A DNA stretch of 64,000 nucleotides from assembly GCF_000003195.3 (NCBI RefSeq), contig NC_012870.2, forward strand, positions 36,855,122 through 36,919,121, written 5' to 3'. Positions within the stretch are counted from its first letter, which is position 1; every line of letters starts with the position of its first letter. This document shows, piece after piece, positions 1 through 64,000 of this stretch. The notes below the pieces were generated by a model that saw nothing but the letters and a program-made list of their open reading frames with translations, was not told the origin of the DNA and did not search any database. The stretch comes from Sorghum bicolor. Its lineage: Eukaryota > Streptophyta > Magnoliopsida > Poales > Poaceae. The position numbers were made by a program, and so were the translations under genes.

Positions 1-65
1 GACAACACTTCACATGACAAGTGGGGACACCACCAAGAGGCCAGAGGTGGGCTAGGGGCCCCAAA

Positions 66-85
66 GGTCGGTCGGCCGACCGACC
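66..85. repeat. Perfect 20 bp palindrome in LTR U3
   Basis: The sequence from 66 to 85 equals its own reverse complement (core GGCC, arms built from GGTC units). A shorter copy of its core (GTCGGCCGAC) recurs near 174-183 in the same LTR. It could form a cruciform or bind a dimeric factor; neither can be decided from sequence. Confidence 0.7.
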
Positions 86-365
86 AATGGGGTGATGCCA
101 CCTGGCCCAACCTCCCACCGACTTAAGGATCATCCAGAAGGTCAGTGGGACCCACTGTCAGCCAAAGGGCAGGTCGGCCGACCGACATGTGGGCCCCAAC
201 TTGAGTCGGTTCACTCCCACCGACATCCCCATGATGAACATGTGATGGAAATTCTCAACCATTGATCATATGGCGGTTCCAAGCTCGGTTTGATCCAAGG
301 GTGGAGAAGAGGGAGCACGCGGATCACTGACATGGCGCTGGAGTAGCCCCTACTCTATCTCCCCC

Positions 366-373
366 TATAAATA
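366..373 (+). promoter_or_regulatory. TATA box of TAT-1 LTR
   Basis: TATAAATA follows a C-rich stretch in the expected U3 position, about 765 bases before the LTR end. The neighbouring LTRs at 50292 and 52112 have the same TATAAATA core. Confidence 0.6.
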
Positions 374-1136
374 CCCCCTTGGAGAGCCTAGTTAATCATG
401 ATGTATCTTAGGAAGAGCTACTCTTGACTAAGTGTGAGAATAGAGGGAAGAGAGTGAGGAGTTCCCCGAGGAGGAGTCCCGGCTTGTCGGGAGTCTTCTT
501 GCAGGAGCACCTCAGCGGATGCTTGTCTTCTAGTATGTCTTCTTTCTAGTTGCCTTTCATCTGAGTACTTCTAGTATTTATTTTCTGTCTTAGTTTATTT
601 TAAGTATACAACTGGCCTATCTGGCACATTGCTTTGCCTTGTGTGAAGTGCTCGAAACCTTAGCTGGGTCTAGAGTAGTAGAATTAGTGTAGACGTGGTG
701 TCTAGACTAAGTCTGCCCTTGTGGACTTCTTATCGCACCTAAAGAACGCCAGCAGCAAAGTGTGACAGACCTCTGCTGGACATTAGGAGTTCTCTTCAGT
801 GTGGTTTTAGGCATGTTGCAAATAATTGCTGGCCTGCATGGTAGCTGCCTAGGGAAGTGTTTCACCACACCCTTTTCACCTATCGGCCACAGTAGGAAGG
901 GAGTTAACACTCAAGCATACTTAGGATAGCCTAGCCAGATGTCAAATATTAGAAATACCTCTCTACCCAATCCTAAGCCCTTTGATCATCATCCGACGAC
1001 TCAATTGGTCTAGTTATTCCACTTCTCGTTCCCCGTGGAAAATACGATACCTGGAATACTCCTGGTGAAGTGCTAGATTGACCACCGTCCGCTTGCGGTA
1101 AAACCGTTTGCCACTTCTGGTGTCACACAAGCATTT

Positions 1137-1156
1137 CTAGTGTTCTGCCAAGGACT
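1137..1156 (+). other. Degenerate primer-binding-site candidate of TAT-1
   Basis: Directly after the LTR end lies a TAGTG...CTGCCAAGGA stretch. It fits a TGGCG...GCC(A/G)GG-type plant PBS with several C-to-T or G-to-A changes. The position is right (between LTR and gag), but the match is too decayed to name the primer tRNA. Confidence 0.35.
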
Positions 1157-1194
1157 GACAATCCTAGGTAGTGATGCTAAGAAATGTCAACACG

Positions 1195-2450
1195 CACATC
1201 GCCGCAATCACTCACCGGACGACTACCGTGGTAAGGTGGCTCATCACGACGGTCGTGGTCGGGACACCGGCCGCAACCATGGGCCAAGGCATGATCATGA
1301 CCAGGAAGTAGACCAGGGAAGAAACCGTGATCTCGAACACAATCTCTCCCATAAGGACGCCCGTGAGAGCATCAACAGACGCATCAACGAGAACCTTGAA
1401 AACTGGATCACTCTCTATGAGATCATCAACAGCGCCGTATCGAGTACAGTGCTGCACACGGCCCTCCTGGCTTAAAGCAATTCTCCTCACATCTCCGGTA
1501 GGTCGTCTGGCCATGCAATTTTAAACTTGAGAAGCTCAAAAAGTACGATGGCAAAGAGAACCTTGAAAACTGGATCACTCTCTATGAGATCGTGGTCCGA
1601 TCAGCAACAGGGGACGAACACATGATGGCGAATTATTTCCCGGTTGTGCTCGATCAGGTAGGTCACCAGTGGCTCCTCGGCTTGCCTGAAAATTCATTTG
1701 ATTCATGGGAAGAACTACGGCAAGCATTCATCGACAATTTCATCGCTACCTGTGAGCAGCCAGGAAACAAATACGACCTCGAGAGGATACGGGACCGCGA
1801 GGATGAACCACTGCATGATTACATCCAGCGTTTCTCAGATATGTGTCTCAAGATCCCGAAGAATTCTCATGACTAGGCAATTTCTGCCTTCATCAAAGGT
1901 CTTTGTTTTCATGAAGCCCTGTGGAGTAAGCTACTGTGCAAGAGGCCGAGCACGGTTGTTGAGCTCCTCACCACGGCCAAAAATTATGCCGATGCCGACG
2001 ACGCAGAAAAGCTCATCAGAGAAGACGTTAGAGGAACCCAACAAAACGAGCAGCCTCCACAACGAGATGACACCCGAGACAACCGTGGACATTTCAACAA
2101 CCGCAGCCTTCGGCGCAATGATAATTGCGACCATCGAGAAGGGTGGGATAGGCGCCGCAACCACTATGATGATTTTAGGGGTAAATGACCTCACGACAAT
2201 AACCACAAAGTCAACACAATCAAGTAGTTCACCGGTCGATGCGATTATCAAGAAGACTACAATAAAACCTTGAAGGGGCCATGCCAGCTTCATCCTAAGT
2301 CCAACCACACAATAGAGGAATGTCGTGTCCTCAAAAGCATCTACACACAGCAGGCCATTCAAGGTGACACCGCTAAAGCAGCGGGGAAGCGCAACAGGCG
2401 CAACTAGGAGGACCAGGACAAAGACCAGGACAGAGATCCACGCCACCAAT
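1195..2450 (+). pseudogene. gag: Broken gag of TAT-1
   Basis: Gag builds the virus-like particle and packages element RNA. The start is rich in Arg/Asp/His (1195-1380), as in Tat gags. The conserved capsid part lies at 1525-1876, with SWEELRQAFIDNF- and DYIQRFSDM-like motifs. Near 2275-2330 is a C-x2-H-x4-H-x4-C knuckle followed by ECRVLKS. The frame is interrupted by TAG at 1877-1879 and further stops near 2186, 2228 and 2405. The reading frame of the 1592 segment is the same as that of the protease at 2708, so gag and pro were one ORF. A 36 bp direct repeat (1389-1424 and 1556-1591) disturbs the N-terminal half. Confidence 0.8.
1389..1591 (+). repeat. 36 bp perfect direct repeat inside gag
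   Basis: Bases 1389-1424 and 1556-1591 are identical (both begin gagaaccttgaaaactgg). The second copy sits in the expected place in gag (NLENWITLYEI). The first lies in the Arg-rich N-terminal region where it does not belong, so it looks like a local duplication or templated repair tract. Confidence 0.8.
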
Positions 2451-2599
2451 ACGTCAACTCAACCGACGTTGTCCATTTAATCTTTGGAGGGAAAGTCTCA
2501 ATTGAATCCAAGAGGGAGAGGAAACTCCTTAAAAGAGCCTGCTTGAACATGGACAGCTTCGACGGCCTAGTCACCGACCCAAAGTTTCCTCCCTAGTCC

Positions 2600-3180
2600 C
2601 ACCGAGAGATATCTTTCAGCAGATAGGATCAACGGCCCGCCATCCCTGAGACAGGACATTTTCCTCTGATCTTAGACCCATGCACTAACAGCGTCAGATT
2701 TGAACGCATGCTCCTAGACAGTGGCAGCTCCATCAACATCCTGTTTCACGACAGTCTTCCTGCCCTTCAACTAACCCAAGCACAGCTGAAGCCGTATGAA
2801 GCTAAGTTCTCTAGTGTCCAACCGGGCCAAAGTTCAATCCCTCTCGGCCAGATAACGCTGCCCGTGCAGTTTGGAACTCTAGACCACTTTCGCACAGAGT
2901 TTGTGAACTTTGTGGTCGCCGACTTCGATGGAACATACCACACCATTCTAGGCCGTCCCTCATTGACCAAGTTTATGGCAGTTCTTCACTATTCATACTT
3001 GGTATTCAAGATGCCAACCGAGAAGGTAGTCCTAACTGTCAGGGGCAATGTTTACACAACATACACTTGTGAGGAGGAAAGCTTCAAGGTCATCGAAGCC
3101 ATCGACCTCTCGATTTGGATGGCAGAAACTGTGTCCCATGCAGCACAAGCCCCGTCCGACCAGCTCGAAGCACCCGAATA
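2600..3180 (+). pseudogene. Protease region of TAT-1
   Basis: This is a retropepsin that would mature the gag-pol polyprotein. An open segment at 2708-3181 shows LLDSGSSIN (catalytic DSG) followed about 75 residues later by TILGRPSL, the expected second signature. Upstream, the linker from gag is in the same frame but has stops near 2597 and 2630, and a TAG closes the segment at 3179-3181. The active-site residues themselves are intact. Confidence 0.8.
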
Positions 3181-3181
3181 G

Positions 3182-3465
3182 CAGACCTCAAGGAAGAACA
3201 TCAAGTCTAGAGAACATAAGGAAGTCCAACTGGTCGACAACGATCCTGAGAAGACGGCTCTCATTAGAGCCAACCTGGATCCTAAATAGGATGACACGCT
3301 CGTCAGGTTTCTGAGGGACAACGTAAGCGTTTTCGCATGGAAACCCGTAGACATGCCCGGTGTCCCTCGTAACCTAATCGAGCACTCCATAAACGTCTCG
3401 AAGACTGCAAGACCAATCAAGGAGAAACTACGTCGGTTCGCTCATGACAAAAAGGAGGCTATTAG
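3182..3465 (+). pseudogene. RT of TAT-1, 5' part (interrupted)
   Basis: The frame of the protease continues through a linker with VFAWKPVDMPGVP and IEHSINVSK, the conserved start of Gypsy RT. One TAG lies near 3288. The frame stops at the insertion of TEK-solo-1 after 3465. It resumes without loss at 21521, where one copy of the ATTAG duplication restores the same frame. Confidence 0.8.
3461..3465. repeat. Target-site duplication ATTAG, left copy
   Basis: ATTAG at 3461-3465 is repeated at 21521-21525. The two copies flank exactly the TG...CA ends of TEK-solo-1. Removing the insert plus one copy restores the TAT-1 RT frame. Confidence 0.9.
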
Positions 3466-3757
3466 TGTAACAGAACCGCCCAAATTATAAGAGATAAAGC
3501 TTAATAGTGACCATTTACACAGCCAAACCATCGAGCTTAAACCCATATAATCCCGGTAGTCCGTGAAATCTCGAAGGATTTCAAACCACATATCGTACAT
3601 ACAGCCAAGATCGTAATAAGTTTAGCGGTCACCATTCACAATTACATCCAGTTTACAACATTCATAAAATACATCGGAGTTCTTAAAATTATTACAAACC
3701 AAGTTCTCAAGTAGCGGAAGGTTCATAGTTCGAAAATAACACACACATACTTAGTCT

Positions 3758-3762
3758 GATAC
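3758..3762. repeat. Target-site duplication GATAC, left copy
   Basis: GATAC at 3758-3762 recurs at 17888-17892 immediately outside the two LTR ends of TEK-1, marking a clean integrase-mediated insertion. Confidence 0.9.
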
Positions 3763-6700
3763 TGTGGCAGAACCTCCTAAGTGTTTGGGCCCACCGACAC
3801 CTGCCATTGTCCTAAGGACCTCTGACGGTGATGTCGGGAGTCCTCCCACTTTAGAAGTCCGATGAGCATGCTGGACGCTCATTCCACTGCTACCCGTGGC
3901 GTACCAAGCTGGCTCGTCCTGACCACTGGTAATGGTCAAACAACGAGAACTGTTTCTTCTCGCCCTTACAGGATAGCAAGTGGCCACCTTAACACCAGGA
4001 TCATTCGTTGCGAAGATAAAGCAGTAACTCAACAACACAGACCAAAATAATATTTCAGAGTGAAACAGCGGAAGTATTACATAACTTAATTTACAAAAGG
4101 AGTTCTTCCAAATAGTAGAGTGTTATTACAAGCCTGGTCCAACGGAGCAACTGAAACTTTAATATAGACAGAATAAATTACAGACCCTGCCCATGGGTCA
4201 CGCTCACTCTTCTTCGTCGTCAACCTCGACGACGGTCACACAACAGGGTCCGAAACAAGTCGGCTCCTGTGCTTCACCTGCAACAGGGGTATTGAAACCC
4301 TGAGTACGGGAGTACTCAACAAGACTTATCCGACGGGAAAAGAGGAGAATTTAGGGATGCAGGCTTAGGGTAGACAAGGGGTGGCTGGGCAAGGAGCCAA
4401 AGTGTTTTGCGTAAAAGCTTACTAGTAGTGCATCCTTATTTTCAAGTTTTACTCTGAACTCCTCCCTCGCAGAGGCAGAGGAATTCGAGGATAGTCTAAC
4501 TGGTTGTATCCCACAGACGAATCCGTGAGTTCCTAGTCCTATCATTAAGTATTATTTATTGATGGCCATAGCTTCATGTCGCTATGAGTCCGGGAATTGG
4601 GATCCGAACCTCATGAGACATTTTCCTTTTTCTCATTTTATCACTTAGTTGCATATTTAGCTACGAAGAGGGTCGAAGGAATTGAGTCTCCCAATCGGGG
4701 AGCAACGACGATTCGAATCGCTTAGCAATCCAGCTGGAGTTCCTAACCACCCGACATATGTAGAACTAAATCTTGCATATGTCAACCCAAATCAAGCTCT
4801 CCCCAAATTTGACCAGGTTCGCGGCACCCGAGAGCACAGTACTCCACCATCCTACAGCCGATCTAGATGTTTTCCGGTCATCTCAGATCCGTAAGGTGGG
4901 TACACACTACTCTCGCCATCTTTCCACTCCCAGTGCGCGAGTAGCTGTTCGCGTCGAGGGATCACAAGACCGGGCTTACCGAAGGCAAGTGGCTAGTACT
5001 ATAAATTCTCAACCCAGCAGGCCATCAACGGACCGGTCCTTAATCGACACAGTCGGAGACACTACTTTAAGACTCCATTCTTAGAGCAAGTCCACCGACC
5101 GGTCTCAAATTGAAACATCATTGATCATAAGTGTATCCCACAACAACCCTTCAAACTTTCTTGTTTGAAAACCTATCTAGTAGCAGGGCTAAGCATCGCT
5201 ACGCAGTTTTAAAATAAACAGGTGTCAAGGACAGGATAACAGATATCAAGGTAGTAAATGCAGCAAGTAGGTTAACCCAATTCTTAACTACATAATGCAG
5301 CATTTTCGATTTACAAGTGATAAAAGATTCAAAACATTCAAGGAGGGGTTAATGCATCCGGGGCTTGCCTTGGTTGCAGGGCAGAGAGGGACCCTCGGAG
5401 ACTTCCCAAGTCTCGGATCCGACTTCCTCGAACGGAGCACCGACCTCGGGGTTCGGTTCAACGGGCGCTCCTTCGGTCACGTGCACTATACGCAAAATGA
5501 TGAATGCTCATGATATGCGTATGACAATTATGCAAGAAGGGCCAAATCAAGTACAATTTGTCTTCCCAATGCAATATAGAATAATCAATAAATAAAGTTG
5601 TTTAATAACCTATTGTTTTTACCCAAGAGGTTGCATCTGTAAAATAAAATCTCTTTTAATTCATAATTAACCTGAATTAACTAATTATTAATCTTATTTA
5701 CCTTAATTAATTCTTAATTAATTACTAATGACAATAATTAAGCATTAAGGTCAAACAATAATTAAATGCCAAAGGTCATTAAGGTCAATGACCTCAGGTC
5801 ATCACATAATCCCAAAATCATTCAACCTTAATCATGAGAACTTAATTAATTATTGATTAATGGTTTTGGAATTATTATTTAAGTATTAAATAAGGGTTTA
5901 TTAGTATTCTAATCTAACAATACCCAAATGCCACCAAATTTTGTGTGGAGCCAGGGAATAATATTTAGAGGCTCCCCACAATTTTTGGTGATTTTTGAAC
6001 ATACAAATAAATTATTAAAAATCATACAAGTTTTATTTGCTAATTAAAAGGGCCAATTTTTGTATCCTTGCAAACTATTAGAAAGCAGAACCTAGTATTT
6101 TTCTTGGATCCTACATATTTCAGAGAGTTTATACAAAAATTCTCATTATTTTTGGATCAGCACAGAATTCACCATTCAAATTCAAACATTAAGCACTTTT
6201 AAACAAAAAGAAAAAGAAAAGGGCACTGTGCCACGCTGGCGGCCCGCTGGGATCCGGCCCAAGTCGGCCCGAGAGTGCTCTCCCGCGCGGACCGCGCGCG
6301 CTCTCTCTCACGCGGCCACTGACGGGCGGGTCCCGCCCGTCAGAGGCGTCTTCAACCTCCCACCACCGCTCCGGTGAGCTCCGGCTCCGCGCCGGTGAGC
6401 TCCCGGCCTGCGCGGCGGGGTGGGTTAGCATCTCCAGCGTCTCACGCAACCTCTAGGACACACGAGACCACCTCTACTCCCTCCTACCCTCCCTGTCCAC
6501 GCTCATGGCGGATGGCCGTCGCGGCCGAGCCAACGCCGGCCGCTTCAGGCGAGTAGAGCGTGAAGTAAGCGGCGCAACAGCACCAGAAGCTCACCGTGAC
6601 TTCAACGAAGCAAGAAACAGCAGCGGGGAGGCGCGGGGTGAAGCTGGCCACGGTGACGTGCTTGCGGTGGCGCTCGGCCGGAGTTGGGGGAGAAACGGCT

Positions 6701-7810
6701 CGGGTGGAAGCTACGGTAGGATAGAGCGTGTGTTTGGGGGCGCAATCGGTGGCGGGGCTCACGGCGGAGCTGCTGGGGTGCTCAGGTGGCTTGAAACGGC
6801 AGCGAGTGAGGCGAATTGAAGAGGCGCAGGGAGCTCGTCGGCGTCGGGGTTCAAGAAAAGGAAGAGGGGACTCTGGCCACTCGGGGCTTTATCCCCACAA
6901 CGGAAGGCGGTTCGCGGATGAGGACGTCCACGCGAAGCACAGCAGCAAGCAGCTGCGTGGCCAGCTGCGTGGCGGCGCGCGCGGAGGCGGCTCTGCCCCG
7001 GCGGCAGAGCACCCCCCCTGCCGATCACTGTAGCCGGCCTCATCCACTCAGTTTGTCTTTTTGTGAAATCCGACCAAAATTTGAACTAAAGACAAATTTC
7101 CACCAAAACAAAAGTTGTGCCAAATTTTGCAAGCTACAAATCATATTTAGGTGTCCCAAGCTGATTCTCACTGGAAATAGGTTAATTTTGCCAGACAGTT
7201 TGAAAATCAAACTCAAACCAAAGAAATTCCAAATTTTTGAATTGGGGCAAAACAGAATTTCCAAAATTACTTTTGATTTTGTATAACAACTTGAAAAACT
7301 CCCAACATGAAAGTTGCTCAACTTTTTGTGCTCTACAACTTTCATGTTGACCACTTTTCAAAATTCCAAATGGATTTTGAATTGGGCTTTTAAGTTGGAA
7401 AAGGGGACACTTTCTGGAAATCTGTATTTTCAAAATTACTTTGAATTTTGTGTTGAAACTTCAAAAACTCAAAACACCAAAGTTGTACATCTTGCCAAGA
7501 GCTACAACTTTGCTTTTGAACTCAACCTCAAATTTTGCTTAGTTTTTGACTTAAGCAAAAGGGGACAAATCTAGGATCCAGAAATCAGGGGTTTTCCCCC
7601 CCCATTTTCTCGGAAATCTTTTACCCTAGGGTTTTAGCAACCACACAAGCAACAACACACCACAGAAGCACACTCTACTTCCCTAAGCTCAAGCAATCAA
7701 AGTAAACTTATTTTAAGTTGATGCATACTACTGTGCTTTAACAATTATGGTTTGCAATGCTTATGATGACATGATCCGTTTTTAGTAACCGTAACATCAG
7801 GGATGTTACA
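3763..7810 (-). repeat. TEK-1 3' LTR
   Basis: Read on the minus strand it runs TGTAACATCCC... to ...TTCTGCCACA. It contains a TGAGTAC/GTACTCA hairpin at 4301-4318, an AT-rich tract at 5590-6190, and a CpG-rich block at about 6210-7050. Short open frames here (for example 6505-6819 and 3862-4050) recur unchanged in the other LTR and have no recognisable domain; I do not regard them as genes. Confidence 0.92.
4301..4318. other. Hairpin in TEK-1 3' LTR (TGAGTAC / GTACTCA)
   Basis: This is a perfect 7 bp stem with a 4-base loop. Matching hairpins occur at 14378-14395, 18045-18066, 33060-33081, 44197-44218 (one stem change) and 55651-55669, always about 320-540 bp from the 3' end of the LTR. Confidence 0.7.
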
Positions 7811-7824
7811 GCCCTTCCCCCTTA
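7811..7824 (-). other. Polypurine tract of TEK-1
   Basis: On the minus strand AAGGGGGAAGGGC directly precedes the TGTAACA start of the 3' LTR, the standard priming site for plus-strand DNA synthesis. Confidence 0.85.
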
Positions 7825-8016
7825 AAGAAATCTCGTCCCCGAGATTTAAAACCTTAGGGTAAGTAATGGAAAAGGAAATTTGTCAAAACTCTTTCATCTT
7901 CAACTTTTCTATAAGGCAAGGAATTGGGGAAAAATTACTTCATTATAAGCATATATGTACATTAAGTACATGGCTTTGGCGACTCTGTTTCTTCACTAGA
8001 GTACATCCTCTGGTTA

Positions 8017-11000
8017 TCATATATTGTCCTGAAGAGAAGCATGGAATTCAGGAAAATTCTCTAGCAAGTAATCTTCAGATTCCCAGGTGGCTTCTTCTTC
8101 AGAGTGCTGGCTCCATTGTACTTTATACCATTTAGTGGTCGTCCTTCGAGTAACTCTAGCTTTTTGATCCAGTACTCGGATAGGATATTCCGAATAAGTT
8201 AGATCTGGTTCAAGCTTTACATCTTCAATATCTTGAACTCGATCTGGTACCCGAAGACACTTTTTCAGTTGAGACACATGGAACACATTATGTACCCCGG
8301 ATAATCGTTCGGGCAGTTTAAGGCGGTAAGCGACTTGCCCACATCGGTCAATAATTGGAAATGGACCAATGTAACGAGGCGCTAACTTGCCTTTAACACC
8401 AAAACGATTTACTCCTTTCATTGGGGATACTTTCAAATACACATGATCACCTTTGGCGAACTTTAATGGTCGACGTCTTTTATCAGCGTAACTTTTCTGT
8501 CGGGACTGAGCAACTTTCAAGTTATTTTGGATTTGTTTCACTTTGTTCTCAGTCTCTTTCACTAAGTCAACTCCGAAGAACCATCTTTCTCCAGGTTCTG
8601 ACCAGTGTAACGGAGTTCGACATCGGCGACCATACAGTGCCTCAAAGGGAGCCATTTTGATACTCTCTTGATAACTATTATTGTAGGAAAATTCTGCTAG
8701 AGGCAAGCAGTCATCCCACTTATCTGGAAAATTCAGGGCACAGGATCTTAATAGATCTTCTAGGGTTTGATTTACCCTTTCAGTTTGCCCACCAGTTTGA
8801 GGGTGGTAGGCTGTGCTGTATAAAAGCTTAGTGCCCAGGGACTTATGTAAACATTTCCAGAATTGGGAGACAAATTGTGTGCCTCTATCTGACACTATTG
8901 TCTTTGGCACCCCATGCAGACTTAGGATACGGTCGAAATAAATCTTAGCATAGGTGGAGGCAGGATACAATAGCTTTACCGGCAGAAAATGTGCTGTTTT
9001 GGTGAGACGATCTACTATGACCCAAATGGAATCAAAGCCCTTGGCCGTCTTGGGCAATCCTACTATGAAATCCATACTTATGTCATCCCATTTCCATGCG
9101 GGGATAGGCAAAGGTTGCAACTCCCCAGCGGATTTGAGATGAATGGCTTTGACCTTTCGGCAGGTGTCACACTGGGCCACATAGCGAGCTATTTCTATCT
9201 TCATTTTTGTCCACCAAAACCTTTGCTTCAGGTCCTGATACATCTTATTGCTTCCCGGATGAATGGAATACCTCGTGGTATGAGCTTCATCCAGGATTTG
9301 CTGACGTAGCTCAGGTACCCTTGGAACCACTAACCGGTTCTTGAACCAGATTACTCCCGCATCATCCACCTTTAAGTCTGTGGGTGCTCTATTAGAAATC
9401 TTCTCTTTAAGATGTCTCATGCCTTTGTTTTCTTTTTGTGCCTTTATGATTTGAGCCTCGAGATTGAAATCGATCTTTAGATTGGAAAGGCTTCCTTGGG
9501 AAATCATTTCTATTCCCAAGTTCTCTAGCTCTTGGCACAAAGTTATATCCCTAGGCGTCACTGTTAAGCAATTACAGTGAGCCTTACGACTGAGGGCATC
9601 CGCTACTACATTTGCCTTGCCAGGGTGATAATGCACCTCAAGGTCGTAGTCTTTAATTAGTTCTAGCCACCTTCGCTGGCGCATGTTAAGCTCGGCTTGA
9701 GTAAAGATATACTTCAAGCTTTTGTGATCTGTATATAGATGACATGTGTTTCCCAACAAATAATGACGCCAGATCTTCAATGCATGTACCACGGCGGCTA
9801 GTTCGAGATCATGGGTCGGGTAATTCTCTTCATGAGGTTTGAGTTGCCTGGAAGCATATGCAATTACGCGACCCTCCTGCATCAGCACACAGCCTAACCC
9901 GATTCCTGATGCGTCACAATATACATCAAAGGGTTTTTCAATATCTGGCTGGGCTAAGACAGGTGCAGTTGTCAACAACCTTTTCAGAGTCTGAAAAGCT
10001 TGCTCACATTGGGGTGACCAAACAAATTTTGTTTGACTTTTGAGCAAGGTTGTAATTGGTTTGGCGACTCTGGAAAAGTCCGGGATAAAACGACGGTAAT
10101 ATCCCGCCATGCCCAGAAAACTACGGACCTCATGTACCGTAGTCGGGGGTTTCCAATTCAACACATCTTCTACCTTGCCTGGGTCTACAGCGACTCCTTC
10201 CGCTGATAATACATGACCCAGGAAATGGACTTTGTCCAGCCAGAACTCACATTTGCTGAACTTGGCATATAGCTGATGCTCCCTGAGACGGGTCAGCACG
10301 ATTCTCAAATGTTCAGCATGTTCCTTCTTAGTTTTGGAGTAAATCAAGATGTCATCGATGAAGACGACCACAAATTTGTCTAGTTCTGGCATGAAGACAG
10401 AGTTCATCAGGTACATAAAATGGGCCGGTGCGTTGGTCAACCCAAACGACATCCCCAAGTATTCATACAGCCCATAACGGGTTGTAAAAGCTGTCTTGGG
10501 TACATCTTCCGGCCTAATTTTAATTTGGTGGTACCCTGATCTCAAATCAATTTTTGAGAACACTTTGGCCCCAGCTAGCTGGTCAAACAATAAGTCAATG
10601 CGGGGCAAAGGGTACTTGTTCTTAATCGTCACCTCATTTAGAGGACGATAGTCGACACACAGCCTTAATGTCTGATCTTTCTTCTTCACAAACAAGGCTG
10701 GGCAACCCCATGGAGAAGAACTGGGCTGAATAAAACCCTTCTGCAACAACTCTTGTAATTGGGCTTTTAATTCGGCCAGCTCTTTCGGTGCCATTCTGTA
10801 GGCCCTTCGAGATATTGGGGCCGTTCCTGGTTTCAATTCTATACTGAATTGTACATCCCGGTCCGGAGGCAGACCTGGTAAGTCTTCAGGAAATACATCC
10901 GGGAAATCTCGAACTACCGGGATATCTTTAACTTCAGACACATTAGCGGCATGAACTTGCCCAATTGTCCGTTTGGGAGTAACTAATTGGATTAGCAAGT

Positions 11001-12549
11001 AGGAATTCTCATTGGGCAATGGGATTTTAATAGTTCGGTGCAAAGTGTCTAGCACAACCCCTCGTTGCGCCATCCAGTTCATGCCTAAGATGACATCAAT
11101 CTCTTGGTCCTTAAGAACAATCATGCTAGTAGGAAAATTGTGTCCACCAAATTCGATGGGTACTTGGTGAACCATTTCTTTAGACATCAGCCGTCCTCCT
11201 GGCGACTGTATATAAAAATGATCTTGCGTTTCCCCAATGGGTATGTCATGCTTTAACACAAAGGTGCGATTGATAAATGTATGAGATGCACCAGAATCAA
11301 AGAGCATTAAAGCAGGATGCTTCGCAACAGGAAACGTACCCATCATCACTGGTTCACCCTCTGGAATTGTCTCCACTTCAGTATGGAAGACTTGCCCTGT
11401 CTTCTTTACCGGTCTACCTTTCTGTACCTGTTGCCCTTTTTGAACCCCAGTTCTGAACTGACTCGGCTGGGGTTGGCCCATAGGTGGCCTTGGAAAGGTA
11501 GGGTTGGTTTGGCGGGGAAAAGGGCACTCTTTAGAGAAATGCCCAGGCTTACCACAATTGAAGCAAGGGTAATTGTGGCTGGGCGGAGCAATAGGGCGAA
11601 CACCCGGGGCGTTCGGCTGGCGTGGTGCAAAAGCGATGGCAGTAGGTCGAGAGTATACCTGCTGCCCGGGTCTGTACTGTGGAGGGGAGAAAGGACCACG
11701 ATAAGATGACGGCGCTTGGAAACGTCCGTGGCCCTGTGGATGATAAATGATCCTCTGGCGCTTTTGACCGCGACCAGAGAAAGAAGAGGAAGCAGCCTTC
11801 TTCTTGGCTTCCTTATGTTTCCTATTCTTTTCCTCAGAGGCGATGGCAATATTTACCGCCTCATAGAAAGTAGCATTTTGGCAAGTGGTCATCATGGTCT
11901 GAAGTTTAGTATTTAGACCACGCATGAAACAGGCTTTCTTCTTTCTGTCAGTGTTCACATGATCCGTGGCATATTGAGAGAGATGATTAAACCTTGCCAC
12001 GTATTCCATAACACTCTTATCGCCTTGCTGCAAGGCGAGAAACTCTTCGGCCTTCTTGGCCATGAGCCCTTCGGGGATGTAGTGGGCGCGAAACGCGTCC
12101 CTAAACTCGGTCCAGGTAACTTGGTGTCCGGGAGCTTGAATAGCTAAAAAGTTCTCCCACCAGGCACCTGCAGCTCCCCGAAGCTGCTGAGCTGCAAATA
12201 AGGGTTTCTGAGTTTCTGAACACTGAATCAAACTGAACTTATGCTCCATGGTTCGGAGCCAGTCGTCCGCTTCTAAAGGCTCATCGGCCTTAGTGAACAC
12301 CGGGGGCCTGGTCTCGGTAAAATCCACATACCGAGCCTCTCCATCCCCGTTGCGCGATGCCCTAAAGTTTGGAGCAGGGTGTGGTTGACGCTGTGCTAGC
12401 TCGCGCAGCAAGCGAGCATTGTCAGTTGTGGCACTTAACAAGACAGCAATGGCGTCAGCCAAAGAAGGTGGAGCAGGTGGAGGGTTGGGGATATCATCCC
12501 CTCCCTGGGATGTCCCAACCCCATCGGATCCGCGAGTACGCATCGGCAT
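8017..12549 (-). CDS. gag-pol: TEK-1 gag-pol polyprotein with chromodomain, intact
   Basis: The single open frame is 1,510 residues. Gag capsid is at about 75-215; the CCHC knuckle is C329-x2-C332-x4-H337-x4-C342. The protease has DSGAS at 418-422 and ILGM at 487-490. RT spans about 570-745 with FIDD at 730-733. RNase H acidic residues lie near D879, E916, D941 and D984. Integrase has an HHCC finger (H1090, H1097, C1127, C1130) and catalytic D1160, D1221, E1257 (35 residues between the last two), followed by a GPF module near 1395. The C-terminal chromodomain covers about 1455-1502 (WYKVQW, ATWE). Such chromodomains bind methylated histone H3 in related elements. Gag and pol share one frame without stop or shift. 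I take the first of two close Met codons (12549); CAG precedes it directly. Confidence 0.95.
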
Positions 12550-12762
12550 CTGTTACAAGAATCGTAGATACCTGTTATCACGTAAAATTCATAACCCAGA
12601 ACATATCTTACATTCTTTCATTCACTTATTAAACATTAGTTCGACACACCCAGAGTAAACAGGTTCAACTTCTCAAACCAAAAGAAAACTTATATGACAA
12701 ACCCGAACCCCACTACGGCAAGCTAAGACCCCTACAACGACGTTGCCCTCGGTTTCACCGAA
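12550..12762 (-). other. Spacer between pre-gag ORF and gag in TEK-1
   Basis: About 210 bases with no coding region. On the minus strand it ends in a TTCTTGTAACAG that abuts the gag ATG, a plausible 3' splice site. No other signal is seen. Confidence 0.5.
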
Positions 12763-13467
12763 CTAATCGGTGTGGCCAGAACTGTAGCCCGGGTCGTCAT
12801 TGCCATCATCTTGATTACCCCCTGGGTTGTGGTCATCGGGGTCGGACTCCTCTTCATCACTGAGGCCTGGGTCGGGTTCTCCATCATCTGCCAACTCGCC
12901 ATCTGTATCCATTTCTCCTTCGCCAGGAGGTGGGTGGAGTTGATGATACAGATCAAATGCAATATCACGATACTGCATAGCCAAGTCATTGACTGTATCC
13001 AAGTGATGTGCCAGCTCCAGTTTCTCCAGCTGGAGCTGGTCCTCTCGTTGCCACGCGACATCCCGTTGTGCGGTGACCGTGGCCGCCATCTTCACATACA
13101 AATCCTTAAGATACTTTGCCTTGCCCAACTTTGCGTTCATCCTAGTTAGCTCATGCCTATGGGTGCTCCTAGCTTCTTCCTCTCGGGCAATGGCTGCATT
13201 CCGCTCCTCCACCATCCGGGACAACATAGCTTCACAATTTTCCGTAGCTTGTTTTTCTTTGGCCAGTTGAGCTTTAAGTTTGCCAATCTCCATAACATTA
13301 TACATTCTCTCTCTCATCACCTCAGTCAACTCGGCGGACAACCTGTCCACCTCCTGCTGAGGCGGTGAACGGCTACTACTGGCTTGATCACTGCGTGGAG
13401 CTAGCTGATGTCGGGGAACTCCTTTTGGACCGGTCCGCTTACGCGGGGTCTGCTTCTGACGAGCCAT
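12763..13467 (-). CDS. Pre-gag protein of TEK-1 with histone H3-like tail, coiled coil and acidic end
   Basis: This intact 234-residue ORF lies between PBS and gag. Residues 2-23 follow the histone H3 N-terminal tail: A, R, K4, Q5, T6, R8, K9, T11, G12, K14, P16, R17, Q19, L20 and A21 (H3 numbering) are all present, with one extra residue after the K14 equivalent. Residues about 24-37 are Ser/Pro-rich, 38-178 are strongly helical with heptad-like Leu/Met/Ala spacing (coiled coil), and 184-226 are very acidic. No Gypsy core domain is present. Extra ORFs near gag are known in plant Gypsy elements, but I know of none described with an H3-like tail. Possible roles (chromatin mimic, chaperone-like acidic protein, splice-regulated accessory) are inference. 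The minus-strand sequence before ATG is pyrimidine-rich and ends CTCTACAG, an acceptor-like site. Confidence 0.8.
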   Translation of the reverse strand: MARQKQTPRKRTGPKGVPRHQLAPRSDQASSSRSPPQQEVDRLSAELTEVMRERMYNVMEIGKLKAQLAKEKQATENCEAMLSRMVEERNAAIAREEEARSTHRHELTRMNAKLGKAKYLKDLYVKMAATVTAQRDVAWQREDQLQLEKLELAHHLDTVNDLAMQYRDIAFDLYHQLHPPPGEGEMDTDGELADDGEPDPGLSDEEESDPDDHNPGGNQDDGNDDPGYSSGHTD

Positions 13468-13825
13468 CCTGTAGAGGGTAAGTTTAGATTAGTAAGAGAG
13501 ACCTTAAAGGTTAGCAAGAATAGGATTGATTCTATTCACCCAACCCAACAAGGAGGAAGGAACTTAACCAGTTAATACATCATGATGCATGCACGAACTT
13601 ACGATTCCTACTAACAATTCGTAACATTATTACTTTAAACTTTTACAACATAGGGCAATACTTTATGTTGCTCCTCCATACCACTTCAAAAATTCTAAGA
13701 AAGCCTATAGACAGGGGTAGGTTAGGACTAAGCACTTGGACTCAAAATAGGCAGGTTCATAGTATTAGTTCCAAACGAATTTTTGAAGTTTTTCAAAAGC
13801 TTCAGCAGTCATCTTAGCAACGAAT
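13468..13825 (-). other. 5' leader of TEK-1
   Basis: The untranslated leader between PBS and the pre-gag ORF, about 360 bases. Near its end (minus strand) a CTAAT, a pyrimidine-rich run and CTACAG sit within 30 bases of the ATG, the layout of a branch point and 3' splice site. Otherwise I see no motif. Confidence 0.5.
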
Positions 13826-13837
13826 GCTCTGATACCA
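13826..13837 (-). other. Primer-binding site of TEK-1
   Basis: On the minus strand TGGTATCAGAGC lies two bases after the 5' LTR end. This is the usual plant PBS complementary to the 3' end of initiator methionine tRNA. Confidence 0.9.
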
Positions 13838-13839
13838 GC

Positions 13840-16800
13840 TGTGGCAGAACCTCCTAAGTGTTTGGGCCCACCGACACCTGCCATTGTCCTAAGGACCTCT
13901 GACGGTGATGTCGGGAGTCCTCCCACTTTAGAAGTCCGATGAGCATGCTGGACGCTCATTCCACTGCTACCCGTGGCGTACCAAGCTGGCTCGTCCTGAC
14001 CACTGGTAATGGTCAAACAACGAGAACTGTTTCTTCTCGCCCTTACAGGATAGCAAGTGGCCACCTTAACACCAGGATCATTCGTTGCGAAGATAAAGCA
14101 GTAACTCAACAACACAGACCAAAATAATATTTCAGAGTGAAACAGCGGAAGTATTACATAACTTAATTTACAAAAGGAGTTCTTCCAAATAGTAGAGTGT
14201 TATTACAAGCCTGGTCCAGCGGAGCAACTGAAACTTTAATATAGACAGAATAAATTACAGACCCTGCCCATGGGTCACGCTCACTCTTCTTCGTCGTCAA
14301 CCTCGACGACGGTCACACAACAGGGTCCGAAACAAGTCGGCTCCTGTGCTTCACCTGCAACAGGGGTATTGAAACCCTGAGTACGGGAGTACTCAACAAG
14401 ATTTATCCGACGGGAAAAGAGGAGAATTTAGGGATGCAGGCTTAGGGTAGACAAGGGGTGGCTGGGCAAGGAGCCAAAGTGTTTTGCGTAAAAGCTTACT
14501 AGTAGTGCATCCTTATTTTCAAGTTTTACTCTGAACTCCTCCCTCGCAGAGGCAGAGGAATTCGAGGATAGTCTAACTGGTTGTATCCCACAGACGAATC
14601 CGTGAGTTCCTAGTCCTATTATTAAGTATTATTTATTGATGGCCATAGCTTCATGTCGCTATGAGTCCGGGAATTGGGATCCGAACCTCATGAGACATTT
14701 TCCTTTTTCTCATTTTATCACTTAGTTGCATATTTAGCTACGAAGAGGGTCGAAGGAATTGAGTCTCCCAATCGGGGAGCAACGACGATTCGAATCGCTT
14801 AGCAATCCAGCTGGAGTTCCTAACCACCCGACATATGTAGAACTAAATCTTGCATATGTCAACCCAAATCAAGCTCTCCCCAAATTTGACCAGGTTCGCG
14901 GCACCCGAGAGCACAGTACTCCACCATCCTACAGCCGATCTAGATGTTTTCCGGTCATCTCAGATCCGTAAGGTGGGTACACACTACTCTCGCCATCTTT
15001 CCACTCCCAGTGCGCGAGTAGCTGTTCGCGTCGAGGGATCACAAGACCGGGCTTACCGAAGGCAAGTGGCTAGTACTATAAATTCTCAACCCAGCAGGCC
15101 ATCAACGGACCGGTCCTTAATCGACACAGTCGGAGACACTACTTTAAGACTCCATTCTTAGAGCAAGTCCACCGACCGGTCTCAAATTGAAACATCATTG
15201 ATCATAAGTGTATCCCACAACAACCCTTCAAACTTTCTTGTTTGAAAACCTATCTAGTAGCAGGGCTAAGCATCGCTACGCAGTTTTAAAATAAACAGGT
15301 GTCAAGGACAGGATAACAGATATCAAGGTAGTAAATGCAGCAAGTAGGTTAACCCAATTCTTAACTACATAATGCAGCATTTTCGATTTACAAGTGATAA
15401 AAGATTCAAAACATTCAAGGAGGGGTTAATGCATCCGGGGCTTGCCTTGGTTGCAGGGCAGAGAGGGACCCTCGGAGACTTCCCAAGTCTCGGATCCGAC
15501 TTCCTCGAACGGAGCACCGACCTCGGGGTTCGGTTCAACGGGCGCTCCTTCGGTCACGTGCACTATACGCAAAATGATGAATGCTCATGATATGCGTATG
15601 ACAATTATGCAAGAAGGGCCAAATCAAGTACAATTTGTCTTCCCAATGCAATATAGAATAATCAATAAATAAAGTTGTTTAATAACCTATTGTTTTTACC
15701 CAAGAGGTTGCATCTGTAAAATAAAATCTCTTTTAATTCATAATTAACCTGAATTAACTAATTATTAATCTTATTTACCTTAATTAATTCTTAATTAATT
15801 ACTAATGACAATAATTAAGCATTAAGGTCAAACAATAATTAAATGCCAAAGGTCATTAAGGTCAATGACCTCAGGTCATCACATAATCCCAAAATCATTC
15901 AACCTTAATCATGAGAACTTAATTAATTATTGATTAATGGTTTTGGAATTATTATTTAAGTATTAAATAAGGGTTTATTAGTATTCTAATCTAACAATAC
16001 CCAAATGCCACCAAATTTTGTGTGGAGCCAGGGAATAATATTTAGAGGCTCCCCACAATTTTTGGTGATTTTTGAACATACAAATAAATTATTAAAAATC
16101 ATACAAGTTTTATTTGCTAATTAAAAGGGCCAATTTTTGTATCCTTGCAAACTATTAGAAAGCAGAACCTAGTATTTTTCTTGGATCCTACATATTTCAG
16201 AGAGTTTATACAAAAATTCTCATTATTTTTGGATCAGCACAGAATTCACCATTCAAATTCAAACATTAAGCACTTTTAAACAAAAAGAAAAAGAAAAGGG
16301 CACTGTGCCACGCTGGCGGCCCGCTGGGATCCGGCCCAAGTCGGCCCGAGAGTGCTCTCCCGCGCGGACCGCGCGCGCTCTCTCTCACGCGGCCACTGAC
16401 GGGCGGGTCCCGCCCGTCAGAGGCGTCTTCAACCTCCCACCACCGCTCCGGTGAGCTCCGGCTCCGCGCCGGTGAGCTCCCGGCCTGCGCGGCGGGGTGG
16501 GTTAGCATCTCCAGCGTCTCACGCAACCTCTAGGACACACGAGACCACCTCTACTCCCTCCTACCCTCCCTGTCCACGCTCATGGCGGATGGCCGTCGCG
16601 GCCGAGCCAACGCCGGCCGCTTCAGGCGAGTAGAGCGTGAAGTAAGCGGCGCAACAGCACCAGAAGCTCACCGTGACTTCAACGAAGCAAGAAACAGCAG
16701 CGGGGAGGCGCGGGGTGAAGCTGGCCACGGTGACGTGCTTGCGGTGGCGCTCGGCCGGAGTTGGGGGAGAAACGGCTCGGGTGGAAGCTACGGTAGGATA

Positions 16801-17887
16801 GAGCGTGTGTTTGGGGGCGCAATCGGTGGCGGGGCTCACGGCGGAGCTGCTGGGGTGCTCAGGTGGCTTGAAACGGCAGCGAGTGAGGCGAATTGAAGAG
16901 GCGCAGGGAGCTCGTCGGCGTCGGGGTTCAAGAAAAGGAAGAGGGGACTCTGGCCACTCGGGGCTTTATCCCCACAACGGAAGGCGGTTCGCGGATGAGG
17001 ACGTCCACGCGAAGCACAGCAGCAAGCAGCTGCGTGGCCAGCTGCGTGGCGGCGCGCGCGGAGGCGGCTCTGCCCCGGCGGCAGAGCACCCCCCCTGCCG
17101 ATCACTGTAGCCGGCCTCATCCACTCAGTTTGTCTTTTTGTGAAATCCGACCAAAATTTGAACTAAAGACAAATTTCCACCAAAACAAAAGTTGTGCCAA
17201 ATTTTGCAAGCTACAAATCATATTTAGGTGTCCCAAGCTGATTCTCACTGGAAATAGGTTAATTTTGCCAGACAGTTTGAAAATCAAACTCAAACCAAAG
17301 AAATTCCAAATTTTTGAATTGGGGCAAAACAGAATTTCCAAAATTACTTTTGATTTTGTATAACAATTTGAAAAACTCCCAACATGAAAGTTGCTCAACT
17401 TTTTGTGCTCTACAACTTTCATGTTGACCACTTTTCAAAATTCCAAATGGATTTTGAATTGGGCTTTTAAGTTGGAAAAGGGGACACTTTCTGGAAATCT
17501 GTATTTTGAAAATTACTTTGAATTTTGTGTTGAAACTTCAAAAACTCAAAACACCAAAGTTGTACATCTTGCCAAGAGCTACAACTTTGCTTTTGAACTC
17601 AACCTCAAATTTTGCTTAGTTTTTGACTTAAGCAAAAGGGGACAAATCTAGGATCCAGAAATCAGGGTTTTCCCCCCCCCATTTTCTCGGAAATCTTTTA
17701 CCCTAGGGTTTTAGCAACCACACAAGCAACAACACACCACAGAAGCACACTCTACTTCCCTAAGCTCAAGCAATCAAAGTAAACTTATTTTAAGTTGATG
17801 CATACTACTGTGCTTTAACAATTATGGTTTGCAATGCTTATGATGACATGATCCGTTTTTAGTAACCGTAACATCAGGGATGTTACA
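13840..17887 (-). repeat. TEK-1 5' LTR
   Basis: 4,048 bp, the same length as 3763-7810 and offset from it by a constant 10,077 bases. Differences I can see include bases near 14218, 14402, 14620, 17367 and 17508, plus G/C run lengths near 17668-17680. It carries the same hairpin (14378-14395) and CpG-rich block (about 16290-17125). It would drive transcription leftward into the pre-gag ORF and gag-pol. Confidence 0.92.
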
Positions 17888-17892
17888 GATAC
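17888..17892. repeat. Target-site duplication GATAC, right copy
   Basis: Matches 3758-3762 and lies directly after the CA end of the TEK-1 5' LTR. Confidence 0.9.
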
Positions 17893-18044
17893 AGTGCCAT
17901 AGTTTAGTCATTCCCACAAAAGCAAAATAGGAGGTAGAGTGACCATCGCCCTTGGTCTAGTCATCGCCCATTGCTGGGTACAAGTAGAGGATGCAATAAC
18001 CATAGTACATTTGACCATCTGCAAATCAACATGGGAGTAGAACC

Positions 18045-18066
18045 CTGAGTACGAGAATGTACTCAG
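18045..18066. other. Hairpin in TEK-solo-1 (CTGAGTAC / GTACTCAG)
   Basis: A perfect 8 bp stem around GAGAAT. On the sense (minus) strand a donor-like GGTAAGT lies beside it. It is part of the hairpin set shared by the Tekay-type LTRs in the window. Confidence 0.7.
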
Positions 18067-21000
18067 CTAGACTTACCTATCATAAACCAAAAATAAAGAA
18101 TCTTCAAGGATCATGAAGGCTATATAGTGGGGGTAGCTGATGACTTTTTGCATAAAAGCACTATTCTAATAAACATATCCTAAAGGAATCCTTCTTCTTT
18201 TAATTAGCTCCGGTTGAAAGTATCATTACCTATTATCTAGGTTTGCACCTGCACTATGGCAAACAAATGTAATAATATGATGGTACCTCATCATACCATT
18301 CATGAAATTATTTATCATATAACCCAAGTATTCCATAGTCCTTACTACGAGGACGAAGCTCATGTCAAGTGCTCACTGTCCAGGAGCGATGGCGATTCGA
18401 ATCGATTTCTAACCAGCTGGCGAGTTATTCCCCACACAAACCACACTCACTGATCAAGTGAGATACAAATCACCGTGTTACACTATCCAGGACCGATTCG
18501 TGGGTTCGGCAGGCACCGCCAGTACCCGAGGACTGTTCCGGCGACTGAGGTATCCAAGGTATACCAAGGTTGCGCGCCGCGCCCTCGTCGTTCTCCTCAA
18601 CCATCACCAATACAGCGCATGGCGGCTCGGCTCCCGGCTCGGATAGTGTTCAGGCTTCGCAGTCGGAACGACTTATCCTTCCAGCTAAGTGTGGGGCATG
18701 CGTTCAACATGACAAGAGGGCCGTCAACGATCGATCCTTAATCGACACAGGAAGGGGCACTACGGTCAACCCACCATAAGACCCTGCCCGGTCTCAAATT
18801 CCATTCCCCACTTGGTTATTCTTTACCAAAGCAATCACCGCTTAATCAAGCAGGTATCCACCTATATCTCGCAGGTCACAGGAAATCAACCGACTTCTAC
18901 CGAACTAAGCAAGCTAAGCATAGACTCCGTACCTATCTACATAGGACAAGGTAGATAACGAGTGGTGATATCAAGGAGTGCGTATGCATCAACGGTATCA
19001 AGCAATTCCTATCACTTAAATGCAACATAGTAGAACAAGCATAATATATTATTTAAGTTAGCGAGAATAGGGAGACTTAGAATGCTCCGGGGCTTGCCTT
19101 TCTCAAACGTGCTCGGCTTGTGATCCGGGCACTCTTGCAGCTCTTCTCCGGGCTCTGACACTCCCAGAGGTTCCTGCTCCTGTGCTTCCTCCTGCTCCTC
19201 GGGTCCCACCTCGTTCTCCTGCGAGCCTGTATGATGCATGTGTGCTCATGAGTGAAGTGCGAGATGCCCGGGTGCAATGCTTATATGATAGGGTACCAAA
19301 TGACCATACATGATGCATAGATGATTTAATTGGTCATCCTTTTTACAAGGTAGTCAACATCATCCGAGAGCATGCAATCACACTAAGCATCTATTCCCTT
19401 CTCTTCTACAAATTGTTCTCAAGTGTAACCAGCAACTTACAAGATGCTTCAAAGATACACCAAACCCCTTTTATTTTACATAATCTATATAAAACAATTC
19501 ATAATTTCTTTATCCATATTTAGGCCTACCAAACTAGCATGCATTTCTGTTTATCAATAAATTCCACAAAAATTACAGTAGACTACCAGTCAATTATAAA
19601 GTCTACCATAAATTTCCCATAATATTTGGACACTTATTTTGAGCTACAAAAATCACAAGATTAATTCATAAAAGCAAGTATAAATACTCTACTGTGGTAT
19701 ATGTGTCAAACAGAAGATTTCATATTTTTATAATTTACATATTATCATAAGAAACACTCACAAAAATTTCCAGATTAATTGCATGAACCAATTATTTATG
19801 AAAAATAATAAATCACTGCCATGCAAGCATTTAAATCACCATAAATTCATACATACAGCAAATAATGTGTAACATATTTTTCCTAGAGCCTAAACATTCA
19901 TGCAGAGCCCATAAAACAAGTTTCATATTTTTCTGAGCTATATTTCAATTACTATGCATTTTACAAATTCCAGCAAAGACATGGATTAAATATAGGTGCA
20001 CAGAAAAGTTGCTCAAACATGACATGCAACCCAACCAAACTATAGATCTGAAAATAGAGAACACACCAAAATTTGTTTCACCAATTTTGGAGCCATATAA
20101 CTCAAGATATGAATTTTACATCCTTTAAATCAATTTCTGGAAAACCTTTATTTAAAAAAACCGACGGAAAACGTTAGATTCACCCAGATCCACACCCGCA
20201 GAGGCGCTGACAGGTGGGATCCAGGGGTCGTGGCCCCACGGGTAAGCCATGCAGTACTCCGGCCAACTTCGGTCGGCCGGCTCTCGCCGACGGCGAGGTC
20301 TCTGGCCACGAGGTGAGCACCAGCTTGTTCCCCGCAGCGAGGCGCACCCAACGGTGCCCTTGGATCGGCCGGAGGGTGACCGGAGCACCCCCGATGAGCG
20401 TGCATGGCGGCACGGCGGCGCTGCTCGCCGTGGCCAGGCCGCTCCGGTGCGGTAGAGCGCGCGCGAGTGCTTCTCTGAGCTTCCTCACTGAACTACGGAC
20501 CTAACGCGCCCAACAGCGAGCGAAAAGAGGGAGAAACTAGCGAGATTCGACGCGGTGGAGCTCTCCGGTGAGGTCGGAGCAACTCCGGCGAGCGATTCAC
20601 GGCGTACAATGGGCTCTCACCACGGTAGAGCATTCGGAGGGGCTTACCGCGGCGACGATGGGTGCGCTGGTGGTCTTGGCGCCGAGGTTGGGGCACTGGC
20701 GTGGCCGGCGGTGAGCAGCGGAGTTTCTCCGGCGATGGCGCGGTGGCGGAGTTGCTACGGCTGCTGCTACGCTTGCGGACGGAGGAAGAAGAGAGGGAGG
20801 AGCGGGCGACAAAGTGGAGTGGCCTGGGGGCGCGGGGCGGCGTCCCGACTAGGTGAAGGCGGGTCGGCCGCGGCGCGTCCAACGCCGGCGTACGGCCGCC
20901 ACGTGGCCGGCGCTGGGTGGAGCGAGGCGGGCGCCGCGCGCAGGAGGGAGAGGGGAGGGGAAGCGGGCCGCGCTGTTTGGCTGGGCCAAAAGGGAGGCGG

Positions 21001-21520
21001 GTCGGTCTAGTAGCGCCTGTCCCCTTTTCTTTTTTTTTTGAATTTCTTCTCTCCAAAAAGGTTTAAATGAAACTTTTGAAGCTTTTACAAAACCTTTCAG
21101 GGGTTGGAGTAAAAAGAATAATTGTTCCCCATGAAATTCCCTACAACTTTGCTTTAATAAGTGAAGCCAAATTCCAAATAGAATTTGAATCACAGATTAA
21201 AACTAGTTCTAGGTTTTTAAATAAATTCATTTTAGGGATTTTTGTATAAATTCCATTTCTCAAATCCTATGGCTCCAAAAATTCACAAAATTACTCTTAA
21301 ACCTTTTAACACACAATTCAACCTAATTTGAATATTTTCACAATTTTAGAAGCAAGCTTAATATTTTTAACCATATTTAATTCACCTAAATAAGGCACAC
21401 ATAAAATCACACTTAAATTATTATTATGCTCATGGGATGTGATGCTTATGCCATGCTTGATGAGAATACTTATGAATGTTTTATGAGACTAAGTGCATAC
21501 TTAAAACCTAGGGTGTTACA

Positions 21521-21525
21521 ATTAG
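21521..21525. repeat. Target-site duplication ATTAG, right copy
   Basis: Matches 3461-3465. TAT-1 RT coding resumes here in the same frame. Confidence 0.9.
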
Positions 21526-22024
21526 GACAGAAGTTACACAACTTTTAACAGCTGGGTTTATTAAAGAATTGTATCATCCTGATTAGCTAGCTAATCCAGT
21601 TCTTGTAAGAAAAAAGAATAATGAATGGAGAACGTGTGTTGATTACACCGATCTTAAAAAGCATTGTCCTAAGTACCCCTTTGGTCTGCCTCGCATAGAG
21701 GAGGTGGTCGATTCAATGACCGAATGCGAATTGCTCTCTTTTCTCGACTGCTACTCTGGTTATCACCAGATCTCTTTAAAGGAGGATGACCAGATTAAGA
21801 CCTTCTTCATCACTCCCTTTGGGGCATATTGCTACACGACCATGTCCTTTGGACTAAAAAACTCCAAAGCCACATATCAACGTGCCATTCAGCAATGTCT
21901 CCATGACGAAATACGCAATGACCTGGTCGAAGCCTATGTCGATGATGTTCTCGTGAAAACCAAAGACACCAGCACTCTGATTGACAACCTCGACCAAACC
22001 TTCAAGGCGCTAAACAAGTATAAA
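21526..22024 (+). pseudogene. RT of TAT-1, 3' part
   Basis: Continues the split RT: VDYTDLKKHCPKYPFGLP, LDCYSGYHQI, and the catalytic YVDDVLVKT box near 21939-21965, followed by the helper helix LDQTFKAL. TAG codons occur near 21581 and 22024. The YVDD aspartates are intact. After about 22024 the frame shifts. Confidence 0.85.
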
Positions 22025-23105
22025 TAGAAACTTAACAACAAAAAATGTATTTTCAGGGTTCCTTTCACATACTGCTGGCAATGTCGTTAGCCACGACGAC
22101 ATAAGGCGAAACCCCTCTAATGTCAGGGCAGTTCTCGACATGTGACCACCAAAAAATATCAAAGACATACAGAAACTCATAGGATGCATGGCTGCTCTTA
22201 GCCGGTTCATACCTCAACTAGGAGAAAAAGGGCTCCCTTTCATCAAACTGCTCAAAGCCTCTGAAAAGTTCGCCTGGACAGAAGAAGCCGACAGAGCATT
22301 CACGCAACTCAAGGCTTTCCTCACGTCTCCCCTAGTCCTTAACGTGCCTCAGCCCAACGAGGTCTTACTCCTTTACATCGTAGCTACGGATCGAGTCATC
22401 TCAACGGTGCTCGTAGTAGAGCGAGAAGAACTAGGCCACATCTACAAAGTTCAGCGACCAGTGTACTTCATAAGTGAGGTCTTAAACGAATCCAAGACTA
22501 GGTATCCCCAGATATAGAATTTGATTTACGCTATCCTGAACACTTCTAGGAAATTAAAGCATTATTTCGATGGCCACCACATCATGGTAACGACAAGTTT
22601 CCCATCAGGGGACATCCTACGCAACAACGACGCCAACGGAAGAATTATAAAATGGGCCATGGAGCTATGCCCCTTCCCGATGGATTTGTAGAGTCGCACA
22701 ACTGTCAAATCACAGGCTCTAGCAGATTTCATCAAAGAATGGACCGACCTCAACGCACCCCTAGCACGGGATACCACCGATCATTGGCAAATGTTTTTTG
22801 ACGGGTCATTAAATATCGATGGTGCTGGAGCAGGAATTTTCTTCGTTTGACCCAACAAGGACAAACTTCGTTACATCCTTAGGATCCATTTCCCTGTGTC
22901 CAACAATGTGGCTGAGTATGAAGCATGCCTACACAACATACGGCTGGCTATGGAGTTAGGAGTCAAATACCTCTACGTCCATGGTGACTCCGCTCTGGTC
23001 ATCAACCAACTCAATAAGGAGTGGGACACAACTCAAAAGAAAATGGATTTGTATTGCAAGGAGATCCGTAAATGATAAGCAAGTTTTTATGGAATCGAGT
23101 ACAGA
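22025..23105 (+). pseudogene. RT connection and RNase H of TAT-1
   Basis: From 22188 a new frame shows MAALSRFIPQLGEKGLPF and TQLKAFLTSPLV, the RT thumb and connection. Near 22790 an FFDGSLNIDGAGAG box begins RNase H, and ADFIKEW and NVAEYEACLHNIRLA follow (archaeal-type RNase H features seen in Tat elements). Stops at about 22516, 22689, 22848 and 23074 and one shift versus the upstream RT break it. Confidence 0.75.
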
Positions 23106-24540
23106 CACGTGGTCTGGGATAAAAATCAAGCAGTAGATGCGCTGTCAAAGATCGGATCATCCCAGGCTCAGATCCCGCAAGGTGTTTTCGTTCAAGATTC
23201 TATCAAGCCAAGCGTCGGGGGTGACCTAGTCGAGAAGGAAAAAAGGGAGGCACTGTTCGTTCATACCATACAGAACGCCCCACCGACAACCAGCAGCACT
23301 GATTGCCCTTCATTAAATACCTTACAGACGGTACTGGTCTTTAAGACAAGATAGAGAACGAACACCTTATCCGACGATCTAGAAATTACTTACTGACCGA
23401 CGATCGACTCATGCGCAAGAACACCAACACGGAAATCCTGCTGAAGTGCATTACTTAGGACGATGGTGTCAAACTCTTAGAAGTCATACCTATTGGATCC
23501 TGCGGTAACCACACGGCTTCTCAGACGCTGGTCGGAAAGGCTTTCCGAGCAGGTTTTTATTGGCCATCCGCGGTGGCTGATGCCGAGAAGCTGGTTCAAC
23601 ACTGCGAAGGCTACCAATTCTCTGCCAAAAGGACTCACGTTCCGGCTCACGAAATACAGACAATACCGGTGTCTTGCCCGTTGGCTTGTTGGGGCCTAGA
23701 TATGATCGGGCCGTTCAAGCCTGCTCCCGGTAACTTCAAGTTTGTGTTCGTGCTGGTCGACAAGTTCTCTAAGTGGATCGAATACATGCCATTGGTAAAG
23801 GCAACTTCAGAAAAGGCTGTCGAATTCCTCAATCAGATCATACATCGTTTCAGGATCCCTAATTGCATAATCAGTGGATTTGAGGAGTCAGTTCACCGGC
23901 ACTGCATTCTGGGAATTTTGTAATGACAAAGGCATAGCTATAAAGTATGTGTCGGTAGCCCATCCCAGAGCTAACGGACAGGTTGAGCGAGCTAATGGTA
24001 TGATTTTTGGATGCCCTAAAAAAGAGATTGTACAAAGAAAACGAGAAAGCAGCAGGAAGATGGATGAATGAACTGTCAGCCGTGGTGTGGGGTCTCCGAA
24101 CGCAACCTAGTCGGAACACGGGCGTATCCCCTTACTTCATGATATACGGGGCCAAGGCGGTCCTCCCCACCGATATAATGTTCGGAGCTCCAAGGGTCGA
24201 GCGTTTCGATCAATTTTCAGCAGACAAGACTAGAGAAGTTGAAATCAACTGCACAGAAGAAAAACGGCTAGATTCCTACATCCAAACAACCAAGTACCTT
24301 GATGTATTATGACGATACTATAATAGGAACGTCAAGGAACGCTCTTTTGTGGTCGGTGATTTGGTACTGAAGTGGAAGACAAGCCAGGAAGGGATGCACA
24401 AACTATCCATGCTTTGGGAAGGACCCTTCTGGTCGTGGAAGGTACACATCCCACTTCCTACAGACTAGCCTATCTGAACGGAACAAGCCTGGCTAACTCC
24501 TAGCAGATAGACAAACTGCGACATTTTTATCCTTAGACCA
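23106..24540 (+). pseudogene. Integrase of TAT-1
   Basis: ALSKIGSSQAQIP marks the RNase H-integrase linker. The core shows LDMIGPF (first Asp), LVDKFSKWIEY, then IIS-G with a one-base shift into DLRSQFTG (second Asp), and HPRANGQVERAN (Glu). The pieces lie in at least three frames (23109, 23573, 23874, 24007 segments), so the gene is broken, although catalytic residues survive. The C-terminal part ends near 24540 with a KLRHFYP-like motif. Confidence 0.8.
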
Positions 24541-24740
24541 GTGCACCTCCCATGTATTTTTTCCTCATGATTAATGACAAGTGTTGGTTTTTTGTTCCAT
24601 ATTTCTTATATGCAGAACATTCGACAAGTATGATCTTTTCTGTTCTCGACACCCAAGTTTAAGTAACAAAATCAAGCAGGGCAGCCGGCAACCCTCACTC
24701 AGTGATACATCACTCTAACAAGTCATTCACAGTGCTCAAC
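24541..24740 (+). other. Post-pol noncoding stretch of TAT-1
   Basis: T-rich sequence after integrase. I see no coding signal or clear polypurine tract here. Confidence 0.4.
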
Positions 24741-26440
24741 CATGGTTTACAAATTTACACTTTATTTCAAGCTTTCCCAGCAAATTTTACAATAAAAGCC
24801 CCACTGGGCGGTCCTAGTCTACAGCTACAGTGGTGGTCGTTGCTCCGGCTGCTCGCCAGCATGCGTCGAGGAGGTCGGGGCCACCAGCGCCAGGCTGGTC
24901 GATACCGCAGGCGCCAATCGTCAATCTCCCGCAGTGGATGACTCCGACCACTCCCTGGTCGACCTATTTGAGCCTAGCTGGTTGGGCAGAGTAGACGTCC
25001 CACAGAGATTAATGTCGCCAATTACAGATAACAACAGGTCCAAAAGACTGATTTGAAAGTCATCCGCCTCCTTTGGACCAACCTCCTTTGGGTACCCCCT
25101 CTCCAAGCGGGCCAAGTCGATCAAGTGGTAGTGGGCACATACCATGCTTAGCATATGTGCTCCGGCATACTCCACCGCATCCTTAACAAACTGCTGAAGC
25201 CAGCCCCATGCGCGTTGTGCCTTTTCAACCGCACCAAGACTTTGCGCACGGGTCTGGTCCTTAGGAAGCTCTGGACTAATGAGGTCGAGCACTAGGGCCA
25301 CACCTTTCCAGACTTGGAGACATCTACCCTTCCACGAATCTCAGTCCTTGACTAGGTCCTCGAGATGCTTCTTAGTGTTAACTTTCAGCACTGCAACATG
25401 GACAAATTAGAAGTTATTAATCGGCCCCAAGACCAAAGAGTTCTTGATCCAACCGACAAGTCTTGTCTTACCAGCCAGTTCTCGGTTATTTTCCCTTAAT
25501 TCTTCCCCAATCTTCCTCTCACTCTCCAAAACGCGGGAGCGTTCTTGGTTGAGCTGGTCTTTCTCCTTTCGGACAAGCTCGAGCTCTTCCTCCAGACCTA
25601 CAGTGAAAATGGTTACCTCGGTCAAAAGGAACAAGAAGCAGCACACAAACACTGGCATCAACCGCTAATCTTACTTCTCTTTTCTCTGTCCTTGTCGGCT
25701 AGTCACCGAGACAAGTTGACCATCTACTCTTCTCGAGCAGCTCTATCCATAGCAACCTTCTTGGCCTCCAGCTGAAGTTGGTCCACCTCGCCGGTCAGAG
25801 CCTTATTCTCAGCCATGATTCCTTCAATCTGGTCAAAACATCTTTTACGATATCTCGCCGTCTTCATTATATCCTACGGATTTTCAACAAACATACACAT
25901 ATGACAAGCTTATGATGGCACCTTTTATTTTCAAGTTAGGAAGGCACTTACCTTAACTTCACTAACAAGATCCTTGGAGGCTTGTTCTACTCTCTCTGCC
26001 TCCTCGACCTCCGCGATCTCCTCATGGCCGGCCTAGTGATCCCCACGCTGACGCCAGACATAAATATGTTGGCTCCTGTCGCGAGGATGCCCCTGGATCT
26101 CCTCCACCTCCTCCTCAGAGCCGGCCTGGCCCTCCTCGCCTTGTGCGCTCTTTCCCACCATGGCTGAAGAAGTCATCGGCCCCTTCCCCCGGTCACGAAC
26201 ATCGGGTGGTGTCATTGGCTCGTCGGATGGCTCCTCCACATGAGCAGGGGAGGGAGCTCTGACCCCCTCTTCTGCCACACTGCTCGGTGGGGGGTGACTG
26301 CAGGGATCTCCTCCCTGATTGGGGAGGCCGTAGGTTGTGTAGGGGCCTGCTCCATGGTGGCCTGTTCCGACGGCCTCGAGCTCCCAATAGTGATAGGGTC
26401 AACATCCGAGGTTGCACTACAAGTCCATTCCAACTAATCA
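24741..26440 (-). pseudogene. Antisense ORF remnants downstream of TAT-1 pol
   Basis: On the minus strand, opposite to pol, several protein-like blocks follow each other. An acidic/Pro-rich part lies at 26440-26033 in two frames. A helical part lies at 25661-25407 (EEELELVRKEKDQLNQE, a clear coiled coil). A block at 25301-24921 contains RALVEKAQRAWGW-like helices ending in a Ser-rich tail. Additional antisense ORFs between pol and the 3' LTR are a described trait of Tat elements, so I read these as exons or broken parts of such a protein. Frameshifts and possible introns prevent a single model. Confidence 0.5.
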
Positions 26441-26494
26441 TAAATGCCTGAGTTCTAACATTATGGAAGAAACAACTATCTTTTTTCTACCTAT

Positions 26495-27212
26495 TGACAC
26501 CATTTTTGGACACGTACCCAGGGACCAGTAAAGTGTAGATCGGCAGGTGGAGCAACGGTAACTAGTCTGCAGAAGAGTTGCCGATGAGGATAGTTGCCGA
26601 TGAAGAGGAGATTGAACGTGACTAAGTCCAGAGGTGGTAACATGTTCTTACCGATGATAAAATATAAGTGTTTGCCGATGGCCATAACAGGAAGTCTGCC
26701 GATGACTCTGAAGGAAAGCGTGGAGGTTGCCGATTGATCTGTGGCGGTGTCCCGGTTGGCTACAAGGGGATAGTTTTATATTTTCCTTAATTATTTAAAT
26801 TCGTTTTGTATGCACATTCTGTTTAGTTTGGAATTCGAATCCTAGACGTGTCTGATTGTAGCTCTTTGAGCAGGGTATAAATGTAGACCCTAGGGCTTTG
26901 TAATGATCTATCTATCAATCAATCAAACACAAGTTTTTTACTCATATTCTAGCATCTACTTTTTTTGACGACTTTGTCATATTTTTCTTTTTACTATGGG
27001 TTCTTAGGAATTCGTCGACTTAAGCTCAGCGTATTCTCGAGTTCCGCATGAATACCTCTTGGCCGTGACATCCGGGCGCATCGCTGTTGTCGGGACCAAA
27101 GTATTCGAGTTATCACCTTTGCCGATAGTAAGGTCAAATCGGCTAGCACGCCTTAACGTTTGAATCGGGTATTAGCCCTTTGTGTTTGCAGATTAGCTTT
27201 TGCACCAACACA
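26495..27212 (+). repeat. TAT-2 5' LTR
   Basis: 718 bp, starting TGACACCATTTTT and ending ...CCAACACA just before the PBS. It has a TATA box at 26876-26882 and five GCCGAT copies in its first 260 bases. The 5' end is inferred from the TG at the boundary with TAT-1 sequence; no partner LTR is available to confirm it. Confidence 0.75.
26876..26882 (+). promoter_or_regulatory. TATA box of TAT-2 LTR
   Basis: TATAAAT preceded by GCAGGG, about 335 bases before the LTR end, a usual promoter position in short Gypsy LTRs. Confidence 0.6.
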
Positions 27213-27217
27213 TCTTT

Positions 27218-27235
27218 TGGCATGCCCGGTGGGAC
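27218..27235 (+). other. Primer-binding site of TAT-2
   Basis: TGGCATGCCCGGTGGGAC lies five bases after the LTR end. It resembles the TGGCGCGCCCGGTGGGAC sites of plant Tat-type elements with one base changed. Confidence 0.7.
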
Positions 27236-29541
27236 AAGTTCAAGATCAAGATCAACATATCAAATACCGATTTCGACCTCGAGAACATCATCCCTGTGAT
27301 GGAAGCCAATCTCAGAGATGAGCAGAAGCAAGCTATTGCAAAAGCTATGGAGGATTACAAGCAGCAATGTTTGAAGTCCTTCAGTATCAACAGGAGTGGC
27401 GAAGTAATCTAGAAGGAAGCACTACCTGTGCCTCGGCAGTTCACTTTTGAAGCCAATCCTGGTAAACTCCAAGACATGGTCGACAATGCCATCAATCGTG
27501 CCTTGATCAACCAAGCTGGTGTGCTGTCCAACACGGTTTTCAACACCGTGGCTAGAACTTTCAAACAAGGACAATTGCAACCAAATTATGTGGGCCCTAT
27601 CTATCATCAGCCAGGATCACCAGTTGTCATAGCTCCATCGGCTACAGAAACTACTACTCCTCCAAGCACACTAGGACTCACTAATGTGCAATCTACACCG
27701 ATGAAACTAATCCATCAACTTTAGATGAGCAAATCAAGCTTGCCACAGATCTATTAGCATCGGCAATGTCGGGGTCTGTTCCTCCCAACTGGTGGGGTTA
27801 TGGTATGCCTCCGGAGATGATGTTGAAGACTCCTGGAACATCTGAAGTGGCTGACATGACAGGCAAGGCTCCTATGGCATCGGCACCTCCCAATCTGCTG
27901 ATGAATCAGAGTCCCTAGTATACCACAACTACTACTGCAAGACCTTACACTGGGAATTCTCAAGCTCCAACGTTCCAAATGCCTAACGCATCGGCAGATT
28001 CAATGCCGACGCAGCAGAGGTTTATGACACAGCCAGGGTTTGTCAATTCAATGATGATGCCCAATCATCAGCCATCGGTGGGGTTCATGCCGATGAATGC
28101 TAACAGTGGATGGACGGGGCAGTTAGTCTTTCCACAAATGCCTCAATAGAATCATCAGGCTTCAGGGTTTCAATAAGGCCAGATCCAACCTGGGTTCCAG
28201 AATCAAGGGTTGGCCAACCAGCCGATGAATCTTGGTCAACAGTTTGGTGGTCAGACAATGAACCCCATGTTCCATGCAGATCGTGCGCCTCAGCGGCACG
28301 CGGAAGTTTATCAGCAGGCGCCAGATCCACAACCACCCCATCGGCAAGATGCTGATGCTTATTGGGCCAATAAGATTGCTGAAGTAATGAGAGACCAATT
28401 TGGGATAAAACCCAAAGTCAACACTTACTCTTATCGGACGCCGTATCCTCCTGCATACGATTTAATTCCACTTCCAAATCAGTACAAGGTACCAGATTTC
28501 ACTAAGTTTTCTGGACAGGATGATACATCGACTATGGAACATGTCAACAGGTTTATCATCCAATGTGGAGAACCTGCTAATAGGGATGAATTGAGGGCTC
28601 GTCTGTTTTCATCATCTTTATATGGATCGGCTTTCACCTAGTTTATATCGTTGCCTCCTAATTCAGTGATTACTTGGGCCGATATGGAGAAGCAGTTCCA
28701 CAAGTACTTCTTCTCTGGAGTTCATGAGAAGAAAATTACTAATTTGGTCAGGTTGAAGCAGCGCAATGATGAATCAGTTGAATGCTTTGTGCAGAGGTTG
28801 CGGGAAGTCAAGAATAAATGCTACAGCCTGGTTCTGGACGATCGGCAGCTAACCGATTTGGCTTTTCAGGGTTTGTTGCCACATATCAGAGACAAGTATG
28901 CTTCTCAAGAGTTCGAGAGCCTAAGTCACTTGGGGCAGAGGATTTCCGACCAGGATATCAAACCCTTTGAACCTAAGAGAGCATGGAACAAAAAGGTATC
29001 ATTTGTTGATGAGGTAGCAATCTCAGATTCTGATGAAGAGCCAGTCATCGGCTTAGCCGAGTGGGTGAAGAACAAAAAGCCGATGTCTTGTCCTTTTGGG
29101 CATAAAGAGCCAGAGAAGTTTGCATTTGACATTACTAATGCTGACAGGATATTTGACTTTCTACTTCAGGAAGGGCAAATCAAATTGTCGCCTAATCATG
29201 TTATTCCATCGGCCGAAGAATTAAAGAAGATGAAATACTGCAAGTGGCACAATGCAACTTCTCACAGCACCAATGAGTGCAAGGTTTTTAGACAATAGCC
29301 GCAATCGGCTATTGAATCTGGGAGAATTAAATTTGATAGTTCCAAAGCTCAGAAGATGATGAAGATCGATCAACATCCTTTCCCAACAAATATGTTGGAT
29401 GCTAAGGGAAAAACCAAGGTCTTGACGTCGGAAACAGCTGAAAGGAGTGCATCGGTAGATCCTCAGCATCAAATTACTGCTGCCGATGCCAAAGGAAAAG
29501 GCTTGATCCAAGAGGGAACTAACTCAGGAAGGCCTCCCTGA
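27236..29541 (+). pseudogene. gag: Broken gag of TAT-2
   Basis: The N-terminal part (27236-27724) is in one frame with a TAG at 27410-27412. From about 28150 the frame shifts. Capsid motifs are SGQDDTSTMEHVNRF (28510) and SVECFVQRLREVKNKCYS (28770). The zinc knuckle near 29238-29280 has the form C-x2-H-x4-H-x4-C. In-frame TAG codons at about 28639 and 29296 replace probable Trp and Gln, and a TGA follows near 29539, all explainable as C-to-T changes. A Met/Gln/Pro-rich low-complexity region (27730-28350) precedes the capsid. Confidence 0.8.
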
Positions 29542-29550
29542 TCCGGTATT

Positions 29551-30090
29551 GTGATAACACATAGAAGGCCTCGGGAGACTTGGCAGCAACGTGAGGATCG
29601 GTATCGGCGCCAGCAAGAAGACTATTGTCGGGAAGAAGAAAGACGACGACAGGAGTGGAATCGGCACAAGGATCACTGGAACTGCCCATTCTTTATCCAT
29701 TGCTGGGAGCAGAACATCAAATTACCCACAGTTAGAGATTGCCCTGAGTGCAATGGTTATGATCGGTATGACAGATCCGATCGGCGCTATCACGATGATG
29801 ATCGGCGATTTAATGGGCCGATTAGGGAGAGAGCGTCAGTTCATGATCGGCTGGGGGGTAGACTCAGTGTACACGACAGGCTTGGTGATCGTGTTGAATA
29901 TTTTCCCAGGAACCAGGAAGAGCTTGAAGAGATGGCTAATGCACGAGTGCCCGATGAGTTCATATTTTGTAGAGACGCTAATACTTATCGGATGGAGTCA
30001 AGGGAAAGTCGTCGCCCATCGGCAAGGCAGTCGCCACTTCCCCCATGGTGTCCAGAGGGGTTGACCAAGACACAGAAAAGGAGACTGTAG
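29551..30090 (+). pseudogene. Arg-rich and Cys-rich box of TAT-2, between gag and protease
   Basis: A 179-residue open stretch in the gag frame. It has a highly charged Arg/Glu/Gln segment, then CPFF-x2-CW...DC-PEC, a second potential metal-binding motif distinct from the gag knuckle. This is followed by Asp/Arg-rich repeats with two VHDRLG copies. Related Tat polyproteins have a similar CPFF...CPEC box here. It ends in TAG at about 30088. Confidence 0.7.
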
Positions 30091-30192
30091 CACAAAAGAT
30101 GAGAAGAGCTAAGCAGGGGTGAGAACTCTGGCCAGTTTGGGGATCAGCAACAACCGGATCCTAAGGGGAAAGGGCCATCGGCAGATGTTAAC

Positions 30193-30858
30193 ATGGTATT
30201 TATGTTGCCGATGGAGTTTCTTGCGCCATCCAGTGATGATGAGGAGTTGGAGTTTTCCGACCAGATAGCTCAGTTGGCTCTGGATCCGATGACAGCTATC
30301 TTTGAAAAGCCTGCCGATAATGAAAGGCGGCATCTTAAAGCTCTGTTTATCAAAGGAAGAGTTGATGGTCAGCCGATGACCAAGATATTAATTGATGGTG
30401 CGGCTGCTATTAACATCATGCCGTATACAATCTATCGGAAGCTTGGAAAGGGAGATCAAGATTTGACCAAGACCGATATGATGCTGAAAGACTTTGAAGG
30501 GAATGTGTCTCCGGTTAAGGGAGCAATCTGCGTCGAGTTGACCATCGGCAGCAAAACCTTGCCGATGACCTTCTTTGTGATCAGTGGAAAAGGTGCTTAT
30601 AATTTGCTGCTAGGGAGAGATTGGATTCATGCCAATTGTTGCATCCCATCTACAATGCACCAGTGCTTGGTTCAGTGGGTAGGTGACAAGATTGAGATTG
30701 TCTCGGGAGATTCTTCTTATGTCATTGCATCGGCAGGAGCAGACACCTATGAAAGAAATAGGTGTATCTCGGGAGAAATTTGGGAGAAGGATTTCCTCAA
30801 AGTTGTCGATTATGAAATTCCACCGATCCAAGCAGTCGGTTCTGATGAGGAGTTTTAA
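30193..30858 (+). pseudogene. Protease of TAT-2
   Basis: Retropepsin fold: ILIDGAAAIN where the active site is expected, MPYTIYRKLG, then NLLLGRDWIH about 70 residues later. The catalytic triad reads D-G-A rather than D-S/T-G. Tat proteases often have D-G-G, so the third residue appears substituted here. A stop closes the frame at 30856-30858. Confidence 0.75.
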
Positions 30859-31006
30859 TGGATAGATTCGCCGATGATGGAAAACTAGGCTAGGGGTTCA
30901 CATCGCCGATGATTTGGTAGAGGTAGATATAGGTAGTGGTGATAAACCTAGACCTACTTTTATTAGTGCTAAGTTAAATTCTGAGTGTAAGCAGTAGTTA
31001 ACCGAT

Positions 31007-32350
31007 ATGTTAAAGGAATATAAAGATTGCTTTGCTTGGGATTATACTGAGATGCCTGGTTTGGACCGATCGATTGTTGAACATCGGTTACCCATCAAGT
31101 CTGGATTTCGGCCACAACAACAGCCAGCTCGCCGATGTAATCCTAATATTCTTCATGATATTAAGGCCAAAATAACCAAACTTATTGAAGCTAAATTTAT
31201 TCGGCAGTGTCGGTATGCCGAGTGGATTTCCAATGTTGTTCCAGTCTACAAGAAAAATGGGAAGCTTCGGGTTTGCATTGATTTCTCGAATCTTAATAAA
31301 CCTACACCGATGGATGGTTACCCAATGCCGGTTGCCGATCTGCTAGTTGATGCTGCGGCTGGGCATTGGATCATCAGCTTTATGGATGGCAATGCAGGAT
31401 ACAATCAAATATTCATGGCTGAAGAAGATATTACAAAGACTGCATTTAGATGTCCTAGTCATGTTGGGTTGTTTGGATGGATAGTCAAGACCTTTGGCTT
31501 CAAAAATGCTGGCGCTACTTATCAGAGGGCTATGAATTTTATCTTTCATGAGTTCATCGGCAAGCTGGTGGAAATTTATATTGATGATGTGGTGGTTAAG
31601 TCTGGGGATTTCGCAAAACATCTTGCCGATTTGCGAAAGGTGTTGGAATGTACAAGGAAGCATGGTTTGAAGATGAACCCTAACAAGTGTGCATTTGGTG
31701 TATCGGCAGGACAATTACTTGGTTTCATGGTGCATCAAAGGGGGATTGAAATTAGTAGGAGATCCATTGATGCTATCAACAAAATAGTTGCTCCTACCAA
31801 CAAAACTGAGCTCCAGTCCTTGATCGGCAAGGTACATTTTATCAAGAGGTTTATATCTAATTTGTCTGGTAAAATTCGTGCTTTCAGTCCTTTACTCAAA
31901 TTGAGAGCCGATCAAGAGTTTGTGTGGGGGAAAGAGCAACAGTTGGCTTTAGATGAAATTAAGAATTATTTGATAAATCCTCCGGTTCTGATTCCACCTC
32001 AGCAAGGAAAACCCTTCAGATTATATTTATCTACCGATGGGATGGTCATCGGTTCGGCTTTGATTCAAGAATTTGAAGGGAAGGAGCGTGTAATTTACTA
32101 TTTAAGCAGAAGATTGATTGATGCCGAGACCAGGTATTCGGCCATTGAAAAGTTATGTTTATGTCTTTATTTCTCATGTATTAAGTTGAGGCACTATTTG
32201 TTATCGGCTGAATGCACTGTTATATGCAAAGATGATGTGGTCCGGTATATGCTATCTATGCCGATCATGAGTGGTAGGATCGGTAAGTGGATTTTGGCAC
32301 TGTCGGAATTCGATCTGCATTACGAATCGGCTAAAGCGATTAAAGGACAG
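31007..32350 (+). pseudogene. RT and RNase H of TAT-2
   Basis: An open frame from 31007 with CFAWDYTEMPGL, RQCRYAEWISNVVPVYKKNGK, and the catalytic IYIDDVVVKS near 31577-31606, so the Asp pair is intact. Connection (LIGKVHFIKRFISN) and the first RNase H part (FRLYLSTDG) follow. RNase H stops at about 32350, where the frame jumps to the end of integrase. The frame differs from the protease frame, so there is also a shift between 30858 and 31007. Confidence 0.85.
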
Positions 32351-32513
32351 ATTTGGGAAGTTGTCTCCCAATTGGGAAGGTCCTTATCGGATAAATCGAT
32401 CTGCTCCTGGCAATGCTTATATTTTAGAAACTCTCAAAGGAGTTGAGTTTCCCAGGGCATTGAATGGCAAATATTTAAAGAGATATTATCCCAGCATATG
32501 GCTGGATGCATGA
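32351..32513 (+). pseudogene. Integrase C-terminal stub of TAT-2
   Basis: In the third frame GKLSPNWEGPYRI, a typical integrase C-terminal GPY-like module, is followed by FPRALNGKYLKRYYP and a stop at 32511-32513. The zinc finger and the whole D,D,E core are absent. The deletion joins RNase H to this stub near 32345-32352 and must have removed well over 1 kb. Confidence 0.75.
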
Positions 32514-32610
32514 AAGTTTAAGTGCCGATAACATTCCTATAGGCTGGATTAAAGTGTATCTGGAGCCAGACTCAATGTTTTAAAAGGGTGCCGATAACAG
32601 TCCTATCGGC

Positions 32611-32615
32611 TAGAC
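32611..32615. repeat. Target-site duplication TAGAC, left copy
   Basis: TAGAC is repeated at 48193-48197, directly outside the TEK-2 ends. Confidence 0.85.
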
Positions 32616-35600
32616 TTCAGAACCGTCCAATTTATAAGAATTCAAGTGAATTAGCGACCACGGAGGCAGTCAAGCCAATGGACTTGAACCCATATAAACC
32701 CGGTAGTCCGACGAAATCTCAAAAGACCTCGATTCAACCAACATACAACCAAGATCGTACATGATCAAGCATCACCATCACAGATTACAACATTCATCAC
32801 AGAACATAGTTTTACATCACATCAGAGTTTAAAGTGGTTATTACAAACCATAGCAGTAGCGGAAACAAAGTAGTTTTGAAACAACACCAACTCAGTTTAT
32901 AATACATGCCAGTTCCATGGTCAAGTCCCAACAAAAGCACAACTGAAGATAAAGGAGGTGATCACGCCCATGATCTATTCATCATCCGCAGCCGGGTGAT
33001 GACAGTAAGCACAGTAGCCGTGGTAAACGACATCATCTGCAATAGGGGCAAATGAAACCCTGAGTACGAGAATGTACTCAGCTAGACTTACCCGTCATAA
33101 ATCAAAATAAAGTGACACCAAGGAGTATGCAAGGCTGATCTTTGTGGACTGGTTTGACTCACCTTTTGCATAAAAGCCTTTGTTGTAAGTAACTCATTTA
33201 TCATATTTCAGTAGCAAGTTCATTACTTAGCAACTATCCACTAGATTAGCACCTGTTCTAAGCATACACTTGTGTATTTAAGCATTACAATAATAACCAT
33301 ATCCAGATTTTCACATAGCTATCATCATTCTCATCATAACCATTAAGTTTGTTTAGTGAATTCTACGTTGCCGCTGCCCAAGTCAAGTTCTCACTATCCG
33401 GGAGAGACGGCGATTCGAATCGGTTCCTATCCAGCTGGAGGGGTATTCCTAACACTCACCCAAGCATACTTCATGACGGCAGCTCGGATCACCTTTAGCA
33501 CAACTCCGGACCAATTCGCAGGTCCGTACGGCGCCGCACCCCCAGGGACCGCCAATCTGCCAGGGTCAGGACTCTAACCTGACACCTCGGTCTTACGCAA
33601 TTGACTGCCCGCACATCCTTACTACCAACCGGGGTGCGCACTTTAACCAGATCGGGGTATCCGGCCGGAGTTGCACTCGTAGGCTTCGCGGTCGGAACGA
33701 CTTATCCGGCCAACTAAGTGATAGGCATGCGTTCAACATGACACGGGGACGTACAGTGATTCGGTCCTTAAACGACACAGACGGGGATAGATTCACACCC
33801 AAGACCTCCATGCCTTGTTGCTGCACTATCGTCATCCCGCCCGGTCTCAAGTTCATTATTAACACCTGGTTATTTCCACGATAGCAAATATAGCCAACCG
33901 TGATCATCATCCACCTAACTCTCACAGGTGACAGGAAATCACCCGGCTTCTACCGAGCTAAGCATGGCTAAGCATTACTTCGATCCTGGACCTACTTTGG
34001 TGAGGTATGAGGTGGACAAGGTAGTCATTATGCAGCAAAGGTGTCATATCAACGCCTACCACTTAATGCAACAATATATACAACCATAGTCAATTGATAG
34101 CTGAACACAAATAATAAAATAGTAGGAGGCTTATAATGCTCTGGGGCTTGCCTTCGACGTAAGTAGAGGGACGGTGATCAGGGCACTCCGGCAAGTCCTC
34201 CTCCTCCTCAGCTCCTTGAGGTAGCTCCCCTTGCTGTCCTTCCGACTCCGGCAGCTCGAACTCCAACACTGTCACGGCCTTGGGTACACCTATGGATGCA
34301 TGACAAGGAGATGAATATAGAGAATGCACATATGATGCATGATGTCATGATGAAGAGCCAAAGGGACATAAACCAAAGTATAACATGAGCGTAAACTTCT
34401 AAGAGTAAGTGAATCATAGAATACAAGTAAGTGCATACTTCTTCTCTGGTAGGGAGACTAACTAGACAAGTTAAACAAATCCTAGCTACTCCTACTCAGT
34501 CACTGGTTTGGTAGACAACCAACCTGTCACAAGTTTCAGCTATAACTTAAGCATCGGTTCGCCAAACTAAGCAAGTAAGTACTTTCTGGAAAGCTTAGAA
34601 AATTGTCTACAATTCACCTTTAGACATCTCAGAATGATTCCCAACCGCTTCGTACGCGTAAACATGCAAAGTTGGCTGGCTGTCCTGGAAAATCCAGAGA
34701 GCAAGCACCTTGTAGCAGCTACTTGCAACATGCATAACTTTCAAACTACTCAACCAAATGTTATGAAATTTGGACACGAAGTAGATCAGTAAGTTAGCTA
34801 CATGTTTGTTGTAGACAAGTGTCCCAGAAAACATCATCTTCAAATAGTTCTTAATCATTTGCTATCAGCTGTACAGAAATGCTCTAGGAAAGGCATAAAT
34901 AGCAAAAATAATATTTTTCACATATTGAGAATGTATCAAAGGGACAATCCAATTGCACCAGTAGGTAGAACATATCTAAGAAACACCAGAAAACATCATG
35001 GCAAGGTCTAAACTCATTTCTATCATCACCTTTTCCATTTATTTAATTATTAAGGTGATTTAATGAACATGCATTCCATGTGTTCCAAAAATCCTAAGAA
35101 AATTACAGCAAGCTACTTATGCTAACATAAGATCACTGTAAAATTTTCAGAACACTTGCACATACATATTGTGAGGTATAAAAATAACAAGATAGTATAG
35201 GCATGCAAGGCATAAATGTGAAACCTCATCAAAAAGTGTCAAACAACAGATTTCAGATTTTTCCTAGCTTTGTCTACACATAAGTACAACACTCAGCAAG
35301 TTTCATCACAAAAGGAGCTATAACTTATTTATTAAAAATATCACAAGAAACTCCTATTTAAGCAAGAATTATTTTAAACTCCTCAACCAGGCTTCCAAAA
35401 ATCATGACAAATTTATCAGAGCCTAATCATAACCTTAGCAACAACACCCTAAATTTGCATGGCCAGCAGATCAATAGATTTCAAGATATAATTACCTCCT
35501 AAAAATCCATCATTAATTTATATCTATTAATTTCCACAAAAACATGGTATGTTTCATATTTTTATTAAAAACTAGACTCCTAATGGAACCTAGCAAAATT

Positions 35601-37105
35601 GGAATCACTTCATTTGGATCTCTAAAACTCTAGATATGGATTTTTATAAAAACAGCATTGGCTCTGCAAAACAGTGAACCAGAGGGGTGAGAGAGGAGAG
35701 GCTAACACCCGGCACCCACGCGTCAATGAGACAGTGACAGGGGAGAAGCTCGCCGCCGGCAAAGCTCAACGACGACGAGGTTTCCGCCGGATCCAAGGGC
35801 ACCTACGTGTCCCTCTCATCAAGGCGACTTTGTTGACCTACTTTACCCGCGCTCTACTGGACCCTAAGGTGCTCGCCGTCGGAAATGGCGGAGCGGCGGC
35901 GCTGCGCGGCGTTACGCCGGCGGATCTAGGCAATGGCGACGCGGTAGAGCTTGCGGACGAGCAAGAACGACTCATGGCGAAGCTATAGGAAGAAGAATCA
36001 CGGCCAGAGGTGAACCAGAGAGGTCTGGCCACGTTGCCGGTGATCTCTGTGAACTCCGACGAGGTGGAGCTCGCGGTGTAGTTGGCAATGCGACCTCACC
36101 GGTGCTTGGCTAAGGGAATGGAGTAGAATTTGAGGTAGAGGATGTCGAGGCGGAGCTCTGGGCGGGCTGGCTTGGCCGGAGACGTGGTGGAATGGCCGGA
36201 GAAGCTCGCCGAAGTGCGGCGGAGCTCACCGAGGCGACGGAGGAGTGAAATGAGCAGCGTTGAGCGAGTGGAGGTCGCGTCAGAGGCGTCCACTCAGTGC
36301 GTGGCGACTTAGGGACGCAGTGGGAGCTGACAGGCGGGGTCGTCGACGGCGTACGGCCGACACCTGGCCAGACACGCGGCGGCGGACGGCGATTGTCCAA
36401 CTGAATCGTTTTTCTGAATCGGCCGATTACAGTGACTGAAACCCGATCTTCAACAACATTTTACTCTCAGCTCAATCGATGGTTTTGGCTGGGGTTTGAT
36501 CCTCTAGATAGAGCTACACGAGTTCTACAATTTTGATTACAAGATCAAAGCCTAACTCGGTCTGGATTTCAATCTACAAGGCTCCCAATCTCCCTATGTC
36601 GAAACTGTGTGATTCCAGACTTAGCCAAATTTGGCTAAGTGCGAAATCAGCCATGATTTTTGGCTTGTGAGTGAATTTTGGATGTGTTCTAAGCTTTTTC
36701 ATAAAATGGCATATATATAACTTTTGTAGCTTATGAAATTCTATACAACTTTGTTTCAGGTGTCAAAGACATGCAAGGTCTCTAACATTACTTTCATAAA
36801 ACATCTTTGAAAGGAGGTTTAGGGGGTCAAATAGGTTATTCTAGGGTTAACCATGACTTAGGGGTATTTTTGGACAAAACCTTCAACATGAACTTAGTTC
36901 AAAATGATGTTCTAAACATGATTAAAGTGTTTTGAACAAGATTGCATACTTACATGTATGGGTCACTCACTAAAGTCACTCAAAACAAGTCACACAAGCA
37001 ATTTAATCACATGTGCATGTAATAGATGGCATGTGATCATGGTATGATGCTTATGTTGATGCAATGCTCATGGTTAACATGCAAGCTAACACTAGGAGTG
37101 TTACA
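32616..37105 (-). repeat. TEK-2 3' LTR
   Basis: 4,490 bp. On the minus strand it starts TGTAACACTCCTAGTG and ends near GGACGGTTCTGAA with the last bases lost or changed. It contains the hairpin at 33060-33081 and a CpG-rich block at about 35690-36400. No coding region is supported. Confidence 0.88.
33060..33081. other. Hairpin in TEK-2 3' LTR
   Basis: CTGAGTAC/GTACTCAG around GAGAAT, identical to 18045-18066 in TEK-solo-1. A donor-like GGGTAAGTCTAG lies next to it on the sense strand. Confidence 0.7.
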
Positions 37106-40100
37106 GCCCTCCCCCCTTATAAAAATCTCGTCCCGAGATTTGAAAGACGTACCATTTTTCATAGAATGAGGGATAAGTTACTTGTAAATAGTCTTCCCTT
37201 TCCCAAGTGGCATCTCTCTCATTTTGATGGTTCCACAAAACTCTAAAAAGTTTGATCACTCTCGCACGAGTAACCCGTACCTTGACATCAAGAACTTGCA
37301 CAGGCTTTTCTTCATAAGATAGGTCGGACTGCAACTTGATATCTCTTGTTTCAACTCTCTCTTCGGGCACACGAAGACACTTCTTAAGTTGAGATACGTG
37401 GAACACGGGGAAAATAGTCCTCATTTTGGGAGGTAGTTGTACTTTGTAAGCTACCTTGCCACTCTTCTCAATGATTTGGTAGGGACCCACATACCTAGGG
37501 GCAAGCTTTCTTTTAACGCCGAAGCGATTTACTCTTTTCATGGGTGATACTTTTATATACACAAAGTCACCTACTTCAAACTCGATTGGCTTTCTTCTTC
37601 GGTCAGCATAGCTTTTCTGCCTAGCTTGGGCAGCTCTCATGTGTTGCTGGATAACGAGAACTTGCTTTTCAGCTTCTTTGACAAAGTCAATTCCGTAGTA
37701 CCTCCTTTCGCCTGGTTCAACCCAGTTTAGAGGAGTTCTACATTTGCGACCATACAAAGCTTCAAAAGGAGCCATTTGGACACTCTCTTGATAACTATTG
37801 TTGTATGAGAATTCAGCTAATGGTAGCCATTTCTCCCATGCACCCTTGGAAGATATAACACATGCCCTCAACATATCCTCTAAGATTTGATTCACACGCT
37901 CAGTCTGACCGAAGGTTTGAGGGTGGTAGGCTGAACTGCGAACCAATTTTGTACCAAGGAGTGAATGCATATGCTCCCAAAAGCGAGCAGTGAACTGAGG
38001 ACCTCTATCAGAAATAATAGTGCGAGGCACTCCGTGCAATTTAACTATCTGAGAGAAGTACAACTCGGCATAGTCGGATGGTTGGTAAGTAGAGTGTACG
38101 GGAACAAAATGAGCTGACTTGGTCAAACGGTCAACAACCACCCATATGAAATTGTGTCCTTTTTGAGTAAGGGGAAGTCCAACAATAAAATCCATGTTGA
38201 TTTCTTCCCACTTCCAACCCGGAATTGACAAAGGTTGCAATAAACCAGCAGGTTTTAGGTGAACTGCCTTTACCCTGCAGCAAGTATCACACCTAGCAAC
38301 ATAAGCTGCTATCTCTTTCTTCATTTTGGTCCACCAGAAACGAGGTCTCAAGTCTTGGTACATTTTGCTACTACCCGGATGAATGGACAACTTGGAAGAA
38401 TGAGCATCTCCTAAAATTTTGTTGCGTAGGTCACGGTCTTTTGGTACAACTAGTCGATCGTCAAACCACAGTACACCTTTCTCATCTACCCGAAAATGCT
38501 TGGTGTCCTGCTCTTGCATTTTTCTCTTGATATGAAAAATATCAGGATCAGATTTTTGGAGCTCTATGATTTGACTTTCTAATGAGCAACTGACTATGAT
38601 GTTGTGTAGGACCACAGGATGCAATAAATTGAAGCCTTCCTCTAGGAGAGGTCTAACATGTTGTTTGCGACTGAGAGCATCAGCTACAACATTGGCTTTG
38701 CCTGGATCATAGTGCACATCTAAATTGTAGTCTTTTATCAATTCCAGCCATCTTCTTTGTCTCATATTCAGCTCGGGTTGTGTGAAGATATATTTGAGGC
38801 TCTTATGGTCAGTGTAAATGTGACAAAGATTACCCAACAGATAATGTCTCTAGAGTTTCAATGCATGTACAACTGCTGCTAACTCTAGATCATGAGTAGG
38901 GTAGTTGGCTTCATGTTTCCTCAGCTATCGAGAAGCATAGGCAATAACTCGGCCTTCTTGCATAAGCACACAACCTAGGCCAGTGCCAGATGCATCACAA
39001 AAGACATCAAATGGCTTTTCAATGTCAGGCTGTGCCAGAACAGGAGTGGTGGTCAGCAAATGGTGTAAAGTGGTGAAAGCAACTTCACACTCCTCAGACC
39101 ACACAAACTTCACATCTTTTTGCAGTAGCTTGGTCATAGGCTTAGCTATTTTGGAAAAGTCCGGAATAAAGCGCCGATAATATCCAGCTAGACCGAGAAA
39201 ACTCTGGACTTCGTGCACTGAAGTCGGGGCCTTCCAGTCTAGAACCTCCTGCACCTTTGACGGGTCAACAGAAATACCCTCTTCGGATAAAATATGGCCT
39301 AAGAAAGGCACTTTCTTCAGCCAAAACTCACACTTGCTGAACTTGGCATAGAGCTGATGTTCTCGCAATCTAGTGAGTACAATCCGAAGGTGCTTCTCAT
39401 GTTCTTGTGCATTTTCAGAATACACCAATATATCATCGATGAACACCACCACAAACTTATCCAGTTCAGGCACGAACACCGAATTCATCAGGTACATGAA
39501 ATGAGCAGGGGCATTAGTCAGACCAAAGGACATGACTAAATACTCATACAACCCGTACCTGGTAGAGAAAGCCATTTTAGGAATGTCTTCAGGTCGGATC
39601 TTGATTTGATGATACCCAGATCTCAGATCAATTTTGGAGAATACTTTGGCTTTGGCTAATTGATCGAACAAGATATCAATGCAAGGCAATGGATACTTGT
39701 TTTTGACCGTCATGGCATTGAGCGGATGATAGTCTACACACATACGTAGAGACTTGTCCTTCTTCTTGACAAAGAGAGTCGGACAACCCCATGGAGAAGA
39801 ACTAGGCCGAATAAGACCCTTCTCTAGGAGTTCTTGCAATTGCTTTTTCAACTCTGCCAATTCATTGGGTGGCATTCGGTATGGCCTTCTAGAGATAGGT
39901 GCGGTACCTGGAATTAGATCAATTTTAAACTCAATGTCCCTGTCCGGTGGCAACCCGGGCAGATCCTCTGGAAAGACATCCGGAAACTCACACACCACCG
40001 GAATCTCTGCCAAAGTGAGTGGTCGAATGGCATTGGCAGCATGACGAATGTCATCATTCTTGGGAAGCTGGACTAAGAAGGCTTCTTTGCTATCAGGCTC

Positions 40101-41504
40101 CCACAACATGACTATTCTCGTGGAGGTATCTATTAACACCCCATGCCTGCTCATCCAATTCATTCCCAGAATAACATCTATCCCTAGGCCTGGCAATACG
40201 ACTAAATCTGCTGCATAATTACGCCCTTCTATGGCAATATGTACATCCCTCACTACTTGATTCGTAGCAATTTGATTACCAGCAGCACTAATGCAAAATT
40301 TTCCACTATCAAGGTCAATGACATGTTGCCCATGTTTAGATGCGAATGCTTGACTCATAAATGAATGTGAAGCTCCCGAATCAAACAAGACAACTACAGG
40401 ATGTTGATTGACAAGAAACTTACCAGCGGTGACCGCTTCACCTTCCGGGATTTCTTCAACCGTAGTGTAGTGCACACGACCAGTACGGTTATTGCTTCTA
40501 GCTGCACGATTTCTCTTAGGATAAGGGCAATCTCTCGCCCAGTGACCAACTTGCTTACAATTGAAGCATGGGCGGTTATCAGGAGGAGTCTTGGGACCTC
40601 CTTGACCCGTGGCACCTCTTGGGAGAGCAACTGTGAAGGACTTGCGCACTTCCGTCTTCACATTAGACTTTTTCTGCGGCGGCCTGTACCTTGTCACAGC
40701 ATTGGGTGGGCGATAGGCCGGTTTGCTTGCCACTGGAGCCTTGGACTGTGAAGCACCTGCCTCATAGGCCCTCTTGCGGTTCTTGGACGCGGCATACACG
40801 GCATTGGAGTTCTCTTGAGTCAACGCATCACTTACAAACTCATTAAAGGTGGTACTCTTGTTACCAGCCATGTTCTTGGACAACTTGGGTCCCAACCCTC
40901 TCTTGAAACTAGCGAGCTTCTTGGCTTCGGTGTCAACCATCTCAGGAGCATAGCGAGACAAATTATTAAAAGCATGAAGATACTCAGTCAAGCTTTTAGT
41001 GCCTTGCGTCAGGTTCATGAACTCGGTGTGCTTGATAGTCATTAAGCCTTGGGGAATGTAAGTATTCCTGAAAGCAGTTGTGAACTGATCCCAGGTTATA
41101 ACAGCATTGGCAGGCAAGCTGGTCCTGTAATGACTCCACGAGACACCTGCTTTGCCCTCCTACTGGTGGGTTGCATATTCCGCCTTTAGCTCTTCGGTCA
41201 CCCTTAACAAGCAGAACTTCTGCTCGAGAGTGTTGAGCCATTCATCAGCTTCCAAAGGTTCAGCAGCCTCCTTGAAAAGCGGCGGCTTGGTGTCCTGGAA
41301 ATCCTTGAAACTACTATACTGATTGGCCTCTCCACCTTGACGGGCATGGCGACCACCCGGGTTCTGCTGCGCCATAGTTTGTATAGCCTCATTGAGCATT
41401 CGTTGGACCTCAACAAGAGCTGCCAATAGCTCAGTAGGCGTAGGCGGGGGAGGAGGTGGTGGCGGTGGCACCTCGTTGTGACCGGAGCGAGTATTGCGAG
41501 CCAT
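37101..41504 (-). pseudogene. gag-pol: TEK-2 gag-pol polyprotein with chromodomain, three TAG stops
   Basis: One 1,468-codon frame from ATG 41504. Gag begins with a proline run; the capsid is broken by TAG at 41160-41162 where related gags have a QL-GxAGxWW motif. The CCHC knuckle ([14 protein letters not shown]), protease DSGAS and ILGMNWM, and [11 protein letters not shown] are present. RNase H has TAG at 38925-38927 (Gln expected) and 38850-38852 (Trp expected). Integrase keeps HHCC-type residues, [15 protein letters not shown] and GQTERVN, and the GPY module. The chromodomain ends near the PPT; translation runs through the PPT and its stop TAA comes from the first bases of the 3' LTR. RT also shows Arg-to-His and Arg-to-Cys changes typical of CpG decay. 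Confidence 0.9.
37106..37118 (-). other. Polypurine tract of TEK-2
   Basis: On the minus strand AAGGGGGGAGGGC directly abuts the TGTAACAC start of the 3' LTR. Confidence 0.85.
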
Positions 41505-41894
41505 CTGCACAAGGCATACCAAGTGACCGTTTAGGACAACAGATATAATTGCCATGAACTTCAATTGCTGCCATACGGAATTTAATGAAGTAAATTCACA
41601 TAATTTAAGGCACAATAATCCATGTACAACAAGAGATTATCATCCATGACACTTGGTTAATCTCGCGATCATTCACAGCCACAATTCTCAGGGATTAAAG
41701 ACATCGCAGGGAATTATTTAAGCTCAACATAAATATGGAGCGTCACAAATAGGTGCATAGGGTTACATAGAGTCATTGCCACAACTTAAGTTTTATAGGA
41801 GGGGCACCATGGCCAAACACATAGAGTTTTCAGATTACATGTCCATTACACAAAGAGATGGAAACTGATACATGATCATAGAATTATTGCTAGG
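41505..41894 (-). other. Spacer between pre-gag ORF and gag in TEK-2
   Basis: About 390 bases without a supported coding region. On the minus strand it ends in GCCTTGTGCAG immediately before the gag ATG, an acceptor-like site as in TEK-1. Confidence 0.45.
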
Positions 41895-42833
41895 CTACAT
41901 ATCTTCCTCAGATTCTCCATTAGAAATGATGCAATCATCCTGGTCTTCCTCACTAGGAGCTTCTTCATGATTAAAAGGGGCTGGATGTGGAATAGGATTT
42001 ATGATATTATTTAAGCGATGGACATCTAACTGCAGCTCAGCAATCCTAGTAATCAGCTCTTCCTCTCTCATTTCAGCATGGAACAAGGCTCTAACTCTAG
42101 CAGCTTCTCTATTTTCAGCCAAGCGCATAGCCTTATCTCTCTCTCTAGTCATTTGCATCATGCGGGCTTGTGCCTCATTGCGCTCTCTAACTGCGTTCTC
42201 AACTTGGTTGCGGCGGGCTTGCAAAGCGGTGTGATAGTTTTGGATTTCAGCTTGTGCATCCATAAAAGCCTTGCGATGCTTGCGCACTCGCTTGCGTAGT
42301 TTGCGCTGCCCAACTTGTGCTTGTTGGAGCGCTAGCATGGCGTCTATGTAGTTGTCCTGGCGTACATAGTGCAGCTTAAGTACCGCCAGCATGGCACTCA
42401 TGGCAGGGCTAGAGGTATATCCTAGCAAGGTTTCTCTCATCTCTAAAGGCTCATTTCATATCTGAGACACAAATGCGTCAGTCACACTCACTCTAGGGAT
42501 GGATCCAGCTGGGCCATTCACTAGTTCATCACCATAATCTTGGCATATCTCTAACAAAACCTCTAGGGCTGCTACTTGGGCACCCTCCCAAGGAGTTTGG
42601 CCATCACACTCTACTATCCAACCTAGCCACTATGGGTTATTGGGACAAGGGGGAACTGTAATCTGGACATCTACCCAAGGTAATGCTCCTGCATGCTCAG
42701 ACTCCGTCCAAGTGTACTTAGGTGGTTCCTCATATCCAACTGAACTTAGCACCCTCCACAACAAAGTAGGAGTGCCAAACATTTTCAGAAAAGTCTCACT
42801 TGCGTGCCGGGCTGCCATCTGTAGAAACACCAC
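41895..42833 (-). pseudogene. Pre-gag ORF of TEK-2: dsRNA-binding-like domain, coiled coil, acidic end (two stops)
   Basis: One 313-codon frame interrupted by TAG at 42630-42632 and TGA at 42456-42458. Codons 20-97 follow the helix-strand-strand-strand-helix pattern of a dsRNA-binding domain: a first helix with L..VL...G, then PPKYTWTE, two hydrophobic strands, and a last helix EGAQVAALEVLLEI. Codons about 160-290 are Arg/Glu/Gln/Ala-rich and helical (coiled coil), and the end is acidic. TEK-1 has an ORF of the same place and coiled coil/acidic layout but a different N-terminus. Minus-strand TTTCTACAG precedes the first ATG (codon 6), so codons 1-5 may be intron. Family assignment is inference from the pattern. 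Confidence 0.6.
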
Positions 42834-43735
42834 ATTTGAGTAAGGGAGATAAATTACAAGGAGAGATAAATAGATATATTTTCAGAATTTAATACCCAAG
42901 TAGTGCATCAGGAATGTATGAATGATTCATGATGCATGCACGTCCCATACGTCCTTTCCATTCCTAGAAGAAGGTTCTATCGGTTTAGTCGGTGGCATAC
43001 ATACGTGCACTCTATATACGCAACTACACGGTCTACACGTTTCGTTGTTAGTGTACCTGCAGAAAACTTCATTTCAGCCCAGCCCCACAATAGTATATGT
43101 GCAGAAAAGTAAATCCAATCATGAACAATCAAGCTAGGTACTCCGACATATATTCCCAAACATATATCGCAGCACACTACCCATTTGGGATACACCCACA
43201 TATACAACAAATATGTATACATGGCTGCACCTACTACCCACAATTAAGTACCTTCATATATACATGTGTAAAACATGTAAATATTCCAGTAACCACAACT
43301 AACACTCCCCTAGACCGACGGTTGGACGGTCATGCTCTCACAGCTCACACTTACCGTAGCGTAGAGACATATAGATCCATACATTACCACTCAAACAAGT
43401 GGCATCCATACAATTTCACGCCGTATGGATGTCGAAAGAAAACAACAATGCTTACCATGGCGTAGAGGTATGTGATCCATTCATTACCACTTAGTTAGCG
43501 GTATCCATATAATTACACGCCATATGGACGACGAAAGGAAAAGCCCCCATGTTAGTAATGTTAAGCCACCTAAAAGTCCTTATATGGGCATAAAGGGTAT
43601 GACCACTGGCATGGTATAAGTTATCAAAACATTTTTAAAACAGCCCTACATATAGCCTAATTTTGCCAAATTAGCTTGAGAAAACCAAATTCATTTGTTT
43701 ATAAATACATCTATGATGGTTAAATGCTTAATCTT
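42834..43735 (-). other. 5' leader of TEK-2
   Basis: Between PBS and the pre-gag ORF. It contains two partly similar segments near 43355-43420 and 43455-43520 (both with TACCACT...GGCATCCATA-like then ATGGATGTCG-like text), an imperfect local duplication. No coding region is supported. Confidence 0.45.
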
Positions 43736-43747
43736 GCTCTGATGCCA
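43736..43747 (-). other. Primer-binding site of TEK-2
   Basis: Minus-strand TGGCATCAGAGC, two bases from the 5' LTR; one base differs from the initiator-Met site of TEK-1 (C for T). Confidence 0.8.
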
Positions 43748-43749
43748 GC

Positions 43750-46700
43750 TGTAACAGAACCGTCCAATTTATAAGAATTCCAGTGAATTAGCGACCACGG
43801 AGGCAGTCAAGCCAATGGACTTGAACCCATATAAACCCGGTAGTCTGACGAAATCTCAAAAGACCTCGATTCAACCAACATACAACCAAGATCGTACATG
43901 ATCAAGCATCACCATCACAGATTACAACATTCATCACAGAACATAGTTTTACATCACATCAGAGTTTAAAGTGGTTATTACAAACCATAGCAGTAGCGGA
44001 AACAAAGTAGTTTTGAAACAACACCAACTCAGTTTATAATACATGCCAGTTCCATGGTCAAGTCGCAACAAAAGCACAACTGAAGATAAAGGAGGTGATC
44101 ACGCCCATGATCTATTCATCATCCGCAGCCGGGTGATGACAGTTAGCACAGTAGCCGTGGTAAACGACATCATCTGCAACAGGGGTAAATGAAACCCTAA
44201 GTACGAGAATGTACTCAGCTAGACTTACCCGTCATAAATCAAAATAAAGTGACACGAAGGAGTATGCAAGGCTGATCTTTGTGGACTGGTTTGACTCATC
44301 TTTTGCATAAAAGCCTTTGTTGTAAGTAACTCATTTATCATATTTTAGCAGCAAGTTCATTACTTAGCAACTATCCACTAGATTAGCACCTGTTCTAAGC
44401 ATACACTTGTGTATTTAAGCATTACAATAATAACCATATCCAGATTTTCACAAAGCTATCATCATTCTCATAATAACCATTAAGTTTGTTTAGTGAATTC
44501 TACGTTGCCGCTGCCCAAGTCAAGTTCTCACTATCCGGGAGAGACGGCGATTCGAATCGATTCCTATCCAGCTGGAGGGGTATTCCTAACACTCACCTAA
44601 GCATACTTCATGACGGTAGCTCGGATCACCTTTAGCACAACTCCGGACCAATTCGCGGGTCCGTACGGCGCCGCACCCCCAGGGACCGCCAATCTGCCAG
44701 GGTCAGGACTCTAACCTGACACCTCGGTCTTACGCCATTGACTTCCCGCACATCCTTACTACCAACCGGGGTGCGCACTTTAACTAGATCGGGGTATCCG
44801 GCCGGAGTTGCACTCGTAGGCTTCGCGGTCGGAACGACTTATCCGGCCAACTAAGTGATAGGCATACGTTCAACATGACACGAGGATGTACAGCGATTCG
44901 GTCCTTAAACGACACAGACGGGGATAGATTCACACCCAAGACCTCCATGCCTTGTTGCTGCACTATCGTCATCCCGCCCGGTCTCAAGTTCATTATTAAC
45001 ACCTGGTTATTTCCACGATAGCAAATATAGCCAACCGTGATCATCATCCACCTAACTCTCGCAGGCGACAGGAAATCACCCGGCTTCTACCGAGCTAAGC
45101 ATGGCTAAGCATTACTTCGATCCTGGACCTACTTTGGTGAGGTATGAGGTGGACAAGGTAGTCATTATGCAGCAAAGGTGTCATATCAACGCCTACCACT
45201 TAATGCAACAATATATATAACCATAGTCAATTGATAGCTGAACACAAATAATAAAATAGTAGGAGGCTTATAATGCTCCGGGGCTTGCCTTCGACGTAAG
45301 TAGAGGGACGGTGATCAGGGCACTCCGGCAAGTCCTCCTCCTCCTCAGCTCCTTGAGGTAGCTCCCCTTGCTGTCCTTCCGACTCCGGCAGCTCGAACTC
45401 CAACACTGTCACGCCCTTGGGTACACCTATGGATGCATGACAAGGAGATGAATATAGAGAATGCACATATGATGCATGATGTCATGATGAAGAGCCAAAG
45501 GGACATTAACCAAAGTATAACATGAGCGTAAACTTCTAAGAGTAAGTGAATCATAGAATAGAAGTAAGTGCATACTGCTTCTCTGGTAGAGAGACTAACT
45601 AGACAAGTTAATCAAATCTTAGCTACTCCTACTCAGTCACTGGTTTGGTAGACAACCAACCTGTCACAAGTTTCAGCTATAACTTAAGCATTGTTTGGCC
45701 AAACTAAGCAAGTAAGTACTTTCTGGAAAGCTTAGCAAATTGTCTACAATTCACCTTTAGACATCTCAGAATGATTCCCAACCGAAATACGCGTAAACAT
45801 GCAAAGTTGGCTGGCTGTCCTGGAAAATCTAGAGAGCAAGCACTTTGTAGCAGCTGTCCTGGAAAATCTAGAGAGTAAGTTAGCTACAAGTTTGTTGTAG
45901 ACAAGTGTCCCAGAAAACATCATCTTCAAATAGTTCTTAATCATTTTCTATCAGCTGTACAGAAATGCTCTAGGAAAGGCATAAATAGCAAAAATAATAT
46001 TTTGCACATATTGAGAATGTATCGAAGGGACAATCCAATTGCACCAGTAGGTAGAACATATCAAAGAAACACCAAAAAACATCATGGCAAGGTCTAAACT
46101 CATTTCTATCATCACATTTTTCCATTTATTTAATTATTAAGGTGATTTAATGAACATGCATTCCAAGTGTTCCAAAAATCCTAAGAAAATTACAGCAAGC
46201 TACTTATGCTAACATAAGATCACTGTAAAATTTTCAGAACACTTGCACATACATATTGTGAGGTATAAAAATAACAAGCTAGTATAGGCATGCAAGGCAT
46301 AAATGTGAAACCTCATCAAAAAGTGTCAAACAACAGATTTCAGATTTTTCCTAGCTTTGTCTACACATAAGTACAACACTCAGCAAGTTTCATCACAAAA
46401 GGAGCTATAACTTATTTATTAAAAATATCACAAGAAACTCCTATTTAAGCAAGAATTATTTTTAACTCCTCAACCAGGCTTCCAAAAATCATGACAAATT
46501 TATCGGAGCCTAATCATAACCTTAGCAACAACACCCTAAATTTGCATGGCCAGCAGATCAATAGATTTCAAGATATAATTACCACCTTAAAATCCATGAT
46601 TAATTTATATCTATTAATTTCCACAAAAACATGGTATGTTTCATATTTTTATTTAAAACTAGACTCCTAATGCAACCTAGCAAAATTGGAATTACTTCAT

Positions 46701-48192
46701 TTGGATCTCTAAAACTCCAGATATGGATTTTACAAAAACAGCATTGGCTCTGCAAAACAGTGAACCAGAGGGGTGAGAGAGGAGAGGCTGACACCCGGGA
46801 CCCACGCGTCAGTGAGACAGTGATAGGGGAGAAGCTCGCCGCCGGCAAAGCTCAACGACGACGAGGTTTCCGCCGGATCCAAGGGCACCTACGTGTTCCT
46901 CTCATCAAGGCGACTCTGTTGACCTACTTTACCCGCGCTCTACTCGAGCCTAAGGTGCTCGCCGTCGGAAATGGCGGAGCGGCGGCGCTGCGCGGTGTTA
47001 CGCCGGCGGATCTAGGCAATGGCGACGCGGTAGAGCTTGCGGACGAGCAAGAACGACTCATGGAGAAGCTATAGGAAGAAGAATCACGGCCAGAGGTGAA
47101 CCAGAGAGGTCTGGCCACATTGCCGGTGATCTCTGTGAACTCCGACGAGGTGGAGCTCGCGGTGGAGTTGGCAATGCGACCTCACCGGTGCTTGGCTAAG
47201 GGAATGGAGTGGACGTCGAGGTAGAGGATGTCGAGGCGGAGCTCTGGGCGGGCTGGCTTGGCCGGAGACGCGGTGGAACGGCCGGAGAAGCTCGCCGAAG
47301 TGCGGCGGAGCTCACCGAGGCGACGGCGGAGTGAAATGAGCAGCGTTGAGCGAGTGGAGGGCGTGTCTGAGGCATCCACTCGGTGCGTGGCGACTTAGGG
47401 ACGCAGTGGGAGCTGACAGGCGGGGTCGTCGATGGTGTACGGCCGACACCTGGCCAGACACGCGGCGGCGGACGGCGACTGTCCAACTGAATTGTTTCTT
47501 CTGAATCGGCCGATTGCAGTGACTGAAACCCGATCTTCAACAACATTTTACTCTCAGCTCAATCGATGGTTTTGGCTAGGGTTTGATCCTCTGGATAGAG
47601 CTACACGAGTTCTACAATTTTGATTACAAGATCAAAGCCTAACTCGGTCTGGATTTCAATCTACAAGGCTCCCAATCACCCTATGTCGAAACTGTGTGAT
47701 TCCAGACTTAGCCAAATTTGGCTAAGTGCGAAATCAGCCCTGATTTTTGGCTTGTGAGTGAATTTTGGATGTGTTCTAAGCTTTTTCATAAAATGGCATA
47801 TATATAACTTTTGTAGCTTATGAAATTCTATACAACTTTGTTTCAGGTGTCAAAGACATGCAAGGTCTCTAACATTACTTCCATAAAACATCTTTGAAAG
47901 GAGGTTTAGGGGGTCAAATAGGTTATTCTAGGGTTAACCATGACTGAGGGGCATTTTTGGACAAAACCTTCAACATGAACTTAGTTCAAAATGATGTTCT
48001 AAACATGATTAAAGTGTTTTGAACAAGATTGCATACTTACATGTATGGGTCACTCACTAAAGTCACTCAAAACAAGTCACACAAGCAATTTAATCACATG
48101 TGCATGTAATAGATGGCATGTGATCATGGTATGATGCTTATGTTGATGCAATGCTCATGGTTAACATGCAAGCTAACACTAGGAGTGTTACA
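43750..48192 (-). repeat. TEK-2 5' LTR
   Basis: 4,443 bp with intact TGTAACAG and TGTTACA ends. The hairpin at 44197-44218 has one stem mismatch (CTAAGTAC). At 45814-45875 a 23 bp segment is duplicated and replaces about 74 bp still present in the other LTR. A CpG-rich block lies at about 46780-47490. Confidence 0.88.
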
Positions 48193-48197
48193 TAGAC
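48193..48197. repeat. Target-site duplication TAGAC, right copy
   Basis: Matches 32611-32615; TAT-2 sequence resumes after it. Confidence 0.85.
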
Positions 48198-48255
48198 CAA
48201 AATAATCAGGAGTTTCTAAAAAGGAAAAGAACAAAACATGCCGCCGATAAAGAGT

Positions 48256-48684
48256 TTATGTGTTTAGCAGAGCTTGGATCGTCGATATGGCGCGTAGACG
48301 GATCTGATCGGCTTCCTCTATCTCCTTCATATCTTCATCGGCAGAGCCCTCCACTGGTCTCAGTTTCTTTTTCATCTGCAGTGCCTTGCGAGCCTGGATG
48401 TTTCGCTCCTCTTCTAGAGTATTGATTGCTTCAGGCAGCTGGCTTTCTTCCTGTTGGGCTCGGGACAGAGCTTCTTCTACCTGTTTGAGTTCTGCCAACA
48501 GGGCTTCTCTCTTTGCTGATAAATCAGAGATCTTTTGCTTCAGCACGTCTCTTGAGGATTTCAAGATGCCGATGATCTTGTGCTTTTCATCGGCAAGGAG
48601 CTTTACTTTCATCATCTCTCCTGAGAGCTGGGCGTGAGTAGCTCTATCGGCAAGGCGCTGAGCGGCCTTTTGAGAGGTCACCAC
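48256..48684 (-). CDS. Antisense coiled-coil ORF of TAT-2 (partial)
   Basis: 142 residues on the strand opposite to TAT-2 pol. The protein is almost all helix with heptad-like Leu/Ala spacing (for example SAKREALLAELKQVEEAL) and a Glu/Asp-rich end, so a coiled coil is likely. Position (after pol, antisense) fits the additional antisense ORFs of Tat elements. The open frame continues rightward into the Athila fragment, so the true N-terminus is lost by truncation and the first codon here is GTG. GCCGAT/ATCGGC copies in this stretch match those of TAT-2. No function is known to me. Confidence 0.55.
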   Translation of the reverse strand: MVTSQKAAQRLADRATHAQLSGEMMKVKLLADEKHKIIGILKSSRDVLKQKISDLSAKREALLAELKQVEEALSRAQQEESQLPEAINTLEEERNIQARKALQMKKKLRPVEGSADEDMKEIEEADQIRLRAISTIQALLNT

Positions 48685-50291
48685 CTCATACGGCCCTTCC
48701 CAATACTTTGAAGTTTTCCATGCCCAAAGAGCTTCACCCTAGAATTAAAAAGTAATACCTTATTGCCTAGGGTGAACTCCTTCTCCTGAGAGCAGTGTGA
48801 TATGATTTTTCTTTCCATTCTACTAACTCAGAGAGTTGCATCTTCCTCTTATCTCTAGCTACTTCTAAGTCCATGTTCCATCTCTTAATGTCCTAGTGAG
48901 CTTTGAATTCTAAATCTACCAGTAGGTGACAAGTCTTCCCATAGACTAGTTGATATGGAGACATCATGATGGGTGTCTTGTAGGTTGTCCAGTATCGCCA
49001 GAGTGCATCATGAAGCTTACTCTTCCAAGCTATCCCCATCTCATTTACTATCCTCTATATAATATTCTTAATTTGCTTGTTTGATGTCTCTGCTTGACCA
49101 CTTGTCTGAGGATGATAAGGAGTAGCGATGTTGTGATGTATCCCATGTTTCGACATGTATTGCTCGAAGCGTTTGTCGATGAAGTGAGAACCTCTGTCAC
49201 TTATCACTATCTTTGGAACTCTGAATCTTGGAAATATTATTTCTTCAAAAATCTTTCTTGAATGCATGCTGTCATCATTCTTGCATGGCATGGCTTCGAC
49301 CCACTTGGAGACATAATCCACTGCCATTAGGATATACTCATATTTCTTTGACGGCAGAAATGGACCCATGTAATCAATCACCCAGTAATCAAAGAGCTCA
49401 ATCTGAAGATTGTTGATGAGTGGCATGGCATCTCTTGAATTGATATTGCCATGTTTTTGGCATGGGCCACATATCCGAATAAATTCTCTGGTGTCTTCAT
49501 ACAATTTTGGTCAGAAGAATCCACACTACCATATCTTTGCATGCATTTGAAGCACCCCATAATGCCCTCCATATGGTGATGAATGACATCTTTCAATTAT
49601 TTTGATTCCTTCTTCAACTGGCACACATCTTTTGAGTAAACCATCAAAGCATACTCGAAAGAGGTATGGTTCATCCCATATGTGAGAACGGCTCTCCTGG
49701 ACTAGCTTCCTTTTATTGCCTCCTGGTGGTACATAACTCGTGACCATAAAATTAACAATATCTACATATCAGGGGTCAGATCTGTTAATTCCATAGAGCA
49801 TATCGTCCCAGAGTGAGTCGTCGATGGGTAGTTCCTGTGGATTCTCAAATTGCATTCTAGACAAATGATCGACAAAAGAATTTTCTACTCCCTTTTTATC
49901 TTTTATTTCTAAGTCAAATTCTTGGAGTAATAAAATCCATCTTATCAAACGGGGTTTAGCATGTTTCTTAGTGAGCAATTATTTTAAAGGAGCATGATTA
50001 TAAATAATAATGACTTTAGCTTCTACTAAGTAAGATCTAAATGTCAATAGCAAAAACAATAGCTAGGAGCTATTTTTAGTAGTAGCATAATTAAGTCGAG
50101 GTCCAATCAGAGAGTTTTGCTAGCATAAGCTATTGCATGATGCTTTTTATCCTTAGTTTGTCCTAATAGTGCCCCCATGGCATAATCACTAGCATCACAC
50201 ATTATTTCAAGAGGTAAAGACCAATCAGGGGGTGAATGATTGGTGCTGAGATGAGTGCTTTCTTAAGAATTTCAAAAGCTTGTAAACATAC
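48685..50291 (-). pseudogene. Athila-type pol fragment: RNase H and integrase
   Basis: Read leftward: RNase H (about 50290-49980; MCDASDYAMGALLGQ-like text can be traced despite stops), the linker with [22 protein letters not shown] (49978-49769), the integrase zinc-finger region (CHSSPYGGHYG, then CGPCQKHG), then the core at 49504-49055 with VIDYMGPF, VISDRGSHF and YHPQTSGQAE, where the catalytic Asp, Asp and Glu are present. The C-terminal KLFGHGK region ends at about 48690. The pieces lie in several frames. LTR and gag of this copy are missing; ATH-1 is inserted at its right edge. Confidence 0.8.
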
Positions 50292-51885
50292 TGTTGACGG
50301 TAGATAAGTACTCTTTTTAACCGTCAACATAGGGGTTATCACTAAAAGAATTCCATAATTTTTGGTGATTGTCTATTTCTGTAGGGGGTTATCAGAATAA
50401 GAACAAAAGGAGGTCCACCTGTCAGATTTAAATAGAGAGAATACGTGAAACGTCAACTCAGGAATACTTTAGAAGACATGAGAAGGTGACCTTGCAAAGT
50501 GGGGGCCCTTGGCAGCCAGCTAGGGGTGGGCGCCCCTAATAGGTGGGGCGGCCACCCAACCACCTCCACCAATCAGGTGCAACCTCGTGGATCCTGCCTC
50601 CACCACCTTTGAGGAGTAATCTTAAGCGTACAATTAAGTCGGTTTGATCCGAGGGCTGTGGTGTTTCCTTGGGGGCTATAAATAAGACCCAGACCCCCCC
50701 TGGACGGGAGGAATTGAAGAGTTCAGAATTCTCTGAAGAAGAATTAGACAGAGAGGGATCCCTTGAATGGATCTGTCTCTTTAGGGTTCTTAGCCACCAT
50801 CTCAATTAGATCTCTATAGTTTTATAGCATAGCTACATAGGAATAGATCTAGAAGGAGTCAAGTTAATATTGGAGTCCTCGTAAACTCTGATTTTTCTTT
50901 GTGATATTCATATTAGTTCTTGCTGTTATGAATATGACTTTGATCTATTTGATTATATTGTAATTGACTTTATTCTATTTACTTATGTTCTCAATTATAT
51001 TGTTATTAATCTACTTTGATTATATGCTTAGCTTAGTTAGATTAGAATTATGTTTATGCATAGGATCATATAGCGCTTACTCATTTGGCTGATGGGTAAG
51101 TGATAGATATTGCGTAGGCGAGGTGCCTATACCGTATTTATCTATGATTACCCCTTATAGTACGGAGCTTGAGGTAGATCGCAGGAGTGATAAGTCCTTT
51201 ATATTCCTTCTCCCGATTATAAAGATTGTAGAGCACCATTATTACAGGGAAGTGATTGCTATGTTCATGATCTTTCTTGCTAATGTCACTATGTATAGAT
51301 ATAACCTATTCTTTCTATGACGCTAGGTGTACTTGCACTAATCAATGTATGATTTGATAGTATAGTTAGAATACTTAGGATTTATTCTTGTAGATTGTCC
51401 TAGTACCATGCTAGTGCTATAGACTTAGAGTAATCTAATTAAGATGATTATCATGTTTATCATATGGCTATGAATTCTTATTTATCATCTGTCACTTATT
51501 ATTCATATTCATATATTTATCTTATGTGACACTTACCCAGCATGAGAGATACATAATGACATGGTTAAGATCTCCATGATTGCATACAGTGCTCATTGCT
51601 CATTATCCATTGCAAGTCCCTACCTAGTGGTAAAAATATAAATAATGATATCTGGATTACTCCCGGTTAAAATGCTACATCGGTATTATCTGTGCACTTG
51701 CGGATCCTTTATTTATTTATTTACTCATTCCTAGAAAAGCATATAGATTTAACACCAACACTTATACATCATGCTAGAGATGACAACCTGGCTTAAGTGA
51801 TGTAAATTAATTTTAACGCCATGCTAGGGACAGGTTTAAAAGTCTATTTATAGTAATTGCATTGAGAAGTGTCAAAAAGTATTTT
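50292..51885 (+). repeat. ATH-1 5' LTR
   Basis: About 1.59 kb, starting TGTTGACGG and stopping just before the PBS. The same start occurs in the LTRs of ATH-2 (minus, 60414) and ATH-3 (63824), and its length matches the 1,583 bp of ATH-2. It shares blocks such as 'tacctagtggtaaaaatataaata' and 'ggttaaaatgctacatcgg' with ATH-2. Small open frames in it are not genes. Confidence 0.8.
50677..50686 (+). promoter_or_regulatory. TATA box of ATH-1 LTR
   Basis: TATAAATAAG after GGGGGC, about 385 bases into the LTR. Confidence 0.65.
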
Positions 51886-51903
51886 TAGCGCCATTGTCGG
51901 GGA
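51886..51903 (+). other. Primer-binding site of ATH-1
   Basis: TAGCGCCATTGTCGGGGA matches the Athila-type TGGCGCCGTTGCCGGGGA (tRNA-Asp-like) site with three transitions. Confidence 0.75.
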
Positions 51904-52111
51904 AGGTGAAAGCATTAAAGGATAATGAGCATCACTGCATCCACTCATGGATTGAGCACCATCCATCCTTCTCACTCATGCAGATTTAGCCTTATTTTTG
52001 TCTATCTTTATCATATGCAGGGTAATGTATGAACAGGTTCGATCTCCCACATAATTTTGTTAATAATCCAGAGATATTGACCAGGAAGATGAAGGATCAG
52101 TTGAGAAGGAA
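51904..52111 (+). other. ATH-1 leader
   Basis: The internal leader before gag; it continues after the TEK-solo-2 insertion at 55993. It includes the left AGGAA duplication at 52107-52111. No other signal is seen. Confidence 0.6.
52107..52111. repeat. Target-site duplication AGGAA, left copy
   Basis: AGGAA recurs at 55988-55992, bounding TEK-solo-2 exactly. Confidence 0.85.
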
Positions 52112-52358
52112 TATAACACTCCAAAATTTTTAATTTTGGATTGTTATTAGAAAACACGAAACTAAATAAGGATTTAAAATTTTTCTAAAGTATTACCAGA
52201 TTTTTTTATTAATTATTGTTATTATGAAAGGAGAAAAATGTAGAATTTTTAAAACTTTTATAAAGATAAGTGATGAGTGATTTTTTTATGTTATGTGCTT
52301 TGTGCTCTAGCTTTGTTTGGCTTGTGTGTGAAAAATGAATTTCTAAAATTCGAGCAAC

Positions 52359-52366
52359 TATAAATA
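52359..52366 (+). promoter_or_regulatory. TATA box of TEK-solo-2
   Basis: TATAAATA about 250 bases into the LTR and 240 bases before the CpG-rich block, a reasonable core promoter. Confidence 0.6.
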
Positions 52367-53058
52367 GGCCCTTTTCGGTTTTCAGAAAAATAAAACTCCA
52401 AAAGTCCTATTTAAAATCTAGTTCAAATTTGAGTTGAGAAGCAATTTAAAAATGTGTTATTAGGAAAATATGTTTTGTTTCCACAAGTAGGAAAGAAAAC
52501 AATTCTTAAAATAACCTCAAATTAATACATCAAATTTTGTTTTATAAAGGTGTTGAAAATTTTGGTTTAAAACCCTTTTTAAATAAAAAAGAAAAAAACC
52601 TTTCCTTTTGCTTGGACCGGCTCCCTTCCTTTCTGGCCCAGCAGAGCACAGGCAGCCGGCCTCCTCTTCAAGCCCACGCACACGCACCCCCTTGGGCCTC
52701 GGCCCAGCAGCAGCCGCGTCAGCCCACCTCGCGCCCAAGCCGCTGCCGCACGGGCCCCGCTTGTCGGTCGCACACAGCCGCTGACGCTACGGGCCCCGCA
52801 CGTCAGGGCCCTTCCCTAACCTCCATCCGCATCACGAGGATGCGCCCGCCGCCGCCCGATCCAACCCCGTGCGCGCACCCCGATGTTCCCCGTGGCCTAC
52901 AAAGGCTGCCGCACCCGCATCCGAGCCCCCCTGCGAGCCCTAGGGGCCACTCCGCGCCGCCCACGACCCGAAACCCTAGCACGAAGCTCGCAGCTCCGCC
53001 ACCGACTTCACCGCATCCGAGCCGCCGTCGTTCCCGTCGTCTCGCCGCCGCAACTGCC

Positions 53059-53067
53059 AAGGTGAGT
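53059..53067 (+). promoter_or_regulatory. Possible splice donor in TEK-solo-2
   Basis: AAGGTGAGT fits the plant 5' splice consensus closely. It sits in the GC-rich block with a long AT/T-rich region (53600-54400) downstream, the composition of a plant intron. No transcript evidence is available. Confidence 0.35.
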
Positions 53068-55650
53068 GTCATCTCGTGTTCACAAGGTCGCGACGAGCGC
53101 GTAGATACCCTCGGCGCCTTTTCTCTCCCTCCCTACGCGTTGCAAGGCCTCGACGGAGTTGCTCGCCGCCGCCGCCGCGTGGCCCCTTCGCCCTGGCCTT
53201 TCCTCGCCGCGGCCGACGCGCGCATCGGCCCCGCCGCACCACGCGCAGCCCGCCCGTGCCATCGGCACGGCTTCCTGTGCCCCGTGTCGCCGTCGCGGCG
53301 AGCTCACCGGAGCCGGCCATGGCGCGCCGCCGCGGCCTGGCCGAGCCCCGCCGCGCGCACCCGACCCGCCCGGCCTCGGTGCACCATGGAACGGTGGACG
53401 AAGCCGCCACCGCCCCGGTCCACAGGCGTGGGCCGTGGACCGCCCAGCCCCGATGCGCCACGTGGCCGGTCATCCGACCACACACGCGCCGCCCCTGGCC
53501 GTTTTGCACAAAGCCCCCTGCAGATTTTAGTAATCAACCCTCGGTCTGCTTTAGTTCAAAAGTAATTCGATATAGGTCCTGATTCTTGCAGTCTAGACCC
53601 CGGAGCCGTCGGTATTTACTGGAATAAGTCCAGCATGCTTTTAAAATTCAGTTTTTAATTATTTAAAATGCAAAAAATAGTTCTACTTTATCACAGTTTT
53701 GCCACTGACCTGGTTTTGGCCATAGAATGCGTGTTTTAACTCTGTTTGAGCCCGTTCTTATTGCGTTAGTTTCGTATCGATGTAAACTACGCTTTAGTAG
53801 TAATAGTTATCTCGTTTGATCATTTAGGTTTTCACCATAAATATAAGATGATTGATGTTTACCTAAATGCCTCTTAATCTATAAAAAAAATAATTTATGT
53901 TTATAACTTTGGTTTTACATAAGCAAATATTAATGTTCTTAATACCAACTTAAATGCCTTTCTAGTTGTGATCTACTTAATCTAATCTTATTTCATAAAT
54001 GCTCTGTTTAACTTGTCACAAATTCCTTGTTTTCTAATTATAAATAGTAAAGGGACTTAAGTGATGTAGAATGGTTAGTAATTAGGTTATGACTAAAGTT
54101 TAACTTCAGCTTTTATAATTCTTTATAATTTGGTCAATTCAACTTTGATATATTTCTCTAAAAAGTCTATCACCTTCTTTTATTAAATAAAATAAGACCA
54201 GCGTATCGTCGTCTTCTCCGTTACACTCTGAACCTCGAAAGTCGTGTCCGTTTAACGATAGCTCCATTCTCAATCGTTCTCGCGTTGTCTCGATCGTAAC
54301 AACAAGCCGTGTCGTTTAGTGCGCTCTTTCTAAGCTTTTCTTTTGATTGATGCTTGTTCTTAGTCGTGATTGTTGTTTGTCTGTTTGTGTTGCTTGTTTG
54401 CTACGAGTAGAAGAAGCGTGGTTCGTCAACAGTGAAGACCAGGAGCTGAGGACCGGCAGTTGCAGTAGAAGATAATGATCACAAGAAAGAAGTCAAAGAA
54501 TTCTGAGCAGTTGTACACTGGGAATTAAGACAAGTGCAGACACCGTTTGATCATTTTGAACCTACTCATTAATGTCATTTACTTTACATGCATGTGTCCA
54601 ATGAATGCAAACCCTAAGGACATGACTAGCTTTACTTACTATTCCTTGTTCACCTGCGGTTATGTATATGGGTAGACTAGGCTATACTAGGTTTGCTTAG
54701 CTGCTCTACTCATCTTATACACAAGCCTAAACAAGTAATGATCTCTACTCAACTTGATGCTTAAACTGTGCTGAACCTTTGGTCACTGCGGTGATGGCGA
54801 TGTTGGATGCTTACGAGCATCGTGATGATGGTGGTGACAGGGGGAGCGGGTACTGTTGGTGGTTCGGTTTGCCGGGCGTACCCGTCTCTGCTCTCCGTAA
54901 GGACTTAGCCAGGGAGCGGCCCCCTGGGACATACAGTGCAGCTCCAAGCTATATGGCTCTGGCTTGACTAATTAGCAGGACCTCCACTAGTAGGGTGTTA
55001 CTTTCTAGGTAGGCGTGAGGAAGTAACTTGGGTAATGAATATTAAGTTGTCGGTTGATCGGTACGCCATGGCTATGGGTATCGACTGTCGAGCGCCCCAA
55101 CGAAAACTTGCGAGTGGCATCCTATTAGTTGGACCCTGTGAAAGGTCTCGTAGTGAGACCCAGCCTGCTCACCTTGGTAGTGTTTTGGGGAGTCATGACC
55201 CCGAGCAAATGGGAATCATGACTTGGAGTGAACGTGCACAACTCTGCAGAGTGTAAAACTGATATATCAGCCGTGCTCACGGTCACAGGCGGCCCAGACC
55301 CTCACTTGATGAGCAAATTGGATTCACTGGATACTTGGAGATGGATCTTGGCGAGGTTGCTACCTCGTGTTTTGGCGTAATGGCTATTCCATGTTGGCAG
55401 GATTGCTATCCTGTGTTAATAATTGGGGTTAATCCCTGGACTACTATAATTATTAGGATAGTCATTTAAAAGATGCTAATTGCTACTTACACTAATTAAG
55501 GATTGGGTTTATGCTACTCATAATTAGTAGTAGGTTGTTCTAATAATAGTCATAATAAAAAGTGATCAACTAAAATGCTACCGCAGTCAAACCAAGTCAG
55601 CTTTACCTTGTTTTAAGCCTTGCATGTCATTACTTTCCGTCTGTGCTTGC

Positions 55651-55669
55651 TGAGTTCGACATGAGCTCA
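55651..55669. other. Hairpin in TEK-solo-2 (TGAGTTC / GAGCTCA)
   Basis: A 7 bp stem with one G-T pair around GACAT, 318 bp from the 3' LTR end. It is preceded by CTTGC and followed by CCCTTGC, the same context as the hairpins in the other Tekay-type LTRs. Confidence 0.55.
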
Positions 55670-55987
55670 CCCTTGCTATTACCCCCACACCCAGAGTGTA
55701 GTAAAGTGCTGCTCAGAAGAAGGATAAAGATGTCATGGAGTTTTCTACAAGCTTATGAGAAGTGCTTGGCGTACGGAGCCCCCAGTCAACCGTCCCTGAG
55801 AAGAATGGAGCCTAAGAAGTTTTAGCTACTGTTTCCGCGTACTCTGATTGTTGTAAGTGTTATTATAAATATGTTTTCCGCTATATATAACATTGTTTTA
55901 TGATATTTCTATTCTTTGTTGTATGTGTGGACTTCCTGGGCACACATATGATGACTCTGGTCTTATTTTAAAAGCCAGGGTGTGACA

Positions 55988-55992
55988 AGGAA
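55988..55992. repeat. Target-site duplication AGGAA, right copy
   Basis: Matches 52107-52111. Confidence 0.85.
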
Positions 55993-56585
55993 TCAATCAA
56001 CATCATCAACATCTTAGCTTACCAATCCACCTAAATTAGAAGATCAACCTACTACTCAATGTTTGACACGTGAGATTGATGCCATGGCTGACAAGTCACT
56101 TCGTGAGTTCTTAGCTCCCACTATAGCCAACATCCATATTGGACCAACTGTGGACATTAATGGGTCATTCGTGCTCAAGCCGACACTGGTCAACATGGTG
56201 CAAGCAAGCCAGTTCTATTAGAAGGCCCATGAAGATGCTAGTGCTCATCTCCAACACTTTCTAGAGATCTACAACACTTTCACTATCAAGGACATCCCTA
56301 GAGATGCTATATTACTTCGTCTTTTCCAATTCTCACTCTTGGGGGAAAGTGAAGCAGTGGTTCTACACCAACAAGGAGAAGAATACTACATGGGTATTAT
56401 GTTCCACCAAATTCCTAGCAAAGTTCTTTCCCATAGGCAAGACCAATGCTCTTCGTGGGAAAATATCAAGCTTTTAGCAACAACATGATGAGACAGTTCT
56501 AGTAGTTTGGGAGCGCTTTCAAGACTACATACTCGAGTGTCCTCATCATAGAATAGAGAATTGGCTACTCAGGTAGACATTCTAT
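55993..56585 (+). pseudogene. gag: ATH-1 gag, 5' part
   Basis: From an ATG near 56083 the frame reads REFLAPTIANIHIGP, then AHLQHFLEIYNTFTI and LRLFQFSLLG, conserved in Athila gags. A TAG lies near 56219, others follow near 56480, and a shift disturbs the QWFY-like region. The gag is cut by the LTR starting at 56586. Confidence 0.75.
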
Positions 56586-58284
56586 TGCAACACCCCAGGT
56601 GTTTGCCACTAGTTAGACCTTAGGTTTTGAGCTCAAACATGCAAAGATAAGTGGTGATGATCATGTTAATGTCAATTCATGAAAGTTAGCCTCAAGTTAA
56701 ACTTGGATAATGCACCCTTGCTTACATATAGCCTATTTTGAAAATGCATGCTTGGATGATGTTAATGGAACCTCTTTCATGTGTCCTACATCCATCACTA
56801 CCTATAGTGATCACTCAAAAAGTTTCATGAAGTTTGGAATCAAATGGTCACATGAAATGATAAGTTGCATGCTTGTTAGAATGGTCTCATTAAGTGAATA
56901 GAACCATGGGTCATCAACCAATCCTTACAACCTTACCCAAATAATTCTAGATAGACACTACAACAAAAGTCATGAAGGGTTCATGTTGAGCTTGTGCGTA
57001 GAAAATGCTTCAATTGGCCTAAAACCTTAGTTTGAGCTTTATCAAGTTGCTGCATTGACCAAAGTGAAAGTTTGACCTTAAATAAAAGTTGTAGTTTAGT
57101 TTCTGTAGAACAAACTTTATTAAAGGGTCAAGAGCTAGTTTGGTCAGTAACCTAGTCAAATTAAGCTTACAAGATTCAATGCACTGCTGTTTTGTCACTC
57201 AAGAATTTGGCTATCAGAAACTATGTTTTAGTTTTGGGTACCCTAGTTGGGAGCTTTGTATCTTCCAGCTCAAACTGAACCAGTGCAAGGTACTTTAATA
57301 AAAGTTATAGTATAGTTTTTATGCTACAAACATTGTTAAAGTTCCCAAGTCTAAATCTTCTTTTAAGCATGTCAAATAATAGTCACAAGATTTAATCTGC
57401 TGTAATTTCCAGCACTTCGAATTTCTAAGTCTGGGATTGCAGTTCAACACGTTGGCATTCTGCGTTCTCCAAGTTTTACTAAACAACTTGTTTGGATCCC
57501 AAAATAGAAGTTGGAGTACATATTCTCGGCAAGAGCATACCGAAATATGGCACCTGTTGAACTTCGTTTTGGCCATCAATTTTGAGTTTTGCTAATCATT
57601 ATCAATTCATTGATACTCAAGGGTTGGCATCAAATTATCTACTAATCTACAACTTTAATGACCATGGCACCTTAAACAAAGTTGGAGAGTTTCAAGAGAT
57701 GAGCAAACTTCATTTCTGGCCTAACATCCATTTCGACCTGTAGCTGACCCAAAATCAGTTTCCACCAGCGCTACTTCGTCGCACGCCACATGTTCGAGGG
57801 TTGTCGCTAAGGACAATGTGTATTCTGGACGTGGCGACCATGCACGAGTTCAAGATCTCCATTGCTACCACCTCCACCTTGCTCTCTGCCTCCCTGATGC
57901 CAGGTGCAGATGGGAGACCTTCCTCCCTATCTCCAATCCCCTCTTCCTCTCTCTAAGCCCTCCTACTCCCGCTCTCTCCCTCTGTCCGCCATGGACAGGC
58001 AGAGGTTCTCGGTGGCCACCATAGGTGAACAGCAGAGCTTCGCGCCGCTACGGTCATTTAACCTCTCTTGGCCCAACCACCCTCAATGCCCCAACCGACA
58101 TGGCCGCGCACAACCTCCGCTCGTGTTCTGCGTAGGAACCATCCCTTCATCACGCTGTGGACGCCGCCATGGACAAGCTGAGCCACTGGTCCACGAGGTC
58201 AGGCCATCTCTGGCCAAACCTGGTTGCCCTGCAAGTCTCTTCGAGTGCGGCTTGGCACCAGGAGACCTCCTCAGCCTCCCCCAC
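56586..58284 (+). mobile_element. Truncated Tekay-type LTR
   Basis: Starts TGCAACACCCCAGGTGTTTGCC, a Tekay-type LTR start, after the Athila gag at 56585. About 1.7 kb remains: AT-rich sequence with repeated 'aaagttgta' phrases, then a pyrimidine-rich and GC-rich block at 57780-58280. It ends where the small LTR begins. No internal region or 3' end is seen, so it is a fragment. Open frames in the GC-rich part are not supported as genes. Confidence 0.65.
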
Positions 58285-58735
58285 TGTGGGGGTATAAACC
58301 CCTACACCCTTATGGCTAGACTTAGGCCAGGAGATTTGGCCCATCATGAGACAGATCAAGGCTTGATCCAACTGCTCGGAGTTTCGCAAGGAAACAAGAC
58401 GTGGAGATCAAGAAGGATTCTAGTCAGTTAGAATAGGAATTGATATCGCATTATCTATGGCAATTGTAACCGACTAGGATTAGTTTCTAGATCTAGAACC
58501 CTACCCTCTGGACTATATAAAGAGAGGCAAGGGACCCCCTTAGACAATTCAATTCAACCCACAGCAATACAATCAGACGCAGGATGAAGGTATTACGCCC
58601 ACACGGTGGCCGAACCTGGATAAAATCCTTGTCTGTGTCGTGCGTCACCATCGAGTTCGTAGCTTGCGCACCTGTCTGCCGATAAACTACTACCGTGGGC
58701 ATACCCCAAGGTAGACTGCTGACTAGCTTTCGTCA
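58285..58735 (+). repeat. Small 451 bp LTR (RIRE2/Dasheng-like by its start and PBS)
   Basis: Runs TGTGGGGGTATAAACCCC... to ...TTTCGTCA, with TATATAAAG at 58514-58522 and the PBS after a short spacer. The start has an inverted GGGGGTATAAACCCC. Only about 20-35 bases of internal sequence follow, so this is a broken 5' end of an element. Confidence 0.65.
58514..58522 (+). promoter_or_regulatory. TATA box of the small LTR
   Basis: TATATAAAG, 230 bases into the LTR. Confidence 0.65.
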
Positions 58736-58739
58736 ATGG

Positions 58740-58757
58740 TGGCGCGCCAGGTAGGGG
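58740..58757 (+). other. Primer-binding site of the small LTR element
   Basis: TGGCGCGCCAGGTAGGGG, the usual PBS form of rice RIRE2/Dasheng-type elements, four bases after the LTR end. Confidence 0.7.
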
Positions 58758-58810
58758 GTGTGTGTTGGGCATTCTTAACTTCACTACCAAAAGTAGACTT
58801 AGTTTTCTAA

Positions 58811-58827
58811 TTCTGATAACAGCGCCA
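58811..58827 (-). other. PBS-like site of ATH-2
   Basis: Minus-strand TGGCGCTGTTATCAGAA lies just after the LTR end and fits a decayed Athila PBS (TGGCGCCGTTG...). It is followed by A-rich leader text up to about 58766, where the small LTR element begins. Confidence 0.5.
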
Positions 58828-58831
58828 AAAA

Positions 58832-60414
58832 TGCCAAACCTATCTCCCATGCCACTTAAGCCAAGTTGTCATCCCCAGCTTGACATAAGAGACGCGGTAT
58901 TGAAATATGCAATTGCTCATCTAAATAAATAATAAATGGGATCTGCAAGCGCACAGATTAATACCGATGTAGCATTTTAACCGGGAGGTATTCCAGGTAT
59001 CGTTATTTATATTTTTACCACTAGGAAGGGATTAGTAACCATCAATGTTGATTATAGATTAGAATATAAGATTGAGTATCTATCATTGCATGTATAATTG
59101 AGAACATTTATCTATCTCTTTCATACAGGGATAAGTGTCACATAAAGGATGTATAAAGTAAGGAATGGTGACAAATATAATTAATCTGATCAGTATAACT
59201 TAGCCACATATAAATATGATAAGCGCCTCAATTAGATATTATAGCAAGTCATTAGCATGGAATTAGGACAAACTACAAGAATATTTCCTAAGTTATTCTT
59301 AACTATACAGTCTAGCATATCATAGTTAGTGCAATTATACTTAGCAATCAATGTGAGACAGGACTACGCCCATGCATAGTGATATTATCAATGAATATGA
59401 GAAACATCACAATCACTCCCCCGTAATAATGTTGCTCTGCCAGCCCAATACACGAGAGGGGGACTATATAAGAATCAATGGAGCTGTCACTACCACGAAC
59501 TACCCCGCGATCTGGCATATAGGGTACAATCACAGATAAATACGGTATAAGCACCATGCCTACACAATATCTATCATTTACCCATGGATCCAATGGATAA
59601 ACGCTATACGATCCTAAACATGTATATGATTCCAATCTAACTAAGCCAAGTATATAACTATGATAAACTAAGAATAATATAATTGCAAATATAAACAAGT
59701 AAGCAAAGTCATAATCAATATATTGAAGTAAAACAAAGTCATATTCATAATATTGAAGAACAAAGATGAACAATAGAAGAACAATAGAGAATTACCAAGA
59801 ATCCTCTTGACAGATCCGAAAACCAATCAAAGATTGACTCCTTCTAGTTCTAATCCTACGTAGCTATGCTAATCTAGAGATCTAATTGATGTGGTGGCTC
59901 TAGGGCTTGATCAGAGGCTTCTTCTCCCTGATGAATAATGAATTAGGGTTGAGAGGTGCTCTCCTCCAGGGGCCAGGGGGTCTGGTTTTATAGTCCTTCC
60001 AAGTGAATATGGGCCGTCGGATCAAACCAACATTGATTGAACGGTTATCCTTGATCCTTTAGGTCGGTGGAGCATGATCCCCGAAAAGAACTCTGATTGG
60101 GCACCAAAGGGGGGCGGGTGCCCTGGTCTCTAGGGCGGGCGCCCTGGGCCAGGCCCCGTTCTGTCTCCGCTTCGTTTCCGTGGCTTCTGGAGTCTTCTAG
60201 ACGATAGAAAATTGTGCGGCACTTTAATATCTCTATGTAATCCCGACATGTGGGCCTTTCTTCCGTATTTCCTAATAACCCCCTGTAGAAATAGACAAAC
60301 ACCAAAACTCGTGGAATTCTGTCAGATAAAACCCTAAGTCTGGATGTTGATTTCATTTGGATCCTTTTCTTTGTTTATTTGATAATTAAATTTGGTACTT
60401 AAGGACCGTCAACA
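58832..60414 (-). repeat. ATH-2 LTR
   Basis: 1,583 bp. On the minus strand it starts TGTTGACGGTCC and ends TTTGGCA. TATAAAA is at 59986-59992 (minus). The GC-rich U3 part contains GGGCGGGCGCCC. It shares many blocks with the ATH-1 LTR and its first 180 bases with ATH-3. Confidence 0.8.
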
Positions 60415-60430
60415 AACTCTCCCAAGCTTA
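60415..60430 (-). other. Polypurine tract of ATH-2
   Basis: Minus-strand TAAGCTTGGGAGAGTT directly precedes the TGTTGACGG LTR start. Confidence 0.65.
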
Positions 60431-62575
60431 CCTCTTGCTCGTCCCTGAGCAAGGATAATCTCCGTGATGGATCAGAAGTTGCTAAAGTACCTTTGAAAAT
60501 TGACGGTACACATGCTTTTAAATAAGATCTCATCTCTAAGTTAGAGTAAACTGTCAAGACTTAAAACTTATTCATTTTACCTTTCACCATGGGACTTGTA
60601 ACCGTCACTTCCGTCTTGAGCAGTTAAAAGATAGAACGGTCTAGTCAAGTGCCATGTCTCTTATTCTTGGTCAGCTATAGCTTTGGAGTTTTTGCAGATT
60701 TTCAAATAAAACTCAGAGATTCCTTGTATGACTCTCTCAGATCTCTCTTTTGTGGTATTTCTGGATCCTTACCAAGGCAGTGATGGTATATGCCTTCTCT
60801 CAAAATATGTAGCATTTGTGGCATAAGGCATAATGACATTGCCTACTCTCTCACCCTAGTCTAATAAGGCTTTAATATCTGGAGCTCATAGGTGGGAGAT
60901 AAGTATACATACTTACAAGATATTTATTGTATAGTAAAACTATGGATCCAAAGAAACAAATCAATAAGTCAAATCAAGAGGTGCATGTGTGGCGAATGAA
61001 TGGTGTATGGTGATGATGGTGATAACAATGGTGAAAGTCTAATTCTACTTTTGCTCTTTTGAGGGGATACATACCTTTCTTGCTCTTTTGAGACTTCGTG
61101 AGGAGAATGAGATGCTCTATATTTTCTTTTTCTTTTCTCTCAGGTGGGTATCTTGTAACCCTAATTCTACTGTCGGACACTTGTCCATTTTTACCTCTCG
61201 TCTCACTTTTTTTTCTTTCGAGGTTCCGGGCACTTGCCACTTTTTTATTTCCACGTATCTCTTTTTTTAGAGCACTCATCTCCTAAAATAATATAGCAAG
61301 TGGTAGTAACCAAGATAAGTTGAGCATTTATTTCACAGGGGAAAACATAAATGTTTTTGGCCATTCTCTCCCGGATTAGGAGTAGAATGTTTTTGGGTCG
61401 TTCTGGAGATGGAAATGAGTGGATATATGTAGATGCGTACTTCCGGAGTAGAAGCAGCATGTGTGAGTGTACGTGCAAGTGAATCTTGATTTAACCACAT
61501 GATAAGCTCCTAAGGGTCTACCTAGCTTGACCACACTCAATGCTCATAAGCAGTAAATGTGTGGCTCAAAGTTTAGCAAGCATGTATATATGGCTGTGGT
61601 AGAAATTTAAACTCTCATCATACAGGAACTCATCATGTATTATTTTAAATATTTTCAAAGATAAAATTCTCCAGAATTCTAGCATCTCTAGGAATAGATA
61701 AACAGCAGCTCAACCTTCTCATATCATACCCGTTAACAACTTAGACTTCAGATCAAGTTCTCTTCCCACAAGTTCAGGTTTACAGCAAGCTTTAAATTAT
61801 AATAGTTATGTCTAAACTTGAGAGAGAACTTCAAATTTGAAAATTAGGCAGAGCAACTATTGATCACATTCATGCTAGAGTTTTATTATTAAGATTCACT
61901 TTAGCATAGCCACTTTATTTATTTATTAAACACACTAAGCAAAAGAGATATATATATATATAAGCATAAAATCTTTATTTAGTTTTCCATAGTTATGTAT
62001 ATTTATATTTTAATATAGTATAAGTATAGAGATAGATAGAAATACTTAGCGAGATAAATGGGGGTGCTCTCCCCCAAGCTGAATTTTGACGTAATTTCTT
62101 CTGATGTAGCTAGCAGGTGGCAGAGGTGTATTTGAAAGTCAGCAGCACCCTAACAGTGATTAGGATGTCCTCTGTCTGCTAGTCTTCTTGATTCTTGAAT
62201 TCTGTGGAGCTCAAATAGACAACAAAGCTTTGTGGACTGATTAAGTGTTAGCATAAATATCTAGCCTTTATCATGTTGAGCCTCCTCAATAAATGTTACT
62301 CTCTATTTTTTATATTTTTATTTTATAAAGCAGAAAATAAATATTTATTTTATTTTTATGCTACCACAGTGAATGTACTTATGGGTTTCATGCCACTTGT
62401 ATACTCACATGGGGCTTACTGTTTTTAATATTTTTATTTTCTTTTTAGGATAGTATGAACATGATTAACTAAGCAAACTATTTAAAATAATTGAAAGGGA
62501 AAGGATAACTACCAAGTTTACCTATTGGCAAGGCGTTTGGTGTTTTCAAGTCCTCCGAACGAGACTCTCCATTTT
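60431..62575 (-). other. 3' noncoding part of ATH-2
   Basis: AT-rich, no coding region on either strand. It holds a second polypurine-like motif at 62068-62081 (minus CAGCTTGGGGGAGA) and an (AT)n run at about 61948-61962. T-rich tracts at 61120-61270 are simple sequence. Confidence 0.55.
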
Positions 62576-63823
62576 CTAGTTGTCCTGGGATTCGTTGGGT
62601 GGCGTAGTCGGTGCTTCCGGCGGCGCCTCCTCTTCGTGTATAGTTATCTTCTCTCTCCACACCTGACTTGGTGCTACGGTCTCCTCAAGATAATCTTGTT
62701 CAAGTTGTATGTCTTCAGACCTTACTACTTCTCCTTCATGGTCTGCCCATCCGTCCTTGATGATTTGCCTCTTATGGTTGCAGTTGCGTCGTCTTCTTCT
62801 TGTCGTGACCTGCTTAGAGTCTTCAACGATATAATTAGGGTCAGTAAAATAGCGGCGTACCTTCTGAGGGAAGTGCATATGGACTTCTCTAGTTCCAATG
62901 TAGATGATTGCTTTAACGGTGCTGAGGAACGATCTTCCAAGGATGATGGGTGGATCGTATTCGTCTTCTCCCATGTCAATAACCTGAAAGTCTATGTAGA
63001 CAAAATGATCGTCTATTTTGGCAGGGACATCAGTTACTATACCTTCAACCTCTAGAAATGTCTGATCTGCCATCTGGAGCTGAATGTATGTTGATTTTAA
63101 AGGCATGGTTCCGATCAAGAGCCAATAGGTGACTGCGGCCATTATGTTGACGCCCGATCCGGTGTCACAAGTCGTCTTGTAGAAGTTGTATCCATTTATG
63201 GAGCAATAGATGCTTGGCATTCCTGGGTCATCCTTCTTGGTTAGAAATGGTGAATTAAGTCGATGATCTTGACCTCCTTGAACTGCAGTGACCATCTTAG
63301 CTGACTTGGTCCACACATGCTTGTTCCTGCTCCTCCTGTTGGTCCTCTTCCTTGATTCATGTCGAGATTGCTCTGGGATTTGTGTAGTATTGTTCTTGAA
63401 GGAAAACGTCTCCTTCCTCCCTTTGATGTAGAAACTGATTTTGGCAGCACTAGCATAGATGACAGCTCCCGAGGTGTTTAAGAATGGCCTCCCTAAGATA
63501 ATGGGTGCCCTCTCATCATTACCGGTCTCTATCACCACGAAGTCTGTTGGGGCGTATAAGGTACCAACTGGGACATAGAGGTTCTTCAATATTCCTTTTG
63601 GAAAACTTAACGTCCAATCTGCATACTGCAAACACATGGTCTTTTCTGATAAAGGATATGTAAAGAATTTTTCATAGAGTACCCTGGGTGTAATGTTGAC
63701 ACTAGAGCCAAAGTCGCGTAGTGCTTCTGGGAAGTCCACCATGCCGATGGAGATCAGGATGACGGGGCGTCCTGGATCGCCTCTCTTGACCGGCAGAAGG
63801 TCAGTAGTAACTTCAGTGACGGG
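62576..63823 (-). CDS. Tandem retropepsin ORF of ATH-2 (N-terminus cut off)
   Basis: An open frame of 388 codons from the Met at 63742. The frame stays open to the LTR junction at 63823, reading RGDPGRPVILISIG before that Met. Two protease domains follow each other. The first has DFGSSVN at 10-16 and IILGRPFL at 81-88. The second has CDTGSGVN at 192-199 and IILGRSFL at 266-273. An Arg/Lys-rich linker (about 118-170) separates them, and an Arg-rich then acidic tail follows. The first Asp motif is D-F-G, near the D-L-G of Athila proteases; the second is canonical D-T-G. Retropepsins normally act as homodimers, so a single-chain pair is possible. No RT follows. Confidence 0.75.
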   Translation of the reverse strand, partial: PVTEVTTDLLPVKRGDPGRPVILISIGMVDFPEALRDFGSSVNITPRVLYEKFFTYPLSEKTMCLQYADWTLSFPKGILKNLYVPVGTLYAPTDFVVIETGNDERAPIILGRPFLNTSGAVIYASAAKISFYIKGRKETFSFKNNTTQIPEQSRHESRKRTNRRSRNKHVWTKSAKMVTAVQGGQDHRLNSPFLTKKDDPGMPSIYCSINGYNFYKTTCDTGSGVNIMAAVTYWLLIGTMPLKSTYIQLQMADQTFLEVEGIVTDVPAKIDDHFVYIDFQVIDMGEDEYDPPIILGRSFLSTVKAIIYIGTREVHMHFPQKVRRYFTDPNYIVEDSKQVTTRRRRRNCNHKRQIIKDGWADHEGEVVRSEDIQLEQDYLEETVAPSQVWREKITIHEEEAPPEAPTTPPNESQDN

Positions 63824-64000
63824 TGTTGACGGTCCTTAATGCTCACAATTAACCATTAATTAATCATGGAAAAGGATCCAAATGCAACCAACACCTAGAC
63901 TTAGGGTTTTATCTGACAGAATTCCACAAGTTTTGGTGTTTGTCTATTTCTGCAGGGGGTTATCAGGAAATACGGAAGAAAGGCCCACACATCGGGTTTA
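63824..64000 (+). repeat. ATH-3 LTR, start only
   Basis: TGTTGACGGTCCTTAA opens an LTR of the ATH-2 family (similar over the visible 177 bases) inserted into the protease ORF. The left flank ACGGG (63819-63823) is the expected target duplication; its partner lies outside the window. Confidence 0.75.

Follow-up and report, generated by a model that had tools for sequence, protein, structure and literature searches.

The N-terminus of a chromovirus protein encoded ahead of gag is truly similar to the tail of histone H3, is conserved in divergent relatives, and is under purifying selection. This tail is probably of H3 origin. We propose, as a reading on which our own confidence is evenly divided, that it is a captured H3 tail retained as a putative docking peptide for host proteins that bind H3 tails. 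If this is true, the protein would be a mimic of great abundance (at least 150 copies were scored in this genome alone), and the element may pose as a histone to host chromatin proteins. The protein, called ORF0 here, was noticed in a preliminary description of a 64,000-nucleotide stretch of Sorghum bicolor DNA (G000:C1:36855122-36919121; hereafter the window), and the genome searched in the present study is a 709-Mb assembly of 846 contigs.

The LTRs of the element carrying ORF0 were recognized as a 4050-bp self-match with 7 mismatches (3762-7811 versus 13839-17888). Trimming by hand to TG..CA ends leaves a 3' LTR at 3763..7810 and a 5' LTR at 13840..17887, both of 4048 bp and on the minus strand, and the flanks carry the target-site repeat GATAC beside the 3' LTR (3758-3762) and beside the 5' LTR (17888-17892). 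At the grass rate of 1.3e-8, the LTR mismatches correspond to roughly 70,000 years, which makes this a young element. Its leader sequence includes TGGTATCAGAGC (13826..13837, minus strand), which we take to be a primer binding site of the initiator tRNA-Met type. A single open frame of 1510 amino acids (8017..12549, minus strand) carries Pfam matches to gag, CCHC, protease, RT, RNase H, integrase and chromodomain. A Ty3/gypsy gag-pol with an integrase and a C-terminal chromodomain is characteristic of Tekay/Del elements, a label that rests here on the preliminary description and on resemblance to Retrosat2/RIRE8 in the accounts given by the available portions of PMC3485330 and PMC6317226. Elsewhere, the window holds gag, protease and RT-RNase H pieces left from another gypsy-type element (28651-32446, plus strand) and a 388-amino-acid open frame (62576-63742, minus strand) in which two aspartic-protease-like stretches are visible by eye and for which no Pfam match was obtained at E 0.001.

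ORF0 lies between the 5' LTR and gag (12763..13467, minus strand), begins with an ATG, and is intact over the 234 residues originally assigned to it, whereas the plus-strand frame from 12763 is not open. It is a sense ORF that is open in many copies, as is the ORF0 or 5' aORF of grass Tekay elements. The distance from ORF0 to the gag ATG is 213 nt, and we rejected readthrough from one to the other because this gap has stops in all three frames. Among the scored copies, which are the best 150 of 1482 first-look candidates and therefore lean to intact copies, 144 lack an in-frame stop and 6 contain stops.

Splice-like signals are found ahead of both starts. The leader, which has eight upstream ATGs, contains a possible splice donor (GTAAGT; 13597..13602, minus strand), and this hexamer occurs somewhere in the leader of 47 of 53 copies. 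A candidate acceptor stretch (13469..13494, minus strand) ends in TACAG one base ahead of the ORF0 ATG, where 48 of 53 copies read TACAGG, 3 read CACAGG and 2 read TATAGG. Another acceptor-like candidate, TTCTTGTAACAG (12550..12561, minus strand), stands directly ahead of the gag ATG, which is preceded by TAACAG or TAGCAG in 48 of the 50 copies with a script-found gag start. In a gapped alignment of seven subfamily copies, 62 of 945 sites differ in the last 45 nt before ORF0 (0.066), compared with 864 of 6265 in the remaining leader (0.138). As judged from these signals, alternative splicing could expose both the ORF0 and the gag starts. Between subfamilies (copies L002, L033, L036, L039, L046, L047 and L052), the fourfold-degenerate sites of ORF0 differ at 297 of 714 positions (0.416) versus 0.128 for the noncoding leader, an excess that perhaps reflects leader constraint or CpG decay.

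The first 26 residues of ORF0 read MARQKQTPRKRTGPKGVPRHQLAPRS, and the H3 register begins at the Met. Residues 2-23 (13399..13464, minus strand) share 15 of 21 positions with H3 A1-A21 once a single residue inserted after K14 is allowed for, just as was first reported. Changes at T3, A7, S10, G13 and K18 are also as listed in the preliminary description, but A15, which is absent from that list, is changed as well. The alignment score of 65 compares with a mean of 12.7 (sd 6.3) for shuffles that retained the Met and the composition, and none of 20000 shuffles reached 65. Each of 12 ORF0 proteins tested gave the same outcome (0 of 20000), with z values of 6.6 to 8.9. When used alone against the PDB, P0001 matched H3 chains at E 0.30-0.35 and worse, ranked under an unrelated chorismate mutase chain (0.079), and P0053 yielded 17 matches at E up to 1, all of them H3 (best 0.091). 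A profile of eleven ORF0 N-termini (A4), hand-picked from homologues as complete starts spanning the families, found H3 with a best E of 2.3e-7. The 60 listed among its 140 matches are all H3, H3 variants or peptides, H3/CENP-A chimeras, or Cse4 (7k78).

These results bear on the possibility that the likeness arose by chance or by convergence on a short basic motif. The match is indeed short, and the best H3 chains found with the two single sequences have unremarkable E values. However, the shuffles of all 12 proteins and the profile value led us to reject chance, and divergent families have a match that starts from the Met, so we consider chance or convergence highly improbable. The likeness of the tail to H3 exceeds what its composition would give, and resemblance beyond composition is what the sequence of an H3-tail mimic is expected to display.

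The remainder of ORF0 does not resemble a histone. An AlphaFold2 model built with 46 sequences (mean pLDDT 80.2, pTM 0.42) predicts a single long coiled-coil-like helix at residues 36-177 (12937..13362, minus strand), with blocks within 41-180 at mean pLDDT 91-98. The N-terminus and the acidic end are both of low confidence and unstructured in the model. Model and composition together delineate an acidic disordered C-terminal tail at residues 178-234 (12766..12936, minus strand), which has 21 D+E and no K+R. The proposal that a coiled coil and an acidic tail follow the H3-like start is thus borne out by the predicted helical middle and disordered acidic end. The histone fold domain that defines the H3 family is missing from this single-helix model, and no PF00125 match was found up to E 1 for ORF0 or for seven relatives. 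All Pfam matches for ORF0 and these relatives fall below the curated cut-offs; the strongest, to ATG16 (E 4.6e-7, relative P0095), is taken as coiled-coil likeness. An enzyme fold for ORF0 was rejected on the basis of these sub-threshold matches and the one helix in the model.

The preliminary description called for an alignment of related pre-gag ORFs, and complete N-termini were found to retain the H3-like start across divergent families. Whole P0001 used as a query yielded 58 proteins. Six ORF0s trimmed to begin at GVPRHQ were made into a profile, such that residues 1-15 were unused and residues 16-26 were used; it yielded 2041 proteins at E 0.01 or better, and complete starts among the best 120 of these are still H3-like although the query lacked residues 1-15. 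Altogether, 164 proteins were examined, and 108 were retained that carry a GVPxHQL-type anchor with at least 12 residues ahead of it; the 56 dropped were late-starting fragments or truncated. The 108 N-termini form five clusters at 60% identity, and 68 belong to the family D cluster, whose members mostly have one extra residue ahead of R2, so the conservation counts that follow lean to family D.

The H3 residue is kept most often at P16 and L20 (107 of 108 each), T6, K9 and A21 (106 each), followed by Q19 (101), T11 and R17 (98 each), S10 (95), G12 (91), T3 (86), R8 (83), A7 (74), R2 (69) and A1 (38). At K4, 42 N-termini have K and 65 have R, and only 9 have Q at Q5. The K14 position has K in 18 and mostly I or H, K18 is replaced by H in 106, and G13 is replaced by P in 102. 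The loss of S10 noted at the outset therefore holds for the window subfamily, but not for the relatives overall. Some relatives (MARTKITARKSTG) are more H3-like than the window copy, and P0053 matches 12 of the first 13 H3 residues counting the Met (MARTKQTARKSTG). That some distant families are closer to H3 over this stretch than is the window copy is expected of descent from an H3 tail.

The tail is also the best conserved part of the protein between families. Among six divergent proteins, hand-chosen to cover the five clusters, 270 of 345 aligned pairs are identical in the tail (residues 2-24; 78%), as opposed to 68 of 202 in the linker (34%), 395 of 1293 in the helix (31%) and 192 of 696 in the acidic end (28%). 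In 96 of 106 starts, the nearest Met is followed by A, P, S, G, V or T, any of which permits its removal. The other starts have L (4) or R (6) after the Met, the R cases arising from a Met inside the tail. A search led by the tail (P0058 residues 1-45) returned 9 proteins, of which five were already known and four were new with known bodies; no new body bearing the tail was among them. Pattern scans gave 2 and 13 matches in viral contigs and 57 in prokaryote contigs, none of which was confirmed.

The site-by-site pattern is informative regarding a simpler role for the tail, in which it serves as a nuclear localization signal alone and ORF0 with its cargo is imported without any mimicry of chromatin marks. 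H3 tails bind importins, and one captured by the element would be expected to deliver ORF0 and its cargo to the nucleus; residues 1-26 of ORF0 include 8 K/R and no D/E. An import signal should not, however, need near-invariant T6, P16, Q19, L20 and A21, while K14 and K18 are commonly replaced. We regard import as the sole role of the tail as unlikely, although a plain role of this kind would explain much of the same data.

Selection on the tail within the genome was evaluated with loci ranked by similarity to residues ~61-185 of P0047, which cover the helix and acidic part and exclude the tail. The 70 loci comprise the 30 best and 40 others chosen from the same list, outside the 150-copy list, to gain divergence. 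ORF0 is intact at 57 of these loci and not intact at 13. The intact loci, the window copy, and L052 (which failed the filter but was intact in the first sample) give 59 sequences, 57 of them distinct. The intact-frame filter removes nonsense changes and leaves missense changes. Of 1596 pairs, 1066 are diverged, and in these the tail (codons 2-24) has a pS of 0.509 and a pN of 0.051 (pN/pS 0.10). The corresponding ratios are 0.09 and 0.08 for the helix halves, 0.12 for the linker and 0.20 for the acidic end. The test of purifying selection that had been suggested for the tail against the rest of the protein thus reveals a tail that is not neutral and that is constrained about as strongly as the helix. 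Within this genome the tail is unexceptional, since pN/pS is lower than in the tail for 111 of 211 sliding windows. The first sample contained 60 copies, of which 52 were intact (45 distinct), and its ranking drew partly on the whole protein including the tail. Its values were 0.11 (tail) and 0.10 (rest), or 0.17 and 0.21 when five diverged copies were taken.

A tail pS this high combined with so low a pN indicates that the protein is conserved and not the DNA, and conservation at the DNA or RNA level was ruled out as the cause on this basis. Synonymous sites are so diverged that the proposed codon comparison with host H3 genes probably could not distinguish capture from convergence. Among the 57 distinct ORF0s, K4, Q5, T6, K9, T11, G12 and Q19 are invariant, and T3, A7 and S10 are never the H3 residue. 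The ARKS core around K9 is mostly PRKR in the window subfamily, with A7 and S10 replaced in 57 of 57. With T3, A7 and S10 replaced, canonical H3K4/H3K9 recognition would weaken in this subfamily.

A second chromovirus in the window (32618-48192, minus strand; LTRs about 97.5-97.8% alike) has 56-60% of gag-pol residues in common with the first element over the aligned parts. Its ORF0 region (41895..42818, minus strand) is a broken ORF with in-frame stops at 42632-42630 (TAG) and 42458-42456 (TGA), and its N-terminus is not H3-like. This ORF0 also begins directly after TTTCTACAG and reads MAARHASETFLK... By eye, its last part is coiled-coil-like with an acidic end, but comparison of this part with the first ORF0 revealed no convincing likeness (BLASTP E 0.64; an 18-column profile match at 10% probability). 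Because this sister element has a different ORF0 at the same place, the H3 tail is a feature of a single kind of ORF0 and not of every chromovirus. Related copies without the H3-like positions had been named in advance as counting against a mimic. This condition applies in part, to the sister ORF0.

The sister also provides some encouragement for the idea that the tail acts as a basic arm that binds RNA or DNA for packaging or chaperoning, with its H3 likeness a relic of its source. By eye, the start of the sister ORF0 looks like a dsRNA-binding domain, and the available portion of PMC11728184 infers nuclear signals and proposes a dsRNA-binding-like fold for maize and sorghum Tekay aORFs. The layout of the window ORF0, in which a basic arm is attached to a long helix and the other end is acidic, would suit such a role. 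Against this idea, the uncharged residues of the tail are constrained too, and the first two pieces of the sister ORF0 have no Pfam match up to E 1. We judge a nucleic-acid-binding arm to be quite unlikely.

The suggestion that the element's chromodomain reads the tail, which would link ORF0 to integrase, derives from the fact that both are encoded by the same element. The reported C-terminal chromodomain is present but weak (8020..8214, minus strand; 24.9 bits versus a Pfam cut-off of 25.1). Its cage sites, located by sequence alignment alone with Clr4, CDYL and yeast chromo-domain protein 1, retain the Trp, have His at the third site, and place an aromatic residue at the first site only by means of a one-residue gap. 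The three-residue aromatic cage of methyl-lysine-reading chromodomains is therefore incomplete, and the first site is not conserved in the sister, whose chromodomain has Lys there. Self-reading was rejected on these cage residues in both elements; moreover, the sister keeps a chromodomain without having the tail. We consider it very improbable that the element reads its own tail. According to the available portion of PMC6317226, the first cage residue and usually also the last are missing from type II chromodomains, which have no known partner, and the cage motif is absent from the chromoviruses of seed plants. The conserved H3 tail carried by another protein of the element offers a concrete, testable alternative, in which a histone tail is displayed by the element and not read by it.

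We favour a docking peptide over import alone and over nucleic-acid binding. The course of events that we infer begins with the ancient capture, most probably from an H3 gene of the host, of a canonical H3 N-terminal tail. Removal of the initiator Met would leave a free N-terminus at the exposed end of a coiled-coil-like rod whose far end is acidic. If the rod forms a multimer, the T6-R8-K9 and P16-R17-Q19-L20-A21 blocks would be offered, probably in several copies, to host H3-tail binders, which may be readers, writers or import factors. As a result, the proteins or RNA of the element could be brought to chromatin, or host proteins could be sequestered. Binding of host H3K4/H3K9 enzymes or readers by the putative mimic, as originally envisaged, is possible. 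Several observations argue against a docking peptide, namely that T3, A7 and S10 are replaced in the window subfamily, that K4 is mostly R and Q5 mostly changed, that most of family D has an extra residue ahead of R2, that the sister is without a tail, and that the tail shows no excess constraint within the genome. A more far-reaching version is conceivable, but we lean against it: a large plant chromovirus lineage would make a true histone-tail mimic, a coiled-coil protein showing several Met-processed H3 N-termini that are modified or read by host H3K4/H3K9 machinery, thereby steering particles to chosen chromatin or drawing silencing factors off the element's own copies.

Part of the extra ORFs of chromoviruses, found only in Poaceae, were reportedly described by Steinbauerova et al. 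2011 (Genetica 139:1543) as partially similar to the histone H3 gene, and the H3 resemblance itself is probably already in print. The register from the start to A21, the site-by-site conservation, and the selection on the tail were not found in the available portions of the literature searched. Likewise, that literature, which was mostly without subscription journals, yielded no account of these ORFs acting as mimics. The word 'histone' occurs 0 times in PMC3485330, PMC11728184 and the review PMC7264820. According to its available portion, the survey in PMC6317226 counted only extra ORFs of at least 250 codons, so a 234-residue ORF0 would be missed.

The ORF0 or 5' aORF of grass Tekay elements has already been described in the available portions of PMC3485330 and PMC11728184. 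Compared by those descriptions, the ORF0s of rice Retrosat2, RIRE3, RIRE8 and FRetro3, of maize elements, and of sorghum Sb7 are likewise sense ORFs before gag in elements with long LTRs and grass hosts. The accessible text of PMC3485330 gives ORF0 as found only in grasses and infers enzymes for it, an inference that receives no support from the window ORF0. The histone mimics of viruses and host proteins, including H3K9-type mimics and H3-tail-like linkers, also present a short H3-tail-like peptide on a non-histone protein (available portions of PMC10611923 and PMC5663869). ORF0, a putative mimic, differs from these in that its likeness lies at the true N-terminus, extends over 21 H3 residues, and occurs in an LTR retrotransposon. 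Finally, H3L, from a hAT transposon of Pyrenophora tritici-repentis, is another case of a transposable element with an H3-like sequence. As described in the available portion of PMC3538342, however, H3L belongs to a DNA transposon and includes the globular histone domain, whereas ORF0 has the tail only.
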